In this document: positions 1-64,000 of the stretch, piece by piece
Numbering within the stretch: the first letter of the stretch is position 1
How the letters are laid out: each line of letters starts with the position of its first letter
Source: Arcobacter sp.
GTDB taxonomy: Bacteria > Campylobacterota > Campylobacteria > Campylobacterales > Arcobacteraceae
DNA: 64,000 bases
Direction: 5' to 3'
Assembly (NCBI GenBank): GCA_003252105.1
Contig: QKDL01000023.1
Span: 1 to 64,000, forward strand
Notes under the pieces: model-generated
The model's database searches: none
What the model was told of the DNA's origin: nothing
What the model saw: only the letters and a program-made list of their open reading frames with translations
Translations under genes and position numbers: made by a program

Positions 1-3000
1 AAAAATGGAACTACACAAAATGGTGATACTCAATATAATGATGGTGATACAATATCTGTAACAATATCTCAAAACAGTTCATCAGGAGTTTTCACAGTAG
101 ATACAATAGATGATTATCTAGCTGATAATGGAGAAAACTATAATCTAACAATAACAAATGTACAAAAAACAGGAGAGTTTGAAAATGTAGCAATAGGTGA
201 TAAAAATGGTAATTTTACTAATGTAACAACTACTATTTTAGATAATAGTAAACCTAACACTCCAATAGATTTAACAGATGATACAATAGAGTCTGATAAA
301 GAGATTGTAGTGATTAAACTTTTTGCAGCGGATGAAAATGGGGATGTAATAAAAGATGTTAATGGTAACTATCAATTAGCAAATAGTGTAGATGAGGGTA
401 ATGCTGCAAACTATATAGCATATGCCTTTGAAAAAGGAACCTCTGAGTACAAAGATTCTACTAAACTACAAATTCAAGCAGGAAGTATTGATGTTAATTT
501 TAATAATGATGAAGCAGTAGGTACAGATGAACAAACAAAATTTGATGGAACACAAGATTTTAAAAATATTACAAAAACTATAAATATAGGTGAAAGTTTT
601 AGTACAGATACTTATAACGATGTAATTACAGAAAATAGTGAAGTTTATAATGTTACATTAGATGCAAATAGCTATGTATTAAATAGTGGTAATGGATATG
701 AAAGTGTGGAAATAGATACAACTCCTGTAGAAACAACAATCAATGATTTTACTGCAAAAGTGTTTGTGAAAATTGAACCTGTAGTTGATACTACGTATGA
801 AGGGGATTCTTTAGAATATAAAGTCAGTTTAGTAGATGAAAATGGAAATGTTGTGACAATACCAACGGGAAAAAGCATTAGTGTAGATTTGAGTTATTCA
901 AATAATGGTATTAATCCAGCAGAAGCAGATGATTATACAAAAGTAAATAGTGTGACAATAACTGGTGGTAATAGTGAACAAAGTTTTACACTTCCTGCAA
1001 TTGATGATTTTTATGCAGAGGGTGATGAAGGCTTAAAAATCACTATTGGAAATATAACAGGAGATACAAGTATATTTGAAAATATTTTATTACATACTGT
1101 GGCTAATGGAGCTTCTGAAGATAAAATTACTGTTATTGGAACTATAAAAGATAATCCAGCAAATACTGAACAACCTACAGATGAAAATAATGTAGATAAC
1201 TCTACTGGTTCATATGATGAAGATGATACCGTATATGTAAAAATTACACATAATGATTCTGTTTATGAAGGAAATACTTTAAGCCATACTGTAACTTTAG
1301 TAGATAAAGATGGAACACCTATAACTGTCCCAGCTGGTGAGAGTATAACAGTTACATTATCATATAGTTCTGATACATCAGAAAATGCAGATTATGAAGG
1401 AAATACAAAAGTAACACAAGTAATAATAACAAGTGGAAACTCTAGTGTTGATGTTGAAAATTTAACAATTGATGATTTTGTTGCAAATGAAAATGGCGAT
1501 AATTCAAACGAGAGTTATACTTTAACTATAACTGATGTTAGTCAAAATAATTCAACTTATGAAAATATTACAATTGATACAAATAATAATAGTGTTACAG
1601 GAGAGATAATAGATGGTGTAACTCTTGGTATTCCAACAAATGCTTATGTTGATGAGGATAACTTTGATATTACTCTACCTAGCAATGAGATTAGTGACAC
1701 TAAATCACTTAATATTTCAGCACCAAATGGAGACAATGGTTATAAACTACTTTTTGATTCAAGTGTAATTGCAAAAGATCCTGATACTAATCTGCCTATA
1801 ACTCTTACATCAAATAGTCAAAATATCAGTTTTGATTACTCTACTGAGGGAAAAATTATTGCAACAAGAGATGATGGTAAAAAAGTATTTGAGATAACTT
1901 TAAATAAAAATGTAGCGGGTGGAGCTGATGATAATTATACTTATAAACAGTATGAAAATATTGACCATCCAGATACAAATAGTGATGACAATGTTGTTCT
2001 TACTTTTGGATATAAAATTGAAGATCAGACTAAAACAAGCAGTGTTCAAAACTTTACTGTAACTGTAAATGACTCTTTACCATCTGGAACAAGTCAAAAT
2101 ATTACTTTAGATGAAGATAGTTCTCAATTGATAGTTATTAGTGATGAGTCTTTCCTTAATGGTGATATTACATTAAATAATGGTGTAAGTGGTCCTACTG
2201 TAGTTGCTAATGGAAATAGTATAGATATATATGATAATTTAACAGATCAAGTAAAAGTTGGTACTTTAACAAATAATGGTGATGGTACCTTAACTTTTAC
2301 GCCAGAGGCAAACTATAGTGGAACAACAGCAGGATTTACATATAGTGCAAGTGATAATGATGGAGATACTGCTGGTTCAACAGTAAGTATAACAGTAAAT
2401 CCAATAGCAGATAAACCTGATATGAATGGAGCTAACGCAGGCTTAAATGAAGGTGCTATTAAAACTACACCTCAAGTTTTAGAAGATAATAACAATGATG
2501 CAGGAGTAGAATCAGGAGCATTGTATAAAGCAACAATTGGTTTGATTTTACCACAAGCTACAGATATTATTGATTTAACAAATAATACAGATAATGATCA
2601 ACCTGAAAAATTAGGTTTAATAACTTTAAGTAGTTCTACAACTGAAACAGTTATTATAGATGGGGTAGAACATAGTATAGATTCTAATGGTATTACAATC
2701 TTTATAAATGATATTGCAGACTATCATTATTCAGGGATTGATACAAGTGGAGCAATATCTATTACACAAGCTCAGTTCGAAGCTATTGAAGTAAAATTTG
2801 AAAACGATAATGCTGTAAATCCAAAGTTTACAATTAGTGTAGATGAATATGAAGTAAATGATGATAATACACTAAAAATAGGAGTAGCAAAGGCTTCTAA
2901 TTCACAAGATTATGAAGTAGATATTTTAGCAGTTACTGATCCAGTTACTTTACAATGGAATGATGATCCTAGTAACTTAGGAAGTTTTACAAGTAGTACA

Positions 3001-6000
3001 TTTACTTTTGATAATGTAGATGAGGGTTATGGAACTATTGATTTAAAAGCACTTCTTACAAATACTAATGGTTTAGAAACAGATGCTGATGGAGATTTAG
3101 ATGGTTCAGAACATAGAAGTTATACAATAACTGGTATCCCAGAAGGAACTATTATCACAATAGGAAGTAAAAGTGTAGCGGCTGATTCAACTGGAACAGC
3201 AACTATAAACTTCCCTGACAATACAGCTGATGATCCAGATTTTACCATGACAATATCTGAACAATTTAGTGGAACAATAAATGGAACAATAACACTAAAT
3301 GTAAAAGATACAGATAGTGACTCAGATGATACATTAAATCCTATTCAAACTCAAAGTGCTTCGGTAAACTTTAATATGGTTGTAAATCCTATAGCTGACC
3401 CTGTTACTTTAAAAGTTGCACAAGCTTATGGAGAAGAGGATGCAGGTAGAACAAATAGTAATGATGAATCTACTAATGCAAGTGTTATAGATGCACCTCA
3501 AGATGGAATAGAATTATATATAAATGTAATCTCTGATGATAACAAAGATATCCCAGGGGCAAGTTCAACAGATGCAAAAGAGGAATATAATGTAACTATT
3601 GATGGTATTCCAGATGGAGGTTCTTTATATGTTTATGATAATAGTTCATCAACTTGGAAACTAATAGATGAAACAAATGCTGGTACAGATGGAAACCTTG
3701 TGATAACAGATAATCCAGATGGCACTTGGAAAGTACTTATCAATGATTATCAAAATGATAATTTGCCAAAATTTATACCACCATATAATAGTGATGCAGA
3801 TTATACTTTTGATATAAGTGCTTATTCTTATGATAATCCAGATTCTTCAATAGCACAAACTTTACAAATAGATGTAACTGTAGATGCTGTTGCAGATGTA
3901 CCAGTAAATGATGATTTGAATAATAATACTGTAAATGATGATGAAAATGATACGAACAGCTTTACTTTAGTTTCAACTGAAGATAATGGAGGTATTAATT
4001 TAAAAGCAATTTTTAATACTCCAACATTACTTGATTCAAATGATGGGGAAAGTGGTGATGGGTCAGAAACTTTAACTTTTAAAGTGACTGGATTAGCTGA
4101 TGGTTTTTATATAAATGGAGCAACTTTTATAGGTGGAACTGGTACAAGTAGAGTTTGGCTCGTAGATAAAACTGAATTAAACAATGATAATGTGACTTTA
4201 CAAACACCAACCCATTATGCAGGGCAAGTTGACTTTCAAATTCAGTTTGTGACAACAGAAGATGCAGGGGATAGTAAAACTCATGCAATAAAAGATATAA
4301 GTGCTATGATTACTCCTGTAACAGAAGGACATATCGCTTCAAGTGATATTCAAAATGAAGATGAATCAAAAGTTCTTAACTTTGATTTTATATCTCCTGA
4401 TACAGATGATTTAGCTGCGGGAAAAGAGAGTTTAGAAAGTTTTAGTATAGATGTAACAGGACTTGAAGCAGCTGGGATAACATTAGTTTCAAATGGAGTA
4501 GACTTAACAACTGGAAAAACAGGATATCAAACACTATCTGTAACAAATGGAGTTGTAGAAGCAGTGACTGCAACGTTAAGTGAAGATATTGACACTGATT
4601 ATAGTTTTAATATCACATATACATATAAAGATGTAGCCGTTGATAATAATGGAAATACATATACAGATACAAAAACAGTGACAGATCAACTTTATAGTGT
4701 AACTGTAAATGCAATAACTGATGATATAACTTTAGCTATGAGTACAACAGCAATGGATGCTAATATCTCAGATGATGCAGGACATGTAACAGTAACAGAT
4801 AATGGAAGTTTTACAAAAACTTTAATTGTAACAGGTATTGATAGTGATGGTAGAGGAGATGCTGATAAAGATAGTTCAGAAGAGTTTACAAGAATAACAG
4901 TTTCTGGAGTACCTGAGGGGATAACTATTCCAAATGGGATATATGCAGGAGATACTGGTGGTGGAAACTATTCAGGATTTTGGTATGTAGACATAGCAAA
5001 TCAAGCTTTAGATAATGATGGAGCTACATATGATTTAGTATTTGATGTAGATGGTAGTTTTGATATAAATGATTTAGGTGATTATCAAATTACAGTTACA
5101 GCATATAATCAAGAAAAAAACAACGATGTAGAGCAATCAGATAGTCAAAGCTTTACCTTAACTATTGATACTGCAATAACAGGTCCTGGTCCTGGTATTC
5201 CTGCTACAATCACAGCATTTTATCAAGATATTGATAATGATTTAACCCATGACCATGCTTATGTAGTAAGTACAACTGCTGATACAAATATAACTGATAG
5301 TGATGCTTATGAAGGAAGTGTTGTTAGAGAAGATACTCAATTTCAATTAAGTGATGTTTTACATGTAGAGACAGATACAGCAGGGGCTACAAGTCAAGCT
5401 TTTTCAATCACACTAAAAAATGTGCCAACAGGTGTTGAGGTTCAGGGGATGACACTAAATGCCAATGGTTTTTACACTTTAAGTGGTACAGGAGATCAAA
5501 CAGCAATAGTAACGAAACTTCAATCTATTTTAATCACTCCAAAATCAAATGCAAATACTGATGCAAGTGATATTGATAATACAGATTTAAATTTTGATGT
5601 AGAACTTACTACTTATGCTAGTGGTGGAGCATCAAACTCTGCATTGATTAATTTTACAGCTTCAGTTCTTCCTGTTACTGATGAAATGGATTTAACAATT
5701 GTAAATGATGGAGTTACAGCTGAAGATGTGGTTCAAACCTTTAGCATAACATTAGATAATGATGCAGATGGTGTAAATACACAAATTATCGATGGTAAAG
5801 TGTATTTAAAACTTACAGAAAACTATTCAGATACTCAAGGTACAGATGGATTAAATGGTACTTTATCATATGGGGGAAGTGTAATTACTGTGACAACAGT
5901 AACAGGTGTAACAGATGTACCAGATGGGGATTATTATGTGATTGAAAATGTAAACTATAATGATACTTTAGATTTTGCATATACACCTGCTACAAATAGA

Positions 6001-7275
6001 GATGGTACAATTATTGTTGATACATATGTTAGAAACAAAGAGGGTGAAAGTTGGACAAGTTATGATACTAATACCCTTACTACATATAAAACTTTTTCAT
6101 TCAATGTAGACTCAGTTATAGATGGCTTTTCTTTAAATAGTGGAGCAACAATTAGTGGAACAGAGGATGAATTGGTGCCCTTAAATATTACACTTACAAG
6201 TGTAGATTCTTCTGAGAAACTTTCTTCTGTATCAATTAGTGGCTTACCTGATGGATTTTTACTTTTCTATGGAGAAAATTCAGATGGAAGTGGAAAAAGT
6301 CTAGCAAATAACTTAGGTGTGGATGGTAATACTACAATTCAAATGACTTATGGTGTTGATGAAACTGTAGATGTAAATAGATGGAATATCCCTTTAAATA
6401 ATGGAAATCTTCCTACATATATTTGGATACAGACTCCTGAAAATTGGAGTGGTACAATTCCTGATTTATCAGTAATTGCAGTTGATGAATATGGAAATAC
6501 TTTCCCTGAGACAATAACATCTGGAACAATTGATCCTATTGTTGATAGTTTGACATTAAATGCAACTCAGACATTTGGAAAAGAGGGTGAAGATATTTTA
6601 CTTAATTTAAATGCAAATGTTGAAGATCTTGATGGTAGTGAGACTATTACATTAACACTTGTTGGTTTTGGCGATAGTTCTGCTAATTTTAAAGTAGGTG
6701 GCGAAGCTATATCTAGTAGTTATGATTTGGGTACTGATACTTATACAATTGAGGGTATTAATGTTAATGATATAAATGCTTTAAGTGTAACACATGAATC
6801 TATATCAACTACAATAACTGTAGATGCTAAAATGGTAGAAAGTAATGGCAGTGAGTCAAGTTTGGTATCTGATAGTTTTGATATCTCAATTTCAAAAGCT
6901 GTTGCTTCTGCGGGAGATGATACTTTATTATTACAAACTGGAATAAGTTTTGACGGATTAGCTGGAATTGATACTTTGATTGTAAATGGACAAACATTAG
7001 ATCCAAGTCTAATATCAAATATAGAGATTTTAGATTTAAATTCAGGTAATAATAGTATCTCTTTAAGTTTAAATGATATTATGGATATGACTGATAACAA
7101 CAATGAACTTAAAATAATTGGAGATAGTGGTGATAATATTTCGTTTACATCATCTAGTTGGACTCAAGATAATAGTACCTCAAATGGAGATGGTACTACA
7201 ACTTATGAGTATTCAGATGGAGGAAATAATCTTAAATTAACTATTGATGATAATATTAATACTAGTGGATTATAA
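1..7275 (+). CDS. Giant type I secreted adhesin (LapA-like), 3' part
   Basis: The reading frame is open from base 1, so the N-terminus, including any retention module, lies outside the window; about 2,424 residues are visible. The protein is a chain of beta-rich extracellular modules, very rich in Asp, Asn, Thr, Ser and Gly and without visible Cys. Two neighbouring modules near 770-1170 and 1230-1620 share the pattern VKI..YEGD/NTL...VSLVD and resemble Calx-beta or T1SS repeat domains. Later modules carry the ITD/IAD-PVTL joints typical of large repeat adhesins. The last 120 residues (AGDDTLL, GLAGIDTL, SNIEILDL, then a Leu/Asn-rich stretch) match the C-terminal secretion region of LapA/BapA-type proteins. 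Classical GGxGxDxxx RTX nonapeptides are not obvious. The LapG- and LapD-like genes directly downstream support a regulated cell-surface adhesin for biofilm. The secretion ATPase, adaptor and outer-membrane genes are not in the window. Confidence 0.85.
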   Translation, partial: KNGTTQNGDTQYNDGDTISVTISQNSSSGVFTVDTIDDYLADNGENYNLTITNVQKTGEFENVAIGDKNGNFTNVTTTILDNSKPNTPIDLTDDTIESDKEIVVIKLFAADENGDVIKDVNGNYQLANSVDEGNAANYIAYAFEKGTSEYKDSTKLQIQAGSIDVNFNNDEAVGTDEQTKFDGTQDFKNITKTINIGESFSTDTYNDVITENSEVYNVTLDANSYVLNSGNGYESVEIDTTPVETTINDFTAKVFVKIEPVVDTTYEGDSLEYKVSLVDENGNVVTIPTGKSISVDLSYSNNGINPAEADDYTKVNSVTITGGNSEQSFTLPAIDDFYAEGDEGLKITIGNITGDTSIFENILLHTVANGASEDKITVIGTIKDNPANTEQPTDENNVDNSTGSYDEDDTVYVKITHNDSVYEGNTLSHTVTLVDKDGTPITVPAGESITVTLSYSSDTSENADYEGNTKVTQVIITSGNSSVDVENLTIDDFVANENGDNSNESYTLTITDVSQNNSTYENITIDTNNNSVTGEIIDGVTLGIPTNAYVDEDNFDITLPSNEISDTKSLNISAPNGDNGYKLLFDSSVIAKDPDTNLPITLTSNSQNISFDYSTEGKIIATRDDGKKVFEITLNKNVAGGADDNYTYKQYENIDHPDTNSDDNVVLTFGYKIEDQTKTSSVQNFTVTVNDSLPSGTSQNITLDEDSSQLIVISDESFLNGDITLNNGVSGPTVVANGNSIDIYDNLTDQVKVGTLTNNGDGTLTFTPEANYSGTTAGFTYSASDNDGDTAGSTVSITVNPIADKPDMNGANAGLNEGAIKTTPQVLEDNNNDAGVESGALYKATIGLILPQATDIIDLTNNTDNDQPEKLGLITLSSSTTETVIIDGVEHSIDSNGITIFINDIADYHYSGIDTSGAISITQAQFEAIEVKFENDNAVNPKFTISVDEYEVNDDNTLKIGVAKASNSQDYEVDILAVTDPVTLQWNDDPSNLGSFTSSTFTFDNVDEGYGTIDLKALLTNTNGLETDADGDLDGSEHRSYTITGIPEGTIITIGSKSVAADSTGTATINFPDNTADDPDFTMTISEQFSGTINGTITLNVKDTDSDSDDTLNPIQTQSASVNFNMVVNPIADPVTLKVAQAYGEEDAGRTNSNDESTNASVIDAPQDGIELYINVISDDNKDIPGASSTDAKEEYNVTIDGIPDGGSLYVYDNSSSTWKLIDETNAGTDGNLVITDNPDGTWKVLINDYQNDNLPKFIPPYNSDADYTFDISAYSYDNPDSSIAQTLQIDVTVDAVADVPVNDDLNNNTVNDDENDTNSFTLVSTEDNGGINLKAIFNTPTLLDSNDGESGDGSETLTFKVTGLADGFYINGATFIGGTGTSRVWLVDKTELNNDNVTLQTPTHYAGQVDFQIQFVTTEDAGDSKTHAIKDISAMITPVTEGHIASSDIQNEDESKVLNFDFISPDTDDLAAGKESLESFSIDVTGLEAAGITLVSNGVDLTTGKTGYQTLSVTNGVVEAVTATLSEDIDTDYSFNITYTYKDVAVDNNGNTYTDTKTVTDQLYSVTVNAITDDITLAMSTTAMDANISDDAGHVTVTDNGSFTKTLIVTGIDSDGRGDADKDSSEEFTRITVSGVPEGITIPNGIYAGDTGGGNYSGFWYVDIANQALDNDGATYDLVFDVDGSFDINDLGDYQITVTAYNQEKNNDVEQSDSQSFTLTIDTAITGPGPGIPATITAFYQDIDNDLTHDHAYVVSTTADTNITDSDAYEGSVVREDTQFQLSDVLHVETDTAGATSQAFSITLKNVPTGVEVQGMTLNANGFYTLSGTGDQTAIVTKLQSILITPKSNANTDASDIDNTDLNFDVELTTYASGGASNSALINFTASVLPVTDEMDLTIVNDGVTAEDVVQTFSITLDNDADGVNTQIIDGKVYLKLTENYSDTQGTDGLNGTLSYGGSVITVTTVTGVTDVPDGDYYVIENVNYNDTLDFAYTPATNRDGTIIVDTYVRNKEGESWTSYDTNTLTTYKTFSFNVDSVIDGFSLNSGATISGTEDELVPLNITLTSVDSSEKLSSVSISGLPDGFLLFYGENSDGSGKSLANNLGVDGNTTIQMTYGVDETVDVNRWNIPLNNGNLPTYIWIQTPENWSGTIPDLSVIAVDEYGNTFPETITSGTIDPIVDSLTLNATQTFGKEGEDILLNLNANVEDLDGSETITLTLVGFGDSSANFKVGGEAISSSYDLGTDTYTIEGINVNDINALSVTHESISTTITVDAKMVESNGSESSLVSDSFDISISKAVASAGDDTLLLQTGISFDGLAGIDTLIVNGQTLDPSLISNIEILDLNSGNNSISLSLNDIMDMTDNNNELKIIGDSGDNISFTSSSWTQDNSTSNGDGTTTYEYSDGGNNLKLTIDDNINTSGL

Positions 7276-7279
7276 ATAG

Positions 7280-7312
7280 AAATGAAGAGATTTTTAAATC
7301 TCTTCATTTTTG
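7280..7312 (+). terminator. Intrinsic terminator after the adhesin gene
   Basis: A 14-bp perfect stem (AAATGAAGAGATTT, loop TT, then its complement) is followed by a short T run. It begins 5 bases after the adhesin stop codon and ends 15 bases before the lapG-like start. It may limit readthrough from the very long adhesin gene into the two regulators. Confidence 0.75.
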
Positions 7313-7326
7313 TGATAAAATAAAGA

Positions 7327-7926
7327 ATGAGGATATTAATCATATTACTACTTGTTTTTACAGCCTATTCAAAAGAGTTTATAAATACTCAATTAATTCT
7401 TAATGTTGAAAAAAAATATAATCGTTTTGCAAAAAATAGATTTAATGCTTTAAATAGATTATTAAAGCGTTTAGAAAAAAAAGATGAATTAACAAAACTA
7501 CAAGAGGTTAATGATTTTTTTAATAGTGTTGGCTATGGTGAGGATATAGATATATATAAGGTTAATGATTACTGGGCAACACCATTTGAATTTTTAGCTA
7601 AAGATAAAGGAGATTGTGAAGATTATGTTATTGCTAAATATCTAGTTTTAAAATATTTAGGTGTATCTTCTGAAAAAATGTTTTTAACATATGTAAGAGT
7701 TAAGGATTTAGATAGAGCACATATGGTTCTTTCTTATTATAAAACATCAACTTCTGAACCACTTATTTTAGACAGTATTAGAAGAATCATTTTTCCTGCT
7801 TCTAAAAGAAAAGATTTAAAACCAATTTATAATTTCAATCCAAATATTTTAAAAAATGGCAAAAAGACATCTGCTCATAAAAAATGGGATAATTTAATAA
7901 AAAACTTTAGGGAAAATAAAATATGA
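7327..7926 (+). CDS. lapG: LapG-like periplasmic cysteine protease (BTLCP family)
   Basis: A 199-residue protein of the bacterial transglutaminase-like cysteine proteinase family. A signal peptide is visible at residues 1-15 (MRILIILLLVFTAYS). The catalytic triad expected for LapG is present: Cys97 in KGDCEDY, His132 in AHMVL and Asp149 in LILDS. The WATPFEFL stretch just before the Cys is also typical. In the Pseudomonas system LapG cuts the N-terminal retention module of LapA in the periplasm, releasing the adhesin when c-di-GMP is low. The gene sits between a LapA-like adhesin and a LapD-like receptor and overlaps the latter by 4 bases (ATGA), so the two are translationally coupled. The cleavage site in the adhesin cannot be seen because its N-terminus is outside the window. 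Family call is firm; substrate is inferred from context. Confidence 0.88.
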   Translation: MRILIILLLVFTAYSKEFINTQLILNVEKKYNRFAKNRFNALNRLLKRLEKKDELTKLQEVNDFFNSVGYGEDIDIYKVNDYWATPFEFLAKDKGDCEDYVIAKYLVLKYLGVSSEKMFLTYVRVKDLDRAHMVLSYYKTSTSEPLILDSIRRIIFPASKRKDLKPIYNFNPNILKNGKKTSAHKKWDNLIKNFRENKI

Positions 7927-9839
7927 GCTTATTTAAGCAGATGACAATTTTAATATCAGTTATTTTCATAATACTATTTACTTTAATTGTTTCTATTAGT
8001 TTTAATCAAATAAAAGATTCTGCAAAAGAGTCTTTATATAAAAATATCCAAAATAGTGCCTCTAATATTAGTTTATCTATCACAAATGCAAATACAGATA
8101 TAAGTACAATAAAAACAGTTATAAATGCAAGTTTTGATAATGGAAATTATGAAAAAATTGTTTTTAAAGATTTAGAAAATAAAATTATTTATGAAAGAGT
8201 AAAAAAAGAGGAACAATATGAAGAAGATTTGCCTATTTGGTTTATAAAATTTGTAAATATAGATGAGGTATCTGTTTTAGCTACAGTTTCTCAAACTTGG
8301 AAAGTATTAGGAACAATAGAAATCTTTGCAGATAGAGATATCTTTTATATACAATTATATAAAATGTTTATAAGTTTGATAATTACTTTGACTATTACTT
8401 TTTTAACCTTTCTTATTCTTGTATTTATATTTTTAAAATCGATGTTAAAACCCCTTGAAATAATAAAAAAACAAAGTGAAGCAATTATAGATAATAAGTT
8501 TATTTTTTCTGAAAAACTTCCATTTACTTCTGAATTTAAATCTTTGACTATAAATATAAATAGTATGTTGAAAAAAATACAAGAGATATTTAATCATGCA
8601 AACGATATTTTAAAAAGAAATAAAGAGCTGCTATATGTTGATGAACTTACAGGTTTATACAATAGAAAATATCTTGTTATGAAAATAAGTGAATTTTTGG
8701 AAGAAAATAGTATTAATCATTCAGGCTATATAGTTTGTATCGATTTAATCAGAGTTGATTTATTGAATAAAATATTTGGTTATAAAAAAGTTGATAATCT
8801 AATAATTCAAATAGTAAAAGAGATAAAAGAGTTATTTTTAAGATATGAATCAAGTATAATAGTTAGATCAAAAGCAGCAGAATTTATAGTAATTTTGCCA
8901 CGTATAAAAGAGCGTGAAGCCAAAGATGTTTCAGAACAAATATCTTCAAAATTAAAAGAATTATTATCTTTTGTAGAAGATGATGAAATAGATTTTTTTA
9001 TAGGACTTTGTAATTTTAAAAATGAAAAAATATATAGTGATATTCTAAGTAAAATTGATTATACTCTTTGTCAAACAAAAATACAAAATAATAATTATAA
9101 TGGCTATTACTACTTACAAAAAGATATAGTACATAATACAAGAGATGATTGGAGAAATATTATAAATAATGCTATAAGTAATGATTATTTTTATTTGGTT
9201 TTTAAAGATATAGTTTCATTAAATTCTTCAAAAATAGTTTATAAATCGATTAGTTTTGGTATAAAAACTTATGATAAAGATTTTTCTTATAGTGAATTTA
9301 TTGCTTCTGCAATTGAGCTAAAATTATTAGAAAAGATATATTTGAAAATTATAGAAAAACTGTTATGTTTAGATAAATATAATAAAAGAGTTACTATACA
9401 AATTCCAAATAAATTTGTAGAACATTTACCTTTTGAAAAATTAATGAAACTTTTTGAACGAAAGAATAATTTTGTAGATATTGTTTTTGAATTAGAAGAG
9501 GAGGTTTTTTTTAAATATAAATACAATTGTTTGACATTTATTGATTTATTGAGAGATTATGGCTTTGGTATTGCTGTATTTAATTTTATGGCAATTAGTG
9601 ATGATTATATTTATTTAAAAGAACAAAAACCAGAGTTTATTAAACTAAATAGATATTTTTTAGAAACAAGTGAAAATTTAGATGTATTGAAAATTATAAA
9701 AGAATCATTAGATATTGAAGTTATTGCTACATCTATAGATAATGATAAGGATTTAGATTTTATTAATAAAAAAGGAATAAAACTAATTACAGGAATAGTT
9801 ACTGAAAAACTTTTACAAGATAGTTCTAAAAATACATAA
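7923..9839 (+). CDS. lapD: LapD-like inner-membrane receptor, degenerate GGDEF and EAL
   Basis: A 638-residue protein with a membrane helix at about 6-26, a periplasmic LapD/MoxY-type domain, a second helix at about 145-172, a HAMP-like linker, a GGDEF-like domain (about 235-395) and an EAL-like domain (about 400-630). The periplasmic domain ends in TWKVLGTIEI, which fits the Trp-x3-Gly element that LapD uses to grip LapG. The GGDEF motif is replaced by SKAAEF, so no cyclase activity is expected. The EAL motif is replaced by YKSISF and the later acidic metal-binding positions are also lost (KLN instead of KID/KLD, ATSID instead of EGVE), so no phosphodiesterase activity is expected. Such proteins act as c-di-GMP sensors that sequester LapG. 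Erosion here is heavy enough that c-di-GMP binding itself is uncertain. It is coupled to lapG by a 4-base overlap. Confidence 0.85.
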   Translation: MSLFKQMTILISVIFIILFTLIVSISFNQIKDSAKESLYKNIQNSASNISLSITNANTDISTIKTVINASFDNGNYEKIVFKDLENKIIYERVKKEEQYEEDLPIWFIKFVNIDEVSVLATVSQTWKVLGTIEIFADRDIFYIQLYKMFISLIITLTITFLTFLILVFIFLKSMLKPLEIIKKQSEAIIDNKFIFSEKLPFTSEFKSLTININSMLKKIQEIFNHANDILKRNKELLYVDELTGLYNRKYLVMKISEFLEENSINHSGYIVCIDLIRVDLLNKIFGYKKVDNLIIQIVKEIKELFLRYESSIIVRSKAAEFIVILPRIKEREAKDVSEQISSKLKELLSFVEDDEIDFFIGLCNFKNEKIYSDILSKIDYTLCQTKIQNNNYNGYYYLQKDIVHNTRDDWRNIINNAISNDYFYLVFKDIVSLNSSKIVYKSISFGIKTYDKDFSYSEFIASAIELKLLEKIYLKIIEKLLCLDKYNKRVTIQIPNKFVEHLPFEKLMKLFERKNNFVDIVFELEEEVFFKYKYNCLTFIDLLRDYGFGIAVFNFMAISDDYIYLKEQKPEFIKLNRYFLETSENLDVLKIIKESLDIEVIATSIDNDKDLDFINKKGIKLITGIVTEKLLQDSSKNT

Positions 9840-9878
9840 GTAAATTTATAATTTATTACACTATAACTGTTAACTTTT

Positions 9879-9884
9879 TATAAT
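9879..9884 (+). promoter_or_regulatory. Likely -10 box of the nikKMLQO operon
   Basis: TATAAT lies 30 bases before the nikK ATG in the 74-base gap after the lapD-like gene. A small inverted repeat, TAACTGTTA (9864-9872), sits just upstream, where an operator could be. I could not match a NikR or Fur box with confidence. Confidence 0.45.
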
Positions 9885-9913
9885 CTTTAAAATTTTTTAA
9901 AGAGGTTATTGTA

Positions 9914-10636
9914 ATGAAAAAGATTTCACTTTTATTGGCATTGTGTGTTATAGCAAATGCACATTTTCTTACTTTTTTATCTTCTACAGATAATGTAAAA
10001 TCAAAATCAGAAATGAATGTTAATTTTGAAGCGATGTTTATACATCCATTTGAGCAAACTGGTATGGTAATGGAAAAACCAATTGGAATATACTTTGAAA
10101 ATAAAAAAGAGGTTTTGCCTTTAGAAGAGATGACTAAACTTGACCATAAAGCTTGGAAAACATCTTATAAAATAAAAAGACCTGGGACATATAAGTTTTA
10201 TGTGCAACCACAACCGTATTTTGAACCAGCAGAAGAAAAGTTTATATCTCATGTTCCAAAATTGATTGTTTCTGCTTTTGGATTAGAAGATGGTTGGGAT
10301 GAACCAATTGGTTTAAAATATGAAATAATACCAATGGTGAAACCTTTTGGTCTTTATGAAGGAAATCTTTTTCAAGGAAAGGTTTTGCATAATGGAAAAG
10401 CAGCTTCAAATGTAGAGGTTGAAGTGGAGCTTTACAATGAATTTGGACTAAAAGCACCAAGTGATGCCCATGTGACACAAGTTGTAAAAACTGATGAAAA
10501 TGGAAACTTTTCTTTTACAATGAATCACAAAGGTTGGTGGGGATTTGCAGCTTTAATAGAAGAGGGTGAAAAAGAGTATAATGGAAAAAAATATCCAATA
10601 GAAAATGGAGCATTAATCTGGGTAAAGGCTTATTAA
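9914..10636 (+). CDS. nikK: NikK-like periplasmic nickel/cobalt protein (DUF4198)
   Basis: A 240-residue secreted protein of the DUF4198 family found with nickel ECF transporters. The signal peptide covers residues 1-16 ([16 protein letters not shown]) and cleavage would leave His as residue 1 of the mature protein (HFLTFLS). The C-terminal half (about 145-240) looks like a beta-sandwich, with [18 protein letters not shown] and a [10 protein letters not shown] element like carboxypeptidase-regulatory or CopC-type folds. It is first in a tight five-gene operon, 3 bases before nikM. In the NikKMLQO arrangement, NikK and NikL are accessory extracytoplasmic components, probably helping deliver metal to NikM. 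Nickel against cobalt cannot be settled from sequence alone. Confidence 0.8.
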
Positions 10637-10639
10637 AAG

Positions 10640-11242
10640 ATGCATATATCAGATGGTATTTTATCAAGTGAGGTTGTTATCACAACTTCACTTATTAGTG
10701 TAGGATTTTTACTTTATTCATTAAAAAATCTTAAAAATAGAAAAATTGCACTTATTGCAGCTATGGGAGCTATATTTTTTATCTCTTCATTTATCCATAT
10801 CCCTTTAGGCCCTACGCAGATACATTTAGTTCTTATTGGTGTTATTGGGATAGTTATTGGTTCTTCTGTATTTTTTGCTATATTGATTGCTTTATTGTTA
10901 CAAGCATTACTTTTAGGTTATGGTGGAATTAGTTCTATTGGTGTAAATGTGTTTATTATGGCAACACCAGCTTTTATAATCTATCTATTGACTAAGTATA
11001 GGTTTTTAAATTTTTTTAATGAGAAGATTAAGTATTTTTTAATTGGAGCTATTCCTGTATTAGTTTCAACTGTATTGTTAGCTTTAGTATTAGCATTTTC
11101 TAAACAAGAGTATGAATATGCTTCATATACTATTATTCTTGCAAATCTTCCTGCTGTTCTTATAGAAGGATTTATTACAATTTTTTTAATAAACTATATT
11201 AAAAAATCGATGCCAGAACTATTAAAAGAGGTGAACTTATGA
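10640..11242 (+). CDS. nikM: ECF transporter substrate-binding membrane subunit NikM/CbiM
   Basis: A 200-residue polytopic membrane protein starting MHISDGIL, the invariant N-terminus of the CbiM/NikM family, in which the amino terminus and His2 help bind the metal ion. Further family features are the SSFIHIPLGPTQIHL segment, whose His residues complete the metal site, and about six hydrophobic helices. It is the specificity (S) component of a group I energy-coupling-factor transporter for nickel or cobalt. The next gene overlaps it by 4 bases (ATGA). Length is normal for a CbiM without fused CbiN. Confidence 0.92.
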   Translation: MHISDGILSSEVVITTSLISVGFLLYSLKNLKNRKIALIAAMGAIFFISSFIHIPLGPTQIHLVLIGVIGIVIGSSVFFAILIALLLQALLLGYGGISSIGVNVFIMATPAFIIYLLTKYRFLNFFNEKIKYFLIGAIPVLVSTVLLALVLAFSKQEYEYASYTIILANLPAVLIEGFITIFLINYIKKSMPELLKEVNL

Positions 11243-11673
11243 GATATTTTATATTTTTAATTTTAATTATGGGTAGTTTATTTGCACATAAACTAAATCT
11301 TTTTTATGTGGATGAAAACAATAAAATATATTTTAGTACATATTTTGCTTCAGGGGCACCTTGCAAAAATTGTGAGGTTGATATCTATGATGAAAATAAA
11401 AAAGTGATAAAAAGATTAAAAACTGATGATAAAGGGGAGTTTATCGTTGAATACTTTAAAGGTATGAGTATAAAAGTTGAAACTATAGGTGGTCATGCAG
11501 TTGAAGAAAAAATTATAGTTGAAAACTATAATACAAAACAAAATGCTCAAGAAATAATAGAAAATAAAAATAAAGAGGTGAAAAAAAATAGTATAATAGA
11601 GACTATATTGGCTATACTTGCTATTGGTTTTATTTTTTATATTCTAAAAAGGTTAAAGGTTGGTAGAGTTTAA
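11239..11673 (+). CDS. nikL: NikL-like accessory subunit of the nickel/cobalt ECF transporter
   Basis: A 144-residue protein with a signal peptide (about 1-16, ending LFA), a periplasmic beta-rich domain and a C-terminal membrane helix at about 118-137 (IETILAILAIGFIFYIL). After predicted cleavage the mature chain would begin with His (HKLNLFYV), as in NikK. A CxxC pair (APCKNCEVDIYDEN) lies in the periplasmic part and could bind metal or form a disulfide. The EVDIYDENKK...DDKGEF pattern resembles the small regulatory beta-domain also seen in NikK. It occupies the place of CbiN/NikN in the operon. It overlaps nikM by 4 bases and nikQ by 14 bases. Confidence 0.75.
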   Translation: MRYFIFLILIMGSLFAHKLNLFYVDENNKIYFSTYFASGAPCKNCEVDIYDENKKVIKRLKTDDKGEFIVEYFKGMSIKVETIGGHAVEEKIIVENYNTKQNAQEIIENKNKEVKKNSIIETILAILAIGFIFYILKRLKVGRV

Positions 11674-12307
11674 CTCCTCAGTTAGATTGATTTGTGCTTT
11701 TTTATATTCTATTTTTATAAGTTTTAATCAAATAGAGATTCTTTATATTTTACCAATTGTTTTTTTGTTGTATTGTGAGTATAAATCAGTATTAATAATT
11801 TTAAAAAAATTGATTTTTTTAAATCTTTTTATCGTGATGATATTTATAGTTTTATTAATACAAAATCAAGTAGAAGATGCTATAAATATTTATATTCGTA
11901 CAAATATGATTATTCTTTTTAACCTATTATTATTTTCTAAATCAAATGGTTATGATATAGTAAGAGCCATGAATGAACTTAGATTTCCTAAAAAAATAGT
12001 AAGCTCTACATATTTTACTTTAAAGATGATTCAGTATTTAACTGATGAAATAAAACGGATTAGAGAAACATTAAAAGTTAGAGGTTTCAAGGCAAATACT
12101 GATATTTTTTCTTATGAAACTTTTGGTAATATTTTTGGACATATATTTATCACTTCAATAAAAAAAGCAAATCAAATGGAAGATTCTTTCAAATTAAGAG
12201 GATTTCATGGAAGAATATATCTAATCTCAAATAGTAGTTTAAATATCTATGATGTTATACTTATTTTCTTAGTTTGTATGTTATTTGTAAAAAAGGTTGT
12301 TGTTTGA
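11660..12307 (+). CDS. nikQ: ECF transporter T component NikQ/CbiQ
   Basis: A 215-residue membrane protein of the EcfT/CbiQ family with hydrophobic helices in the N-terminal 100 residues and near the C-terminus. The coupling-helix signature of T components appears twice, as LKVRGF (about 138-143) and FKLRGFHGR (about 179-187), the Ala/Leu-x-x-Arg-Gly elements that dock on the ATPase. Start is TTG at 11660, inside the end of nikL, preceded by an AAAGG-like ribosome site. It links NikM to the NikO ATPase. It overlaps the likely nikO start by 4 bases (TTGA). Confidence 0.88.
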   Translation: MVEFNSSVRLICAFLYSIFISFNQIEILYILPIVFLLYCEYKSVLIILKKLIFLNLFIVMIFIVLLIQNQVEDAINIYIRTNMIILFNLLLFSKSNGYDIVRAMNELRFPKKIVSSTYFTLKMIQYLTDEIKRIRETLKVRGFKANTDIFSYETFGNIFGHIFITSIKKANQMEDSFKLRGFHGRIYLISNSSLNIYDVILIFLVCMLFVKKVVV

Positions 12308-12957
12308 GTTGTTCGATTAATTTAAAAGAGATATCTTATTCTACTTCAACAAAAGATGTGTTTTCAAACATATCTATAGATATATCCCATGAAGAAAAAG
12401 TTGCAATAATTGGTGCAAATGGGAGTGGGAAAAGTAGTTTATTAAAAATTATTGCAGGTTTAATCAAACCAAAATCAGGTGAGATTTTTTTATTTCATAA
12501 TAAGATGGAAAATCTAAAAAATTTTAAAGAGTTTAGAAGTGATATAGGATATTTACCACAAGATGTAAATGACCATTTTTTATGCCCTACTGTTATAGAA
12601 GATGTAATGTTTGCTTTAAGAGCAAGGGGTGAAAGCAAAGATATATCATATGAAAAATCATGTGAAATTTTAACTCAATTGGGAATATCTGAGTTGGAAA
12701 ATAGGAATATATCAGATTTGAGTGGAGGAGAACAAAAAATTGTTGCTCTTGCAGGAATATTGATTACCCAACCAAAAATACTACTTCTTGATGAACCAAC
12801 TAATGCTTTAGATGAAGATGCAGAAGAAAAAATAATAGAAATATTAAACTCTATAAAAAAGTCTATGGTTATTGTTTCTCATCACAAAACTTTTATAGAA
12901 AAACTTACTCCTACTATTTATAAGTTAACAAAACAAAAGTTATTAAAAGTAGAATAG
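12304..12957 (+). CDS. nikO: ECF transporter ATPase NikO/CbiO
   Basis: An ABC ATPase of about 217 residues with all required motifs: Walker A GANGSGKSS, Q-loop LPQDVND, signature LSGGEQK, Walker B ILLLDEPTNALDED and H-loop VSHH. It powers the NikM/NikQ nickel or cobalt transporter. I choose the TTG at 12304 because AAAAGG lies 7 bases upstream and the start overlaps the nikQ stop as TTGA; an in-frame TTG at 12274 would add ten residues of Cys-rich sequence unlike the family. It is the last gene of the operon. Confidence 0.9.
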   Translation: MSCSINLKEISYSTSTKDVFSNISIDISHEEKVAIIGANGSGKSSLLKIIAGLIKPKSGEIFLFHNKMENLKNFKEFRSDIGYLPQDVNDHFLCPTVIEDVMFALRARGESKDISYEKSCEILTQLGISELENRNISDLSGGEQKIVALAGILITQPKILLLDEPTNALDEDAEEKIIEILNSIKKSMVIVSHHKTFIEKLTPTIYKLTKQKLLKVE

Positions 12958-13039
12958 AATAATAAAATAATTTTTCTGCCTCCCTACGCTTACACAATTG
13001 TTTCACTAAAAATAAGTATAAAATAGCATTGAAATAGCA

Positions 13040-13070
13040 ATTTTAAGTTTTTTTTAAAAAAACTTAAAAT
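13040..13070. repeat. Perfect AT-rich inverted repeat between nikO and the Cache gene
   Basis: ATTTTAAGTTTTTTT, one T, then its exact complement: a 15-bp perfect stem. It lies 83 bases after nikO and 87 before the next start. It could act as a weak transcription terminator in either direction, since both arms carry an A/T run. The rest of the 199-base gap shows no gene. Confidence 0.55.
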
Positions 13071-13156
13071 AATGTAAAAATTGGTCAAAATCTTAAGATG
13101 AGATTAATTGTTTTTATGTGAAACTATTTCAAGATAATTAACTTTAAGGAGTGAAG

Positions 13157-13603
13157 ATGAGTAGATTATTAAAAGTTGCTACGGCTTTATTATTAGGGGG
13201 AGCTACTTATGCTTTTGCATTAACAGCAGATGAGGTTAAAGCACATGTGATGGAAGGTAAGGCTTACTGTGATAAAGTAGGTGTTGCAAAATGTGTTGAG
13301 GAGATAGGGAAAAAAGGTGGAATGTTTGACAAAGGTGAATTATATATTTGGGCAAACGATTTTGATGGAATTATCACTGCACACCCTAAAAAACCTATTG
13401 CTGGAAAAAATTTATATAGATATAAAGATAAAGCAGGTAATCAATTATTCAAAGATTTTATTGATAAAGTAAAAGCTGATGGTCAAGGTTGGGTTGATTA
13501 TGTATGGGCACACCCTTCAACAGGAAAACAAACTCCAAAATCATCATTTGTAATTGGAATCGGAGAAAACCAATTAATTGGTGCTGGATACTATAAAGAA
13601 TAA
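13157..13603 (+). CDS. Stand-alone periplasmic single-Cache sensor protein
   Basis: A 148-residue exported protein: signal peptide at about 1-21 ending in Ala (TYAFA), then one Cache domain of the Cache_2 type filling the rest. The Cache signature is clear in GELYIWANDFDGIITAHP, then KNLYRYKDKAGNQLFKDFI, GWVDYVWAHPSTGKQ and a final VIGIGENQLIGAGYYK. The same pattern is present twice in the chemoreceptor at 31218. Unlike that receptor, this protein has no membrane anchor or signalling domain. I start at ATG 13157, 6 bases after AAGGA, rather than the in-frame GTG at 13151. It is followed by its own hairpin and then a chemoreceptor without an obvious Cache domain, so it may be a soluble ligand-binding partner. 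Two Cys residues (CDKVGVAKC) could form a disulfide. Confidence 0.85.
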   Translation: MSRLLKVATALLLGGATYAFALTADEVKAHVMEGKAYCDKVGVAKCVEEIGKKGGMFDKGELYIWANDFDGIITAHPKKPIAGKNLYRYKDKAGNQLFKDFIDKVKADGQGWVDYVWAHPSTGKQTPKSSFVIGIGENQLIGAGYYKE

Positions 13604-13610
13604 AAAATAA

Positions 13611-13637
13611 AAACTCTTGGTTTTAAACCAAGAGTTT
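13611..13637 (+). terminator. Hairpin terminator after the Cache gene
   Basis: Thirteen-bp perfect stem AAACTCTTGGTTT, one T, then its complement, starting 7 bases after the stop codon. Both ends carry A/T runs, so it could work in either direction. It separates the Cache gene from the chemoreceptor. Confidence 0.7.
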
Positions 13638-13722
13638 ACCCATATATTTCACATTTTAACTAAAATAAGTATACTTTGTATATTTATTTTAGCTAACTAC
13701 AAATCTAAATTAGGACATATGA

Positions 13723-15597
13723 ATGCAGTTTCTTAACAATATAAAAATTAGCAAAAAGCTAGTTATTGCACCAGCTATAGCTGTTATTTTCTTAATTGTA
13801 TTTGCTTTTTTTTCTAACAATGCATTAAGATCAGACAAAGACACTTTAAATGAAATTGTGCAAGTAAAGTTTTCTTTATATAAAGCAAGTAGTAAACTTC
13901 TTGGAGATGTTAATTTATATAACTCTGTTTTATACAAGATATTCAGTTTTGCATCAGGTGGTTATGAACAATCTCAAATAGACGAACAATTAACAATTTT
14001 AGAAAAACTAGGTAAAGATGTTGATGAGGAAGTTAAAATATTAACTTCAAACAAAGAAGTAAGTAAAGAGATTATTACTCACATTAAAAATGTTGAAAAA
14101 AATATAAAAGAGTATAAACTTACAGTAAGAGATGCTATTGATATGCTTAGTGTAGATATTGGTATGGCTACACCAATGCTATCTGTTACTGAAGAGGTTT
14201 TTTTACTTTTAAATAAAGAATTAACAAAAATTAATGATATAGCAGAAAAAGAGAATAATCAAAGTTATAATAATGCTCTAAAACAAATAGACAATACTCT
14301 TTATACTTTTTATGTATTAATAGTTGTTGCACTAATTTTGTGTGGAGTGATTATAACAGCGGTAACAAACTCTATTAAAACACCATTAAATAAATTTCAA
14401 ACAGGTCTTTTAGAGTTCTTTAAATATATGAATAAAGAGACAACAGAAGCAAAACTTCTCAATCTAGGTACAACTGATGAACTTGGTGAGATGGCTGAAG
14501 CTGTAAACAACAGTATAGTTGCAATTAAAGATGGAATAGAAAGTGATAGAAAACTTGTAGATAGTGCAATCAGTAGTGCAGGGGAAGCAAAAAAAGGTTT
14601 CTTAAATGTTAGAATTGAAGGTATAACTTCGAATCCATCTTTAAATGAGTTAAAAGATGTAATCAATGAGATGTTATCTGCAGTTGAAAAAAATGTAAAA
14701 AGTGCTATGGATGTATTGGCTCATTATTCAAATTATGATTATCGACCAAAAATTGATATTCAAGGTTTAGATGGAGATTTAAAAGCTCTTTGCGAGGATG
14801 TTAATAGTTTAGGAAATGCAATTACAAGTATGTTAGTAGATAATAAAAAAATTGGACTTGTATTGTCTTCTAGTGCACAAAATTTATCTAAAAATGTTGA
14901 TAGTCTTACAAGTGCTGCAAATAATCAAGCAGCTTCTTTAGAAGAAACAGCAGCTGCGATTGAAGAGATAACAGCAAATATGCAAAATAGTTCTCAAAAT
15001 ATTGCAAAAATGACATCATATGCAAATGAGGTATCAAGTTCAGTATCTATTGGTCAAGATTTGGCTTCTAGAACAGCTTCATCAATGGATGAGATAAATG
15101 AACAAACACAAGCAATTGCAGATTCTATTACAGTAATTGACCAAATAGCATTCCAAACAAATATCCTTTCACTAAATGCTGCAGTTGAAGCTGCAACAGC
15201 TGGTGAAGCAGGTAAAGGGTTTGCCGTTGTTGCTCAAGAGGTTAGAAATCTTGCAGCTCGTTCAGCAGAAGCAGCAAAAGAGATAAAAGATTTAGTTGAA
15301 AGTGCTACACAAAAAGCAAATGGTGGTAAAGCTATTTCAAATGAGATGATTGAAGGTTATGATAAATTAAATCAAAACATCCATAATACACTTGAACTAA
15401 TAAACGATGTATCTACATCTTCAAAAGAACAATTCTCTGCTATGGAGCAAATCAACGATACAGTTAATAGATTAGATAGAGTAACACAACAAAATGCAGC
15501 AGCAGCTAGTGAAGCAAACAAAGTTGCTAGTGAAGTAAATGAAATAGCAGAAAAAGTTGTTCAACAAGCAGATGAAAAAGAGTTTGAGGGTAAATAA
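13723..15597 (+). CDS. Methyl-accepting chemotaxis protein
   Basis: A 624-residue chemoreceptor: short cytoplasmic N-terminus, membrane helix at about 13-31, helical periplasmic domain to about 190, second helix at about 195-215, HAMP and linker region, then the signalling domain at about 390-620. The hairpin tip [20 protein letters not shown] with [18 protein letters not shown] is the canonical CheA/CheW contact. The periplasmic part is predicted to be all helical and contains no Cache signature, unlike the receptor at 31218. There is no CZB domain and no CheR/CheB-binding pentapeptide at the C-terminus (ends DEKEFEGK). The ligand is unknown. Its neighbour encodes a periplasmic Cache protein that could present a ligand to it. 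Confidence 0.92.
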
Positions 15598-15635
15598 ATA
15601 CCTTCCTCTTTTGAAGATTACTTTTTAAGAGTTTT

Positions 15636-16166
15636 ATGAAAAAAAATATCCAAATAGTTATGTTGGGTGATTTCCTCACCGCAAGAGGTGATTGGAAGAA
15701 CTTACTTGAAAAAGAAGATTGTATTGTAAATCTAGGAATTGATGGAGATACTACAAAAGGTATTCTAAATAGAATAGATAGTGTAATAAACCTAGAAGAA
15801 AAAATACTATTTTTGATGGTAGGTGTAAATGACCTTTGTTGTTCAATTCCTTTAGTTGAAATTTTCCAAAATTATACAAAGATATTAGAAAAGTTAGAAA
15901 AAACAAATATAAAACTGATAATTCAAGCTATACTTCTTACTCAAATGAAAGCAGTAAATAAAAAAATACTAGAATTTAATCTTATGTTAGAAGAGTATTG
16001 TAAAAATAAACAATTGATATTTTTTGATATAAATCCATATTTATGTGAAGATAATCTTTTAAAAGAGCTTTACACAACAGATGGTTTACATCTAAATTTA
16101 AAAGCTTATGAAGTTTGGGCTGAAAAAATAAAAGAGAGTCTACTTTTAAATCTTGAGAAGTTTTAA
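15636..16166 (+). CDS. SGNH/GDSL-family hydrolase-like protein lacking the nucleophile Ser
   Basis: A 176-residue protein with SGNH hydrolase blocks in order: block I GDFLT (residues 11-15), block II NLGIDGDTT, block III VGVND and block V DGLHLN with the Asp-His pair. In active members block I is GDSLT; here codon 13 is TTC (Phe) rather than a Ser codon (TCC differs by one base). Without the Ser, normal ester hydrolysis is not expected. The Asn and Gly of the oxyanion hole and the catalytic Asp/His remain, so loss may be recent or the protein may have another role. No signal peptide, so it is cytoplasmic. It lies 38 bases after the chemoreceptor gene. Confidence 0.8.
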   Translation: MKKNIQIVMLGDFLTARGDWKNLLEKEDCIVNLGIDGDTTKGILNRIDSVINLEEKILFLMVGVNDLCCSIPLVEIFQNYTKILEKLEKTNIKLIIQAILLTQMKAVNKKILEFNLMLEEYCKNKQLIFFDINPYLCEDNLLKELYTTDGLHLNLKAYEVWAEKIKESLLLNLEKF

Positions 16167-16277
16167 GATTTTAATTATATAATTCCAAATCTTTTTAATA
16201 TTACTATTTATAATCTATCTTTTAAATACTAAAAATGCTAAGATAACTAAAACAATTACAATATAATAGAGGAATAA

Positions 16278-16760
16278 ATGAATTTCAATAAATTAGATGT
16301 TGAAGTAAAACAACAATTACATGAAGAGATAATAAACTTTGCAAATCTCTTTGGAGGTAAAAACTCTTTTTTAACTATGATTGAAGAGATAAGAGCACAA
16401 AAGCCTAATCCGATTTTAAATAAAAGTGGAATTTTTCATACTTCAAAAGTAAAAATTATATTAAGTAAGTCTATTTTTAAAGATACTTTTTCTACCCTTT
16501 ATGATGCAATTAGAAGGGAAGAAAAAACTGGTGATATGTTAGATGGCATAGAACCAAAAGAGTATAAAAATACTATGAATATGATGAAAACATTAAAAAA
16601 TGTAACTATAACTTTTGAATCTAAAGAAAATGCTCAAACTTTTGAACTTCCTATTTTAGATGCATCACAAGAGAAAAAAACAAAAGTATCTTTTTTGTAT
16701 AAGATTGTATTTTTTTATCATCTTGATGAAGCTAAAAAGGCACTAAACTACAATGCATAG
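16278..16760 (+). CDS. Conserved-type hypothetical protein
   Basis: A 160-residue soluble protein with no signal peptide, membrane helix or motif that I recognise. It is mixed alpha/beta in appearance, with charged helices at the N-terminus and a hydrophobic KVSFLYKIVFFYHLDEA segment near the C-terminus. It starts at ATG after an AGAGGAAT ribosome site and overlaps the YwbE gene by 8 bases, so it is probably co-transcribed with ywbE and the DUF188 gene. Function unknown. Confidence 0.7.
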   Translation: MNFNKLDVEVKQQLHEEIINFANLFGGKNSFLTMIEEIRAQKPNPILNKSGIFHTSKVKIILSKSIFKDTFSTLYDAIRREEKTGDMLDGIEPKEYKNTMNMMKTLKNVTITFESKENAQTFELPILDASQEKKTKVSFLYKIVFFYHLDEAKKALNYNA

Positions 16761-16944
16761 AAAAAGGTTCAATATAAAACAAGGACTTAAAGTCAATATA
16801 GTTTTAAAACAAGACCAAAGAACAGGAAAACTAACCCAAGGAGTAGTAAAAGATATTCTTACAAATTCTCCTACACATCCATATGGTATAAAAGTAAGAC
16901 TCACTTCAGGAGAAGTTGGAAGGGTTCAAGAGATATTATCATGA
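16753..16944 (+). CDS. YwbE family protein
   Basis: A 63-residue protein matching the small YwbE family: GLKVNIVLKQDQRTGKLTQG, then DILTNSPTHPYGIKVRL and GEVGRVQEIL. It probably folds as one small beta-barrel. The molecular role of the family is not established as far as I know. It overlaps the gene before by 8 bases and the gene after by 4 (ATGA), so the three are translationally coupled. Confidence 0.88.
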   Translation: MHRKRFNIKQGLKVNIVLKQDQRTGKLTQGVVKDILTNSPTHPYGIKVRLTSGEVGRVQEILS

Positions 16945-17396
16945 AACTTTTCATTGATGGGGATGCTTTCCCTAATCTTTTGAAGCCTATTATATATAGA
17001 GCAATATTGCGAGTAAATTTAGATACAATTGTAATAGCAAATAAAAAAATCGATATTGGAAAATCTGAATTAATAGAGTATAGAATTGTTAGTGAAGGTA
17101 TGGATGAAGCTGATAATAAAATCGTTGATGAAGTTTGTGCAAATGATTTAGTAATAACTGCTGATATACCTTTGGCAGCAAGAGTTTTAGAAAAAGATGC
17201 CCATGCTATTGATCATAGGGGAGAGCTTTATACTAAAGATAATATCAAAGAGTATTTAGCCATGAGAAACTTGATGCAAGAGTTAAGAGATAGTGGTGAG
17301 ATTACAAAAGGACCTGCGCCTTTTAGTGAAAAAGATTCTCAAAAGTTTGCAAATCAATTAAATAACTTTTTACAAAAGTATATAAAAAAGGATTAA
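16941..17396 (+). CDS. YaiI/YqxD family (DUF188, UPF0178) protein
   Basis: A 151-residue protein starting KLFIDGDAFPN, the metal-binding-type Asp cluster of the YaiI/YqxD family, with further conserved Asp residues in EADNKIVDE, ITADIPLAARV and AIDHRGELY. These Asp residues give a PIN-nuclease-like acidic site, so a nuclease role has been suggested, but I know of no proven substrate. Length is normal for the family. Its start overlaps ywbE by 4 bases. Confidence 0.88.
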   Translation: MKLFIDGDAFPNLLKPIIYRAILRVNLDTIVIANKKIDIGKSELIEYRIVSEGMDEADNKIVDEVCANDLVITADIPLAARVLEKDAHAIDHRGELYTKDNIKEYLAMRNLMQELRDSGEITKGPAPFSEKDSQKFANQLNNFLQKYIKKD

Positions 17397-17467
17397 TCAT
17401 AATACAAATAGATAAGACTCTTTTAGAGCAGTTTCAAAACTTTTGCAAGGTAAATAATCCCAAAGAT

Positions 17468-18277
17468 ATGGAAACAGCAGTAAATTATTTTGCTGTATTT
17501 GGTGGACTTGAAGTAAAACTTGATATGGGAAAACCCCTAAGAAGTTTAGTTATAAGACATATTTTAGACCAATATGAAACTATTCAAGAAAAGATAAGTA
17601 AGATTACAAATAACAATGCCCCATACCATAAACTTCTAACAGCAATAGCTTTAGGTGATAGAAGAACAAATTCTAGTTTTAAAAGAGCAGATTTAGAATA
17701 TAATGAAGGGATGCAGTTAATCTATGAATTAGAAGAGTTAGAGATAATAAAAACTGAAACTTCTATGGACCATCTAACAAATCAATTTGAAGAGAATGAG
17801 TCTGCTGATAAACTTCTTTTTACAACACCATTTTTAAGATTTTGGTTTGCCTTTGTTTCTCCTGTATATAGAGGGGTAAAAAGGGGAGAATATGATGAAT
17901 CATTTGAAAGATTCAATAACTACCAAAATGAGTTTATGGATTTAGTTTTTGAACAACTATGTCATGAATATATAAAAGAGGTTTTTAGTGATGATGAGAT
18001 TGATGAGATAGGAAGATATTGGGATGAAAAATCTGAAATTGATTTATTAGCTCAAACAATGAACGGAAAAATCATAATTGGAAGTTGTAAATATACAAAT
18101 AAAAAACTAAAATCAGCTGAGATAAATAGACTAAAAGAGCTTTGTGAAGAGCTAGAAATAGTTCCAGACTATGTAGTTCTTTTCTCAAAAAGTGGTTTTA
18201 CAAATGAACTAAAAAATGAAAAAGGGGAAGGACTAAAACTTTTTACAGTAAAAAGTTTAAAAGCCTTAATCTCTTAA
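17468..18277 (+). CDS. DUF234-type protein with a restriction-endonuclease-like C-terminal domain
   Basis: A protein of 269 residues from the first available ATG. It resembles the C-terminal half of archaeal-type AAA ATPases (DUF234) without the ATPase: a winged-helix-like region at about 35-100, LRFWFAFVSPVYRG, then a nuclease-fold core with EIDLLAQ and GSCKYTNKK at about 195-220, which give an E-x-D/CK-type site. The reading frame stays open upstream to 17399 and adds residues (LLEQFQNFCKVNNPKDMETAVNYFAVFGGL across the join, shortened here) that fit the family N-terminus, yet no ATG, GTG or TTG lies there. AAAAAAGGA sits 7 bases before the ATA at 17399. Either the start codon was lost or a rare codon is used. 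Confidence 0.75.
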   Translation: METAVNYFAVFGGLEVKLDMGKPLRSLVIRHILDQYETIQEKISKITNNNAPYHKLLTAIALGDRRTNSSFKRADLEYNEGMQLIYELEELEIIKTETSMDHLTNQFEENESADKLLFTTPFLRFWFAFVSPVYRGVKRGEYDESFERFNNYQNEFMDLVFEQLCHEYIKEVFSDDEIDEIGRYWDEKSEIDLLAQTMNGKIIIGSCKYTNKKLKSAEINRLKELCEELEIVPDYVVLFSKSGFTNELKNEKGEGLKLFTVKSLKALIS

Positions 18278-18283
18278 ACAATC

Positions 18284-19429
18284 TTATGTATACTTTTTTA
18301 GAAAAAGTATACAAAGAACCACCCCAAACAATGCCATAAATGCCCCTACCAAAGATGGATAATTGTAAGATAATCCAAATACCAAAGGGATACCTCCAAA
18401 TAATGCACCAAGAGTATTTGAGACATTAAAAGCTGATTGGATAAAAGCAGCTGCTAACATCTCTGAATGTTTTGCACTTTTTAACATAATCATATTTATA
18501 GGTGAACTAATAGACATAGCTAAAGCTCCACATATAAAAGTTAAAATTATAGATATAATTTTTGATTCTGAAAATAAAAAAACAAAAACTAAAGCTGTCA
18601 CCATTAGGGATAAAAGTAAAATGGAAACTTTTACAGGATTTTTTTTATCTGCTAAAACTCCACCTAAAATATTTCCTACAACCATACCTGCACCTGCAAC
18701 AATCATAAGATATGAGATTGAGGCTGGATCAAAATTTGCTTCGTGGATTAATAAAGGAGCTATATAACTAAACCAAGCAAATAATCCACCAAAACCAATA
18801 GATACAATAGTTAAAATATGCCAAGCTTTAATCGTCTTAAAAAACTCTAATTCTTCTTTGAAGGTAACAGTTCTTAGAGATTTTTGTTTTGGAAGAAGAT
18901 AATATAAAAAGATTATAGTAGTTATACCAATTAAAGAAACAATTCCAAAAGCATATCTCCAATGAAAATGATGCCCTATAAAAGTGACAAAAGGTACCAT
19001 AGCAAGATTTGCAATAGTAAGCCCTGTAAACATAGAAGCTATAGCTTGTGCAGATTTTCCCTCTTTTGCTAATTTAGAAGCAACTACAGTTCCCACTCCA
19101 AAAAAAGCACCATGGGGAAGCCCACTTAAAAATCTTGATATCATAAGAGTGTAATAATCAGGTGCAATTGTAGATAAAAAGTTAAAGATTGTAAATATAA
19201 CCATCAAAGCTATAAGTATATGTTTAGGTGAAAACTTAGCACTTAAAGCAACTAATATAGGAGAGCCTATAACTACTCCAAAAGCATAAGCAGATATTAG
19301 ATGTCCAGCTACTGGAATCGTGATATTTATATCATTTGCAATATCTGGTAGTAAACCCATTATCACAAACTCAGTTGTACCAATGGCAAGACCACCAAGA
19401 GCTAAAGGAAAAAGTTGTTTTGTCATCAT
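18284..19429 (-). CDS. MFS exporter, AraJ/DHA1 family
   Basis: A 381-residue membrane protein with twelve hydrophobic helices. It begins with the family pattern ALGGLAIGTTEFVIMGLLPDIA and has the loop 2-3 region GSPILVALSAKFSPKHIL and motif SRFLSGLPHGAFFGVGTVVA typical of the DHA1 drug/sugar efflux group (AraJ, YdhP). It should be a proton-driven exporter at the inner membrane; the substrate cannot be predicted. The end of the gene contains an inverted repeat (GTATAC arms at 18288-18312), which may help terminate transcription between it and the convergent DUF234 gene, whose stop is 6 bases away. Confidence 0.88.
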   Translation of the reverse strand: MMTKQLFPLALGGLAIGTTEFVIMGLLPDIANDINITIPVAGHLISAYAFGVVIGSPILVALSAKFSPKHILIALMVIFTIFNFLSTIAPDYYTLMISRFLSGLPHGAFFGVGTVVASKLAKEGKSAQAIASMFTGLTIANLAMVPFVTFIGHHFHWRYAFGIVSLIGITTIIFLYYLLPKQKSLRTVTFKEELEFFKTIKAWHILTIVSIGFGGLFAWFSYIAPLLIHEANFDPASISYLMIVAGAGMVVGNILGGVLADKKNPVKVSILLLSLMVTALVFVFLFSESKIISIILTFICGALAMSISSPINMIMLKSAKHSEMLAAAFIQSAFNVSNTLGALFGGIPLVFGLSYNYPSLVGAFMALFGVVLCILFLKKYT

Positions 19430-19512
19430 AATTCTTTATTTAATTTATTATTTTTGAATTTTAGTAAAAAAAGTTTATTACTAACTTAAAGTAAAGTATT
19501 ATGATGAAATAG

Positions 19513-20268
19513 CTAATTAATGAATTTTTCTATTTGTGTTGCAAAATATACTGGAGTTTCTATCATTGGATAATGACCACACTCTTGACACTCTTCAATA
19601 TGTATATCTTTGTAAGTAGAAAATATCTTTTGAATATTTGCTTTTGCAAAAACAGGAAAATCATGTTTACCTACAAGGATTTTTATAGGTATATTTATAT
19701 TTTCTTCAGCCTCCTCTAAAAAGTCAGTATTTAGATACATAGACATATAACCAACTCTTGCTTCAAGAGTTGATGAGGTATAAGCCATATCTATTCTATA
19801 CTCTTTCCAAGTTTGATTGTATCTTTTACTAGAATTATTTACTATCTCTTCTATTTTTCCATCATTTTGTTTTAGTTCATCAAGCATTTTTTCTTTTGCT
19901 TTTTGTTCCATCTTTATACCAGCTGCTGAAATAGGAGTTATTAAAATCAGTTTTTTTACTCTTTTATCAATCAAAGCAATTTTTTGAGCTATCATAGTTG
20001 ACATAGAGTGAGCTACTAAATAAATTTCATCTAAAGCTAAATGAGTAATCAAATTTTTTATATCATTTGCTGCTTCTTCACAAGTATACTCTCCTATAAT
20101 ATCTTTTGATAAACCATAACCTCTTAAATCAATAAAATAGTAAGTAAAATTTGTAGTATCAAGGTATGGTAAACAAGGTTCATAGTTTCTACAATCTCCC
20201 ATAAGTTCATGTAAAAATAAAACTTTTTTATCTCCTGAACCTAGAGTTTTATGATTTAAGATTTTCAT
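19513..20268 (-). CDS. Alpha/beta hydrolase
   Basis: A 251-residue alpha/beta-hydrolase fold protein. The nucleophile elbow is AHSMST with Ser88, the acid is probably the Asp in VGKHDFP and the base the His in ECGHYPM. The oxyanion region is FLHELMGDCRNY. No signal peptide, so it is cytoplasmic. I start at the ATG ending at 20268 because AAGG lies just upstream; an in-frame TTG nine codons earlier lacks a good ribosome site. The substrate is unknown; the form is like small esterases, haloperoxidases or cofactor-free hydrolases. It is on the same strand as the MFS exporter, 83 bases upstream of it. Confidence 0.85.
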   Translation of the reverse strand: MKILNHKTLGSGDKKVLFLHELMGDCRNYEPCLPYLDTTNFTYYFIDLRGYGLSKDIIGEYTCEEAANDIKNLITHLALDEIYLVAHSMSTMIAQKIALIDKRVKKLILITPISAAGIKMEQKAKEKMLDELKQNDGKIEEIVNNSSKRYNQTWKEYRIDMAYTSSTLEARVGYMSMYLNTDFLEEAEENINIPIKILVGKHDFPVFAKANIQKIFSTYKDIHIEECQECGHYPMIETPVYFATQIEKFIN

Positions 20269-20422
20269 TTGTTGCCTTAAATTAATTTTTCGCAATTGTA
20301 TATGAAATTGCTTAAAAGTAGTATAACTTTTCTGGATTACAATATGTTAGATTTTCAAATTAAAAAGAAAGAAATAAATTGGTAACAAATTGTGTAGGTT
20401 TAAATAATTAAAACAATCAAGC

Positions 20423-20698
20423 TTATATCTCATTGTTTATATAAAAATAAAAAATGGTAATCCAAAATATAAGAATGCTTATTTCGATTAATATAAACTT
20501 TAATTTTTTTATTTTGTGTCTAAAGAAAGACATAGCAAAAATACCACCTATAAAACCACCCAAAAAAGAGATTGTATGTAAGCTCTTTTCACTTATTCTT
20601 TGTTTTGATTTTATCGCTTTATATTTATCAAAGCCAAAGATTAGAAAACTTAGTGTGTTTATAACAAGAAAATAATAGATTAAAATGTTAGTTGTCAT
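20423..20698 (-). CDS. DUF1294 small membrane protein
   Basis: A 91-residue protein with a membrane helix at each end (about 5-25 and 68-88) and the DUF1294 signature between them: FGFDKYKAIKSKQRISEKSLH, LGGFIGGIFAMSFFRHK. The family is widespread and of unknown function. A monocistronic gene seems likely: 154 bases separate it from the hydrolase start downstream on the same strand. Confidence 0.85.
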   Translation of the reverse strand: MTTNILIYYFLVINTLSFLIFGFDKYKAIKSKQRISEKSLHTISFLGGFIGGIFAMSFFRHKIKKLKFILIEISILIFWITIFYFYINNEI

Positions 20699-21048
20699 TT
20701 TGATATTTTATTGGGATGTGGCTTAAAGAAGGGATTTATTTTCAATGAAAAGAAAAGATGAACTGACACTAATTGTAACTGGTTTAGATTATTAAAATAT
20801 TTAATATCTTATCCTCATGTTTTTATAAAATATAGGATTGACATCCAAAATAATAAATAAACATTCGGTTTTTCAAATGCGGGAGAGGGGATAATGACCT
20901 TTGCATTTTTTGATACTATTTTATTTAATTTGTTGCAATATTCAATTAATGTAAAAAGTTTGTAAATATGAGCTTCTTGGAGGTACTATAAAGATTCAAA
21001 TAAAATATATTATAATCTTTATTTATATTTTTATAAATAGGAGTATTA
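20699..21048. other. Intergenic region, 350 bases, no gene seen
   Basis: Divergent gap between the DUF1294 gene (minus) and the hypothetical gene (plus). Only short open frames occur; the best, from ATG 20744, stops after 16 codons. It holds a G-rich patch, GCGGGAGAGGGGATAATG (about 20879-20896), unusual in such AT-rich DNA, and a -10 box near its end. No convincing RNA structure was found. Confidence 0.5.
21011..21016 (+). promoter_or_regulatory. Likely -10 box of the 21049 gene
   Basis: TATAAT 32 bases before the ATG, followed by a GGAG ribosome site just before the start. No clear -35, as is common in Campylobacterota. Confidence 0.5.
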
Positions 21049-21465
21049 ATGTTTGATTGGATAATTTCTATATTTTCACATACTATAATTATAACAATAA
21101 GAGAAAATGAATGGATATTTGAAACAGTAAATAAACAATTTGTATTTAAACCGATTATTTACTTATCAAATGATAAGAATAAAATTACTGGTGTGAGTGA
21201 CTTAGATACAATAATAGAAGATAATTCAATAAAAATAAATTTATTTGAATTAGAAAATATTGATAAAGATATAGAAAAAGAAATATTGTTAGAGATGTTT
21301 ATTCGTTATGCATATGAAACAATTCACAAAAGAAAATCTTTTATCATACCAAAAATAATAATAAAAGATTATAGTCAACTAAATAAATTTTTAAATGGAT
21401 ATGAAAAATTTGTATTAAAAGAAATTTTTATTAAAGTTGGAGTATATAAATTAATATTTGAATAA
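21049..21465 (+). CDS. Hypothetical protein
   Basis: A 138-residue AT-rich-coded protein I do not recognise. The N-terminus (FDWIISIFSHTIIITI) is hydrophobic but weak as a signal peptide. The rest is charged alpha/beta, with a Lys/Ile-rich C-terminal half. It has a -10 box and a GGAG ribosome site, which supports expression. It stands alone between a divergent gene and the rpsL leader. Confidence 0.55.
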   Translation: MFDWIISIFSHTIIITIRENEWIFETVNKQFVFKPIIYLSNDKNKITGVSDLDTIIEDNSIKINLFELENIDKDIEKEILLEMFIRYAYETIHKRKSFIIPKIIIKDYSQLNKFLNGYEKFVLKEIFIKVGVYKLIFE

Positions 21466-21792
21466 ATAAAAACTTTGTAACCCATCCGAAACACAAAAAA
21501 ACTATAATCTCATTTCGCTTTTCTTAAGAAGCAAGTGAGAGTTTCTAAACTTATAATCATAAGGCATTTTTAAGTTATACTTAAGTATAATCCAAAACTT
21601 TTTTAGAAAACAACTCAACGTTTCTCTAGAATGGTAGTATCGTTTTGATTATGAAACTTTTCATATGTCATGGCGTCATTGTGACGTAACGAGAAGCCTG
21701 AGCAGCTTAAAAGCTCAAACCAATACATAGAGAATCTAAATGATTCATTTTGATTTACACTAGACTCTCTATAAAATTAAAAAAGGGAAAAC
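21466..21792 (+). promoter_or_regulatory. Structured promoter and leader region of rpsL-rpsG-fusA
   Basis: A 327-base gap without an open gene. The likely -10 is TATAAT at 21586-21591, which would give a leader of about 190 bases. Upstream, 21512-21542 holds an imperfect hairpin around GCTTTTCTTAAGAAGC. The leader contains a small palindrome CGTCA-TTG-TGACG (21674-21686), a GAGC/GCTC pair (21700-21715) and a long stem with arms 21727-21737 and 21762-21772. The sequence between is unusually GC-rich for this genome, which suggests a conserved RNA, possibly an autoregulatory site for a ribosomal protein. Confidence 0.6.
21727..21772 (+). promoter_or_regulatory. Stem-loop just before the rpsL ribosome site
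   Basis: ATAGAGAATCT pairs with AGACTCTCTAT with one wobble or mismatch in 11 positions and a 24-base loop. It ends about 10 bases before the AAAAGGGAAAA ribosome site of rpsL, close enough to affect initiation. Confidence 0.6.
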
Positions 21793-22167
21793 ATGCCAAC
21801 TATTAATCAGCTTGTTAGAAAAGAGCGAAAAAAGGTGATTAAAAAATCTAAATCACCAGCATTAGCAAAATGTCCACAAAGAAGAGGAGTATGTACAAGA
21901 GTATATACAACAACTCCTAAAAAACCTAACTCGGCTTTAAGAAAAGTAGCTAAAGTTAGATTAACTACAGGTTTTGAGGTTATCTCATATATCGGTGGTG
22001 AGGGTCACAACTTACAAGAACACTCTATCGTATTAGTTAGAGGGGGAAGAGTTAAGGATTTACCTGGGGTTAAGTATCACATCGTTAGAGGTGCTTTAGA
22101 TACTGCTGGTGTTGCAAACAGAACTGTTGCAAGATCTAAATACGGTGCAAAAAGACCTAAGAAATAA
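21793..22167 (+). CDS. rpsL: Ribosomal protein S12
   Basis: A 124-residue protein with the family start [11 protein letters not shown] and the decoding-centre segments [17 protein letters not shown] and [17 protein letters not shown]. Lys42-equivalent in TPKKPNS is Lys, the wild-type streptomycin-sensitive state at that site; the second site (KDLPG) is also Lys. It is the first gene of a typical str operon and is 16 bases before rpsG. Codon use is visibly less AT-biased and more regular than in surrounding genes, as expected for high expression. Confidence 0.98.
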
Positions 22168-22171
22168 GTAG

Positions 22172-22651
<480 letters not shown>

Positions 22652-22666
22652 TAGGGAACAACTAAA

Positions 22667-24775
22667 ATGGCAAGAAAAACACCACTTTCAGAGGTTAGAA
22701 ATATTGGTATTGCTGCTCACATTGATGCAGGAAAAACAACAACTACAGAAAGAATTTTATTCTATACTGGTGTATCTCACAAAATTGGTGAGGTTCATGA
22801 AGGTGCAGCTACTATGGACTGGATGGAGCAAGAGCAAGAAAGAGGTATTACAATTACTTCTGCTGCGACTACTTGTCATTGGCCACACCCAAAAACTAAA
22901 AAACAACTACAAATTAACATAATCGACACTCCGGGTCACGTTGACTTTACTATTGAAGTTGAGAGATCTATGAGGGTTCTTGATGGTGCTGTTGCTGTAT
23001 TTTGTTCAGTAGGTGGGGTTCAACCACAATCTGAAACTGTTTGGAGACAAGCAAACAAATATAGAGTACCAAGAATGATTTTTGTTAACAAAATGGATAG
23101 AACTGGTGCAGATTTCTACAACGTTGAAAAACAAGTTTCTGAAAGATTACAAGCTAATCCTGTTCCTGTACAATTACCAATCGGTTCAGAAGAAAACTTC
23201 AAAGGTATCGTTGATTTAGTTCAAATGAAAGCTATCGTTTGGGATGAAGATGCTGCTATGGGTTCTAACTATCACGTAGAAGATATCCCAGCTGATATGG
23301 AAGACAAAGCTGCAGAATACAGAGAAAAAATGGTTGAAGCAGCTGCTGAATCATCTGAAGAATTAATGGAAAAATACCTTGAAGAGGGTGATTTATCTGA
23401 AGATGAAATTATTGCAGGTTTAAAAGCAAGATGTTTAGCTATGGAGATTACTCCAATGACTTGTGGTACAGCATTTAAAAACAAAGGTGTTCAAACTTTA
23501 CTTGATGCTGTTGCATTATATTTACCAGCTCCAACTGAAGTTGCTGATATTAAAGGTGAAACTCAAGATGGTGAACCTGTAATTGTTCCTTCTTCTGATG
23601 AAGGTGAAGTTGCTGCGTTAGCATTTAAAATTATGACTGACCCATTTGTTGGACAATTAACATTTACAAGAGTTTATAGAGGTATTTTAGAATCTGGTAC
23701 TTACGTAATGAACTCTACAAAAATGAAAAAAGAGAGAATCGGAAGACTTCTTAAAATGCATGCTAACAATAGAGAAGAGTGTAAAGAGTTATATGCTGGT
23801 GAAATCGGTGCAGTTGTAGGTCTTAAATCTACAATTACAGGTGATACTTTAGCATCTGAAAAAGATCCAGTAATCTTAGAAAGAATGGATTTCCCGGATC
23901 CAGTTATCTCTGTTGCAGTTGAGCCAAAAACTAAAGCTGACCAAGAAAAAATGGGTATCGCTTTAGGAAAACTTGCTGAAGAAGATCCATCATTTAGAGT
24001 AAATACAGATGAAGAATCTGGACAAACTATTATCTCAGGAATGGGTGAGTTACACCTTGAAATTCTTGTAGACAGAATGAAAAGAGAATTTAAAGTTGAA
24101 GCAGAAGTTGGTGCTCCACAAGTTGCATATAGAGAAACTATTAGAAATGCAGTTAACCAAGAGTACAAATATGCTAAACAATCTGGTGGTAAAGGTCAAT
24201 ATGGTCACGTTTATTTAGAGATTAAACCATTACCTTCTGGAAGTGAACCAAACTTTAAATTCAACAATGATATTAAAGGTGGGGTTGTACCAAAAGAGTA
24301 TATTCCTGCAGTTGAAAAAGGTTGTTCTGAAGCAATGGCTGGTGGTATTTTAGCTGGATATCCAATGGTTGATATCGAAGTTACATTATACGATGGTTCT
24401 TACCACGACGTTGACTCATCTGAGATGGCGTTTAAACTTGCAGCATCTATGGGTTTCAAACAAGCTTGTAGAAGTGCAGCAGCTGGTGCAGTTATTCTTG
24501 AACCAATTATGAAAGTTGAAATTGAAACTCCTGAAGATTATATGGGAGATGTTATTGGGGATTGTAACAAAAGAAGAGGACAAGTTCAATCTATGGATGA
24601 CAGAGCTGGTGTTAAATTAGTTACTGCAATGATTCCATTATCTGAAATGTTTGGTTACTCTACAGACTTAAGATCTATGTCTCAAGGTAGAGCAACATAT
24701 TCTATGTTATTTGATTCATATATGGAAGTTCCTAGAAACGTTTCTGAAGAAATCATCAAAAAGAGAAATGGTTAA
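22667..24775 (+). CDS. fusA: Elongation factor G
   Basis: A 702-residue translocation GTPase. G1 [10 protein letters not shown], switch region [13 protein letters not shown]3 DTPGHVDF and G4 NKMD are intact. Domain IV carries [10 protein letters not shown] and the C-terminal fold is complete. Full length for bacterial EF-G; the fusidic-acid-sensitive type is likely but not proven by sequence. It ends the rpsL-rpsG-fusA operon; tufA is not adjacent, and a strong terminator follows. Codon use is of the highly expressed kind. Confidence 0.98.
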
Positions 24776-24803
24776 TATTTAGATTAACTAAATTATCTCT
24801 TAA

Positions 24804-24836
24804 AGCCTCAGTATTTTATATACTGGGGCTTTTTTT
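24804..24836 (+). terminator. Strong intrinsic terminator after fusA
   Basis: AGCCTCAGTA, seven-base loop, TACTGGGGCT, then seven T. One of the best Rho-independent terminators in the window, 28 bases after the fusA stop. Confidence 0.9.
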
Positions 24837-24897
24837 ATTTAAATCCTTTCTTAAATTATTTTTAGATAAAATCTTATACTACTATGAAAAGGATTAT

Positions 24898-26721
24898 ATG
24901 GTGTATTCTAGATTAATAATTTATTTGTTTTTTATAGTTGGTTTCTTAAATGCACAAACACCAAAAGATATAGTTTATGTTGAAGATTTAAGTTCAAAGC
25001 AAATTATGTTAAAAGATGAGTTTCTAAAACCAAATAGTGATTTTTATACTCTAGTTTTGTCTAAATTAGAAAAAACAGATGATCCCATTGAGTTTTTTAG
25101 AAGATATAAATTGACAAATGCAATTGCATACAAATATGGAACTAATAAAGAGTTTTATAGAGTATTATCAGGAGTTTATCCAAACTATATAGAAGCTAAA
25201 AAAGCTATAAAAGATTTACCTGATGCTTTATTTAGATTTAAACCTTTTCATTCAAAAATTAGCAGACACCAAAAAATTTATAATAAAAATTATAATATAA
25301 AAAAAATCACTGTAAATAATACAAAATCCACATCAATAATAGTACCTGATTCGGAAGATTCAAAAGAATTAAAAGAAGAACTACTAAAAAAAAGTTCGAA
25401 GTATTATTCAATCTCTCTTGCAAGTTTTAATTTTACAAATGAAAATAATATTCAAAAGTTTTTTAAATACAATGATATTTCAGATAAAGCAGTTGCACAT
25501 TTATATGGAAAAGATAAAAATGGTGTTAGAGTAGTGTATGGATTGTATAATTCATATGATGAAGCTCAAGAGGCTATAAAACAATTAAGTAAAAAATTAA
25601 AAGACAATTCTCCTTTTGTTCAAAAAGTTACTACTATGCAACACTTTTATCAAAAATATAATGATATAGAAGAGAATAACTCTGTAGTAAAATTTGATGA
25701 AAATAAAAAAAATGATGAGCCTGAAATTGTTGAAAATAAACCTGATATTAAAAAAGATATTAAGATTATTAAAAAAATAGAACCTCCTGTTACAAAAAGA
25801 GTTTTAAAAGTAGAAGAGGAAATAAAAAAAGAAAAAATAGTTAAAAAAGAACCAAAAATAGAAAAAGAAAAAACGCCTATAGAGAAAAAAGTTAAATTTA
25901 TAAAAGATGAATTATTAAAACATTCAAAAAATAAAGATATATATTTTGTAGAACCTGAAGGAGGTTTTAATATAGTAAATGAAGTATTTTTAAATGAAGA
26001 TAGCTCATTTTATACTATAGACTTAGGGGAGATTAAAGTTGAAGATATCCCTTTAGACAAAGTGATAATTCAATACAATATCTCAAATAATGCTTTAGCA
26101 TATAAATATGGAAAAGAGAAAGAGTTTGCTAAGATTGTTTATGGTGCTTTTGAAACAAAAAGTCAAGCTCAAGAAAAAGCAGATGAATTAAACAATTTGG
26201 GTTTTAAAAACAATATAAAAGTAACAAATATAAAAGAACATCAAGAACTTTATAAACAATATCATGAAGATCTTATCCAAGAGAAAAAAGATGAAGAAAA
26301 AGTTGTAGAAAAAGTCGTAGAAAAGGAGAGCAATGTTGTTTCTCAAGAAAATGATTTTTTATATGTAAATGGTGAAAATAAATTAAAAGATGCTTTTTTA
26401 GATAAAGAGTCAAATTTATATACAATTACATTGATTACATTTCACAAAAATGATATAAACTTAGGGGAGTTTTTAGAAAAAAACAATTTAAACTCAGACA
26501 TAGTTGCGTACTCTTTAGGATCACAAAACAATTACTATAGAGTATTTTATGGAGCATTTGAAACATCAAATAAAACATTAGAAGTGATAGAAAACTTACC
26601 TTATGATTTGAAAAAAAATAAACCCTATGTTTCAAAAGTAATTACAAATATGAGAAGATTTGAAAGTTATAATAATAGAGATATTTTAACTGCTATAAAA
26701 AATGGGAAAATAATAGAATAG
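24898..26721 (+). CDS. Secreted protein with four SPOR-like repeats
   Basis: A 607-residue exported protein. Signal peptide at about 1-20 (ends FLNA). Four related units of about 75 residues begin near 45, 168, 370 and 505; each has the form YxL/I-x-L, a helix, then A(Y/H)xYG(x)nKEFxRVxYGxYxxYxEAxxAIxxL. The last part, (Y/V)VYGAFETxxxA, matches the SPOR domain, which binds denuded glycan strands of peptidoglycan. A Lys/Glu-rich linker separates units 2 and 3 and a shorter one separates 3 and 4. The protein should be periplasmic, perhaps lining the cell wall at division or flagellar sites. The next gene, nadK, starts 12 bases later, so they may be co-transcribed. SPOR assignment is by pattern only. 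Confidence 0.7.
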   Translation: MVYSRLIIYLFFIVGFLNAQTPKDIVYVEDLSSKQIMLKDEFLKPNSDFYTLVLSKLEKTDDPIEFFRRYKLTNAIAYKYGTNKEFYRVLSGVYPNYIEAKKAIKDLPDALFRFKPFHSKISRHQKIYNKNYNIKKITVNNTKSTSIIVPDSEDSKELKEELLKKSSKYYSISLASFNFTNENNIQKFFKYNDISDKAVAHLYGKDKNGVRVVYGLYNSYDEAQEAIKQLSKKLKDNSPFVQKVTTMQHFYQKYNDIEENNSVVKFDENKKNDEPEIVENKPDIKKDIKIIKKIEPPVTKRVLKVEEEIKKEKIVKKEPKIEKEKTPIEKKVKFIKDELLKHSKNKDIYFVEPEGGFNIVNEVFLNEDSSFYTIDLGEIKVEDIPLDKVIIQYNISNNALAYKYGKEKEFAKIVYGAFETKSQAQEKADELNNLGFKNNIKVTNIKEHQELYKQYHEDLIQEKKDEEKVVEKVVEKESNVVSQENDFLYVNGENKLKDAFLDKESNLYTITLITFHKNDINLGEFLEKNNLNSDIVAYSLGSQNNYYRVFYGAFETSNKTLEVIENLPYDLKKNKPYVSKVITNMRRFESYNNRDILTAIKNGKIIE

Positions 26722-26733
26722 ATAGGTTGAACA

Positions 26734-27600
26734 TTGAAATTAACAACAACTAATGAAAGATTAAAAAATTGTAAAAAAGCTGGAATTATATTAAGACCAG
26801 ATTCTCCTGAGATAAAAAAAGATTTTACAAATATTAAAAATTGTTTTGAATCTTCAGGTATAGAAGTATTATTAGAAAAAAATAGTGCCAAGATGATAGA
26901 TGAAGAAGGTTTGTTATTAAAAGAGCTTTGTAAAGAGGTGGATTTTTTAGTATCAATAGGTGGAGATGGTACTTTATTGTCTGTTGTGAGAAACTCTTTT
27001 GAGTTTGGTTTGCCAGTTTTAGGTTTACATATGGGAACTTTAGGTTTTTTAACAGATATCATATATGAAGAGTTACCAACTTTTCTAAATGATTTGAAAA
27101 ATGACCAATATAGAATTGATAATAGAATGCTTGTGGAGTGCAAAGTAAACAATCAATGTTTTGTAGCATTTAATGATATTGTTATCTCAAGAAAAACTGT
27201 ATCTTCAATGATAAAAATAAAAGCAAAGATAGATGGAAGCTCTTTTAATACTTATCATGGTGATGGGGTAATTATCTCAACCCCTACAGGTTCTACAGCA
27301 TATAATCTATCTGTTGGTGGACCAATTGTTTATCCTTTGACAGATGCATTTATTATCACTCCTGTTGCACCACATAGTTTGACACAAAGACCTTTAGTGA
27401 TGCCAGCAGATATTGAAATAGAGTTTAAGATAAAAGATGAGCAAGGTGCAGTTGTTTTAATTGATGGTCAAGATACATATGAAGTAGAAAACAATGATAT
27501 TATTAAAGTTACAATTGCAAGAAAAAAAGCAAAACTAATACATAGAACAAAAAGAGATTTTTTCAAAGTATTAAATGATAAATTAAGATGGGGAAATTAA
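26734..27600 (+). CDS. nadK: NAD kinase
   Basis: A 288-residue NAD(+)/NADH kinase with the GGDGT motif (LVSIGGDGTLLSV), the substrate-binding AFNDIVISR segment and TPTGSTAYNLSVGGPI. It makes NADP from NAD and ATP. Start is TTG at 26734, chosen because the family N-terminus (CKKAGIILRP) follows at the right distance and no ATG is near. Length is normal. It is followed by recN after 6 bases, an arrangement of nadK-recN that is common in bacteria. Confidence 0.95.
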   Translation: MKLTTTNERLKNCKKAGIILRPDSPEIKKDFTNIKNCFESSGIEVLLEKNSAKMIDEEGLLLKELCKEVDFLVSIGGDGTLLSVVRNSFEFGLPVLGLHMGTLGFLTDIIYEELPTFLNDLKNDQYRIDNRMLVECKVNNQCFVAFNDIVISRKTVSSMIKIKAKIDGSSFNTYHGDGVIISTPTGSTAYNLSVGGPIVYPLTDAFIITPVAPHSLTQRPLVMPADIEIEFKIKDEQGAVVLIDGQDTYEVENNDIIKVTIARKKAKLIHRTKRDFFKVLNDKLRWGN

Positions 27601-27606
27601 TCAAAG

Positions 27607-29154
27607 ATGATTAATAGAATATATTTAAAAGATTTTTTATCTTTTGGTGAAGTAGATTTAGAATTAAAAAAAGGTTTAGTAGTATTTACAGGTCCTAGTG
27701 GAGCTGGAAAATCTGTGTTGATGCAAACAATTCTTTCTTTGTTTGCAATAACTGATAGCAAAGCAAGTTTAGGGGAAGTTACCTTATCAAATTTAGCTAT
27801 TGAAGATGAAGCTTATGATATACAAAAAGATGAAGATATTGTAGTAAAGCAGATAAAAAAAGATAAAGTAAGATACTTTTTAAATGCTCAAACTATTTCA
27901 AAAAAAAGCTTAAATCAGTTTTCAAAAAAACTAATCAAACATCTTCATCTAAAAGATACAAGCGATTTTGACAGTGATAAACTTATAGATTTTCTTGATA
28001 CTCTTTGCCAAAAAGAATCTTCTACTTTTAAAACACTAAAAGAGGAGTTTATAAAAGATTTTCAAGAGTTGCAAAAGGTAAAAGCTGAATTAAAAAAGAT
28101 AAATGATGATGAATCAAAGCTTGAAGATTTAAAAGAGTTTGCCAAATTTGAGATTGAAAAGATACAATCAATAAATCCTCAAATCGGTGAGTATGAAGAG
28201 TTAAATGAGATAAAAAAAAGATTATCTAAAAAAGAAAAAATTCAAGAAGCTATTGAAAAAGCTAGTCCACTTTTTTCATATACCTCTTCAGTTACAACAG
28301 CTTTAGAACATTTGGATGAAGATGGAACTTTTTTCGATGATGCTATAAATGAGTTAAACAATATTTTTGAAAAGTTTAATGACTCTTTAATGGAGATGGA
28401 AGAGTTAGATATAGAAACTGTTTTAGACAGGATAGAAAAACTTTCATCTTTACAAAAAAGATTTGGTTCTATTCAAGAAGCTTTGGAATATAAAGACAAA
28501 AAACAAGAAGAGTTAGATTCTTATGAAAATATCTCTTTTGAAAAATCTTTATTAGAAAAAAAATTAGTTGAATTAAGTTCAAAAATAGAAAAACAAGTAG
28601 AAAAAATAAGCTTATTTAGAAAAGATGCCATAAAAATAGTTGAAGAAAAAATAAACTATTATTTAAAGTATTTATATCTATCAAATGCAAAAATCAATTT
28701 GATTAAAAAAGAGTTGGATAAAAGTGGAATAGATGAAGTTGTCTTTGAACTAAATGGGGTTAATCTTGATACAATCAGTAGTGGAGAGTTCAACAGACTA
28801 AGACTTGCATTACTAACAACAATCAGTGAGTTTGATATCATAGAAAATGGAATTTTATTTTTAGATGAGATAGATGCAAACTTAAGTGGAAAAGAGAGTT
28901 CTGCTATTGCAAAAGTATTAGATAAACTTTCTAACTCTTATCAAATCTTTGCCATCTCTCATCAACCTCAATTAACATCAACTGCTAATCAACATTTTTT
29001 AGTGGATAAAAAAGATGGTGTTTCAAGTGTAAAAGCTTTAGATAAAGACTCAAGAGTAAATGAAATAGCAAGAATGATAAGTGGTGAAAATATTACAGAT
29101 GATGCTTATAGTTTTGCTAAGAATCTATTAGAGGAGAAAAAAGAGTTTATATAA
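27607..29154 (+). CDS. recN: DNA repair ATPase RecN
   Basis: A 515-residue SMC-like ATPase. Walker A is GPSGAGKS at 29-36, a coiled-coil arm spans about 160-375, the ABC signature is ISSGEFNRLRLAL and Walker B is ILFLDEIDANLSG. It acts in double-strand break repair. It is shorter than E. coli RecN (about 550) but has all ATPase elements; the signature has SSGE where SGGE is usual. It is coupled to nadK. Its end overlaps the convergent ankyrin gene by 8 bases. Confidence 0.9.
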   Translation: MINRIYLKDFLSFGEVDLELKKGLVVFTGPSGAGKSVLMQTILSLFAITDSKASLGEVTLSNLAIEDEAYDIQKDEDIVVKQIKKDKVRYFLNAQTISKKSLNQFSKKLIKHLHLKDTSDFDSDKLIDFLDTLCQKESSTFKTLKEEFIKDFQELQKVKAELKKINDDESKLEDLKEFAKFEIEKIQSINPQIGEYEELNEIKKRLSKKEKIQEAIEKASPLFSYTSSVTTALEHLDEDGTFFDDAINELNNIFEKFNDSLMEMEELDIETVLDRIEKLSSLQKRFGSIQEALEYKDKKQEELDSYENISFEKSLLEKKLVELSSKIEKQVEKISLFRKDAIKIVEEKINYYLKYLYLSNAKINLIKKELDKSGIDEVVFELNGVNLDTISSGEFNRLRLALLTTISEFDIIENGILFLDEIDANLSGKESSAIAKVLDKLSNSYQIFAISHQPQLTSTANQHFLVDKKDGVSSVKALDKDSRVNEIARMISGENITDDAYSFAKNLLEEKKEFI

Positions 29155-31072
29155 CGTCAAACTCTTTTAACATATTATCCACTAATATTTGTACTTTAGT
29201 TTTTTCATTTTTTGTTTTTGCTTTATCAACTAACTCTTTTAAACTTGGATGAAATTTCTTTAAGAAATTTAATATATATTTAGTTTTTTTATGTGGATTA
29301 TTTACATGGGCATTTAGCTCAATAAACTCAATTACAAAGTCTATGTATCCTAGAAAAGCTGCATAGTTTATTGGTAATACACCAAACTTATCCACTTCAT
29401 TTAATAGTTTTCTATTATAAGGGTATACTTGTTTAAAAACTTTTAAATTATTTTTCCATACAGCATTGTGGATAAGATTTCTTCCTCTATTATCTATGGC
29501 ATTTATATCAGCACCAGAATGGATAAGAAGTTTTATAGCAATTTGATCACAATTTAAAATAGCTTTATGTAAAGTGATCCCACCATATGAATCTTTTGCA
29601 TTTACATTAGCTCCCATCATAATAATTGAGTGTAGGGTGCTATGATATAGTCTAAGTTCATTATCTGTTGAAAAGTTTTGATTTTCATCCATATATTTAT
29701 AGATAATATTTTCTTTGTTTATATCTGCTTGATTTATATCTGAGCCATATTTGATTAGAAGTTTACACAACTCTAAATTGTTATATCTTACTGCATCAAA
29801 AAAATAGGGTTCTCCCATAGAGTTTAGTAAAGTTAAGTTAACATCGGCATTTATTAAAACTGAGGTTAATATTGTTTTATAATCTGTATTAAAATCTATC
29901 TCTTTTTTTTGTGAGCCTCTGATTTTTTTATTGTTATTGATTGCTAAAATTGCATCAATAAGTTTTTCAATAACTGTTTTTTCATTTTTATCTTTGATAT
30001 TTGCATTTGCACCATAATCAAGAAGTATAGATATTATATCAAGGTATTCTTCACCTTTTAATATAATCTCATTTAAAGCTGTTTCATTGTGTTTATTTAA
30101 CACATCTATATTTACTTCATAATCTAAAAGTTCTGTTAAAATATCAACACATTTATGTTTAACAGGAAGAGAGATAGCTGTTTCATTTTTATTATTACAA
30201 ATATTAACATCTATATTTTCTTCAATTATTATAGGTATAAAAGCAATTAATTCTTTTATTTCAAGATGTTCATTACTTTTATCTTTTGTTTTATGTTCAA
30301 GATAGTAATCTTTTCTTTTGATTATATATTTTATAAGATGAATTAGTAGATTGTTTCCTTCTATATCGATACAATTGATATCTAATCCATATTTGAGTAA
30401 AAAGAAAAATAGATCTTCACTTTGAATTCCATTTTCAACTAGATAAAAAAGTAGATTTTTCCCATATGGGTCAACCACATGGGGATCTGGAAAATAATTT
30501 AAGACTTTTTCTAATATCTCAAAGTTAGTAAATGTATATTTATAAAATAAAATTTCAGTAGTTTTATTAATATTATTATCATTTAATAAATCATCTAAGA
30601 TTTTTAAATTTTGAGCACGAATTGCTAGGTGTAATAGTGTATGGTTTTGACTATTTCTTCTATTTATATCTTTTAAATAAGGTTTAAGTTGTTTAAAAAT
30701 ATTAAAATGATTATTTAGTATTGCAAACTCTATTGCTGTATAACCATTTTGACTCTCAAAATTTACATTTGTCCCAGCAGTTAAAAGTTCATCTATAATT
30801 TCAGTATAACCATATTTTGCTGCAATCATTATAGGAGTTTCACCTGTTGTGTCAGCAGCATTTATATTTATGCCATTTTTTATTAAACACTTTACAGACT
30901 CAATAAGATTATCAGGAATTGTTAGATGTAAAAAATTTTGTTGATTACTATTTTTATGATTTATATTGATATGTTGTAACATTGAGTTGACTTTATCTTC
31001 ATTAAAAGTAGTATTTTTTAGTTCGGTTACAACATCTTCATATGTTGTTTTTTTAAATAATTTATTTAACAT
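29147..31072 (-). CDS. Ankyrin-repeat protein
   Basis: A 641-residue protein made almost wholly of ankyrin repeats, about fifteen of about 33 residues, with units such as NAADTTGETPIMIAAKYGYTE, cut here, GADINAIDNRGRNLIHNAV and GANANIKDKNEKTVIEKLI. No signal peptide or membrane helix: a cytosolic scaffold of unknown partner. I start at the ATG ending at 31072, which has GAGGG 8 bases upstream; another ATG five codons earlier overlaps that ribosome site. It is convergent with recN and divergent from the chemoreceptor. Ankyrin repeats in bacteria do not imply a host effector, and nothing here suggests export. Confidence 0.85.
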   Translation of the reverse strand: MLNKLFKKTTYEDVVTELKNTTFNEDKVNSMLQHININHKNSNQQNFLHLTIPDNLIESVKCLIKNGININAADTTGETPIMIAAKYGYTEIIDELLTAGTNVNFESQNGYTAIEFAILNNHFNIFKQLKPYLKDINRRNSQNHTLLHLAIRAQNLKILDDLLNDNNINKTTEILFYKYTFTNFEILEKVLNYFPDPHVVDPYGKNLLFYLVENGIQSEDLFFFLLKYGLDINCIDIEGNNLLIHLIKYIIKRKDYYLEHKTKDKSNEHLEIKELIAFIPIIIEENIDVNICNNKNETAISLPVKHKCVDILTELLDYEVNIDVLNKHNETALNEIILKGEEYLDIISILLDYGANANIKDKNEKTVIEKLIDAILAINNNKKIRGSQKKEIDFNTDYKTILTSVLINADVNLTLLNSMGEPYFFDAVRYNNLELCKLLIKYGSDINQADINKENIIYKYMDENQNFSTDNELRLYHSTLHSIIMMGANVNAKDSYGGITLHKAILNCDQIAIKLLIHSGADINAIDNRGRNLIHNAVWKNNLKVFKQVYPYNRKLLNEVDKFGVLPINYAAFLGYIDFVIEFIELNAHVNNPHKKTKYILNFLKKFHPSLKELVDKAKTKNEKTKVQILVDNMLKEFDVI

Positions 31073-31217
31073 CAAATAAACCCTCATAGATTAAAGTTAC
31101 ATTTTAACATACTTTATTGAAATAATATATTATGAATTTGCATCAATTAAATCTGCTTTGACTTTTTATGTCTCAAAGTGATAAAATATAAGCGGAGATA
31201 ATAAGGAGAATGATCGG

Positions 31218-34100
31218 ATGAAGGACTTATCAATAAAGGCGAAATTACTATTAATTTCGTTAGTTGCAATAGTAATTGTTTCTATATCAATTGCAGTAGA
31301 ATCAATATATTCTTTAAAAAAACTTTCAAAACAGAATATTGAAGAGTATAAAACAGAAGCTTATAATAAAAAAGAAGCAGAGCTTAAAAACTATATATCA
31401 TTGGCTATGAAAACAGTTAATTCATATTATGAAAGAACAGCGATAGATAAAGTTAAGTTAGAAGTACAAGAAGAATTAAAAAAACAAACAGGTTTCATAT
31501 TTTCTATTTTGGAATCTGAATATAAAAGGTTAAAAGGGATAATACCTGATGATCAATTAGAGTATAGATTAAAAACAATAGTTGAGGGTACAAGATATGG
31601 ACAGTCAGGTTATTTTTGGATAAATGATGTAGATGCCATTATTGTAATGCATCCAATAAAACCAGCACTTAATGGAAAAGATTTAAGTGATTTTAAAGAC
31701 AAAGCAGGAAAACAAATCTTTACTGAATTTGCAAAAGTTGCAAAAACAGATGGAGAGGGATTTGTAGATTATGTTTGGCCAAAACCAGGTTTTGAAGAGC
31801 CTCAACCAAAAGTATCTTATGTTAAACTTTTTGCACCTTATAATTGGGTAATAGGAACAGGAGAATATGTTTCAGATGTTTCTTCTACATTAAAAGAAGA
31901 GGCTTTAACAACTATAAAAAATATGGGATATGGAAAAAGTGGATATTTTTGGATAAATGATTCATATCCTAAAATGATTATGCATCCTATAAATTCAAAG
32001 TTAAATGGAAATGATTTATCTAATGTAAAAGATCCTAATGGAAAAGCATTATTTAAAGAGATGGTTAAAGTCACATCAAATAATAATGATGGTGGAATTG
32101 TAAAATATATGTGGGAAAAACCTGGGAAAAAAGAGCCACAACCAAAACTATCATATGTTCAAAAGTTTGAACCTTGGGATTGGATAATAGGAACAGGAGA
32201 GTATGTAGATAATATTGAAGAAAATATTATGAAAATGCAAGAACATACAACTGAACAAATAGATGACGTAGTTATAAAAATATCAGTTTTTACATTGATC
32301 TCTATTATAATTATTTATTTAGTATATTCATTTTTAATTAAAAGAGTGATTATCAATCCTTTAGAGTATTTAGATGAAGCTATAAATGAAGTATCATCTG
32401 GAAATGGTGATAATAAAGAGATTAAAAAACTTTCAAATGATGAGATTGGAAAAGTTGTTGATAGTTTCAATGCCTATATTAAAAAGTTACAAGATGGTTA
32501 TGCACAAGATGCTATTGTTATAGAAGAGGTTGAGAATATTATTCAAAAAGTGAATAATGGTTTTTATGTTTATAAAGTTGATAAAACTTCTGATAATCCA
32601 ATTATTCAAAAATTAAGAGCATCTATAAATTCAATGATTGATTCAACAAATGAAAAACTAGAAGAGATAAATAACATACTTTTACAGTATGGTAATTCGG
32701 ACTTTGATTATAAAGTTACACAATCAGGAACTACATCAAATGGTATTATTGGATCAATTTTAACAAGTAGTAAACAGTTAGGTTCAACTGTATCAGAGTT
32801 TTTATCTATGATTGTTTTAACAGGAGAAAAATTAAATAAAGATATCGATGTATTATCTACATCATCTAGTAAATTATCATCATCTGCAAATGAACAAGCA
32901 GCATCTTTAGAAGAAACAGCTGCTGCTATTGAAGAGATAACTTCTGTTGTTAAATCAAGTGCTGAAAAAGTAAATAGAATGTCTATTTTGGCAAATGATT
33001 TAAATCAAGCTTCAAAAGATGGTGAGCAGTTAGCATTAAAAACAACAAATGCAATGGATGATATAGATCAACAAGTACAATCTATAAATGATGCAATCAC
33101 TGTAATTGACCAAATAGCATTTCAAACAAATATTTTATCACTTAATGCAGCCGTTGAAGCAGCAACAGCTGGAGAAGCAGGAAAAGGATTTGCAGTAGTT
33201 GCACAAGAGGTTAGAAATCTAGCTTCAAGAAGTGCAGAAGCAGCTAAAGAGATTAAAAATATAGTTGAAGCAGCAACGGCTAAGGCAAATGAAGGTAAAC
33301 AAATTGCTGATAATATGATTGGCGGATATACTGAACTTAATACTAAAATTAGTGAAACTATTGCACTTATTTCAGATGTAACAACTGCAAGTAAAGAGCA
33401 AGAAACAGGTATTGTTCAAATTAATGATGTAATCAATTCACTAGATCAAGCTACCCAAGTAAACGCTTCATCTGCTACTCAAATTTCAAATCTAGCTAAT
33501 GAGGTTACAAATCTATCAAAAGATTTATTAAGTATTGCAGATAGAGCAAAATTTAATGGTGAGAAAAAATCTCAAATTTGTGATATTGATTTAGTATTTC
33601 AAATATCTAAATTAAAAAATGATCATATAATTTTCAAAAATACAAATTTTGCAAATGTTGGAACTTTTAAAACTTGGAGTGTAAAATCTTGTAGTGAGTG
33701 TGATTTTGGTAAATGGATAAATGAACAAGAACATAAAGGTTTATCTTTTACAAAAACATCAAACTGGTCTATTATGAAAGAGAACCATGAAAAAGTACAT
33801 AAATCAGTTCAAGAATATATTGAAAAAAATGCTTCAAATGCATCTAATAATAAACTTGAAGAGATTTCTCAAAATTTAGAGATTGCAACTTCTAATCTTT
33901 TTGATAATATGGATACTTTAAAAATTGAACACTGTAAATCATTTAAAAGTAGTGAAGTAGTAGAATCTAAACTTAAAAATGATGAGCTTAAAAAAGTAAG
34001 CAATAGTGTAAAAACTATCAAAAAAGAAGTAGTTATTGAAAAAGAAAAAAAAGTGATAACTCCTAAACATACAAATGATGATGAGTGGGAAAGCTTTTAA
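31218..34100 (+). CDS. Chemoreceptor with two Cache domains and a zinc-binding CZB domain
   Basis: A 960-residue methyl-accepting chemotaxis protein. Order: membrane helix at about 9-29; Cache domain 1 at about 125-215 ([19 protein letters not shown]); Cache domain 2 at about 230-335 ([19 protein letters not shown]); second helix at about 352-372; HAMP; signalling domain at about 540-780 with [20 protein letters not shown]; and a CZB domain at about 786-870 with His in NDHIIF, Cys in ECDFGKW and two His in ENHEKVH. CZB domains bind zinc and report zinc or hypochlorite to the signalling core. The tandem Cache pair should bind a small ligand such as an organic acid. Start is ATG with AAGGAG 9 bases upstream. 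It is convergent with the receiver-PAS gene. Confidence 0.93.
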
Positions 34101-34110
34101 TTGAAATAAA

Positions 34111-34133
34111 AAGGGGAGTTTAACTCTCCCTTT
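34111..34133. terminator. Shared terminator between convergent genes
   Basis: AAGGGGAGTT and AACTCTCCCTT form a stem with one bulged base, between the chemoreceptor stop and the receiver-PAS stop. A T-run follows on the plus strand and AAATAA-type A-run on the other side, so it can serve both genes. Confidence 0.75.
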
Positions 34134-34134
34134 G

Positions 34135-35364
34135 TTATTTATTTTTTATGTTATTAATTAGATCAATAAGGTCATTAATCTTTTTGTTTTTTGAGATAAT
34201 CTCTTCTTGTGAATATAAATATTTTTCTTTTAATCCTTTTACTTCCTCTTTTAGTTCAAGATTTTCTTCAAAAAGAAGATCATGTTTTCTTTTTACAATT
34301 TCTAATTTTTTAATATGACTTTGAATCTCTTCATTTTTTGAGTTTAATATCTTTTCATTTTTTTCATTGTTTTTTTCCATCTGTAATTCGTAATGGGTCA
34401 ATTGTCTCTCTTTTGCAATTGCTTTTTGTTTTTCATTTTCAAGTTGTAAACTACAATTTGCAATAAAGTTATTTTCATTATTTAACTGTTTTTGTAAATC
34501 TTTTATGATTGATTTATATTCAGCTTCTTTTCTATTTGCTTCTTGAATACTTAATAAGACTTTTCTATGAAAATCTCTTTTTTTAAGATTCTCCTGAGTT
34601 GTTAAAAATGCTATTGTGATATATTCATCTTTTTGAAATGATTTGATTTTAAATACAGTATTATTAAGATAAAAAGTCTCTTGGTTTTTAGATAAAAATT
34701 TTGTATCACCTTTAAAAAGTTTGTCTTCTCTTAATAATGACCAAGTATCTTCAATTATCTTTTTAGGAATACTAGGATGTATAATATTATTAAAATTTAA
34801 CTCTTGCAAATCTTTTTCATCGTAACCTGAAATCTCTTGCATAGATTTGTTCATATATGTAATTTGACCATCTTCTAACATTTTAAATATTAAAGCAACA
34901 CTATCTACTGCTTCAATATAGTTTTCAATCTCTTTCTGTTTCTCTTCGAGTCTTTTTTGAAAAAATAGTTTCTCACATAATAAATCTATTTTTTGGAGTA
35001 AATCAGGGATTTTGATAGGTTTTATAATATAATAGTTTGCATTTAAATTTATAGCTTCCAATATTGAATCTATCTCTAATTTAGCAGTAGTAAAAATAAA
35101 AGGTAGATTTAAATCTCTTAGTCTAATTCTTTTAAGTAATTCAATACCATCTAGTTTAGGCATTATAATATCTGATACAATAATATCAATTTCATTACTA
35201 TATTTATTATAAAATTCATACGCTTCAAGACCATTGCTAGCTTCTATAATATTTTTAAAATATTTTTTTAGTGTATTTACTAATATTTTTCTATCTGTAT
35301 TAGAATCTTCTGCTATTAGTAGAGTTATATTCTCTAATGAATTTTGGTTCAAAATTGACTCCAT
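34135..35364 (-). CDS. Receiver-PAS-coiled-coil response regulator without a known output domain
   Basis: A 409-residue cytosolic protein. A receiver domain fills about 12-130, with acidic pocket ED at 19-20, phospho-acceptor Asp65 (IVSDIIMPKLDG), Thr in FTTAK and Lys in YIIKPI. A PAS domain follows at about 145-250 (YMNKSMQEISGYDEKDL). The rest, about 270-405, is a long coiled coil rich in Glu, Lys and Gln. No histidine kinase, GGDEF, EAL, HTH or CheC part is present, so the output must be a protein contact. It sits next to a chemoreceptor, but is convergent with it. It has no close histidine kinase gene. Call is firm for REC and PAS; function is unknown. Confidence 0.85.
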   Translation of the reverse strand: MESILNQNSLENITLLIAEDSNTDRKILVNTLKKYFKNIIEASNGLEAYEFYNKYSNEIDIIVSDIIMPKLDGIELLKRIRLRDLNLPFIFTTAKLEIDSILEAINLNANYYIIKPIKIPDLLQKIDLLCEKLFFQKRLEEKQKEIENYIEAVDSVALIFKMLEDGQITYMNKSMQEISGYDEKDLQELNFNNIIHPSIPKKIIEDTWSLLREDKLFKGDTKFLSKNQETFYLNNTVFKIKSFQKDEYITIAFLTTQENLKKRDFHRKVLLSIQEANRKEAEYKSIIKDLQKQLNNENNFIANCSLQLENEKQKAIAKERQLTHYELQMEKNNEKNEKILNSKNEEIQSHIKKLEIVKRKHDLLFEENLELKEEVKGLKEKYLYSQEEIISKNKKINDLIDLINNIKNK

Positions 35365-35482
35365 GATTAATAATAAAAGATTATAACAAATAAAATCAAA
35401 ATAAAGAAAATTTGATTTGGAAGTAAAACTCTTAAATTTTTAATTAAAATAACAAACAAAATCTTATTTAAAAAACTTTAGA

Positions 35483-35488
35483 TATAAT
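35483..35488 (+). promoter_or_regulatory. Likely -10 box of the U32 peptidase–rimM block
   Basis: TATAAT preceded by a T/A-rich stretch, 33 bases before the ATG at 35522. A GAAAGG ribosome site follows. Confidence 0.55.
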
Positions 35489-35521
35489 ATCAAATTTCAA
35501 AATTGTAACTGAAAGGTAAAA

Positions 35522-36814
35522 ATGGATAATAAAGTTGAACTTCTAAGTCCTGCTGGTAATTTAGAAAAGTTAAAAATAGCTTTTAAATATGGTGCAGATG
35601 CAGTATATGGAGGAGTTAGTCACTTTAGTTTAAGAATTAGAAGCGGTAAAGAATTTACTTATGAAACTTTTAAAGAGGGGATTGATTATGCACACTCTTT
35701 GGGTAAAAAAGTTTATGCAACTATAAATGGTTTTCCTTTCAATTCACAAATAGATTTATTAAAAAAACATATTGTAGAAATGGCAAAACTTGAGCCCGAT
35801 GCTTTGATAGTTGCAGCACCAGGGGTTGTAAAACTTTGTAGAGAACTTGCTCCTAATATTCCTATTCATCTTTCAACACAAGCAAATGTAATGAACTATT
35901 TAGATGCACAAGTATATTATGATATGGGTGTTAGAAGAATTATTGCAGCACGTGAGATTAGCTTAAAAGATGTAATTGAAATAAAAAAACATCTTCCTGA
36001 TATGGAGATAGAGATTTTTGTACATGGTTCAATGTGTTTTGCATACAGTGGTAGATGTTTAGTAAGTGCTGTTCAAATGGGTAGAGTTCCAAACAGAGGA
36101 AGTTGTGCAAATGATTGTAGATTTCAATACACTTTGTATGCAGCAAATGAAGATCATAGTACACTATTTAGACTAGAAGAAGAACCAGGTGTTGGGACAT
36201 ATATTTTTAATGCAAAAGATATGAACTTGGCTTCACATTTAGATGAGATTTTAGAATCAGGAGCAGTAGATTCTGTTAAGATAGAAGGAAGAACAAAATC
36301 TCCATATTATGCAGCTGTAACAGCATATGCATATAGACAAGCTATAGATGATTTTTATTCACATAAGTTTGAAGCACAAAAATATCAAGAAGAGTTAGCA
36401 ACTACTAAAAATAGAGGTTTTACAGATGCATATTTGATTCATAGACCTTTTGAGAAAAATGATACACAAAATCATGAGTATGCTTTAAGTAAAGGAAGTT
36501 TTGAAGTAAGTGGTCTTGTAACAGAAGATGAAGAACATTTTTTATGTAAATATAAAACTTATCCAAATGAAGAAACTGAAATCTTTGCACCTTTGAACTC
36601 TATGATAGAAGAAGTTGACAATGAAATTGGTTCAATTTATAAAAAAGAAGATGGAAAATATTATATTACTTTTAAAAAGATATTAACTGAAACTAATAAA
36701 GAGTTAGAATCAGTACATAGTGGAAATACAAATAAAATAAAACTTCCAGGAAAATTACCATACCTTACTATGCTAAGGATTGAAAATGATGAAGAGGAGA
36801 GTTGTAGTAATTAA
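35522..36814 (+). CDS. U32 family peptidase-like protein (TrhP/YegQ-type)
   Basis: A 430-residue U32 protein. The N-terminus ELLSPAGNLEKLKIAFKYGADAVYGG and the U32 signature EIFVHGSMCFAYSGRC with Cys-rich NRGSCANDCRFQY match the group that includes E. coli YegQ/TrhP, which is needed for 5-hydroxyuridine formation at position 34 of some tRNAs. The four Cys probably bind an iron-sulfur cluster. Peptidase activity is the old family label; tRNA modification is the better-founded role for the YegQ branch, though I infer it here. It starts the conserved block, two bases before the next gene. The C-terminal part is a beta-barrel domain. Confidence 0.85.
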   Translation: MDNKVELLSPAGNLEKLKIAFKYGADAVYGGVSHFSLRIRSGKEFTYETFKEGIDYAHSLGKKVYATINGFPFNSQIDLLKKHIVEMAKLEPDALIVAAPGVVKLCRELAPNIPIHLSTQANVMNYLDAQVYYDMGVRRIIAAREISLKDVIEIKKHLPDMEIEIFVHGSMCFAYSGRCLVSAVQMGRVPNRGSCANDCRFQYTLYAANEDHSTLFRLEEEPGVGTYIFNAKDMNLASHLDEILESGAVDSVKIEGRTKSPYYAAVTAYAYRQAIDDFYSHKFEAQKYQEELATTKNRGFTDAYLIHRPFEKNDTQNHEYALSKGSFEVSGLVTEDEEHFLCKYKTYPNEETEIFAPLNSMIEEVDNEIGSIYKKEDGKYYITFKKILTETNKELESVHSGNTNKIKLPGKLPYLTMLRIENDEEESCSN

Positions 36815-36816
36815 TA

Positions 36817-38121
36817 ATGGTAGTATTTAGATCGACTGAAAATATAAATATTAAAACTACAGATGGAACTTTAATAAAATATGAAAAACTTAAAAACCCT
36901 TCAAATTTTTTTAATGAAACAGTTTATATAACTACATATGAAGACTTTGAAAACCTAAAAAGAGTTTTCAAAAATGTTGGAGAAAAATATAAAACTAGAG
37001 TATTAGATGAAACTAAAATAAGATACCTAAGTCAATTTCCAAAAGAGTTAGGTATCTCAAATATTAATGAACACTCAATCAAACAGAGATTGGATTTTGA
37101 GTATAAAAAACTACATAGAATATCAGAAGATAAAGAGATAAACTCTGTATATTTAAATGAAAATAGGGTAGATATAGAAAAACAATTTTTTGGGGTATTA
37201 AAACAAGATATTTCTCTGATAATTTTAGGTAGTTTGGGAAACTCAATTTCTGAAATGATTTGTGCTTGTACTGCACTTAGAATTTTACATGAAAAATTAA
37301 AGAAAAAATTTAAAAGTGTAAAAATAGATATCTATTTAAATGCTTCTGAAAATAAGTATTATACCCGTGATAAAATGATTTTTGTTAATCAATCATTTAT
37401 AAATAAAGTTAGTGGTTTATCTATAGATGTAAAAGAGTTTTGTCAATACGATTTTTTCATTGATGCAAGTTCTGTGACTAATAGAAGTTATTTTAAAAAT
37501 TTAAAGTTAGTTGATGCTTGGCTTTATAAATTTGGTATAGATTATAAAAAAATCGATGATAGTTTAAAATATAATCAAATAAATTTATCTATGTATAAAC
37601 CACAAAGTAATTTAGAAGAAACTCTTAAAAAATTAAAGTTAAGAGGTAAACTTTTACTTTTCCATCCATACTCTGCAAATATAGATAAATCAATACCCAA
37701 AGATGCAGCTGCAAAACTTTTAAAAAAGCTTTTGATAAAGCTACCTGACTATATAATTGTTTCAATTTTAAAACTAGATTCTTCAATGGATGATGATAGA
37801 TTTGTAGATTTGAGTGAGCAATCAAAAAGTTTTTTAGATTATTCATATATTGTTTCAAATATGAATAAAATAATTACAGTAAATACTGCAACTTATCATA
37901 TTGCAGATGCTTTTTTTATCCCAACAATTGTGTTATTTACAAGTGTTACTAAAAAAGAGACGATAGCAAGTTATCCGTTAAGTAAAATTATCTATATAGA
38001 TGATAAAACCAAGAATTTAAGTAATTTTATTTTTGAAAATGAATCTTTAATTTTATACCGATTTACAGGTTGGAAAGAGTTAAAAGTTTCAAAGATTATT
38101 AAACTGTTAGAAACTTTTTGA
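36817..38121 (+). CDS. GT9-like (heptosyltransferase-fold) protein of unknown role
   Basis: A 434-residue protein whose second half resembles glycosyltransferase family 9: LIILGSLGNSISEMICACTALRIL as the first beta-alpha unit, LLLFHPYSAN for the sugar-nucleotide loop, and NKIITVNTATYHIADAFFIPTIVLFTS as the C-terminal nucleotide-binding element. The N-terminal 130 residues are extra. The Gly and Asp residues usual in GT9 active sites are not clearly kept, so it may be inactive or act on a different sugar. It lies between the U32 gene and purE; the purE promoter box overlaps its stop codon. Confidence in the family is moderate. Confidence 0.6.
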   Translation: MVVFRSTENINIKTTDGTLIKYEKLKNPSNFFNETVYITTYEDFENLKRVFKNVGEKYKTRVLDETKIRYLSQFPKELGISNINEHSIKQRLDFEYKKLHRISEDKEINSVYLNENRVDIEKQFFGVLKQDISLIILGSLGNSISEMICACTALRILHEKLKKKFKSVKIDIYLNASENKYYTRDKMIFVNQSFINKVSGLSIDVKEFCQYDFFIDASSVTNRSYFKNLKLVDAWLYKFGIDYKKIDDSLKYNQINLSMYKPQSNLEETLKKLKLRGKLLLFHPYSANIDKSIPKDAAAKLLKKLLIKLPDYIIVSILKLDSSMDDDRFVDLSEQSKSFLDYSYIVSNMNKIITVNTATYHIADAFFIPTIVLFTSVTKKETIASYPLSKIIYIDDKTKNLSNFIFENESLILYRFTGWKELKVSKIIKLLETF

Positions 38122-38127
38122 TATAAT
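38122..38127 (+). promoter_or_regulatory. Likely -10 box of purE
   Basis: TATAAT directly after the stop codon of the GT9-like gene and 34 bases before the purE ATG, preceded by CTTTTTGA. It suggests that purE onward has its own transcript. Confidence 0.55.
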
Positions 38128-38161
38128 CGCACTATTTTATAAAATATAATTAGGGGATAAA

Positions 38162-38656
38162 ATGAATTTTGTTTCAATCTTAATGGGTAGTAAATCTGAT
38201 TACGAAATCATGAAACACTGCGCTGATACATTAGAAAAATTTGATGTTAAATATGAACTTGTTATCTCTTCTGCACATAGAAGTCCAGAAAGAACTAAAA
38301 CTTATATAAAAGCAGCGGAAGAAAAAGGTGCTGTTGCATTTATAGCTGCTGCTGGTATGGCTGCTCATCTTGCTGGAGCTGTTGCTGCAACTACAACTAA
38401 ACCAGTTATTGGAGTTCCTATGAAAGGTGGAGCAATGGATGGTATGGATGCTATGCTTTCAACTGTTCAAATGCCTGCAGGAATGCCTGTTGGTACTGTT
38501 GCACTAGGACGAAGTGGAGCAGTAAATGCAGCATATTTTGCAATGCAAATTTTATCTATTGCAGATAAAGAATTAGCAATAAAACTAAAAGAGGATAGAG
38601 TAGTTCAATCTAAAAAAGTTGAGTCTGATTCAGCTGAGATTGAAGTAATTCTATAA
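38162..38656 (+). CDS. purE: 5-(carboxyamino)imidazole ribonucleotide mutase
   Basis: A 164-residue class I PurE: SILMGSKSDYEIMKHCADTL, the SAHRSPERT active-site loop with His, and AAGMAAHLAGAVAATTTKPVIGVP with GAMDGMDAMLSTVQMPAGMPVGTVA. It moves the carboxylate of N5-CAIR to C4 in purine synthesis. Length is normal. The stop overlaps the next start (TAATG). Confidence 0.97.
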   Translation: MNFVSILMGSKSDYEIMKHCADTLEKFDVKYELVISSAHRSPERTKTYIKAAEEKGAVAFIAAAGMAAHLAGAVAATTTKPVIGVPMKGGAMDGMDAMLSTVQMPAGMPVGTVALGRSGAVNAAYFAMQILSIADKELAIKLKEDRVVQSKKVESDSAEIEVIL

Positions 38657-38889
38657 TGAAACGAGTTGCACTATTTGTATTACCAAAATGCAAATGGTGT
38701 GACACTGCAAAAGCTTATTTAAAAGAAAAAAAGATTAGATTTAATATTATAGATCTTTCCACAAACAAAAAAGCTTTAAATGATTGTAAGAAACATGGAT
38801 GTACTGGAGCACCTGTAGTTTTAGTAGAGGATCAATGGATTTGTGGTTTTGATAAAAATAAAATAAATAAAGCATTAGGGATAAAATAG
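38656..38889 (+). CDS. Small glutaredoxin-like protein
   Basis: A 77-residue thioredoxin-fold protein with active site CKWC at 12-15, and the family elements TGAPVVLVEDQWI and CGFDKNKI. It should carry out dithiol redox or glutathione-like reduction in the cytosol; the electron donor is unknown. It overlaps purE by one base (TAATG) and ends immediately before glyQ, so all three are one operon. Confidence 0.85.
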   Translation: MKRVALFVLPKCKWCDTAKAYLKEKKIRFNIIDLSTNKKALNDCKKHGCTGAPVVLVEDQWICGFDKNKINKALGIK

Positions 38890-39774
38890 ATGGTAACATT
38901 TTCTGAAATTCTATTAAAATTACAACAATTTTGGGCACAACAAGGGTGTAATATTGTACAACCTTATGATATTCCAGCAGGAGCTGGAACATTTCACCCT
39001 GCAACACTTTTAAGAAGTTTAGATTCAACTCCTTGGTCAACTGCATATGTAGCACCAAGTAGAAGACCAACTGATGGAAGATATGGAGAAAATCCAAATA
39101 GATTAGGGGCATATTATCAATTTCAAGTTTTAATTAAACCAAGCCCAGATAATATACAAGATTTATATTTACAATCTTTAGAGTTTTTAGGTTTAGATTT
39201 AAGTAAGCATGATATTAGATTTGTAGAAGATAACTGGGAATCACCCACTCTTGGAGCATGGGGACTTGGATGGGAAGTTTGGCTTGATGGTATGGAAGTA
39301 ACACAGTTTACATATTTCCAACAAGTTGGAGGTCTTCCTTGTGATCCAGTTGCTGTTGAAATCACTTATGGTACTGAAAGACTTGCAATGTATCTTCAAG
39401 GGGTTGATTCTGTATTTGATATTGTATGGAATGAAAATGCTCATGGAAAAACAACTTATGCAGATGTTCACAAAGAGAGTGAATATGAGTTTTCAACTTA
39501 TAACTTTGAAGTAGCAAATACTGAGATGCTTTTTAAACATTTTGATGATGCCTTCAACGAGTGTAAAGTTTGTTTAGAAAAAGGTCTTCCTCTTCCAGCG
39601 TATGATCAATGTATGTTAGCTTCTCATACTTTTAATACACTTGATGCAAGAAAAGCTATCTCAGTAACAGAAAGACAAAACTATATCTTAAAAGTACGAG
39701 AATTAGCTCAAGGATGTGCTGTTCTTTATAAAGAACAAGAGCAAGATAGATTAAAAAGAATCGGAAGAATATAG
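38890..39774 (+). CDS. glyQ: Glycyl-tRNA synthetase alpha subunit
   Basis: A 294-residue class II catalytic subunit: [21 protein letters not shown], motif 2 region [39 protein letters not shown] and motif 3 [12 protein letters not shown]. It needs GlyS, which is not in this window, as is usual in Campylobacterota where glyQ and glyS are apart. It starts directly after the glutaredoxin stop codon. Confidence 0.97.
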
Positions 39775-39776
39775 TT

Positions 39777-40532
39777 TTGAAATTAAAAGAAATTTATAAC
39801 TTTTTAGATTCACTTTCTCCTTTTGAATTACAAGAGAAGTGGGATAATTCTGGACTTCTAGTTGGAAGTTTAGATGATGAGATACAAAGAGTTTATATTT
39901 CAATTGATTTGGATGAAGAGATATTAGAAAATATTGAAGAAAACTCTTTGGTTATTACTCATCATCCATTGATCTTTTCACCTCTAAAAAAAGTTAATTT
40001 TGATTCATATAGCACAAAATTATTGAAAATATTGATTCAAAAAAACATTGCACTTATTGCAATGCATACAAATATTGATACAACACATCTAAACAAATAT
40101 GTGGCACAAGAGATATTATCTTTAGATGTTATAGAGTCAGAAGGGTATATTTGTTATGCAAATGTGAATGATACATTTGCAAACTTTGCAAATAAAATTG
40201 CATCTAAACTTGATTTAGAATATTTAAAATATGTTAAATGTTCAGATGAGGTAAAAAAAGTTGCATTAGTTACTGGTGCAGGTATGTCTATGATTGAGGA
40301 AGTAAAAGCAGATTGTTTTTTAACAGGTGATATAAAATATCATGATGCTATGGAAGCAAAAGCTAGAGGTATTTCCCTAATTGATATAAGACACTATGAA
40401 AGTGAAAAACACTTTAGTGCCTTAGTGATGGGCTTACTTGAAGAATATTTGAAAAAAAATAAATTAAAAGCTATAATAACAGCTTCAAAAAATCCATTTA
40501 AGTTTTGTATACAAGGAGAAACGGTTGAATAA
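39777..40532 (+). CDS. Nif3-like dinuclear metal-centre protein
   Basis: A 251-residue protein of the Nif3/YbgI/DUF34 family. Metal ligands are visible in VITHHPLIF (HH), AMHTNIDT (His, Asp) and DIRHYESEKH (His, Glu). It probably forms a hexameric ring binding two metal ions per subunit; a GTP cyclohydrolase-like or metal-repair role has been proposed for relatives and is unproven here. Start is TTG 2 bases after glyQ. It overlaps the next gene by 8 bases. Confidence 0.88.
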   Translation: MKLKEIYNFLDSLSPFELQEKWDNSGLLVGSLDDEIQRVYISIDLDEEILENIEENSLVITHHPLIFSPLKKVNFDSYSTKLLKILIQKNIALIAMHTNIDTTHLNKYVAQEILSLDVIESEGYICYANVNDTFANFANKIASKLDLEYLKYVKCSDEVKKVALVTGAGMSMIEEVKADCFLTGDIKYHDAMEAKARGISLIDIRHYESEKHFSALVMGLLEEYLKKNKLKAIITASKNPFKFCIQGETVE

Positions 40533-41250
40533 ATATCTACAAGATTTAGTTAAGTTATCAAAATTTGATAGTTCAATTAGCATGTTTGAACCAAAAATTG
40601 AGAATGAAAAATCAAAATTATCTACATTTGTTGAAATAGCAGAGTCTATTAAAGGGCAAATCAATAATACTTATGCACAAATTGATGATGTAAAATCAAA
40701 AAGAACGAAAAATAACATCCATTTAGCAGAATTAAAAACAAAATTAGATGATATCTCTAAAAAAAGTAATCAAGTTCAAAATGAAAAAGAGTTAAAAGCA
40801 TTACAACTTGAAGAAGAGATTGCAAAAGAGCAAATCTCATTTGCAAATGAAGAGATTATTAGACTTGATGAAATCGCATCAGCAAAAGAAGAAGAGTTAA
40901 AAGAGTTACAAGTTAAATTAGCTGAAGAAGAAGAATCAATTAAAGAGATTCAAGTTGCTGTTGATAATACAATTGACGCAATTAATCAAGAAAGAAATGA
41001 AGTTTATCAAAAAAGAAGTGAATTATTAGAAAAATTTGATAATAAAATTTTAACATTCTATGAAAAAATTAGAAGATGGGCAAAAGACTCAGCTGTTGTT
41101 CCTGTAAAAGACCAAGCATGTTATGGATGCTTTATGAAAATTAATGACAAAACTTATTCGGAAGTAATTAAATCGGAAGAGATTATCAACTGTCCTCATT
41201 GTGGAAGAATTTTATATAAAGAGGAAGAAACTGTTACTGAAGAGGCTTAA
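40525..41250 (+). CDS. Coiled-coil zinc-ribbon protein (HP0958/FlgZ-like)
   Basis: A 241-residue protein: a long antiparallel coiled coil at about 20-175, then a C4 zinc ribbon with CYGC and CPHC pairs (about 199-228). This is the layout of CT398 and Helicobacter HP0958 (FlgZ), which affects flagellar gene expression through RpoN and flaA mRNA. That role is known for H. pylori only; here it is inferred, and the same block gene is found in Campylobacter beside glyQ and waaA. Start is TTG at 40525, in the end of the Nif3 gene. Confidence 0.82.
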   Translation: MNKYLQDLVKLSKFDSSISMFEPKIENEKSKLSTFVEIAESIKGQINNTYAQIDDVKSKRTKNNIHLAELKTKLDDISKKSNQVQNEKELKALQLEEEIAKEQISFANEEIIRLDEIASAKEEELKELQVKLAEEEESIKEIQVAVDNTIDAINQERNEVYQKRSELLEKFDNKILTFYEKIRRWAKDSAVVPVKDQACYGCFMKINDKTYSEVIKSEEIINCPHCGRILYKEEETVTEEA

Positions 41251-41252
41251 TT

Positions 41253-42395
41253 TTGAGCCTTTTTAGTATATTCTATTATACTCTTTGCCTAATCTTATAT
41301 ATTTTAGCAATCCCTTATTTAATATTTAAATCTAGAAATCCAAAATATAAAGAAGCAATTCCAGCAAAATTTTTTCTAAAAAACAATAAAAGTTTCGAAA
41401 AAGAAAAAATTTGGTTTCATACTTGTTCTATGGGTGAAACCAAAGCTATTAAACCTTTGGTTGATAAGCTTGGAGATGTTAATATCTCAGTTATTACAAA
41501 CACAGGTTTTCAAGAAGCACAAAATCTATCAAAAAGTGTTAGATATCTTCCTTTTGAGATTTTTTTACCCTTTTGGATAAAAAAACAAAAAGCTTTGGTG
41601 GTTATGGAAGCGGAACTTTGGTATATGCTTTTTTTAGTTGCAAAAACAAAAGGAAGTAAAACATATTTGATAAATGCTAGAATCTCTGATAAGTCTTATA
41701 ATTCTTATAAAAAATTCTCATTTTTTTATAAAAGAGTTTTTAATAATATCGATAAGATATTTGCTCAAAGCTTAATAGATAAACAAAGACTTGAAGAGTT
41801 AGGTGCAAAAAATGTGGAAGTTATTGGAAATATAAAATTAGCATTGTTACCAAAAATCACAAAAGAGTATAATAAACCAAGTGGTGTTTTAATAACTGCT
41901 GGAAGTACTCATGAAAATGAAGAAAAACTTATCTTAAATAGTTTTGATAAAAGATATGGGAAACTTGTAGTTGTGCCAAGGCATCCAGAAAGATTTGAAA
42001 AAGTTGATAAATTAATAAGTGAATTTGTAAAAAATAGAAACTATTCATATCATAGATTTTCACAAAAAGAAGATTTTGATTCAGATATAATTTTAGTTGA
42101 TAAATTGGGTGAATTAAATAATATCTACGCAATATCAGATGTAGTAGTTTTAGGTGGAGCATTTGAAAAAATAGGTGGACACAATCCAATTGAACCAGCA
42201 TTTTTTGGTTGTAAATTGATAAGTGGTAAACATATTTTTAATCAATGTTCACTTTTTGAATGTGTGAAAAATTATACTATAATAGAAAATGAAGAATTAA
42301 AAACAGTATTTGAAAAAATAGATAGTTTAGAAAAGGCAAGCCTTGGGCAACAAGGTAGTATTGAACCAATATTAAGGGAACTAAATGGCATATGA
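41253..42395 (+). CDS. waaA: Kdo transferase (lipid IV-A)
   Basis: A 380-residue membrane-anchored GT30 enzyme. N-terminal membrane helix at about 4-23, then WFHTCSMGETKAIKPLV, with the catalytic Glu, PFEIFLPFWI and MEAELWYMLF. The C-terminal half has GSTHENEEKLIL, VPRHPERF and the nucleotide-binding VVLGGAFEKIGGHNPIEPAFFG. It adds Kdo to lipid A precursor on the inner membrane. Start is TTG after the zinc-ribbon gene; overlaps the next by 11 bases. Confidence 0.95.
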   Translation: MSLFSIFYYTLCLILYILAIPYLIFKSRNPKYKEAIPAKFFLKNNKSFEKEKIWFHTCSMGETKAIKPLVDKLGDVNISVITNTGFQEAQNLSKSVRYLPFEIFLPFWIKKQKALVVMEAELWYMLFLVAKTKGSKTYLINARISDKSYNSYKKFSFFYKRVFNNIDKIFAQSLIDKQRLEELGAKNVEVIGNIKLALLPKITKEYNKPSGVLITAGSTHENEEKLILNSFDKRYGKLVVVPRHPERFEKVDKLISEFVKNRNYSYHRFSQKEDFDSDIILVDKLGELNNIYAISDVVVLGGAFEKIGGHNPIEPAFFGCKLISGKHIFNQCSLFECVKNYTIIENEELKTVFEKIDSLEKASLGQQGSIEPILRELNGI

Positions 42396-43134
42396 TAAAG
42401 CATATAAAGTTTTAGCAAAACAGGAAAAAATCTCAAACTCAAAAGCTAAAGAGTTAATCGACAAGGGTCTTGTAAAAGTTGCTGGTAAAAAAGTTTTAAT
42501 TGCTAGAGGTGAAATCGATGTAGATACTAAATTTACAGTAAAAGATGTAGCTACAATAAAAGTGATTTTTCAAGATGAAAATATATTAGCAATAAATAAA
42601 CCTGCATTTATGACAAGTGATGAGATTGCAAAAAAATATCCAAAAGCTATTATGTTAAATAGACTTGATAAAGAAACAAGTGGAGTTATGCTTTTTGCAA
42701 AAAATGAAGAGTTTCAGAAAAAAGCTATTGCTGAATTTAAGGCAAATAGAGTTTATAAAGAGTATGTTGCAATAGTTGATGGTAAAGTTATTGAAGAGAT
42801 TGAAATAGACAAACCAATATTAACTACAAAAGACAGAGGTATGGCTAGATCAAAAGTTGATGTAAAAAGAGGAAAACCAGCTAGAACTGTTATATATCCT
42901 ATGTTTGTTGAAGGAAATAAATCAAAAGTTAAAGTTGTGATTGATACAGGAAGAACTCATCAAATAAGAGTGCATTTAAATCATATTGGTTTACCAATTA
43001 TTGGAGATACTATTTATGGTAAACCAGCTTCCAATATAAATAGAGTTTTATTACACTCTAAAAAAACAAAAATTTTTGATTATGAGTTTGAAGCACCAGA
43101 ACCAAGAGAGTTTAAAGTGTATGAATTTAATTAA
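42385..43134 (+). CDS. RluA-type pseudouridine synthase with S4 domain
   Basis: A 249-residue protein. An S4 RNA-binding domain at about 12-55 (ISNSKAKELIDKGLVKVAGKKV) precedes the RluA catalytic core. The catalytic Asp is in LNRLDKETSGVML, and further motifs are YKEYVAIVDG, TGRTHQIRVHL and GDTIYG. It makes pseudouridine in rRNA or tRNA; the exact site cannot be given. The usual HRLD is NRLD here. Last gene before a 150-base gap. Confidence 0.9.
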   Translation: MAYDKAYKVLAKQEKISNSKAKELIDKGLVKVAGKKVLIARGEIDVDTKFTVKDVATIKVIFQDENILAINKPAFMTSDEIAKKYPKAIMLNRLDKETSGVMLFAKNEEFQKKAIAEFKANRVYKEYVAIVDGKVIEEIEIDKPILTTKDRGMARSKVDVKRGKPARTVIYPMFVEGNKSKVKVVIDTGRTHQIRVHLNHIGLPIIGDTIYGKPASNINRVLLHSKKTKIFDYEFEAPEPREFKVYEFN

Positions 43135-43160
43135 AATTTAAGATTTATAAAAAATAGAAA

Positions 43161-43175
43161 TCCCTTTAAAAGGGA
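43161..43175 (+). terminator. Weak hairpin after the pseudouridine synthase gene
   Basis: TCCCTT, three A, AAGGGA. Short stem with no proper T run after it (GTTCTAG), so termination is uncertain. The gap to ffh otherwise holds only AT-rich sequence with promoter-like repeats. Confidence 0.4.
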
Positions 43176-43284
43176 GTTCTAGTAATTTAATTTATTAAAA
43201 TAAACTTAAAATAATATCACTTTAAACTATTTTAAAGTATTTAAATAGTAAAATCCACAAATTTTAAAAAAATGGAGTATAGTT

Positions 43285-44640
43285 TTGTTTGATTCAATAA
43301 CCGGTTCGATAGTAAATGCAGTAAATAAAATTAGACATAAAGATGATGTTGCTTCTTTAAGTAGGGCAATTTCTGAATTAAAAAAATCATTATTAAAAGC
43401 TGATGTACATCACAAAACAACAAAAGATTTAGTAACTGCAATTGAATTAGAAACAAAAAAGAACGGGATAGGACAAGACTCATTTTTAAAAGCATTAAGG
43501 GATGAATTAACTAAAATCTTAACCACAGATGGTAAACAAGGTTTTGTATTTTCTTCTACTCCTCCAACAACAATTCTTATGACAGGACTTCAAGGTTCTG
43601 GTAAAACAACAACAACAGGTAAATTAGCAAATTATTTAAAACTAAGAAAGAAAAAAGTTTTAGTTGCAGCAGCCGATTTACAAAGATTAGCTGCAGTTGA
43701 ACAATTAAAACAAATAGCAGCACAAATTGAAGTAGATATATATTTTGATGATAATGAAACAGATCCAATTAAAATTGCACTTGCAGCACAAGAAAAAGCA
43801 AAAAAAGAGCTTTACGATGTTCTTTTAATAGATACTGCTGGACGACTTGCAATTGATGAAGAGTTGATGTTACAACTTGAAAATGTAAAAAAAGCTGTAA
43901 ATCCAGATGAAATTTTTTATGTGGCGGATTCTTTAACAGGTCATGATGCTACAAAAACAGCAACTACATTTAAAGAAAAAATTGGAATAGATGGAGTTAT
44001 CCTTTCTAAGTATGATGGTGATACAAAAGGTGGGGTGGCTATCTCTATTTCTCATCAAGTTGGAGTTCCTTTAAGATTTATAGGTATTGGTGAAAAAATG
44101 CCAGACCTTGAAGTATTTATCCCTGATAGAATAGTATCAAGACTTATGGGAGCAGGGGATATTGAAGGTTTAGCTGAAAAAACTGCTGCTGTTATTGATG
44201 AGAAAAAAGCTAAAGAGGTTACTAAAAAAATCAAAAAAGGTGAATTTAACTTTAATGACTTTTTAGACCAACTTTCAATGATGAGTAAATTAGGTTCAAT
44301 GAAATCAATTATTGGGATGATTCCAGGATTATCTCAAATGGCTGGACCAATAAAAGATATGGATTTTGAAAACTCTGATGAGATCAAAAGAATTAAAGCT
44401 TTAATTGGTTCTATGACTCCAAAAGAGAGAGAAGAGCCTGACTTGATGAATCCAAGTAGAAAAAAGAGAATTGCAAAAGGTTCTGGTTTATCGGAAGTTC
44501 AAATAAATAAAATCTTAAAACAGTTCAAAAATGCATCAAAGATGGCAAAAAAACTTTCAAGCAAGGGTGGAATGAAAGGTTTACAAAATATGCTTTCACA
44601 AATGCAAGGTGGTGGAATGCCAAACCTACCAAAAAGGTAG
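43285..44640 (+). CDS. ffh: Signal recognition particle protein
   Basis: A 451-residue Ffh (SRP54). The N domain precedes the GTPase: G1 GLQGSGKTTTTGKLA, DTAGR, SKYDGDTKGG and the closing GIGEKMPDLEVF. The Met-rich M domain (about 325-451) has the RNA-binding helix GSGLSEVQINKILKQF and ends QMQGGGMPNLPKR. It brings ribosomes making membrane proteins to FtsY. Start is TTG with GGAG 7 bases upstream. It heads the rpsP–KH–rimM operon. Confidence 0.97.
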   Translation: MFDSITGSIVNAVNKIRHKDDVASLSRAISELKKSLLKADVHHKTTKDLVTAIELETKKNGIGQDSFLKALRDELTKILTTDGKQGFVFSSTPPTTILMTGLQGSGKTTTTGKLANYLKLRKKKVLVAAADLQRLAAVEQLKQIAAQIEVDIYFDDNETDPIKIALAAQEKAKKELYDVLLIDTAGRLAIDEELMLQLENVKKAVNPDEIFYVADSLTGHDATKTATTFKEKIGIDGVILSKYDGDTKGGVAISISHQVGVPLRFIGIGEKMPDLEVFIPDRIVSRLMGAGDIEGLAEKTAAVIDEKKAKEVTKKIKKGEFNFNDFLDQLSMMSKLGSMKSIIGMIPGLSQMAGPIKDMDFENSDEIKRIKALIGSMTPKEREEPDLMNPSRKKRIAKGSGLSEVQINKILKQFKNASKMAKKLSSKGGMKGLQNMLSQMQGGGMPNLPKR

Positions 44641-44738
44641 AAAGACTATTTAGTATTGAGTTGTAAACTTGCACTTTATAAAAAGAGTTGAGTTTAGAAT
44701 TCAATACTAATAATATTAAAAAAACAAAGGAAAAACAT

Positions 44739-44969
44739 ATGACAGTAATTAGATTAACTAGAATGGGTAGAAACAAAAAACCATTTTATAGAATCGTAGT
44801 AACAGACTCAAGAAAAAGAAGAGATTCAGGATGGATTGAATCAATTGGTTATTTTAATCCAGTTGCAGAGCCAAAAGTATTAAAAATTGATGAAGAAAGA
44901 TATAACTATTGGTTAAGCGTTGGTGCAAAACCTTCAGAAAAAGTTAAAAAATTAGCATCACAAAAGTAA
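44739..44969 (+). CDS. rpsP: Ribosomal protein S16
   Basis: A 76-residue protein starting [20 protein letters not shown] with [15 protein letters not shown], full S16. The open frame runs 17 codons further upstream, but the ATG at 44739 follows AAAGGAAAA and gives the family N-terminus. It is 98 bases after ffh. Confidence 0.97.
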
Positions 44970-44989
44970 TTTTACTGTAAAATATCAAC

Positions 44990-45229
44990 ATGATTACAAA
45001 TTTTATAGAAAGTTATGCAAAACTAATAGTAAGTAAACCTGAAGAGGTTTCTATATCAACACAAGAAATTGATGATACCTTTACTGAAATTACAATAAAA
45101 GCAAATAGTGCTGATATTGGTAAATTGATAGGTAAAAATGGAAATATGATTAATGCTTTAAAAACTATGGCAAATGGTTGTAAAGCAAAAGATGGTGTAT
45201 CTTACAAAATACAAGTTCTTGCAAACTAA
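44990..45229 (+). CDS. khpA: KH-domain RNA-binding protein (KhpA-like)
   Basis: A 79-residue protein with one KH domain; the GxxG loop is IGKNGN in DIGKLIGKNGNMINALK. It lies between rpsP and rimM, as in many bacteria (YlqC/KhpA). It probably binds RNA, often with a second KH protein (KhpB/Jag), which is not in the window. Confidence 0.92.
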   Translation: MITNFIESYAKLIVSKPEEVSISTQEIDDTFTEITIKANSADIGKLIGKNGNMINALKTMANGCKAKDGVSYKIQVLAN

Positions 45230-45238
45230 ACTCTTTTT

Positions 45239-45769
45239 ATGAATAATAAAATTTATGTTGCAAAGCTAGGAAAAGCAGTAGGTCTAAAAGGTCATTTAAG
45301 ACTTTTTATTGACTCTGACTTTCCTGAACAATTCAAAAAAAATGCAACTTTTACTACTAATAGAAATCTTCAATTAAAAGTATCAGAATATAATCCAAAT
45401 AGGGAACTTATCAAGTTTGAAAACTATGATGATGTTGAATTGGCAAGAAAACTTACAAATCAACAATTATATGTTTCAATGGAAGATACAAAAAACAATT
45501 GTAATTTAGAAGAGGGTGAATACTTCTGGTTTGATATAATTGGTTGCAATGTTATTGAAGATGGATTACTATTAGGCGAAGTAAAAGAGATACATAGATA
45601 CCCTTTGGATGATTATTTAGAGGTGATTACTTCTAAACAATTAGTTGAAAAAGGATTAGCAAAAACTTTTTTAATCCCTTATAATAAAGAGATTTATATT
45701 AAAAATGTGGATATAGATAATAAAACCATAGAAACTATTGATAGTTTAGCTATATTAGAAAACTCGTAA
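45239..45769 (+). CDS. rimM: 16S rRNA processing protein RimM
   Basis: A 176-residue protein with the N-terminal barrel VAKLGKAVGLKGHLRLFI and a C-terminal PRC-barrel with EYFWFDIIGCNV and LIPYNKEIYIKNVD. It binds S19 and helps 30S head maturation. In Campylobacter trmD and rplS follow; here the next gene is on the other strand, 5 bases from the rimM stop, so trmD must be elsewhere. Confidence 0.95.
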   Translation: MNNKIYVAKLGKAVGLKGHLRLFIDSDFPEQFKKNATFTTNRNLQLKVSEYNPNRELIKFENYDDVELARKLTNQQLYVSMEDTKNNCNLEEGEYFWFDIIGCNVIEDGLLLGEVKEIHRYPLDDYLEVITSKQLVEKGLAKTFLIPYNKEIYIKNVDIDNKTIETIDSLAILENS

Positions 45770-45774
45770 GTCTT

Positions 45775-46884
45775 CTAATATTTACATCTTTTATTGTATT
45801 CCTCTTGAGTTAAATCAGCTAAATATGCTTGTTTATAACCTTTAGATATTAGTTCATCAAATACTTTTTTTCTTTCAGCATCAGAAGAATATGGTCCAAA
45901 ATATATCTCGATTCTATTTTTTTGATCTCTACATAAAGAGATATTTTTTTCAAACTGTTGTAAATCATCTAAATATGATTTATATAACTCTCCTTTAATT
46001 GTAGCAACATTTATAAACGATAAAAATTGCATAGAGATATTTTGAGTTGTATTTTCAGTAATTCCTTCTTCAGAAGATTCATTCATATTATCAGTAGGTT
46101 TATCTTCTATCTCATTTGTTTTTTGTTGAGGAGAACCTTTTTTATTATTTAATTCTTGTAATAATTCAGTTTTTTTTGATTCAAGTTCTTTTTTTAATTC
46201 TTCTTGTAAAGCTAAAAATTTCTCTTGTTCCTCTTTTATTTGTTTTTGTTGATCTTCAAGAACTTTTTTCTCTTCTTCTATTTTTGCATATTGAGCATTT
46301 ATCTCTTCTTGAACCTTTTTCTTTTTTTCATCTTCTATTCTTTTTTCTTCTGCTATCTTTTTCTCTTCTTCTTCTTTAATTCTTTGCTCTTCAGCTTCTA
46401 ATTCATGTTTATTCATGATTTCATGTTTGGTTAGAGTATTTAATTTTTTATTTATTTTGTTTTTGTCTAATTCATTAATATCAATTTGAATCTCTGGCAT
46501 TTTTTGAGCTTGAACTTCTTGTGGATTTTTATCTTTTTGTGTTTGCATATCTTCTTTAGGGTCAAAAAAACCTAAAAAAAATAGAACTAAACCAATAGCC
46601 AACAGAATTAATAATATACTAATTACTACAATCAAAATTCTAAATATTTTTGGTTGTTTTTTTTGTACTTTTTTATTATCTTCATTTAGCTCTTTTGATG
46701 AATTTTCACTATTTTCTTCTGTGATTTCCACCTCTTCGAGGATACTTTCATCTTTTTTTTGACTAGAAGCTTCATTTTGAGAATCATTTTTTTCTGCATC
46801 TATTGAAGTTTCTTCTACATGTTCAACTGAAGTATTATCCAGTCCAACCTCTTTTATTATATCTTCATCAGTTTTTTCTGCCAT
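45775..46884 (-). CDS. SPOR-domain-like bitopic membrane protein
   Basis: A 369-residue protein: acidic cytoplasmic N-terminus (1-75), one membrane helix at about 81-107, a long Lys/Glu/Gln coiled coil at about 155-250, then a C-terminal domain of about 85 residues (MQFLSFINVATIKGELY, RIEIYFGPYSSDAERKKVFDELISKGYKQA, shortened) that fits a SPOR domain. The layout is that of FtsN/DedD-like division proteins: anchor in the inner membrane, peptidoglycan-binding end in the periplasm. It lies 3 bases after the charged-protein gene. A flagellar or polar role is possible because flgG is in the same strand run, but this is speculation. Confidence 0.72.
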   Translation of the reverse strand: MAEKTDEDIIKEVGLDNTSVEHVEETSIDAEKNDSQNEASSQKKDESILEEVEITEENSENSSKELNEDNKKVQKKQPKIFRILIVVISILLILLAIGLVLFFLGFFDPKEDMQTQKDKNPQEVQAQKMPEIQIDINELDKNKINKKLNTLTKHEIMNKHELEAEEQRIKEEEEKKIAEEKRIEDEKKKKVQEEINAQYAKIEEEKKVLEDQQKQIKEEQEKFLALQEELKKELESKKTELLQELNNKKGSPQQKTNEIEDKPTDNMNESSEEGITENTTQNISMQFLSFINVATIKGELYKSYLDDLQQFEKNISLCRDQKNRIEIYFGPYSSDAERKKVFDELISKGYKQAYLADLTQEEYNKRCKY

Positions 46885-46887
46885 ATG

Positions 46888-47313
46888 CTACTCTTTATTA
46901 TTTTTTCTTTTTTCTCTTTGCTTTGCAAGAATTTTTTCTCTATTTTTTTTGTAGTAATCTTTTCTATATTCTTTTAATTCTTCTTTTCTTTTTTCTCTAT
47001 ACTCTTTATCATATGCTAATCTTTGATCTCTGTTTTTTTGATAATAACTTTGTTTTTTCTCTCTATATTCTACAATTTTACGTATAATTTGTTCTTTTCT
47101 ATCATCAATAAACTCTTTTTGTTTTTTTACAATAAGTTTAATATTCTTTGCAAAATTATCATTGTCAAGCTCTTTTGCATAATCTATCTCTTTATAGTTT
47201 TTATATTTTGTATCAGAGTCTTTTTGTTTACTTTTTAAATAATATTCTCTTTTTTTCTTTTTATGTTTTTTGAAATTTTCTTCTCTTAATTTTTTAAGTT
47301 CTTCTAAATTCAT
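46888..47313 (-). CDS. Short, highly charged helical protein
   Basis: A 141-residue protein composed mostly of Lys, Glu, Arg, Tyr and Asp. It has degenerate repeats of about 12-14 residues of the form Y-R/K-x-K-R/K-E-E-L, e.g. YDKEYREKRKEELKEYRKDY. No membrane helix or signal. It should be one long helix or coiled coil, strongly basic, so nucleic-acid or protein scaffolding is possible. No family recognised. It is 16 bases after the flgG stop and 3 before the SPOR gene, so co-transcription is likely. AT-rich coding makes small repeats of this kind easy to evolve; I hold it as a real gene because of its placement and ATG start. Confidence 0.6.
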   Translation of the reverse strand: MNLEELKKLREENFKKHKKKKREYYLKSKQKDSDTKYKNYKEIDYAKELDNDNFAKNIKLIVKKQKEFIDDRKEQIIRKIVEYREKKQSYYQKNRDQRLAYDKEYREKRKEELKEYRKDYYKKNREKILAKQREKRKNNKE

Positions 47314-47329
47314 AAACTTATTAAATTAA

Positions 47330-48118
47330 TTATCTTTTTAATCTGTTAACAGTATCAAGCATAGTGTCAGTTGTTGTAATCGCTTTTGAGTTAGCTTCAT
47401 ATGCTCTTTGTGCTGTAATTAAATCAACCATTTCATCCACAAGTTTTACATTTGACAATTCGATCATACCTTGTCTTATATTACCAAATTGGTCAGTTGA
47501 AGGGGTACCAGCTATTGGATCTCCAGATGCTTCACTAGCAGCATATAAAGAATCTCCTAGTGGCGTAAGTCCTGCAGGATTGATAAAATCTACAATCTCT
47601 ATTTGACCTAAAGTAACCTCTGTATTTGTTGTTGGGTTTGTAGCTGTTACTGTACCATCTAATGCTATTGTAACATCTTTTACATTATCAGGAATAGTAA
47701 TCTGTGGTTCAAGTAGGTAACCTTGTGCATTTACTATATTACCTTCATTATCAACTTTAAAACCACCATTTCTTGTGTAAACTATTTCACCATTAGGATT
47801 AGTTATTTGGAAGAAACCTTTTCCTTCAATCGCTAAGTCAAAAGTGTTACTTGTAAGTTTTAAGTCACCCTCTAGAAAGTTTTTTTGAACACCAGAAATT
47901 TTTACTCCTAGTCCAACATCAATACCTGTTGGATTCACTGAAGTTTCTGAGGTTCTACCTGCTGTAAAATTAAGTCTTTCGTACATCAAATCTTGAAATT
48001 CTGCTCTATCTTTTTTAAAGCCCATTGTATTTACATTGGCAATATTATTAGAAATAACATCAATTTGGTGTTGCATTGAGTGCATACCTGTTGCAGCTGT
48101 ATAAAGCCCTCTAATCAT
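47330..48118 (-). CDS. flgG: Flagellar distal rod protein FlgG
   Basis: A 262-residue rod protein with the N-terminal rod/hook signature LYTAATGMHSMQHQIDVISNNIANVNTMGFK and the C-terminal helix LVDEMVDLITAQRAYEANSKAI, broken here as two parts. Length is exactly that of FlgG. It forms the distal rod joined to the hook. It reads away from the cheY operon, and shares a 160-base promoter region with it. Confidence 0.95.
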   Translation of the reverse strand: MIRGLYTAATGMHSMQHQIDVISNNIANVNTMGFKKDRAEFQDLMYERLNFTAGRTSETSVNPTGIDVGLGVKISGVQKNFLEGDLKLTSNTFDLAIEGKGFFQITNPNGEIVYTRNGGFKVDNEGNIVNAQGYLLEPQITIPDNVKDVTIALDGTVTATNPTTNTEVTLGQIEIVDFINPAGLTPLGDSLYAASEASGDPIAGTPSTDQFGNIRQGMIELSNVKLVDEMVDLITAQRAYEANSKAITTTDTMLDTVNRLKR

Positions 48119-48234
48119 AGTATTATCCTCTGCTTTGTATTTATCCTAAGATTATATTTAAAGATATTTTAAAGTTTCATAAATTAGATTAAATTATTTT
48201 ATCGATATTAAGTATATATTTAAAACAAATTATA

Positions 48235-48240
48235 TATAAT
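48235..48240 (+). promoter_or_regulatory. Likely -10 box of the cheY-cheZ-flagellar operon
   Basis: TATAAT in an AT-rich run, 38 bases before the cheY ATG. An AAAGGG ribosome site follows. No sigma-54 (GG-N10-GC) or sigma-28 box was found here. The 160-base divergent region also serves flgG. Confidence 0.6.
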
Positions 48241-48278
48241 AGTTGGATTTTGAATGAAGTTTTTATAAAGGGAACATA

Positions 48279-48650
48279 ATGAGAATATTAATAGTTGATG
48301 ACAGCTCTACTATGAGAAGAATTATTGGTAATGTTGTTATGCAATTAGGATTTTCAAAAGAGGATTTTGATGAAGCAGAAGATGGTGTAAAGGCTTGGAA
48401 ACTACTAGAAGAAAAACAATATGATATTGTTTTAACTGACTGGAATATGCCTAATATGAATGGCTTAGATTTAGTAAAAAAAATTAGAGCTGAAGGTAAC
48501 CATAAAAAAGTTCCTATTATCATGATTACTACAGAAGGTGGTAAGGGTGAAGTTATAACAGCATTAAAAGCAGGTGTTAACAATTATATTGTAAAACCAT
48601 TTAATGCGCAAATTTTGAAAGAAAAACTTGATGGAGTTTTAAAACAATAA
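48279..48650 (+). CDS. cheY: Chemotaxis response regulator CheY
   Basis: A 123-residue single receiver domain. Acidic pocket DD at 7-8, phospho-acceptor Asp54 in TDWNMPNMNG, Thr in MITTEGG, and Lys in YIVKPF. The WNMPNMNGLDLVK stretch is the CheY type. Phosphorylated by CheA, it should bind FliM/FliN/FliY and change rotation. It sits 31 bases before cheZ, so the kinase-off arm and its effector are made together. CheA and CheW are not in the window. Confidence 0.95.
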   Translation: MRILIVDDSSTMRRIIGNVVMQLGFSKEDFDEAEDGVKAWKLLEEKQYDIVLTDWNMPNMNGLDLVKKIRAEGNHKKVPIIMITTEGGKGEVITALKAGVNNYIVKPFNAQILKEKLDGVLKQ

Positions 48651-48681
48651 GATTTTATTTTATATTGTAAAGGTTTAAATT

Positions 48682-49863
48682 ATGAGTATGAGCCAAGAAG
48701 AAATAGAATCATTGATGAATGGTTTAGATTTTGGAAGTGATGATATTGAAGAAGACTCAACAGAAGAAAAAACAGAAGAGAAAGTTATTGATTCTAACGA
48801 AAAAATGTCAGAAGATGATATTAATGAATTAATTGCTCAAACAGAAGATATAATTTCGGAAGAGAAAAAAGAAAAAGAAAATCCAAAAGTCTCAGATGAT
48901 GATATCAATGAACTCTTAGCTCAAGTGGATGAAAGCGATACAAAAGAGGATACTGATGATGAGTCTTTAGATGAACTACTAAATAGTTTTGAAGATAATT
49001 CATCAAGTTCTGATGAAGAAGATACAAATATTCAAGAAGAGTTAGATAAAAGTGAAGCTTTACAAGAAAGTGGTAAAGAAGAACAAAATAGTGATGAAGA
49101 TATTGATCAGATTTTAAAAGAGATTGAAAATGAAGATAGTTCTAAAGAAGAATTAGAAACTTCTGATGAAGCATCAGATGAAAGTATTGATGATCTACTT
49201 GCTTCAATTGATGGAATAACAGATGATGATCCAAGTAATGAAGAGTTTTCTTTAGACGATATGCCTCCTGCTAAAACATCTTCTAAAGACAATGATATAA
49301 AAGATATTGATGATAAAATAAATAAAGGTCTTTTCCCTTTACCTGTTGAAGATGATACAAAAGTAGTAAATCAATTAAGTATAGTTGCTAATGATTCAGA
49401 AGAAAAAGCTACAAAAATATTTGATGTATTAAGTAATATTTTGGACTACAATACTGAGATACAAAATGATGTCCAAGCTTTATCAACTTTTAATGAAAAA
49501 CAACTTTCAATGCTTACAAGTTTAAGTAAAAAGTTTCCAAATATTAATGCTTTTAAACAAAATTTGGAACAATCTGAGTTAATGAATAAGCATATTCAAG
49601 ATATTAATGAAAAGTTAAACTTAGGAAATACAGAGATATTCCAAGCAATGGAATTGATGCAGTATCATGATATTAACAGACAAAAAATAGAAAGAGTAAT
49701 GTCTGTTATTAGAAAACTTTCTACATATTTGAACAATTTATTTGAAGATGCGGGAAATCATAATGAAGTGGCAGTTGCAAAACATATTCATGGTGATAAA
49801 GGTACAGATGACTTAATGGCAGAGGATGATTTAGAAGCATTAATTGCAGAATTTAACAAATAA
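48682..49863 (+). CDS. cheZ: CheZ-like CheY-P phosphatase with repeated FliM-like motifs
   Basis: A 393-residue protein. The C-terminal part (about 225-350) is the CheZ four-helix region, with the catalytic pattern QYHDINRQKIERVM; Asp330 and Gln334 have the spacing of E. coli CheZ Asp143 and Gln147. The N-terminal 210 residues are acidic and disordered, with six motifs like the FliM CheY-binding peptide (LSQAEIDALLNG in E. coli): SQEEIESLMNGL at 4-15, SEDDINELIAQ at 43, SDDDINELLAQ at 71, DESLDELLNS at 93, SDEDIDQILKEI at 137 and SDESIDDLLASI at 165. A seventh, AEDDLEALIAEF at 379, sits where E. coli CheZ ends with its own CheY-binding helix. It is the remote CheZ class of Campylobacterota (H. 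pylori HP0170, C. jejuni Cj0700), but about 1.5 times longer than E. coli CheZ. The gene lies directly after cheY. Confidence 0.85.
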   Translation: MSMSQEEIESLMNGLDFGSDDIEEDSTEEKTEEKVIDSNEKMSEDDINELIAQTEDIISEEKKEKENPKVSDDDINELLAQVDESDTKEDTDDESLDELLNSFEDNSSSSDEEDTNIQEELDKSEALQESGKEEQNSDEDIDQILKEIENEDSSKEELETSDEASDESIDDLLASIDGITDDDPSNEEFSLDDMPPAKTSSKDNDIKDIDDKINKGLFPLPVEDDTKVVNQLSIVANDSEEKATKIFDVLSNILDYNTEIQNDVQALSTFNEKQLSMLTSLSKKFPNINAFKQNLEQSELMNKHIQDINEKLNLGNTEIFQAMELMQYHDINRQKIERVMSVIRKLSTYLNNLFEDAGNHNEVAVAKHIHGDKGTDDLMAEDDLEALIAEFNK

Positions 49864-49876
49864 AGGATAATAAAAA

Positions 49877-50599
49877 ATGAATCAAGGAACTTACCCTTTA
49901 GCAGCAGCTATGGTTAATGAGATAAACAGAGTTGATGTTGTTTCTAATAACTTAGCAAATTTAAATACAAATGGATTTAAGCAAGAAGGTGTAACTGAGG
50001 GTTCATTTAATTATTATTTACAAAGAGCAGCACAAGAAGGCTTTAATCCTACAAAAATAAGTAGTGTTACTAATACTATTCCAAAAATTGATGCAAAATA
50101 TATAAATCAAGAAAAAGGTCCTATTGTAGCAACTGGAAACAATCTTGATTTTGCTTTGAAAGACAATAATACATTTTTTAGAGTTCAAGATGATAGTGGA
50201 GAAGTGGTATATAGTAGAGATGGTGCATTTAAATCTTTAAATGGTTTGTTGGTTAATTCTAGTGGACAGTTTATTTTAAATAATGATAATGAACCAATTG
50301 CAGTAGAAGATGCAGATTTTATTCAACAAATTGCAGTAGTTAGAATCGATTATAATGATTTAGAAAAATTTAAAGATAATAACTTTAAAGAGAAAGAAAA
50401 TGGAGCATTTGTTGAAAATATAGATGATAATAGTGGTTTTTTAATACAAGGTTCTATTGAAAAATCTAATGTAAATACCGTTATATCAATGGTTAATTTA
50501 ATAGATGCACAAAGAGCTTTTGAAAGAGCTCAAAAAGGTATAAATACTATTGATGAAATGAATTCTAAAGTTATTGATAAAATAGGAAATACTAGATAA
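49877..50599 (+). CDS. flgF: Flagellar rod protein, FlgF-like
   Basis: A 240-residue rod/hook-family protein: N-terminal signature PLAAAMVNEINRVDVVSNNLANLNTNGFK, and C-terminal ISMVNLIDAQRAFERAQKGI. It is shorter and more divergent than FlgG at 47330 and lacks the ATGM pattern, which fits the proximal rod protein FlgF (sometimes named FlgG2 in this phylum). It starts 13 bases after cheZ and shares a TAATG overlap with flgB. Confidence 0.82.
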   Translation: MNQGTYPLAAAMVNEINRVDVVSNNLANLNTNGFKQEGVTEGSFNYYLQRAAQEGFNPTKISSVTNTIPKIDAKYINQEKGPIVATGNNLDFALKDNNTFFRVQDDSGEVVYSRDGAFKSLNGLLVNSSGQFILNNDNEPIAVEDADFIQQIAVVRIDYNDLEKFKDNNFKEKENGAFVENIDDNSGFLIQGSIEKSNVNTVISMVNLIDAQRAFERAQKGINTIDEMNSKVIDKIGNTR

Positions 50600-51009
50600 T
50601 GAAAGCAAGTAGTGTAACAGATTTACTTTTTAATCAATTGAGTTTTCGAGGAGATAGACAAAATGTTATCTCTAGTAATATAGCTAATATAGATACTCCA
50701 AATTATAAAACTAAAGAATTGGTTTTTGAAAAAGAATTGAAAAAAGTACAAGATGACAGTGATTTAAAACTTAGTACAACAAATGGTAAGCACATATCAA
50801 ATTTTGGCGAAATAGAAGAAAAGTCTTCAGACTCTAGAATAGTTGATGTAGAGGGACTAGAAGAGCAAAATGATGGAAATAATGTGAATTTAGACCAACA
50901 AATGAGTGAAATGTCAAAAAATAAAGTGATATTTGATGCAATACAAGCATCAATAACAAAAGACTCAAGGTTATTTAGATCAGTAATCGACGCATCAGCA
51001 AAAAATTAA
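50599..51009 (+). CDS. flgB: Flagellar proximal rod protein FlgB
   Basis: A 136-residue rod protein. N-terminal SFRGDRQNVISSNIANIDTPNYK is the FlgB form of the axial-family motif, and the C-terminal segment NLDQQMSEMSKNKVIFDAIQASI is typical. Normally flgC and fliE follow; here fliF comes next, 16 bases later. Confidence 0.92.
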   Translation: MKASSVTDLLFNQLSFRGDRQNVISSNIANIDTPNYKTKELVFEKELKKVQDDSDLKLSTTNGKHISNFGEIEEKSSDSRIVDVEGLEEQNDGNNVNLDQQMSEMSKNKVIFDAIQASITKDSRLFRSVIDASAKN

Positions 51010-51025
51010 TTAGGTATATAGTTTA

Positions 51026-52774
51026 ATGGATCAATTAATAAAGTTTATAAATAATTTAAATTCTGCACAAAGAGCTGTAATAATAGGTGGATTTTCTCTA
51101 CTCTTTGTATTACTTATTGGACTATTGGTATATTCTAATATTAAAGCACAAGATAAAAAACTAAATTATACAATAGCATCAAATTTAACAAAAAATCAAG
51201 TGATGTTAGCAAGTAATGAACTTGAAGCATCAGGTATAGAGTTCTCAGTAGTAGGTAGTGGGAATAATCTTACGCTAAAAACCTCAAAAGAGTTTATAAA
51301 TATCGCAAAAATAAAACTTGTTACAAGTGAAGCTGCAACAAGTAAACATGTGGGTTGGGAAATATTTGAAAAATCATCTTTAGGTACAACTAATTTTGAA
51401 AATAAAGTTAAGTATTTAAGAGCATTAGAAGGAGAACTATCAAGATCTTTAGAATCACTATCTGGAGTTTTAAGAGCTAGTGTAAAAATCGCAATTCCAA
51501 AAGATACAATATTTACAGAAAGAAAAAGTGAACCAACTGCATCAGCTGTTATTTCTCTTAAACCTGGAGTTTTTCTTACACAAAAGCAAATTGATGGAAT
51601 CAAAAATTTTATATCTTCTGCCGTAAGTGATTTAAAAAATGAAAATATAAAACTTATTGACCAAGATGGTACACTTCTGCAAATATCTCAAGAAGATATG
51701 GATAATCAAAAATCATTAACTCAAAATAAATATAAAAATAAAATAGAAAAAGATTATGAAGAAAAAATAGTTGAATTATTAGAACCAGTTGTTGGGATTG
51801 GAAGAGTAGTTGCAAATGTTACTATGGAGTTGGATTTTAAAAAAATACATATTCAACAAGAGATATTTGATCCTGAAGGAACAATAAGAAGTCAACAAAC
51901 AACAGAAAATACTAATAGTTCATCAGGAAGTGCTCAAACAGCAGGTGGAACAGCTGGTGTTGAAAACAATATTCAACCTCCAGATGGAGCAAATGCAAAT
52001 AATGGAGTTCAATCAAATTCGGAAAGTGTTAAAAATATTACAAATTATGAGATTTCAAAAAAGGTTATTGAAGAAAAAAACAATAACTATTCTTCTGTAA
52101 AAAGAATAAGTGCAGCTGTTACTTTTGATTCTTCTGTTTTGGAAAATGAACAAAATAGAGATGAGTTTATAGCTTCTATTGAGGCATTAGTGAAAGATAG
52201 TATAGGATTTAGTGAACAAAGGGGAGATAAAATCTCTGTTAGACCTTTCAAATTCTTAGGAGCACAAACTATTGGTAAAGCAGGTACTGCTGTCGATGCA
52301 AATGGAAATCCTGTAAAAAATGATATGATTGAAGATTCTGGAAGTGTAGATACTTTTGCAATGGTTCAATCAATTTTAAGAGATTTTAGTGAATATTTTC
52401 AATATTTGATTGCTGCAATTTTACTTTTTATTTTCTATAAAAAATTTATTGTAAACCATGAAGTAGTAGTGCTAGGGGATGGAACAACATCAAGAAAAGT
52501 TGATAAAGATGGAAATCCTATTGATGAAGAGTTTATGGATGAATTTATGTCAAATTACGAACATGAATTTGATGCTACTACTGCTCAAGGGAGACTAAAA
52601 GCAAAAGTAAAAAGCCAGATTATGAATAATATTGATGGATTAGATGAGGAGAGTGCTGCAAAATATGAGGTTTTAATTGAGACTTTAGATAAAGAGATTA
52701 ATAATAAACCAGAAGAGATAGCAAGAATGATAGAATTACTACTACTAGAAGGTAGTGAAAAGTTTAAAAAATAG
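51026..52774 (+). CDS. fliF: Flagellar MS-ring protein FliF
   Basis: A 582-residue MS-ring subunit. Membrane helices at about 17-37 and 452-470 flank a periplasmic region with the ring-building motifs NLTKNQVMLASNELEASGI, SRSLESLSGVLRASVKIAIP and KRISAAVTFDS. A low-complexity Ser/Gly/Asn insert lies at about 290-330. The C-terminal cytoplasmic helix (DKEINNKPEEIARMIELLLLE, cut) binds FliG. It starts the basal-body core; no flgC or fliE precedes it. Confidence 0.96.
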   Translation: MDQLIKFINNLNSAQRAVIIGGFSLLFVLLIGLLVYSNIKAQDKKLNYTIASNLTKNQVMLASNELEASGIEFSVVGSGNNLTLKTSKEFINIAKIKLVTSEAATSKHVGWEIFEKSSLGTTNFENKVKYLRALEGELSRSLESLSGVLRASVKIAIPKDTIFTERKSEPTASAVISLKPGVFLTQKQIDGIKNFISSAVSDLKNENIKLIDQDGTLLQISQEDMDNQKSLTQNKYKNKIEKDYEEKIVELLEPVVGIGRVVANVTMELDFKKIHIQQEIFDPEGTIRSQQTTENTNSSSGSAQTAGGTAGVENNIQPPDGANANNGVQSNSESVKNITNYEISKKVIEEKNNNYSSVKRISAAVTFDSSVLENEQNRDEFIASIEALVKDSIGFSEQRGDKISVRPFKFLGAQTIGKAGTAVDANGNPVKNDMIEDSGSVDTFAMVQSILRDFSEYFQYLIAAILLFIFYKKFIVNHEVVVLGDGTTSRKVDKDGNPIDEEFMDEFMSNYEHEFDATTAQGRLKAKVKSQIMNNIDGLDEESAAKYEVLIETLDKEINNKPEEIARMIELLLLEGSEKFKK

Positions 52775-52783
52775 AGGTATAGA

Positions 52784-53785
52784 GTGCAAAATAGTGAAAT
52801 TCTAAAAGGGATGTCAATGATGGAAAAAGTTTCTATCTTCTGTGTTTTAATAGGAGAAGAAGCTACTGTAAAAATATTCCAACATTTACCTAAACATATA
52901 GTAGAAGAGATTTCTACAAATATCACTATGCTTAATTCCATAGATAAAGATACCTCTTTGGCAATTTTGGAAGAGTTTCATCTTTTTAGTAGATCAAAAG
53001 CATTTATTAGTTCTGGTGGATATGATTATGCGAAAGAGATTTTATATAAATCTTTAGGAAAAGCAGAAGCAGATGAAGTTTTAGCAAAACTTTCAAGAAT
53101 GAAACTAGCATCACAATCTTTTTCTTATCTTGATGCAATTAATTCTAAACAACTTAGTGACTTTATTAGAGATGAATCTCCCCAAACTATTGCAGTAATA
53201 TTATCTCATATGGAAGCTCCCAAAGCAGCAGAAGTTTTGATGTTGTTAGATGAAGATGTAAAAGTAAAAGTTACAATGCAAATGGCAACGATAAAAGATG
53301 TATCTCCTGATGTTGTAAGAACAATTTCTTTAGTTTTAGAGAAAAAACTAGAGTCTTTATTATCTTCTATTGTTGATGTTGGTGGGGTTAAAGTTGTTGC
53401 AGATATGTTAAATAGACTTGGACCAAAATCTCAAGATATCTTAAAAAATATTAATGGTGTAGATACTTCCTTAGCTACTAAAATAAAAGAAAATATGTTT
53501 GTATTTGAAGATTTATTAAAACTAGATAATGAATACATTATGAAAATACTTCAAAATGTAGATACAGCAGATGTTGCCGTTGCAATGAAAAATGCAACTG
53601 AAGAAGATATGGCAAAAGTTACAAGTTCAATGTCTCAAAGAGCAAGTGATAGGTTCAAAGAAGAGTTTGAAATGCTTACTAAAGTTAAAATCAAAGATAT
53701 TGAAGCAGCACAAAGAAAAATGCTTGATGTAGCACAAAAAATGATTGAAGAGGGTGTTATTGACAGAGAAATGGATGAACAATAA
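52784..53785 (+). CDS. fliG: Flagellar motor switch protein FliG
   Basis: A 333-residue rotor protein with N, middle and C domains. The middle/C region has the EHPQ-like DESPQTIAVILSHM segment, and the C-terminal torque helix has charged residues ENMFVFEDLLKLDNEYIMKI (cut) as in family members. It sits between FliF and FliM and meets MotA. Start is GTG at 52784; overlaps fliH by one base (TAATG). Confidence 0.96.
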   Translation: MQNSEILKGMSMMEKVSIFCVLIGEEATVKIFQHLPKHIVEEISTNITMLNSIDKDTSLAILEEFHLFSRSKAFISSGGYDYAKEILYKSLGKAEADEVLAKLSRMKLASQSFSYLDAINSKQLSDFIRDESPQTIAVILSHMEAPKAAEVLMLLDEDVKVKVTMQMATIKDVSPDVVRTISLVLEKKLESLLSSIVDVGGVKVVADMLNRLGPKSQDILKNINGVDTSLATKIKENMFVFEDLLKLDNEYIMKILQNVDTADVAVAMKNATEEDMAKVTSSMSQRASDRFKEEFEMLTKVKIKDIEAAQRKMLDVAQKMIEEGVIDREMDEQ

Positions 53786-54441
53786 TGGATAAAAACAACG
53801 TATATTCAAATGCAAAAGTTATCTCAAAAAGTGAGAATATTCAAAATTACCAGTTAGGTACTTTTACAGAAGGACAAATAAAAGAGGAAAGCGGCCCTCC
53901 TGTAATTATCTCTGAAAATATTCCAAGTAATCATTTAGAACCATTAATTAATCAAATCTCTACTTTAGCAAATCAGTTAAATTTAGTGACTCAAAAAATA
54001 GATAATATAGAAAATAATGGTGCAGTAACAAGAGATATCGATAAGCAAGTTGTTCAAGCTATAAAAGACTTAAAACATTACGCAAATTTTTTTGAGCAAG
54101 CTACTTTTCAAATGGAAACAAAACTTTTAAAAACATCAATTGCCATTGCAAAAAAGATTATATCTATTGAAGTTGGTGAAAATTCAGCATTAATTGCAAA
54201 AGAGACGATTAAACATTTGATGGAAAAAATTAAAAGTGCAACAAGAGTTAAAATTCATCTTAATCCAAAAGATTATGAACTTTTAAAAGATAATTTAAAT
54301 TTTGATAAATTTATAGAATTAGTGGAAGATGCAAATGTCACAGCAGGTGGTGTAGTAATAGCAAGCGATTTAGGTAACTTTGATGGTAATATTGAATCTA
54401 AAGTTAGTTCTATGCTAGAAACATTGGATTCTGTTGTATAA
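53785..54441 (+). CDS. fliH: Flagellar export ATPase regulator FliH
   Basis: A 218-residue protein, coiled coil from about 50 to 125 and a C-terminal ATPase-binding fold: SIAIAKKIISIEVGENSALIAKETIKHLM (cut), KIHLNPKDYELLK, and TAGGVVIASDLGNFDGNIESK. It should hold FliI (not in the window) at the export gate. It is the third gene of the fliF-fliG-fliH set. Confidence 0.93.
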   Translation: MDKNNVYSNAKVISKSENIQNYQLGTFTEGQIKEESGPPVIISENIPSNHLEPLINQISTLANQLNLVTQKIDNIENNGAVTRDIDKQVVQAIKDLKHYANFFEQATFQMETKLLKTSIAIAKKIISIEVGENSALIAKETIKHLMEKIKSATRVKIHLNPKDYELLKDNLNFDKFIELVEDANVTAGGVVIASDLGNFDGNIESKVSSMLETLDSVV

Positions 54442-54484
54442 TTTATAAATATTTCACCTAATTATAAAAAATAAATTTTTATGA

Positions 54485-54490
54485 TATAAT
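54485..54490 (+). promoter_or_regulatory. Likely -10 box upstream of fliN
   Basis: TATAAT in ATGATATAATAAG, 30 bases before the fliN ATG. The 78-base gap is the first real break in the cheY operon, so an internal promoter is plausible. Confidence 0.5.
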
Positions 54491-54519
54491 AAGTGAATTA
54501 ACAAAAAAGTATATAAATT

Positions 54520-54807
54520 ATGGAAATTAGTGAAAGAGATTATGATTTATTAGTTGATACTCAAATAACTGTTGATGTGATGTTAGGAAGTGCTGATATT
54601 ACAGTAAAAGAGTTTTTAGAGTTATGTGAGGGTGATATACTTTCTTTGAACAAAGTTGCTGGTTCAGGGGGAGATATTTACGTAAATAAAAGAATTGTAG
54701 GAACAGGTGATATTATCGTAATAGACGATAAGCTCGCAGTTAGAGTTCAAGAAGTTATGGATTCTGACAATGTTGTTAGATATTTCTTTGAAGAGAACTT
54801 AATATAG
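54520..54807 (+). CDS. fliN: Flagellar motor switch protein FliN
   Basis: A 95-residue SpoA-domain protein: VDVMLGSADITVKEFLELCEGDILSLNK, cut as VDVMLGSADITVKEFLEL and GDILSLNK, then DIYVNKRIVGTGDIIVIDDKLAVRV, cut. FliN forms the base of the C-ring with FliM and FliY. A second SpoA protein, FliY, is at 62254, and fliM is not in the window. The gene is small and has no N-terminal CheY-binding motif. Confidence 0.93.
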   Translation: MEISERDYDLLVDTQITVDVMLGSADITVKEFLELCEGDILSLNKVAGSGGDIYVNKRIVGTGDIIVIDDKLAVRVQEVMDSDNVVRYFFEENLI

Positions 54808-54816
54808 GAGTTTTTT

Positions 54817-55488
54817 ATGGCATCAGTAGATAATGTTGACGTTAATACAAGTACAGGAGTAGGTGGTACTACATATACCTCTTCAGTTAGTAATGATACT
54901 TTAACAAATGAAGATTTTTTAAAGCTTATGGTTGAAGAATTAAAAATGCAAGATCCTACCAAACCAATGGATTCTCAAAGAATGTTAGATACTCAAATGC
55001 AAATGTCAAGTATCGAAACAAACTTACAAACTATTGAGGCAATGAAATCCCTTACTGAATCTTTCTCTCAAACAGCTTTCTCAAATGCTGCGAATGTAAT
55101 AGGAAAAAACATTGAAGATGGTAATATTGATGAATATGGGGTTAATAAAGCTTACACAGTAAGGTCTGTTGAAAATATTGATGGAGAGATTCAACTTAAA
55201 GCCCAACAAATGTTGTATTTAGAAGATCAAATGGTTGATGCTGATGGAAATATTGTAATGTATGATCTTTCAGGACAAATCTTAGATGAAAGTGGAAATA
55301 CAACAGGTAAAAAAGTAGCATTAGATAGTCCAGGTAGTATAATATTAAAAGATGGAAAACCTGTTATTTTAGATGAAAATAATGAAGAACTTGAAGAACA
55401 TAGTTATAGTTTAAGTGGTAGTGTTGTTGCAGTTTATTCTGATGAATTAACTACAGTACCATTTAATTCAGTTACAAAAATATTTTAG
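54817..55488 (+). CDS. flgD: Flagellar hook capping protein FlgD
   Basis: A 223-residue protein with the FlgD N-terminal pattern LTNEDFLKLMVEELKMQDPTKPMDSQRMLDTQMQMSSIE (shortened to its landmarks EDFLKLM and QDPTKPMD). The C-terminal part is beta-rich with an extra loop (DADGNIVMYDLSGQILDE). It caps the hook during assembly and is followed by two FlgE-like genes. It starts 9 bases after fliN. Confidence 0.9.
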   Translation: MASVDNVDVNTSTGVGGTTYTSSVSNDTLTNEDFLKLMVEELKMQDPTKPMDSQRMLDTQMQMSSIETNLQTIEAMKSLTESFSQTAFSNAANVIGKNIEDGNIDEYGVNKAYTVRSVENIDGEIQLKAQQMLYLEDQMVDADGNIVMYDLSGQILDESGNTTGKKVALDSPGSIILKDGKPVILDENNEELEEHSYSLSGSVVAVYSDELTTVPFNSVTKIF

Positions 55489-55497
55489 GATTTTATT

Positions 55498-56970
55498 ATG
55501 GTTAGTTCAATGTGGAATGGAGTTATGGGTATACAAGTCCATGACCGAGCATTAAATGTAGTAGCAAATAACTCAACTAATACTAATGTGTATGGTTATA
55601 AACCAGATGAAGTGAGTTTTACTGATTTATTATATTCTGCAGATGGAACTGGAAAAGGTGTACAGCTTAGTTCTGTAAAAAAAGTATTTAATCAAGGTCA
55701 AATACAACCAACTGATAATCCTTATGATGTAGCAATTGAAGGAAGTGGTTATTTTGTTCTTAATGATATAAAATCAAATGAATTATTTTATACAAGAGCA
55801 GGAAACTTTCAAATGGGGAATGATGGTTTATTACAAACTCCTGATGGGATGAAAGTTTTAGGACTTCAATCAGATGCACCAATTGTAACAAGTACAGATG
55901 CAAATGTTGTTGAATTTAACAATGATTATACAAAATTTGTTGCATCAGATTTTGTTAATAGTAATACAGATTTTTTTCAATCAGTTAATGCAAGAGCAAC
56001 TGATTATACCTCAACGGCAACTGATATTGGTGAAAGTGGGAATGGATATAAATCAAAATCAACTTTAACATTAGAAATAGATAAAATGATTTTGGATTAT
56101 AGAGAAAAATTATCTAATTATGGTTCTAACTCAACAGTTGATTCAATCCCTTCTACTACACAAATTACCCAGTTTAATTTTGGCTCTTCAATGAATCTAT
56201 TAAATGATGAAAATGATTATATAGAAGTTACAATTGATAATACAGCACATAGGGAGTATTTTGATACAGATATAGAGACAACTCTAAAAAACTTTTCAGA
56301 TAGAATATCTGATACTGTTGGATTAACAGCATCAGTTGATACTACAACAGGAGTATTAAATATTGAGACAACTATTCCAGGGAAAAGTGCAAAAATCACT
56401 CAAGGAATAATTAATAACAGGGAAGTTTTTTCTGCAACTTTACAAGAAGCAACTTTAGGAACAGGTTTAGGAATGGTGGAAAGTTCTAAAGCAGCATTGA
56501 TGTCAGCTCTTCAATCAGCTGGTGCTGAGTTTCTTGAGATTAAAAATAATATTTCATATACTAATCAAGAAGATTTAACTACTTTAGGAACTATTCAGTT
56601 AAAACTTGAAAATATGACTTTATCTGAAAATACTTTTGGTACAATATCTATTGAAGAAAATGGTCTTGTTTTTTTAGAAGATGGGGACAATAAATTTGTT
56701 GTTGGAAAAATACAAACAGTAGCTTTTAGAGCAGAACAAGAGTTACAACCAACTGGAAGTAATCTTTTTGCTATGACAGAAGAATCTGGTGAACCATATT
56801 TTGCAAAAGATATAAATAAAGTAGTTTATAATTCATTAGAGTTGAGTAATGCTAATTTAACAGATGGTTTGGCAACAATATTAGGGTTGCAAAGAGCTTT
56901 TGAAGCAAATGCAAAATCGATAACTACGTCAGATGAGTTGTTAAAAACGGCAATTGCACTTAGAAAATAG
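55498..56970 (+). CDS. FlgE-like hook protein, shorter paralog
   Basis: A 490-residue axial protein. N-terminal SSMWNGVMGIQVHDRALNVVANN has the variant HDRALNVVANNSTNTNVYGYKPDE, cut, and lacks the classic SNNIANVNTxGYK; the C-terminal helix is LATILGLQRAFEANAKSITT. It lies directly after flgD, the position of flgE in many genomes. Helicobacter and Campylobacter also have a FlgE-like gene after flgD besides their main hook protein. It may form a hook-rod junction or a minor hook component. A strong hairpin separates it from the longer paralog. Confidence 0.8.
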   Translation: MVSSMWNGVMGIQVHDRALNVVANNSTNTNVYGYKPDEVSFTDLLYSADGTGKGVQLSSVKKVFNQGQIQPTDNPYDVAIEGSGYFVLNDIKSNELFYTRAGNFQMGNDGLLQTPDGMKVLGLQSDAPIVTSTDANVVEFNNDYTKFVASDFVNSNTDFFQSVNARATDYTSTATDIGESGNGYKSKSTLTLEIDKMILDYREKLSNYGSNSTVDSIPSTTQITQFNFGSSMNLLNDENDYIEVTIDNTAHREYFDTDIETTLKNFSDRISDTVGLTASVDTTTGVLNIETTIPGKSAKITQGIINNREVFSATLQEATLGTGLGMVESSKAALMSALQSAGAEFLEIKNNISYTNQEDLTTLGTIQLKLENMTLSENTFGTISIEENGLVFLEDGDNKFVVGKIQTVAFRAEQELQPTGSNLFAMTEESGEPYFAKDINKVVYNSLELSNANLTDGLATILGLQRAFEANAKSITTSDELLKTAIALRK

Positions 56971-56972
56971 GT

Positions 56973-57011
56973 GTTCAAATCTTAGTATTTATTAAATATT
57001 AAGATTTGAAC
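56973..57011 (+). repeat. Near-perfect 18-bp stem-loop between the two hook genes
   Basis: GTTCAAATCTTAGTATTT, loop ATT, then AAATATTAAGATTTGAAC. Eighteen pairs, including one G-T wobble. It begins 2 bases after the stop of the shorter paralog. No T run follows (ATTTAAATATG), so it may be a processing or stability element rather than a terminator. The next start is 40 bases on. Confidence 0.8.
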
Positions 57012-57050
57012 ATTTAAATATGTTTAAAAATTTATCTTAAAGGATAAGTC

Positions 57051-59444
57051 ATGGTTGGAGCATTATGGACAGGGATTTCAGGTCTTGCATCTCAACAAAG
57101 AGCGCTAGATAATGAATCAAATAATATTGCAAACGTTAACACTGTTGGATATAAAGCATCAAGAATCTCTTTTGCTGACCAAATGTATCAAGATAGAATC
57201 GGTAAAGGTTCTAAAATCCTTGATTCGGAAAAACTATATACTCAAGGAAACTTAAAACCTACTGGAGTTGATTACGATTTAGCTCTGAGTGGTGAAGGTT
57301 TTTTTGTTGTAAAAAACACAAGGCTTAGTGGTAGTTCAGAAGAGCAATATACTAGAGCTGGTAACTTTAGAATGGGTGATAACGGTACTTTACAAGATGC
57401 TGCTGGAAATGAAGTGCAAGGGTGGCCTATGGTTGCTGTTGATACTGCAAACGATGTAACATCTACAAACCCAAATACAACAATGTTTAATGATGAATAT
57501 ACAAAGTTATTAGGTACAAAAATTATTAAACACTCAACATATGTTGATACTATTACTGCTAGAGCGACTGATTATACACAAACAGCAAAATCAGATTCTT
57601 TGACTATCTTTGATGGGGCAGGATATAAAACAAAATCTTCAAAGATTTCAGATATTGAAGAAGCAATTAAAGATTATACTACTTGGTTACAAAGATTATC
57701 AGAAGAACCAGATGGTTCATCTGCAACTTCTACAGCTCAAGTATCTCAGATAAATTTTAAATCAGGACAAAATGGTTTACTAGCAAATGAAGGGCAACAA
57801 GTATATGTTACTATTGATGGAAATAAAATTTCTCAAAACTATGTAGCTGTAACAGCTGATTCAGATTTTATTACTAATTTTGTGAATTATTCAGTACCAT
57901 CAACGGGTGCAGCTACTGCAGCAGGTACTACAATTACAATTAATAGTGCAGATGATTTAACTAGATATGAAGTAACTGTTGATAGTGAAACTGTATTTTA
58001 TGATGCAGGAATTGGAGAAAGTATAGATGACATAAGAGCAGGATTGCAAGATGCTATTAATCAGAATCCTACTATTACAGGTTCATATACATTAACAAAT
58101 ACTACTAATACAATTACATTAAGTGGTGGTACTGTGTCTGCTGCATCTTATCCAAGTACTTTAGACATAGAATATGATGTTGCAGCAAGTAGAATAGCTA
58201 CTTATAAAGGGTTAGCTAATGAGATTATGGAGAAAGTAAAAGGAGTAAAAGCTTACCTAGCAGAAGAAACTTCTGGAGGAACTGATGTTGACTTTTTAGA
58301 AGAGGGTGAATCATATACTTTAAATACAAAAGATTATGATGAAATGTTAAAAGGTATTATCCAAATAGAATCTTTAATTCCTGGTAAAGAATTTAAGATT
58401 TCAGAGGTTGGTGAAATATCAGGAAATACTACTAACTTAGGTGATTTTCAAACTACAGTTAATGCAGTTGCTGGTTCAGGTCTTGGGGCTTTAGAGAGTT
58501 CAAAAGAAGCTTTAGCAAGACTTATTACTGGTAACCAAAGAGATGTATATACAGCTTCTGATTTAGGTCTTGATGGTACAACTGTACAAGATTTTACTTA
58601 TGGTATTTCTATTTATGATAAAGAGTTAGGTAAAAATATTCCTGTACCTGGGTTTACAAATGCAACTCCACCTGAGACTCCATTTAATATATTTTTAGAT
58701 GGTGTTACATCAGTTGATGATATTGTGTCGTATATAAATGGAGACCAACCGTATAAATATATAAGTGATTTAGATGGTAGTGTTCAAACAACAAGTTCTT
58801 TTGTTTTATCTGATTATATTAAAGCATCAAATATAAATGGTGCATTAGTTATTGAAACATTAGATTCAAATTATGATGTAGAGTTTAATGGCTCTTTAAA
58901 AATCTCTAGTGATCAATCATTAGATGATGGTACAGCAGCTTTAACTGCTACTTATACTCCAATTGATAAAAATAGTGATTATAGTGGTAGAGCAGGTGCA
59001 GGAGCTGAGTTTATTGAACTTATTAATACTGTTGACCAAACTGCAACTAAAGGTTCATTACAATTAAGACTTGATACTTTAGGTATCTCTGAGTCTGCAT
59101 TTGGATCTTTTTCAGTTGATGCTGCTGGACTTGTGACAATGACACAAGATGGTGCAGATTTTGTAATTGGTCAAATTGCTATTGCTTTATTTAATAATAA
59201 TAGGGGATTAACACCAATCGGAGATAACTTACTTGCAAAAAGTAATAACTCAGGTGATCCTATATATAATTTAAATAATAATAAAACTGCTAGAGTTGAA
59301 TCTCAACAACTAGAGTTGAGTAATGCTGACTTAAGTGAAAGTTTAGTTAATTTGATGGTATTCCAAAGAGCATTTGAAGCAAATGCTAAATCAATTACAA
59401 CATCAGATACAATTTTAAATACATTAATTAACTTAAAACGATAA
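57051..59444 (+). CDS. flgE: Flagellar hook protein FlgE, long paralog
   Basis: A 797-residue hook protein: N-terminal GALWTGISGLASQQRALDNESNNIANVNTVGYKASR, cut at the end as the classic SNNIANVNTVGYK, and C-terminal LVNLMVFQRAFEANAKSITTSD. Its size fits the large hook proteins of Campylobacterota (700-840 residues), with extra outer domains at about 250-600 rich in Thr, Ala and Asp. These domains face the medium and vary between species. It has its own AAAGGATAAG ribosome site. Confidence 0.92.
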   Translation: MVGALWTGISGLASQQRALDNESNNIANVNTVGYKASRISFADQMYQDRIGKGSKILDSEKLYTQGNLKPTGVDYDLALSGEGFFVVKNTRLSGSSEEQYTRAGNFRMGDNGTLQDAAGNEVQGWPMVAVDTANDVTSTNPNTTMFNDEYTKLLGTKIIKHSTYVDTITARATDYTQTAKSDSLTIFDGAGYKTKSSKISDIEEAIKDYTTWLQRLSEEPDGSSATSTAQVSQINFKSGQNGLLANEGQQVYVTIDGNKISQNYVAVTADSDFITNFVNYSVPSTGAATAAGTTITINSADDLTRYEVTVDSETVFYDAGIGESIDDIRAGLQDAINQNPTITGSYTLTNTTNTITLSGGTVSAASYPSTLDIEYDVAASRIATYKGLANEIMEKVKGVKAYLAEETSGGTDVDFLEEGESYTLNTKDYDEMLKGIIQIESLIPGKEFKISEVGEISGNTTNLGDFQTTVNAVAGSGLGALESSKEALARLITGNQRDVYTASDLGLDGTTVQDFTYGISIYDKELGKNIPVPGFTNATPPETPFNIFLDGVTSVDDIVSYINGDQPYKYISDLDGSVQTTSSFVLSDYIKASNINGALVIETLDSNYDVEFNGSLKISSDQSLDDGTAALTATYTPIDKNSDYSGRAGAGAEFIELINTVDQTATKGSLQLRLDTLGISESAFGSFSVDAAGLVTMTQDGADFVIGQIAIALFNNNRGLTPIGDNLLAKSNNSGDPIYNLNNNKTARVESQQLELSNADLSESLVNLMVFQRAFEANAKSITTSDTILNTLINLKR

Positions 59445-59447
59445 TAT

Positions 59448-59475
59448 AAAATAAGAGGATATATCCTCTTATTTT
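59448..59475. terminator. Perfect 28-base palindrome after flgE
   Basis: AAAATAAGAGGATA and its exact complement, with no unpaired loop in the primary sequence (a 4-base loop would form). The 3' arm ends in TTTT, so a bidirectional terminator is likely. It begins 3 bases after the flgE stop and ends 18 bases before the next start. Confidence 0.75.
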
Positions 59476-59493
59476 AGTATTTTGAGGATAAAT

Positions 59494-59823
59494 TTGGATA
59501 ATTTTTTATTAATAACAATAATTGGAATATTGCTTTTATACTATTTTTCAAGTACAAATGTTTACAAATCTTTATATAGAAAATTGAATGAAGAAAAAAA
59601 TATACTTGAAACTGATAATAAAAAACTTCAAGATATAATAGATAGATATGAAAAACAAGTAAAAGTTAGTGCTGCAACATTGAAAACTAATCAAGATAAC
59701 CTACAAGTTGCAAGAGATGATTTGCAAAAGTTAAGATTAGAAAACAATGAACTAAAACATGAAATTGAAATTTTAGAAAAAAGAACAGAAGAACTATACG
59801 CACAAGTAAATACAATGATTTAG
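59494..59823 (+). CDS. Small membrane-anchored coiled-coil protein
   Basis: A 109-residue protein. A membrane helix at about 4-22 (LLITIIGILLLYYFSS) is followed by a continuous coiled coil to about 105 (EEKNILETDNKKLQDIIDRYE, cut; heptads of Leu). I start at TTG 59494, with GAGGA 6 bases upstream, instead of the in-frame TTG at 59482, which overlaps that site. Function unknown. Being flanked by flgE and a TPR gene in a flagellar cluster suggests a structural or stator-linked part, but this is only context. Confidence 0.65.
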   Translation: MDNFLLITIIGILLLYYFSSTNVYKSLYRKLNEEKNILETDNKKLQDIIDRYEKQVKVSAATLKTNQDNLQVARDDLQKLRLENNELKHEIEILEKRTEELYAQVNTMI

Positions 59824-59831
59824 GATTTTTA

Positions 59832-61817
59832 GTGAAAGTTATTTTTTTTATTTTTTCTCTTTTAATCTCTTTTAACCTTTATGCTAATCAGATAGACTCT
59901 CAACCTGATATTTTATTTAAACACAAAAAAATAGAAAAGGATCAAGAGCAATTTGCATTACAAATGGAGTTTAATAAAGCAGTATTACTTCTAGAAAAAG
60001 GTGAATATAAAAAAGCGATTGATACTTTTAAAACAACATCCGATGCACTTAAAATCCCTTCATTTTTAAATATTGGTATTGCTTATTATAAATTAGATCA
60101 AATAGAAAATGCTCTTTTATATCTAAACAATATATATGAATATAAAGAAGCAATTTATACAGATACTTATTCTTATATTTCGGCTGCATATTATTTATAT
60201 CAAATAAGTAATGATAGAACTTATTTGGATTCAATTGTTGAGATTACAAGAAAATATAAAAATCTAACAGAACATTCAAAAAGATTAGTTGTTGACACAT
60301 ATATCATTCTTAGAAATTATGAAAGTGCCCTTAATTTATTAAAAACTATGCAATTTCAAGATGACTTAAAGATTGCATTGTTGTATATAAAATTAAAAGA
60401 CTATGTAAGTGCTGAAAAATATTTAGTTAAAGCAAAAGAGAATAGTGTCAATAAAAATAAAATAGATGAAATCCTTTGGTTTATGGTATTTAGGGATTTA
60501 AAATCAAATCAATTAGAAAAATTAAAAGAGCATTTAGAAGAGATAAACAAAAGAAAAGATAGTTTTAAAATACATATGTCATACCCTTTAGAGATATATT
60601 TTAACAATAATAAATTTACAACAAAAGAGTATTTATCTTTTATTACAAAATTTTCTCCTGAAAGAAAAAGTGATTATATATATTACTTTGCCCCATTTAT
60701 TTTTTCAGATACTCAAGAGATTGTTTATGATTTATCAAAAGGGTTTATTTTTAAAGATAAACAAAATGTAAAAAGCTTAGAACAGATGGTTTCTTTTAAT
60801 TCTAAGTTTATAGAGATAATAAAAGAAGACCCTATCGTTAGAGTAAAAAAACTAAAAGATTATATAAAAGATGATTCAAATTCATATATGTATTATAATC
60901 TTGCTTTATGTTATGCTCAAATATTTGATTATCATAATGCATACAAATATTTTTCAAAAGCTTATAAATTAAATCCAGGAAATAAACTTTATTCTTCAAT
61001 GACATTAATTACTGCAAATAGAATAGATTTAAAATTGTCAGATTATGAGTATATAGAGAATAATATCAAATCAAGTAAAGGTTTATATAAATATTTCGGA
61101 CAAATATTATATAAAGTTATGTTTAATCCTGAGTTCAATATTAGTATTGATCCTCTTACTTATAAGAAAACTATTTTTTATAAAGCCTTAGATTATTTAG
61201 TTAAGATGGATGAAGGTATTGTAACTTCTGACCATATTTTATTAACAGAGCATTATAAAGACCCTTTTGTCTATCTGTTAAACTTAACACTAAGAAGAAC
61301 CAATGAAAATGATTTTAATTATTTTTCTAGATTACAAGATGAAACACCTTTAAAAATCAATAATAATTTTTTAGAAGGACCACCAATAATAACAGCTTTT
61401 TATTTTGATTTATTAAAAGCAATAGGTTTATTTCAGAGGGCTGACTTCTCCCAGAATGGTGAACAAAGTATCACATATTTAAGAACAAAGGTATTAGTGG
61501 ATTTACACTTTAATAAATCACAAGAAGCTTTAATTATCTTAGATAAACTACAAAAAGAGTATAAACTTGAAGATAAATATACAATGTTTTTAATTGTTGC
61601 AGCATATTTAAATGGTGGTAAGTACAATGAAGCTTCATTACAAATATCATTGATAAAAGCTGTTTTAGATGATAATGATGCAAATTTTTTAACAGGTGTA
61701 CAACTGATTCAAGAACTTAAATTAAATAGTGTATCTCAGTATTTTAAAAAACCTTATATGGATTCAATTATAGATTTTAGACTAAGTAAAATTGACGATT
61801 TTTTAGAATCTATGTAA
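59832..61817 (+). CDS. Periplasmic TPR protein, PflA-like candidate
   Basis: A 661-residue exported protein. Signal peptide at about 1-18 (FSLLISFNLYA). TPR-type helical pairs are visible at about 45-75 (FNKAVLLLEKGEYKKAIDTF), 76-105 (LNIGIAYYKLDQIENALLYL), 345-385 (YNLALCYAQIFDYHNAYKYFSKAYKLNP, cut) and 560-600. No other domain is seen. In Campylobacter and Helicobacter, PflA is a secreted TPR protein of about 790-800 residues that, with PflB, forms part of the periplasmic scaffold holding the stators. This gene has the right type and a place next to hook and motor genes but is shorter, so the match is a hypothesis. Start is GTG at 59832. Confidence 0.7.
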   Translation: MKVIFFIFSLLISFNLYANQIDSQPDILFKHKKIEKDQEQFALQMEFNKAVLLLEKGEYKKAIDTFKTTSDALKIPSFLNIGIAYYKLDQIENALLYLNNIYEYKEAIYTDTYSYISAAYYLYQISNDRTYLDSIVEITRKYKNLTEHSKRLVVDTYIILRNYESALNLLKTMQFQDDLKIALLYIKLKDYVSAEKYLVKAKENSVNKNKIDEILWFMVFRDLKSNQLEKLKEHLEEINKRKDSFKIHMSYPLEIYFNNNKFTTKEYLSFITKFSPERKSDYIYYFAPFIFSDTQEIVYDLSKGFIFKDKQNVKSLEQMVSFNSKFIEIIKEDPIVRVKKLKDYIKDDSNSYMYYNLALCYAQIFDYHNAYKYFSKAYKLNPGNKLYSSMTLITANRIDLKLSDYEYIENNIKSSKGLYKYFGQILYKVMFNPEFNISIDPLTYKKTIFYKALDYLVKMDEGIVTSDHILLTEHYKDPFVYLLNLTLRRTNENDFNYFSRLQDETPLKINNNFLEGPPIITAFYFDLLKAIGLFQRADFSQNGEQSITYLRTKVLVDLHFNKSQEALIILDKLQKEYKLEDKYTMFLIVAAYLNGGKYNEASLQISLIKAVLDDNDANFLTGVQLIQELKLNSVSQYFKKPYMDSIIDFRLSKIDDFLESM

Positions 61818-61875
61818 ATAAATTTATTCCCAATTATTTTTTAGTAACCTTCTATGTAATTTAATCTTTTTTTGA

Positions 61876-61881
61876 TATAAT
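61876..61881 (+). promoter_or_regulatory. Likely -10 box of the FlaG-like–fliY–motA operon
   Basis: TATAAT after TTTTTTTGA, 35 bases before the ATG. A perfect AAAGGAGG ribosome site follows, one of the strongest in the window. No sigma-54 or sigma-28 box was seen. Confidence 0.6.
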
Positions 61882-61915
61882 AGATGAATATATAAACTTT
61901 GTAAAGGAGGCTATT

Positions 61916-62239
61916 ATGGAATTAGGTAGAATTGCAGAAATAGACAATGCAAAAGTTAACGAAATAGAAAGAGTTAAAACTGTTAAAGAGGTTGATGAAA
62001 AATCTAAGATAGTAGATGATGAACAACATAGAGCAGCCAAGGGAAAAACTTCTGAATCTGAAGTAAATGAAGTTATTTTAGATAATGTAAAGTTTGGTTA
62101 TAACAAATCTTCAAAAGATTTCTTTGTAAAAGTTACAAGAGGGGATATAGAGTATAAATATCCTACTGAAGATATGATGAGAATTAAAGCACAAATGCTT
62201 AGCGAAATAGAAAAATTACAAAAAGAATCTAATAATTAA
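61916..62239 (+). CDS. FlaG-like flagellar protein
   Basis: A 107-residue protein. The N-terminal half is charged and helical. The C-terminal half (about 58-100) has VKFGYNKSSKDFFVKVTRGD, YKYPTEDMMRIKAQM, a pattern like FlaG (beta hairpin, then P-x-E-D/E-M and a helix). FlaG affects filament length in some species; its mechanism is unclear. It stands just before fliY. The strong AAAGGAGG ribosome site suggests high expression. Family match is moderate. Confidence 0.6.
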   Translation: MELGRIAEIDNAKVNEIERVKTVKEVDEKSKIVDDEQHRAAKGKTSESEVNEVILDNVKFGYNKSSKDFFVKVTRGDIEYKYPTEDMMRIKAQMLSEIEKLQKESNN

Positions 62240-62253
62240 AAAGGTTAGTTACA

Positions 62254-63165
62254 TTGGCATCTGATTTATCAAGTTTTTTAAAAGATGAATTAGCTAATAC
62301 ATTAGAACAGTTACTTTCAAAAGGTGTTACAGTTGACTCTGTTAGCAAACTTGATATTGAAAGCTTAGATGATTCACAATGTATTAATATTTCAATTAAG
62401 TTAGAGTTTGCAGATATATCAATTAGTTTGAATTTTTTCGTTCCAACAATTACAGCTACAAAATTTGAATATTTTATGTTGGGAGGAATGGGTGATCTTA
62501 AAGAACATATTGATGATGAGATTACTGATGCAGTAAATGAGATTATCTCAAACATTTGTGGTAGTTTTTGTACCTCAGTTAATGCACAGGGATTTCCTGA
62601 TGTATCTTCAGTTAAATCGGAAGTAGTTGGCTCTAGTATAAAAGAGTGTACACAAATAAAAGAATTAGACAATGTATATATATTTGACTTATCTTTAGAT
62701 AATGAAAAACTACCTATATATATAAGTTTTGATAAACTTTCATTAGCTTATTTTACACAAATTACTGGTTATAATGAAGATGATTCAAAAAACACAAATG
62801 GTACAGACACTACTTCGGGGTCTCCTTCACTTATGAATTCTCAATCAAAACAAGCTCCTAAACAATTAGGTATAAGTTCTTTATTATCAGAAGATTCTGC
62901 AGAAAATCTTCAACTTCTTTTTGGAATAAAACTTAAATTGAGTGTAAGATTAGGTACTAAAAGTGTATTATTAAAAGATATTCTAAGATGGGATATTGGA
63001 GAGATTATTGAACTTGAACAAATGGTAAATGAACCTTTAGAAATATTGGTTAATGGTGTTAAAATAGGTGAAGGTGAAGCTGTTATCGTAGAAGGAAAAT
63101 TTGGTTTAAAAGTTAAAAATATTGGTGATGGTTCTACTAAATTAAATCAATTAGGGTTAAAATAG
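62254..63165 (+). CDS. fliY: Flagellar motor switch protein FliY
   Basis: A 303-residue protein with a CheC-like domain at about 20-165 and a C-terminal SpoA (FliN) domain at about 220-295 (LQLLFGIKLKLSVRLGTKSVLL, NEPLEILVNGVKIGEGEAVIV, each cut). A low-complexity Ser/Asn/Thr linker joins them. In the phosphatase helix, DAVNEIISNICGS has Glu four before Asn, where CheC-type phosphatases have three. It may thus be a structural switch part rather than a CheY-P phosphatase, but the alignment is by eye. Start is TTG at 62254, 14 bases after the FlaG-like stop. Confidence 0.9.
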   Translation: MASDLSSFLKDELANTLEQLLSKGVTVDSVSKLDIESLDDSQCINISIKLEFADISISLNFFVPTITATKFEYFMLGGMGDLKEHIDDEITDAVNEIISNICGSFCTSVNAQGFPDVSSVKSEVVGSSIKECTQIKELDNVYIFDLSLDNEKLPIYISFDKLSLAYFTQITGYNEDDSKNTNGTDTTSGSPSLMNSQSKQAPKQLGISSLLSEDSAENLQLLFGIKLKLSVRLGTKSVLLKDILRWDIGEIIELEQMVNEPLEILVNGVKIGEGEAVIVEGKFGLKVKNIGDGSTKLNQLGLK

Positions 63166-63921
63166 ATGGATAAGAGTACAGCAGGTGGATTGGGTGCTGG
63201 TTGGGCATTAATTGCCTTAGCGATTATTTTAGGTGGAGTTGGTTTCGGACCATATATTGATATTCCTTCTGTAGTTATTGTATTTGGTGGTACTATAGCT
63301 GTTACTGCAGGACAATTTGAAGCATCAGATTTAAAAAGAATTACACCAGCTATGAAAGTGGCTTTTAATGAAGTAAAAGTTGAGTCTTTGCCAGAGTTAG
63401 TTGAAAAAATAGTTTTTTATGCTACAGAGATTAAAAAACATGGGGTAATGCATATTGAACAAAAGGTTTTAGAGGAACAAAATCCTTTTTTTAAAGAAGC
63501 TTTTCAACTTTTAGTTGATGGTACTAAAGCAGAAACAATTGAACCATTACTTGAAACTAAGTTAGAATATATGAACAAAAGACATAGTGTAATGATAAGT
63601 ATTTTTGGAAATATGGGTGGTACTGCAGGTTCAATGGGAATGATTGGTACATTAGTTGGACTTGTTGCAATGCTTGCAAATCTTTCAGATCCCGCTTCTG
63701 TTGGACCAGCTATGGCTGTTGCTTTACTTACAACAATGTATGGGGCTTTAGTTGGTACTTTATTTGCTGGACTTATAGAAAGTAAACTTTCTCAAAAACA
63801 TTCTATTGAAGAAACTGCTTGTGAGGTAATAATTAAGGGTACAACTATGATAGCTAATGAAGAATCTATAGGTAATATTAAAATGCAGCTAAATTCTATA
63901 TTGGTTGACCCAGAAGAGTAA
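63166..63921 (+). CDS. motA: Flagellar stator protein MotA
   Basis: A 251-residue membrane protein with four helices (about 9-27, 33-50, 145-168, 178-205). Family features are VFGGTIAVTAGQFE in helix 2, a cytoplasmic loop of about 90 residues with charged torque residues, and GNMGGTAGSMGMIGTLVGLV in helix 3, with the Pro in DPASVGPAMAVALLTTMYG. It forms the proton or sodium channel with MotB. It follows fliY without a gap and is 3 bases before motB. Confidence 0.97.
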   Translation: MDKSTAGGLGAGWALIALAIILGGVGFGPYIDIPSVVIVFGGTIAVTAGQFEASDLKRITPAMKVAFNEVKVESLPELVEKIVFYATEIKKHGVMHIEQKVLEEQNPFFKEAFQLLVDGTKAETIEPLLETKLEYMNKRHSVMISIFGNMGGTAGSMGMIGTLVGLVAMLANLSDPASVGPAMAVALLTTMYGALVGTLFAGLIESKLSQKHSIEETACEVIIKGTTMIANEESIGNIKMQLNSILVDPEE

Positions 63922-63924
63922 AAA

Positions 63925-64000
63925 ATGGCAAAACAAAAATGTCCTGAATGCCCAAAATGTTTACCTGGCTGGTTGGTTCAGTTTGGTGACTTGATGTCAT
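63925..64000 (+). CDS. motB: Flagellar stator protein MotB, 5' end only
   Basis: The first 25 codons are visible. They begin with a Cys-rich segment KCPECPKCLPG, then WLVQFGDLMS, the start of the membrane helix in which the ion-binding Asp of MotB is expected (the Asp in FGD). The rest lies beyond the window. Position after motA confirms the call. Two CxxC-like pairs in front of the helix could bind zinc or be decoration. Confidence 0.9.
   Translation, partial: MAKQKCPECPKCLPGWLVQFGDLMS

Follow-up and report, generated by a model that had tools for sequence, protein, structure and literature searches.

Gene order at the locus

The window, i.e. the whole 64,000-nucleotide stretch of Arcobacter sp. 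DNA analysed here, carries two open reading frames on the + strand between a flgE-type hook protein gene (57051–59444) and, on the same strand, a FlaG-like gene (61916–62239; FlaG model E 0.0012, score 19 bits, cut-off 117), fliY (62254–63165; FliY model E 3e-43, score 148 bits, cut-off 219) and motA (63166–63921, named by eye). motB falls past the end of the 64-kb window. The first of the two frames (59494–59823), characterised by the ORF list, profiles, hhalign and AlphaFold2, starts with TTG and encodes a membrane coiled-coil protein of 109 amino acids, hereafter the small protein. A Shine-Dalgarno-like GAGGA is seen by eye at 59484–59488 (+ strand), and an earlier in-frame TTG lies at 59482. 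The second frame (59832–61817) starts with GTG and encodes a TPR protein of 661 amino acids; its Shine-Dalgarno-like AGGA (59822–59825, + strand, by eye) overlaps the stop codon of the small gene. The 8-base gap between the genes and their place between flgE and the FlaG-like/fliY/motA genes, as given by the first-pass annotation, are confirmed by the ORF list.

Both genes are real. The small frame lies immediately 5' of the TPR frame in 16/16 genomes of the family that have the TPR gene, as well as in 39 of 43 loci from the named collection; the other four have contigs that start within the TPR gene or where it begins. A pairing conserved to this extent is not due to chance. The gap between the two genes is 0–52 bases in the 38 loci measured and below 20 in 36 of them, values that depend on the start codons chosen.

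The annotation had also described a membrane-anchored coiled coil and a secreted TPR protein, and the predictions agree with both descriptions. The small protein has one hydrophobic helix, predicted from hydrophobicity and charge counts to cross the membrane at residues 5–23 (59506–59562, + strand). It is followed by a coiled-coil part with a period of 3.5 residues (residues 24–108; 59563–59817, + strand), and AlphaFold2 models a single helix over residues 2–108 (mean pLDDT 93, pTM 0.44). The 661-residue frame contains TPR motifs and a signal-peptide-like start; the signal peptide (about residues 1–19, ...FNLYA-N; 59832–59888, + strand) is predicted from hydrophobic windows together with a cleavage-like motif of the signal-peptidase-I type.

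The TPR protein and the PflA candidate

By sequence, profile and predicted fold the TPR protein is a homologue of PflB and not of PflA. A search of the PDB matched it, nearly over its full length, to the C. jejuni PflB chains 9leq_B (E 5.3e-14) and 9hmf_L (E 7.9e-14), the TPR superhelix being aligned across PflB residues 178–819. In profile-profile comparison the TPR family matched PflB with E 1.8e-33 over 595 columns, as against E 5e-4 (probability 31%, 201 columns) for PflA and E 0.0077 for a further control. The AlphaFold2 model (pLDDT 87.3) contains two 5-residue strands, at residues 253–257 (60588–60602, + strand) and 647–651 (61770–61784, + strand), and C. jejuni PflB is described with two short strands as well (PMC12222027, PMC11870540). 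As these are the sole strands of at least three residues in the model, they would be expected to pair together. Foldseek returned PflB chains at E 4e-17 and 2.3e-16 and the next chain at 6.9e-6, with moderate TM-scores against PflB (0.58–0.62, rmsd 8.3–8.8). In the VIA comparison the top Z was 26.2 over 577 residues, for PflB, and that of the next entry was 13.4 over 212; 9hmf_L is not in the VIA table, where 38 of the 1000 chains were left unaligned. Like PflB of C. jejuni, the protein is single copy per genome, but its gene lies, unlike that of C. jejuni, in a flagellar cluster beside flgE.

The first-pass annotation was thus right to assign the protein to the PflA/PflB scaffold. Its proposal that the protein is PflA is hardly tenable: C. 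jejuni PflA (PDB 9hmf_K) is a TPR-built, secreted protein of the same disk, but the sequence, profile, Foldseek and VIA comparisons favour PflB, PflA belongs to a different family, no PflA-type N-terminal beta-sandwich domain is present in the AlphaFold2 model of the TPR protein, and a separate gene of the same genome (G000:C4:56298-58286) is the better PflA homologue, its match to PflA having E 6.5e-33 across 602 columns. A better homologue of this kind is what the annotation itself had named as refuting its proposal.

This PflA candidate was found in 6/6 family genomes searched, including the query's own. When the order was searched with C. jejuni-type PflA, only 1 of 17 Arcobacteraceae genomes matched (E 4.8e-5), and this sole match supplied the query for the search within the family. 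A PDB search with the candidate gave no significant match; its relation to PflA is seen by profile comparison. The PflA alignment (A6) holds 20 sequences, from 30 loci of the order-wide search plus three others. The candidate aligns to 9hmf_K only from about residue 156 onward. It has neither the N-terminal beta-sandwich of C. jejuni PflA nor the greater part of the PflB-gripping loop, so the grip must be formed differently in Arcobacteraceae, perhaps via a short conserved tail at the start of mature PflA. Binding between the shortened PflA and PflB is assumed here to persist, as tomograms of A. butzleri are reported to contain a 16-fold proximal ring (PMC5758724).

The Arcobacteraceae PflB homologues lack everything that corresponds to PflB residues before about 178, i.e. 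the cytoplasmic tail, the membrane helix and the linker. The helix is absent in 39/39 homologues of the family (window included) and present in 13/13 aligned PflB proteins of other families, where it begins at residue 40–76. In its place, and unlike in C. jejuni PflB, there is a signal-peptide-like start: all 39 sequences have an N-terminal hydrophobic segment (hydrophobicity window means 0.68–2.07), 34 of them with a signal-peptidase-I-like motif, and in none of the 39 does a later 19-residue window reach 1.6. The Arcobacteraceae alignment (A4) comprises the window and 38 of the 43 fetched loci; five loci cut by contig ends were left out (L129, L137, L141, L147, L148), and for two (L110, L123), with no start codon near, reading began where the frame opens. 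The comparison with other families used 13 of 14 loci, L030 being dropped for its interrupted frame. We note that a transmembrane motif has been named as defining PflB (PMC11870540); as this motif is absent, the protein counts as a homologue or variant of PflB and not as PflB in the strict sense. It would be secreted and soluble in the periplasm, where it may make up the proximal-disk rim, with PflA instead of a membrane helix keeping it in place.

Family, topology and distribution of the small protein

Profile comparison makes the small protein an orthologue of a 110-residue Campylobacterales family encoded beside rpiB (hhalign probability 98.8%, E 1.2e-16, 104 columns). Outside Arcobacteraceae rpiB lies directly 5' of the small gene in 34/34 loci, and apt is within reach 3' of it in 26/34. 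The family is apparently that of C. jejuni Cj0926, a 'putative membrane protein' numbered beside Cj0927, the adenine phosphoribosyltransferase; the match is by membrane annotation, length and position before apt. The Cj0926-type relatives searched share with the small protein the N-terminal membrane helix, the colinear coiled coil and a length of about 110 residues. They differ in gene position, which is after rpiB outside Arcobacteraceae and beside pflB inside. In 5/5 Arcobacteraceae genomes examined, the 1.5 kb that follow rpiB contain no such small frame, and we read this as a relocation of the gene from rpiB to the flagellar locus. The literature that was searched contained no link between the Cj0926-type family and flagella.

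Coiled-coil profiles are prone to false matches, which one match per genome, equal length and a fixed gene order limit without excluding them. The profile of the rpiB–apt family (A2) was built from 14 of the 34 matches outside Arcobacteraceae. At E 0.001 the rpiB–apt profile matched 11 of 16 Arcobacteraceae proteins and missed the window's own, so the argument for orthology relies on the family profile together with the hhalign comparison. The generic coiled-coil matches in Pfam, NCBIfam and the PDB either stayed below cut-offs or were weak and inconsistent; they were set aside.

No lysine or arginine precedes the membrane helix of the window's small protein, and four are found in the 15 residues after it. 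The same holds for 30/30 sequences (none before, 3–5 after), with a preceding stretch of only 0–6 residues. This charge pattern suggests that the coiled coil is cytoplasmic, a topology that rests on counts with chosen starts; the TTG at 59482 would add one preceding arginine. If the coiled coil is cytoplasmic, it is doubtful that the small protein pairs directly with the TPR protein of the periplasm.

FlgV was considered as an identity for the small protein: it too is a small membrane protein of the flagellum in Campylobacterota, and flgVWX are reported as not found in Arcobacter (PMC9321776). But FlgV has two membrane helices instead of one and its gene follows flhG (PMC10655999, PMC11607428), and this identity was rejected; in one genome (G120) a separate frame after a flhG-like frame fits FlgV by eye. 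FlgX and FlgW are also encoded by different genes. FlgX, a stator chaperone of Campylobacter, is a small flagellar protein of the cytoplasmic side too, but has 165 residues, no membrane helix and the gene Cjj81176_0199 (PMC6686046); the small protein, having a helix, lacks this cytoplasmic, helix-free character.

The presence of the small gene was shown, from the genome sequences, to follow the ancestral Campylobacterales flagellum. Outside Arcobacteraceae 127 genomes have both the small gene and PflA and 40 have neither; PflA occurs without the small gene in 11 and the small gene without PflA in 4, and all 15 of these discordant genomes are drafts of 90–480 contigs. FliP is found without the small gene in 25 genomes (14 of them in family f18) and the small gene without FliP in 5. 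With PflB, for which the divergent window protein served as query, the small gene stands alone in 30 genomes and the PflB match in 11; one weak, probably spurious f18 match (G036, E 4.2e-4, residues 5–105) was kept in the counts. The cross table was compiled from the separate match tables of the individual searches. Where the small gene is absent rpiB usually stays: it is retained in 37 of the 39 genomes without the small gene, and among 30 fetched rpiB loci of this kind none has the small gene and 17 have rpiB and apt frames that overlap or are less than 100 bases apart. The co-occurrence shows dependence on the flagellum and does not by itself give the protein a place in the motor.

Possible roles of the two proteins

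We consider it likely that the locus brings together two flagellar genes, one for an anchorless PflB homologue and one for a component or assembly factor of the flagellum that sits on the cytoplasmic side of the membrane. The small protein is probably an overlooked flagellar part, its coiled coil perhaps reaching cytoplasmic parts such as the stator, the C-ring or the export gate. The two genes probably adjoin each other since both have a task in the motor and are produced together; binding between the two proteins is not the likely cause. The annotation was right to the extent that the small protein is conserved, apparently flagellar and nameless. Its suggestion that this protein may be a new partner for the TPR protein is doubtful, as orthologues occur where PflB is self-anchored and the genes are apart. 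More tentatively, the Cj0926-type protein could be an unrecognised structural part of the motor in those Campylobacterales that have the ancestral flagellum, a membrane-anchored cytoplasmic coiled coil, the Arcobacteraceae motor having a soluble PflB rim and a claspless PflA. The family may belong to the 'unidentified cytoplasmic proteins' to which a part in holding the stator complexes has been ascribed.

The small protein may instead be a flagellum-dependent regulator or polarity factor, e.g. a membrane landmark for flagellar placement, and no motor part. We regard this as possible without favouring it: co-occurrence alone cannot tell it from a structural role, and a coiled coil that keeps conserved C-terminal residues could recruit a cytoplasmic partner, but the neighbours of the gene in Arcobacteraceae are structural genes (hook, scaffold, C-ring, stator), which argues weakly against it.

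A periplasmic tether, in which the coiled coil anchors the soluble PflB rim and substitutes for the lost helix, is unlikely. It would fit the close spacing of the adjoining genes and the loss of the PflB anchor in the same lineage, and the charge argument in Arcobacteraceae depends on the start codon. Against it stand the positive charges after the helix in all 30 sequences, with the starts as set, and the orthologues in genomes where PflB retains its own helix and the genes are apart (G187, G144, G026, G056, G001).

A split pflB, with the small protein as the detached N-terminal part (membrane helix and helix) and the TPR protein as the rest, would account for a TPR protein that lacks exactly this part of PflB and has a small membrane-protein gene directly upstream, but it is very improbable and was dropped: the small-protein profile found separate, independent orthologues, equal in length, next to rpiB in genomes whose PflB is full-length, 40–76 residues precede the PflB helix as against about 4 in the small protein, and several loci of other families have pflB, by eye, downstream of a serS-like gene and not beside the small-gene family.

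A membrane protein of 110 residues that accompanies the ancestral flagellum, and is absent where that flagellum has been lost or apparently exchanged for another, is a concrete candidate for a part of the motor or its assembly that has been overlooked. It may have been hidden until now by the position of its gene amid housekeeping genes, and it is easily deleted in well-studied bacteria. PflB is described as an inner-membrane-anchored rim without which no stators are visible in the C. jejuni motor (PMC11870540), so an anchorless PflB and a claspless PflA in one family would amount to a natural experiment on the roles of these parts. The A. butzleri motor is reported to have a PflB-type ring and no stator density (PMC5758724); a soluble PflB rim with a claspless PflA, if true, could explain the missing density.

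The TPR protein and its gene pair

The two reading frames lie on the forward strand at 59494-59823 (109 aa, TTG start; the small protein) and 59832-61817 (661 aa, GTG start; the TPR protein), as placed by the first-pass annotation, with 8 bases between them. They are in contig C70 of the window's own genome (G000), flanked by a flgE-type gene on one side and by FlaG-like, fliY and motA genes on the other. The pair is conserved. The small ORF is directly upstream of the TPR gene in 16/16 Arcobacteraceae genomes having the latter, and the 17th, G142, is without both. Relatives of the TPR protein were found in 43 loci of the named collection (best segments 40-68% identical), 31 of which are, according to the record titles, Arcobacteraceae or the genera Arcobacter, Aliarcobacter, Halarcobacter, Malaciobacter and Poseidonibacter; the small ORF directly precedes the TPR gene in 39, and the remaining 4 are cut by contig ends. 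The start codons of the small gene, chosen by length, are TTG in 31, GTG in 3 and ATG in 5 of these 39 loci.

The TPR protein had been annotated as a PflA candidate, with profile and structure comparison as the proposed checks; both place it with PflB. In a phmmer search of the PDB the best match was 9leq_B, 'Motility protein PflB' (E 5.3e-14), with 9hmf_L at E 7.9e-14 (residues 46-638 against 180-802 of 820); designed TPR proteins came next, from E 2.5e-6. The Arcobacteraceae TPR profile (39 sequences) matched the PflB profile of other families with E 1.8e-33 over 595 columns, whereas the match to the PflA profile reached E 5e-4 (probability 31%, 201 columns). An AlphaFold2 model based on the 39-sequence alignment (mean pLDDT 87.3, pTM 0.81; low confidence at residues 12-30 and 292-309) was compared with known structures. 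Foldseek put two PflB chains on top (E 4.0e-17 and 2.3e-16; TM-scores 0.58-0.62, rmsd 8.3-8.8), the next chain being at 6.9e-6, and VIA-align gave Z 26.2 for 9leq_B (rmsd 6.7, 577 residues) and Z 13.4 (212 residues) for the second-best entry. Strands of at least 3 residues are seen only at 253-257 and 647-651; for C. jejuni PflB, a largely helical fold with two strands of 5 residues is described (PMC12222027). By its sequence matches the TPR protein is a homologue of PflB rather than PflA, a solid correction of the first reading.

Two hook-protein-like genes stand in tandem before the pair, at 55498-56970 (judged by eye) and 57051-59444 (found by searches). The score of the FlaG-like protein at 61916-62239 (E 0.0012) is far under the cut-off of the FlaG model, and a similar ORF takes its place in 14/16 family loci. 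A PflB of the Arcobacteraceae type (best segment 43% identical) is also encoded in L137, a contig titled as a Helicobacter pylori PMSS1 MAG, which looks mislabelled or contaminated.

PflB membrane anchor and PflA

Residues 42-653 of the TPR model align to PflB 178-819 (VIA-align). In PflB of other families the membrane helix starts at residue 40-76 in 13/13 aligned sequences, and the tail before it is net acidic in 12/13. A hydrophobic N-terminus (window means 0.68-2.07) is common to all 39 sequences from Arcobacteraceae, namely the window's and those of 38 loci; 34 of them have a signal-peptidase-I-like motif after it, and further on every 19-residue window stays below 1.6 in 39/39. The open frames measure 667-697 aa in the 16 family genomes and 663-697 aa in the named-collection loci, apart from 318, 405, 408 and 436 aa in four that are cut by contig ends, so there is no room for the missing part of PflB. 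The TPR protein of the window thus has the sequence, fold and two strands of C. jejuni PflB but not the membrane helix, and the sequences indicate that the anchor was lost. PflB is defined by two features, of which the transmembrane motif is one (PMC11870540), and by this definition the Arcobacteraceae protein, having none, is a PflB variant rather than a canonical PflB. In C. jejuni, motility falls to 50% without the N-terminal cytoplasmic region of PflB (PMC11870540).

A better PflA homologue is encoded elsewhere in G000. A Campylobacter-type PflA query (L041; E 9.3e-230 to PDB 9hmf_K, PflA) matched in 1/17 Arcobacteraceae genomes (G120, E 4.8e-5), and the G120 gene in turn matched in 6/6 family genomes searched, G120 included. 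The G000 candidate is at C4:56298-58286 (L103:1501-3489), by its look between flhB-like and fliI-like genes. A profile of the six candidates gave E 6.5e-33 (602 columns) against PflA versus E 0.0077 against PflB. The match starts at PflA position 156, and by this alignment the Arcobacteraceae PflA is shortened. In C. jejuni, PflA without residues 16-168 does not dimerise with PflB (PMC12222027), and PflA loop 126-163 wraps around PflB (PMC11870540). Past the signal peptide, Arcobacteraceae PflA has a conserved tail (consensus KKDFYYSFIDS) that aligns with the end of this loop and may be a minimal clasp. The G000 candidate has no beta-sandwich at its N-terminus and is missing the greater part of the C. 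jejuni-type PflB-binding loop; its DFYYSFIDS-like start is conserved in the family, and it has a C-terminal cysteine pair.

Homologues of PflA and PflB in Arcobacter were reported from BLASTP searches (PMC5758724) and are implied in PMC11870540. The accessible portions of PMC5758724, PMC11870540, PMC9321776 and PMC13023049 do not mention that these proteins are shortened; part of this may be shown in PMC11870540, Extended Data Figs 9 and 12 (pfl gene order, PflAB structures). In Arcobacteraceae, PflB probably forms a rim that is soluble and kept in place by PflA. In A. butzleri a 16-fold proximal ring is present in the motor but stator density is not, which was read as dynamic stators (PMC5758724); a PflB without anchor and a PflA without clasp would agree with the missing density, as a correlation in one lineage.

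The small protein and its orthologues

The small protein has one hydrophobic helix (about residues 5-23) and then a stretch with period 3.5, which bears out the membrane-anchored coiled coil of the first-pass annotation. The observed power was reached by 13/2000 shuffles of the family alignment and 76/2000 of the rpiB-linked alignment, i.e. that of the orthologues outside Arcobacteraceae. AlphaFold2 predicts a single helix, 2-108 (pLDDT 93, pTM 0.44). In 30/30 sequences K/R is absent ahead of the membrane helix, and the 15 residues behind it contain 3-5, so that the positive-inside rule predicts a cytoplasmic coiled coil. This is a prediction rather than a result: ahead of the helix there are only 0-6 residues, and the start codon is a matter of choice, a second in-frame TTG at 59482, 5' of the chosen start, placing one arginine there.

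Beyond Arcobacteraceae, the family profile matched once in each of 34 genomes; 32 of the open frames span 111-133 aa, and two span 201 and 219 aa. A profile built from 14 of the 34 matched 142/199 genomes of the order, including 11/16 Arcobacteraceae small proteins, the window's own being missed; the two together give 147 genomes with the small gene. Compared directly, the profiles match with probability 98.8% (E 1.2e-16, 104 columns), which establishes orthology at the sequence level. Outside Arcobacteraceae rpiB is directly upstream in 34/34 loci examined, and apt is downstream within reach in 26/34, mostly adjacent. No such ORF was seen in the 1.5 kb after rpiB in any of the 5 Arcobacteraceae genomes examined. 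C. jejuni Cj0926, given as a 'putative membrane protein' of 110 residues beside the adenine phosphoribosyltransferase Cj0927 in work on immunodominant proteins (PMC3667084), fits in length and position, as judged by description. It is also listed at -6 in a study of expression in mucus.

Co-occurrence with the flagellum

Among 182 genomes (the 17 Arcobacteraceae left out, their PflA being too divergent for the query), the small gene occurs together with PflA in 127, both are absent from 40, and 4 have the small gene alone and 11 PflA alone; the 15 discordant ones are drafts of 90-480 contigs. With FliP (n=199) the counts are 142, 27, 5 and 25, respectively; PflA is present in 5/5 of those with the small gene and no FliP. 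With PflB (n=199) they are 117, 41, 30 and 11, where misses of PflB say little because the query was the divergent window protein. A Fisher test gives p 1.6e-25, a value that takes no account of relatedness and is not taken as a probability.

The small gene, FliP, PflA and PflB are absent together from 25/199 genomes. As these are spread over families f1 (G142), f3, f6 (16 genomes), f10 (G122), f11, f14, f15, f16 and f18, several losses are probably independent, with the caveat that G145, G179 and G192 reach a completeness of only 71-85%. Family f18, which holds 14 of the 25 FliP-alone genomes, has FliP in 14/15 and the small gene and PflA in 0/15. It seems to be the Nitratiruptor lineage, which has a flagellum derived from Aquificota (PMC9321776) and for which a PflA homologue, missed by our query, is reported (PMC11870540).

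Genomes without the small gene keep rpiB in 37/39 cases. The small gene was found in 0/30 of their fetched rpiB loci; rpiB and apt overlap or are <100 bases apart in 17, apt is further off in 2 and not within reach in 11. So the small gene goes with the ancestral flagellum and not with its neighbours, and gene content marks the small protein as flagellum dependent. This flagellum-linked membrane protein family, a testable find, we found nowhere described as flagellar, the accessible literature on Cj0926 and HP0573 included. The small protein may work on the motor's cytoplasmic side, and would be a candidate in relation to the C. jejuni stator retention discussed in PMC12222027.

In an Arcobacteraceae genome, an ORF after a flhG-like gene (L098, reverse strand, 10417-10746) fits FlgV by eye; FlgV was not found in Arcobacter according to the accessible part of PMC9321776, but is reported by PMC10655999 and PMC11607428. 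At 310-9839 the window has a large repetitive adhesin-like ORF (2321 aa), then ORFs for a LapG-like protease and for a GGDEF/EAL-like membrane protein, which by eye looks like a LapA/LapG/LapD-type adhesion system.
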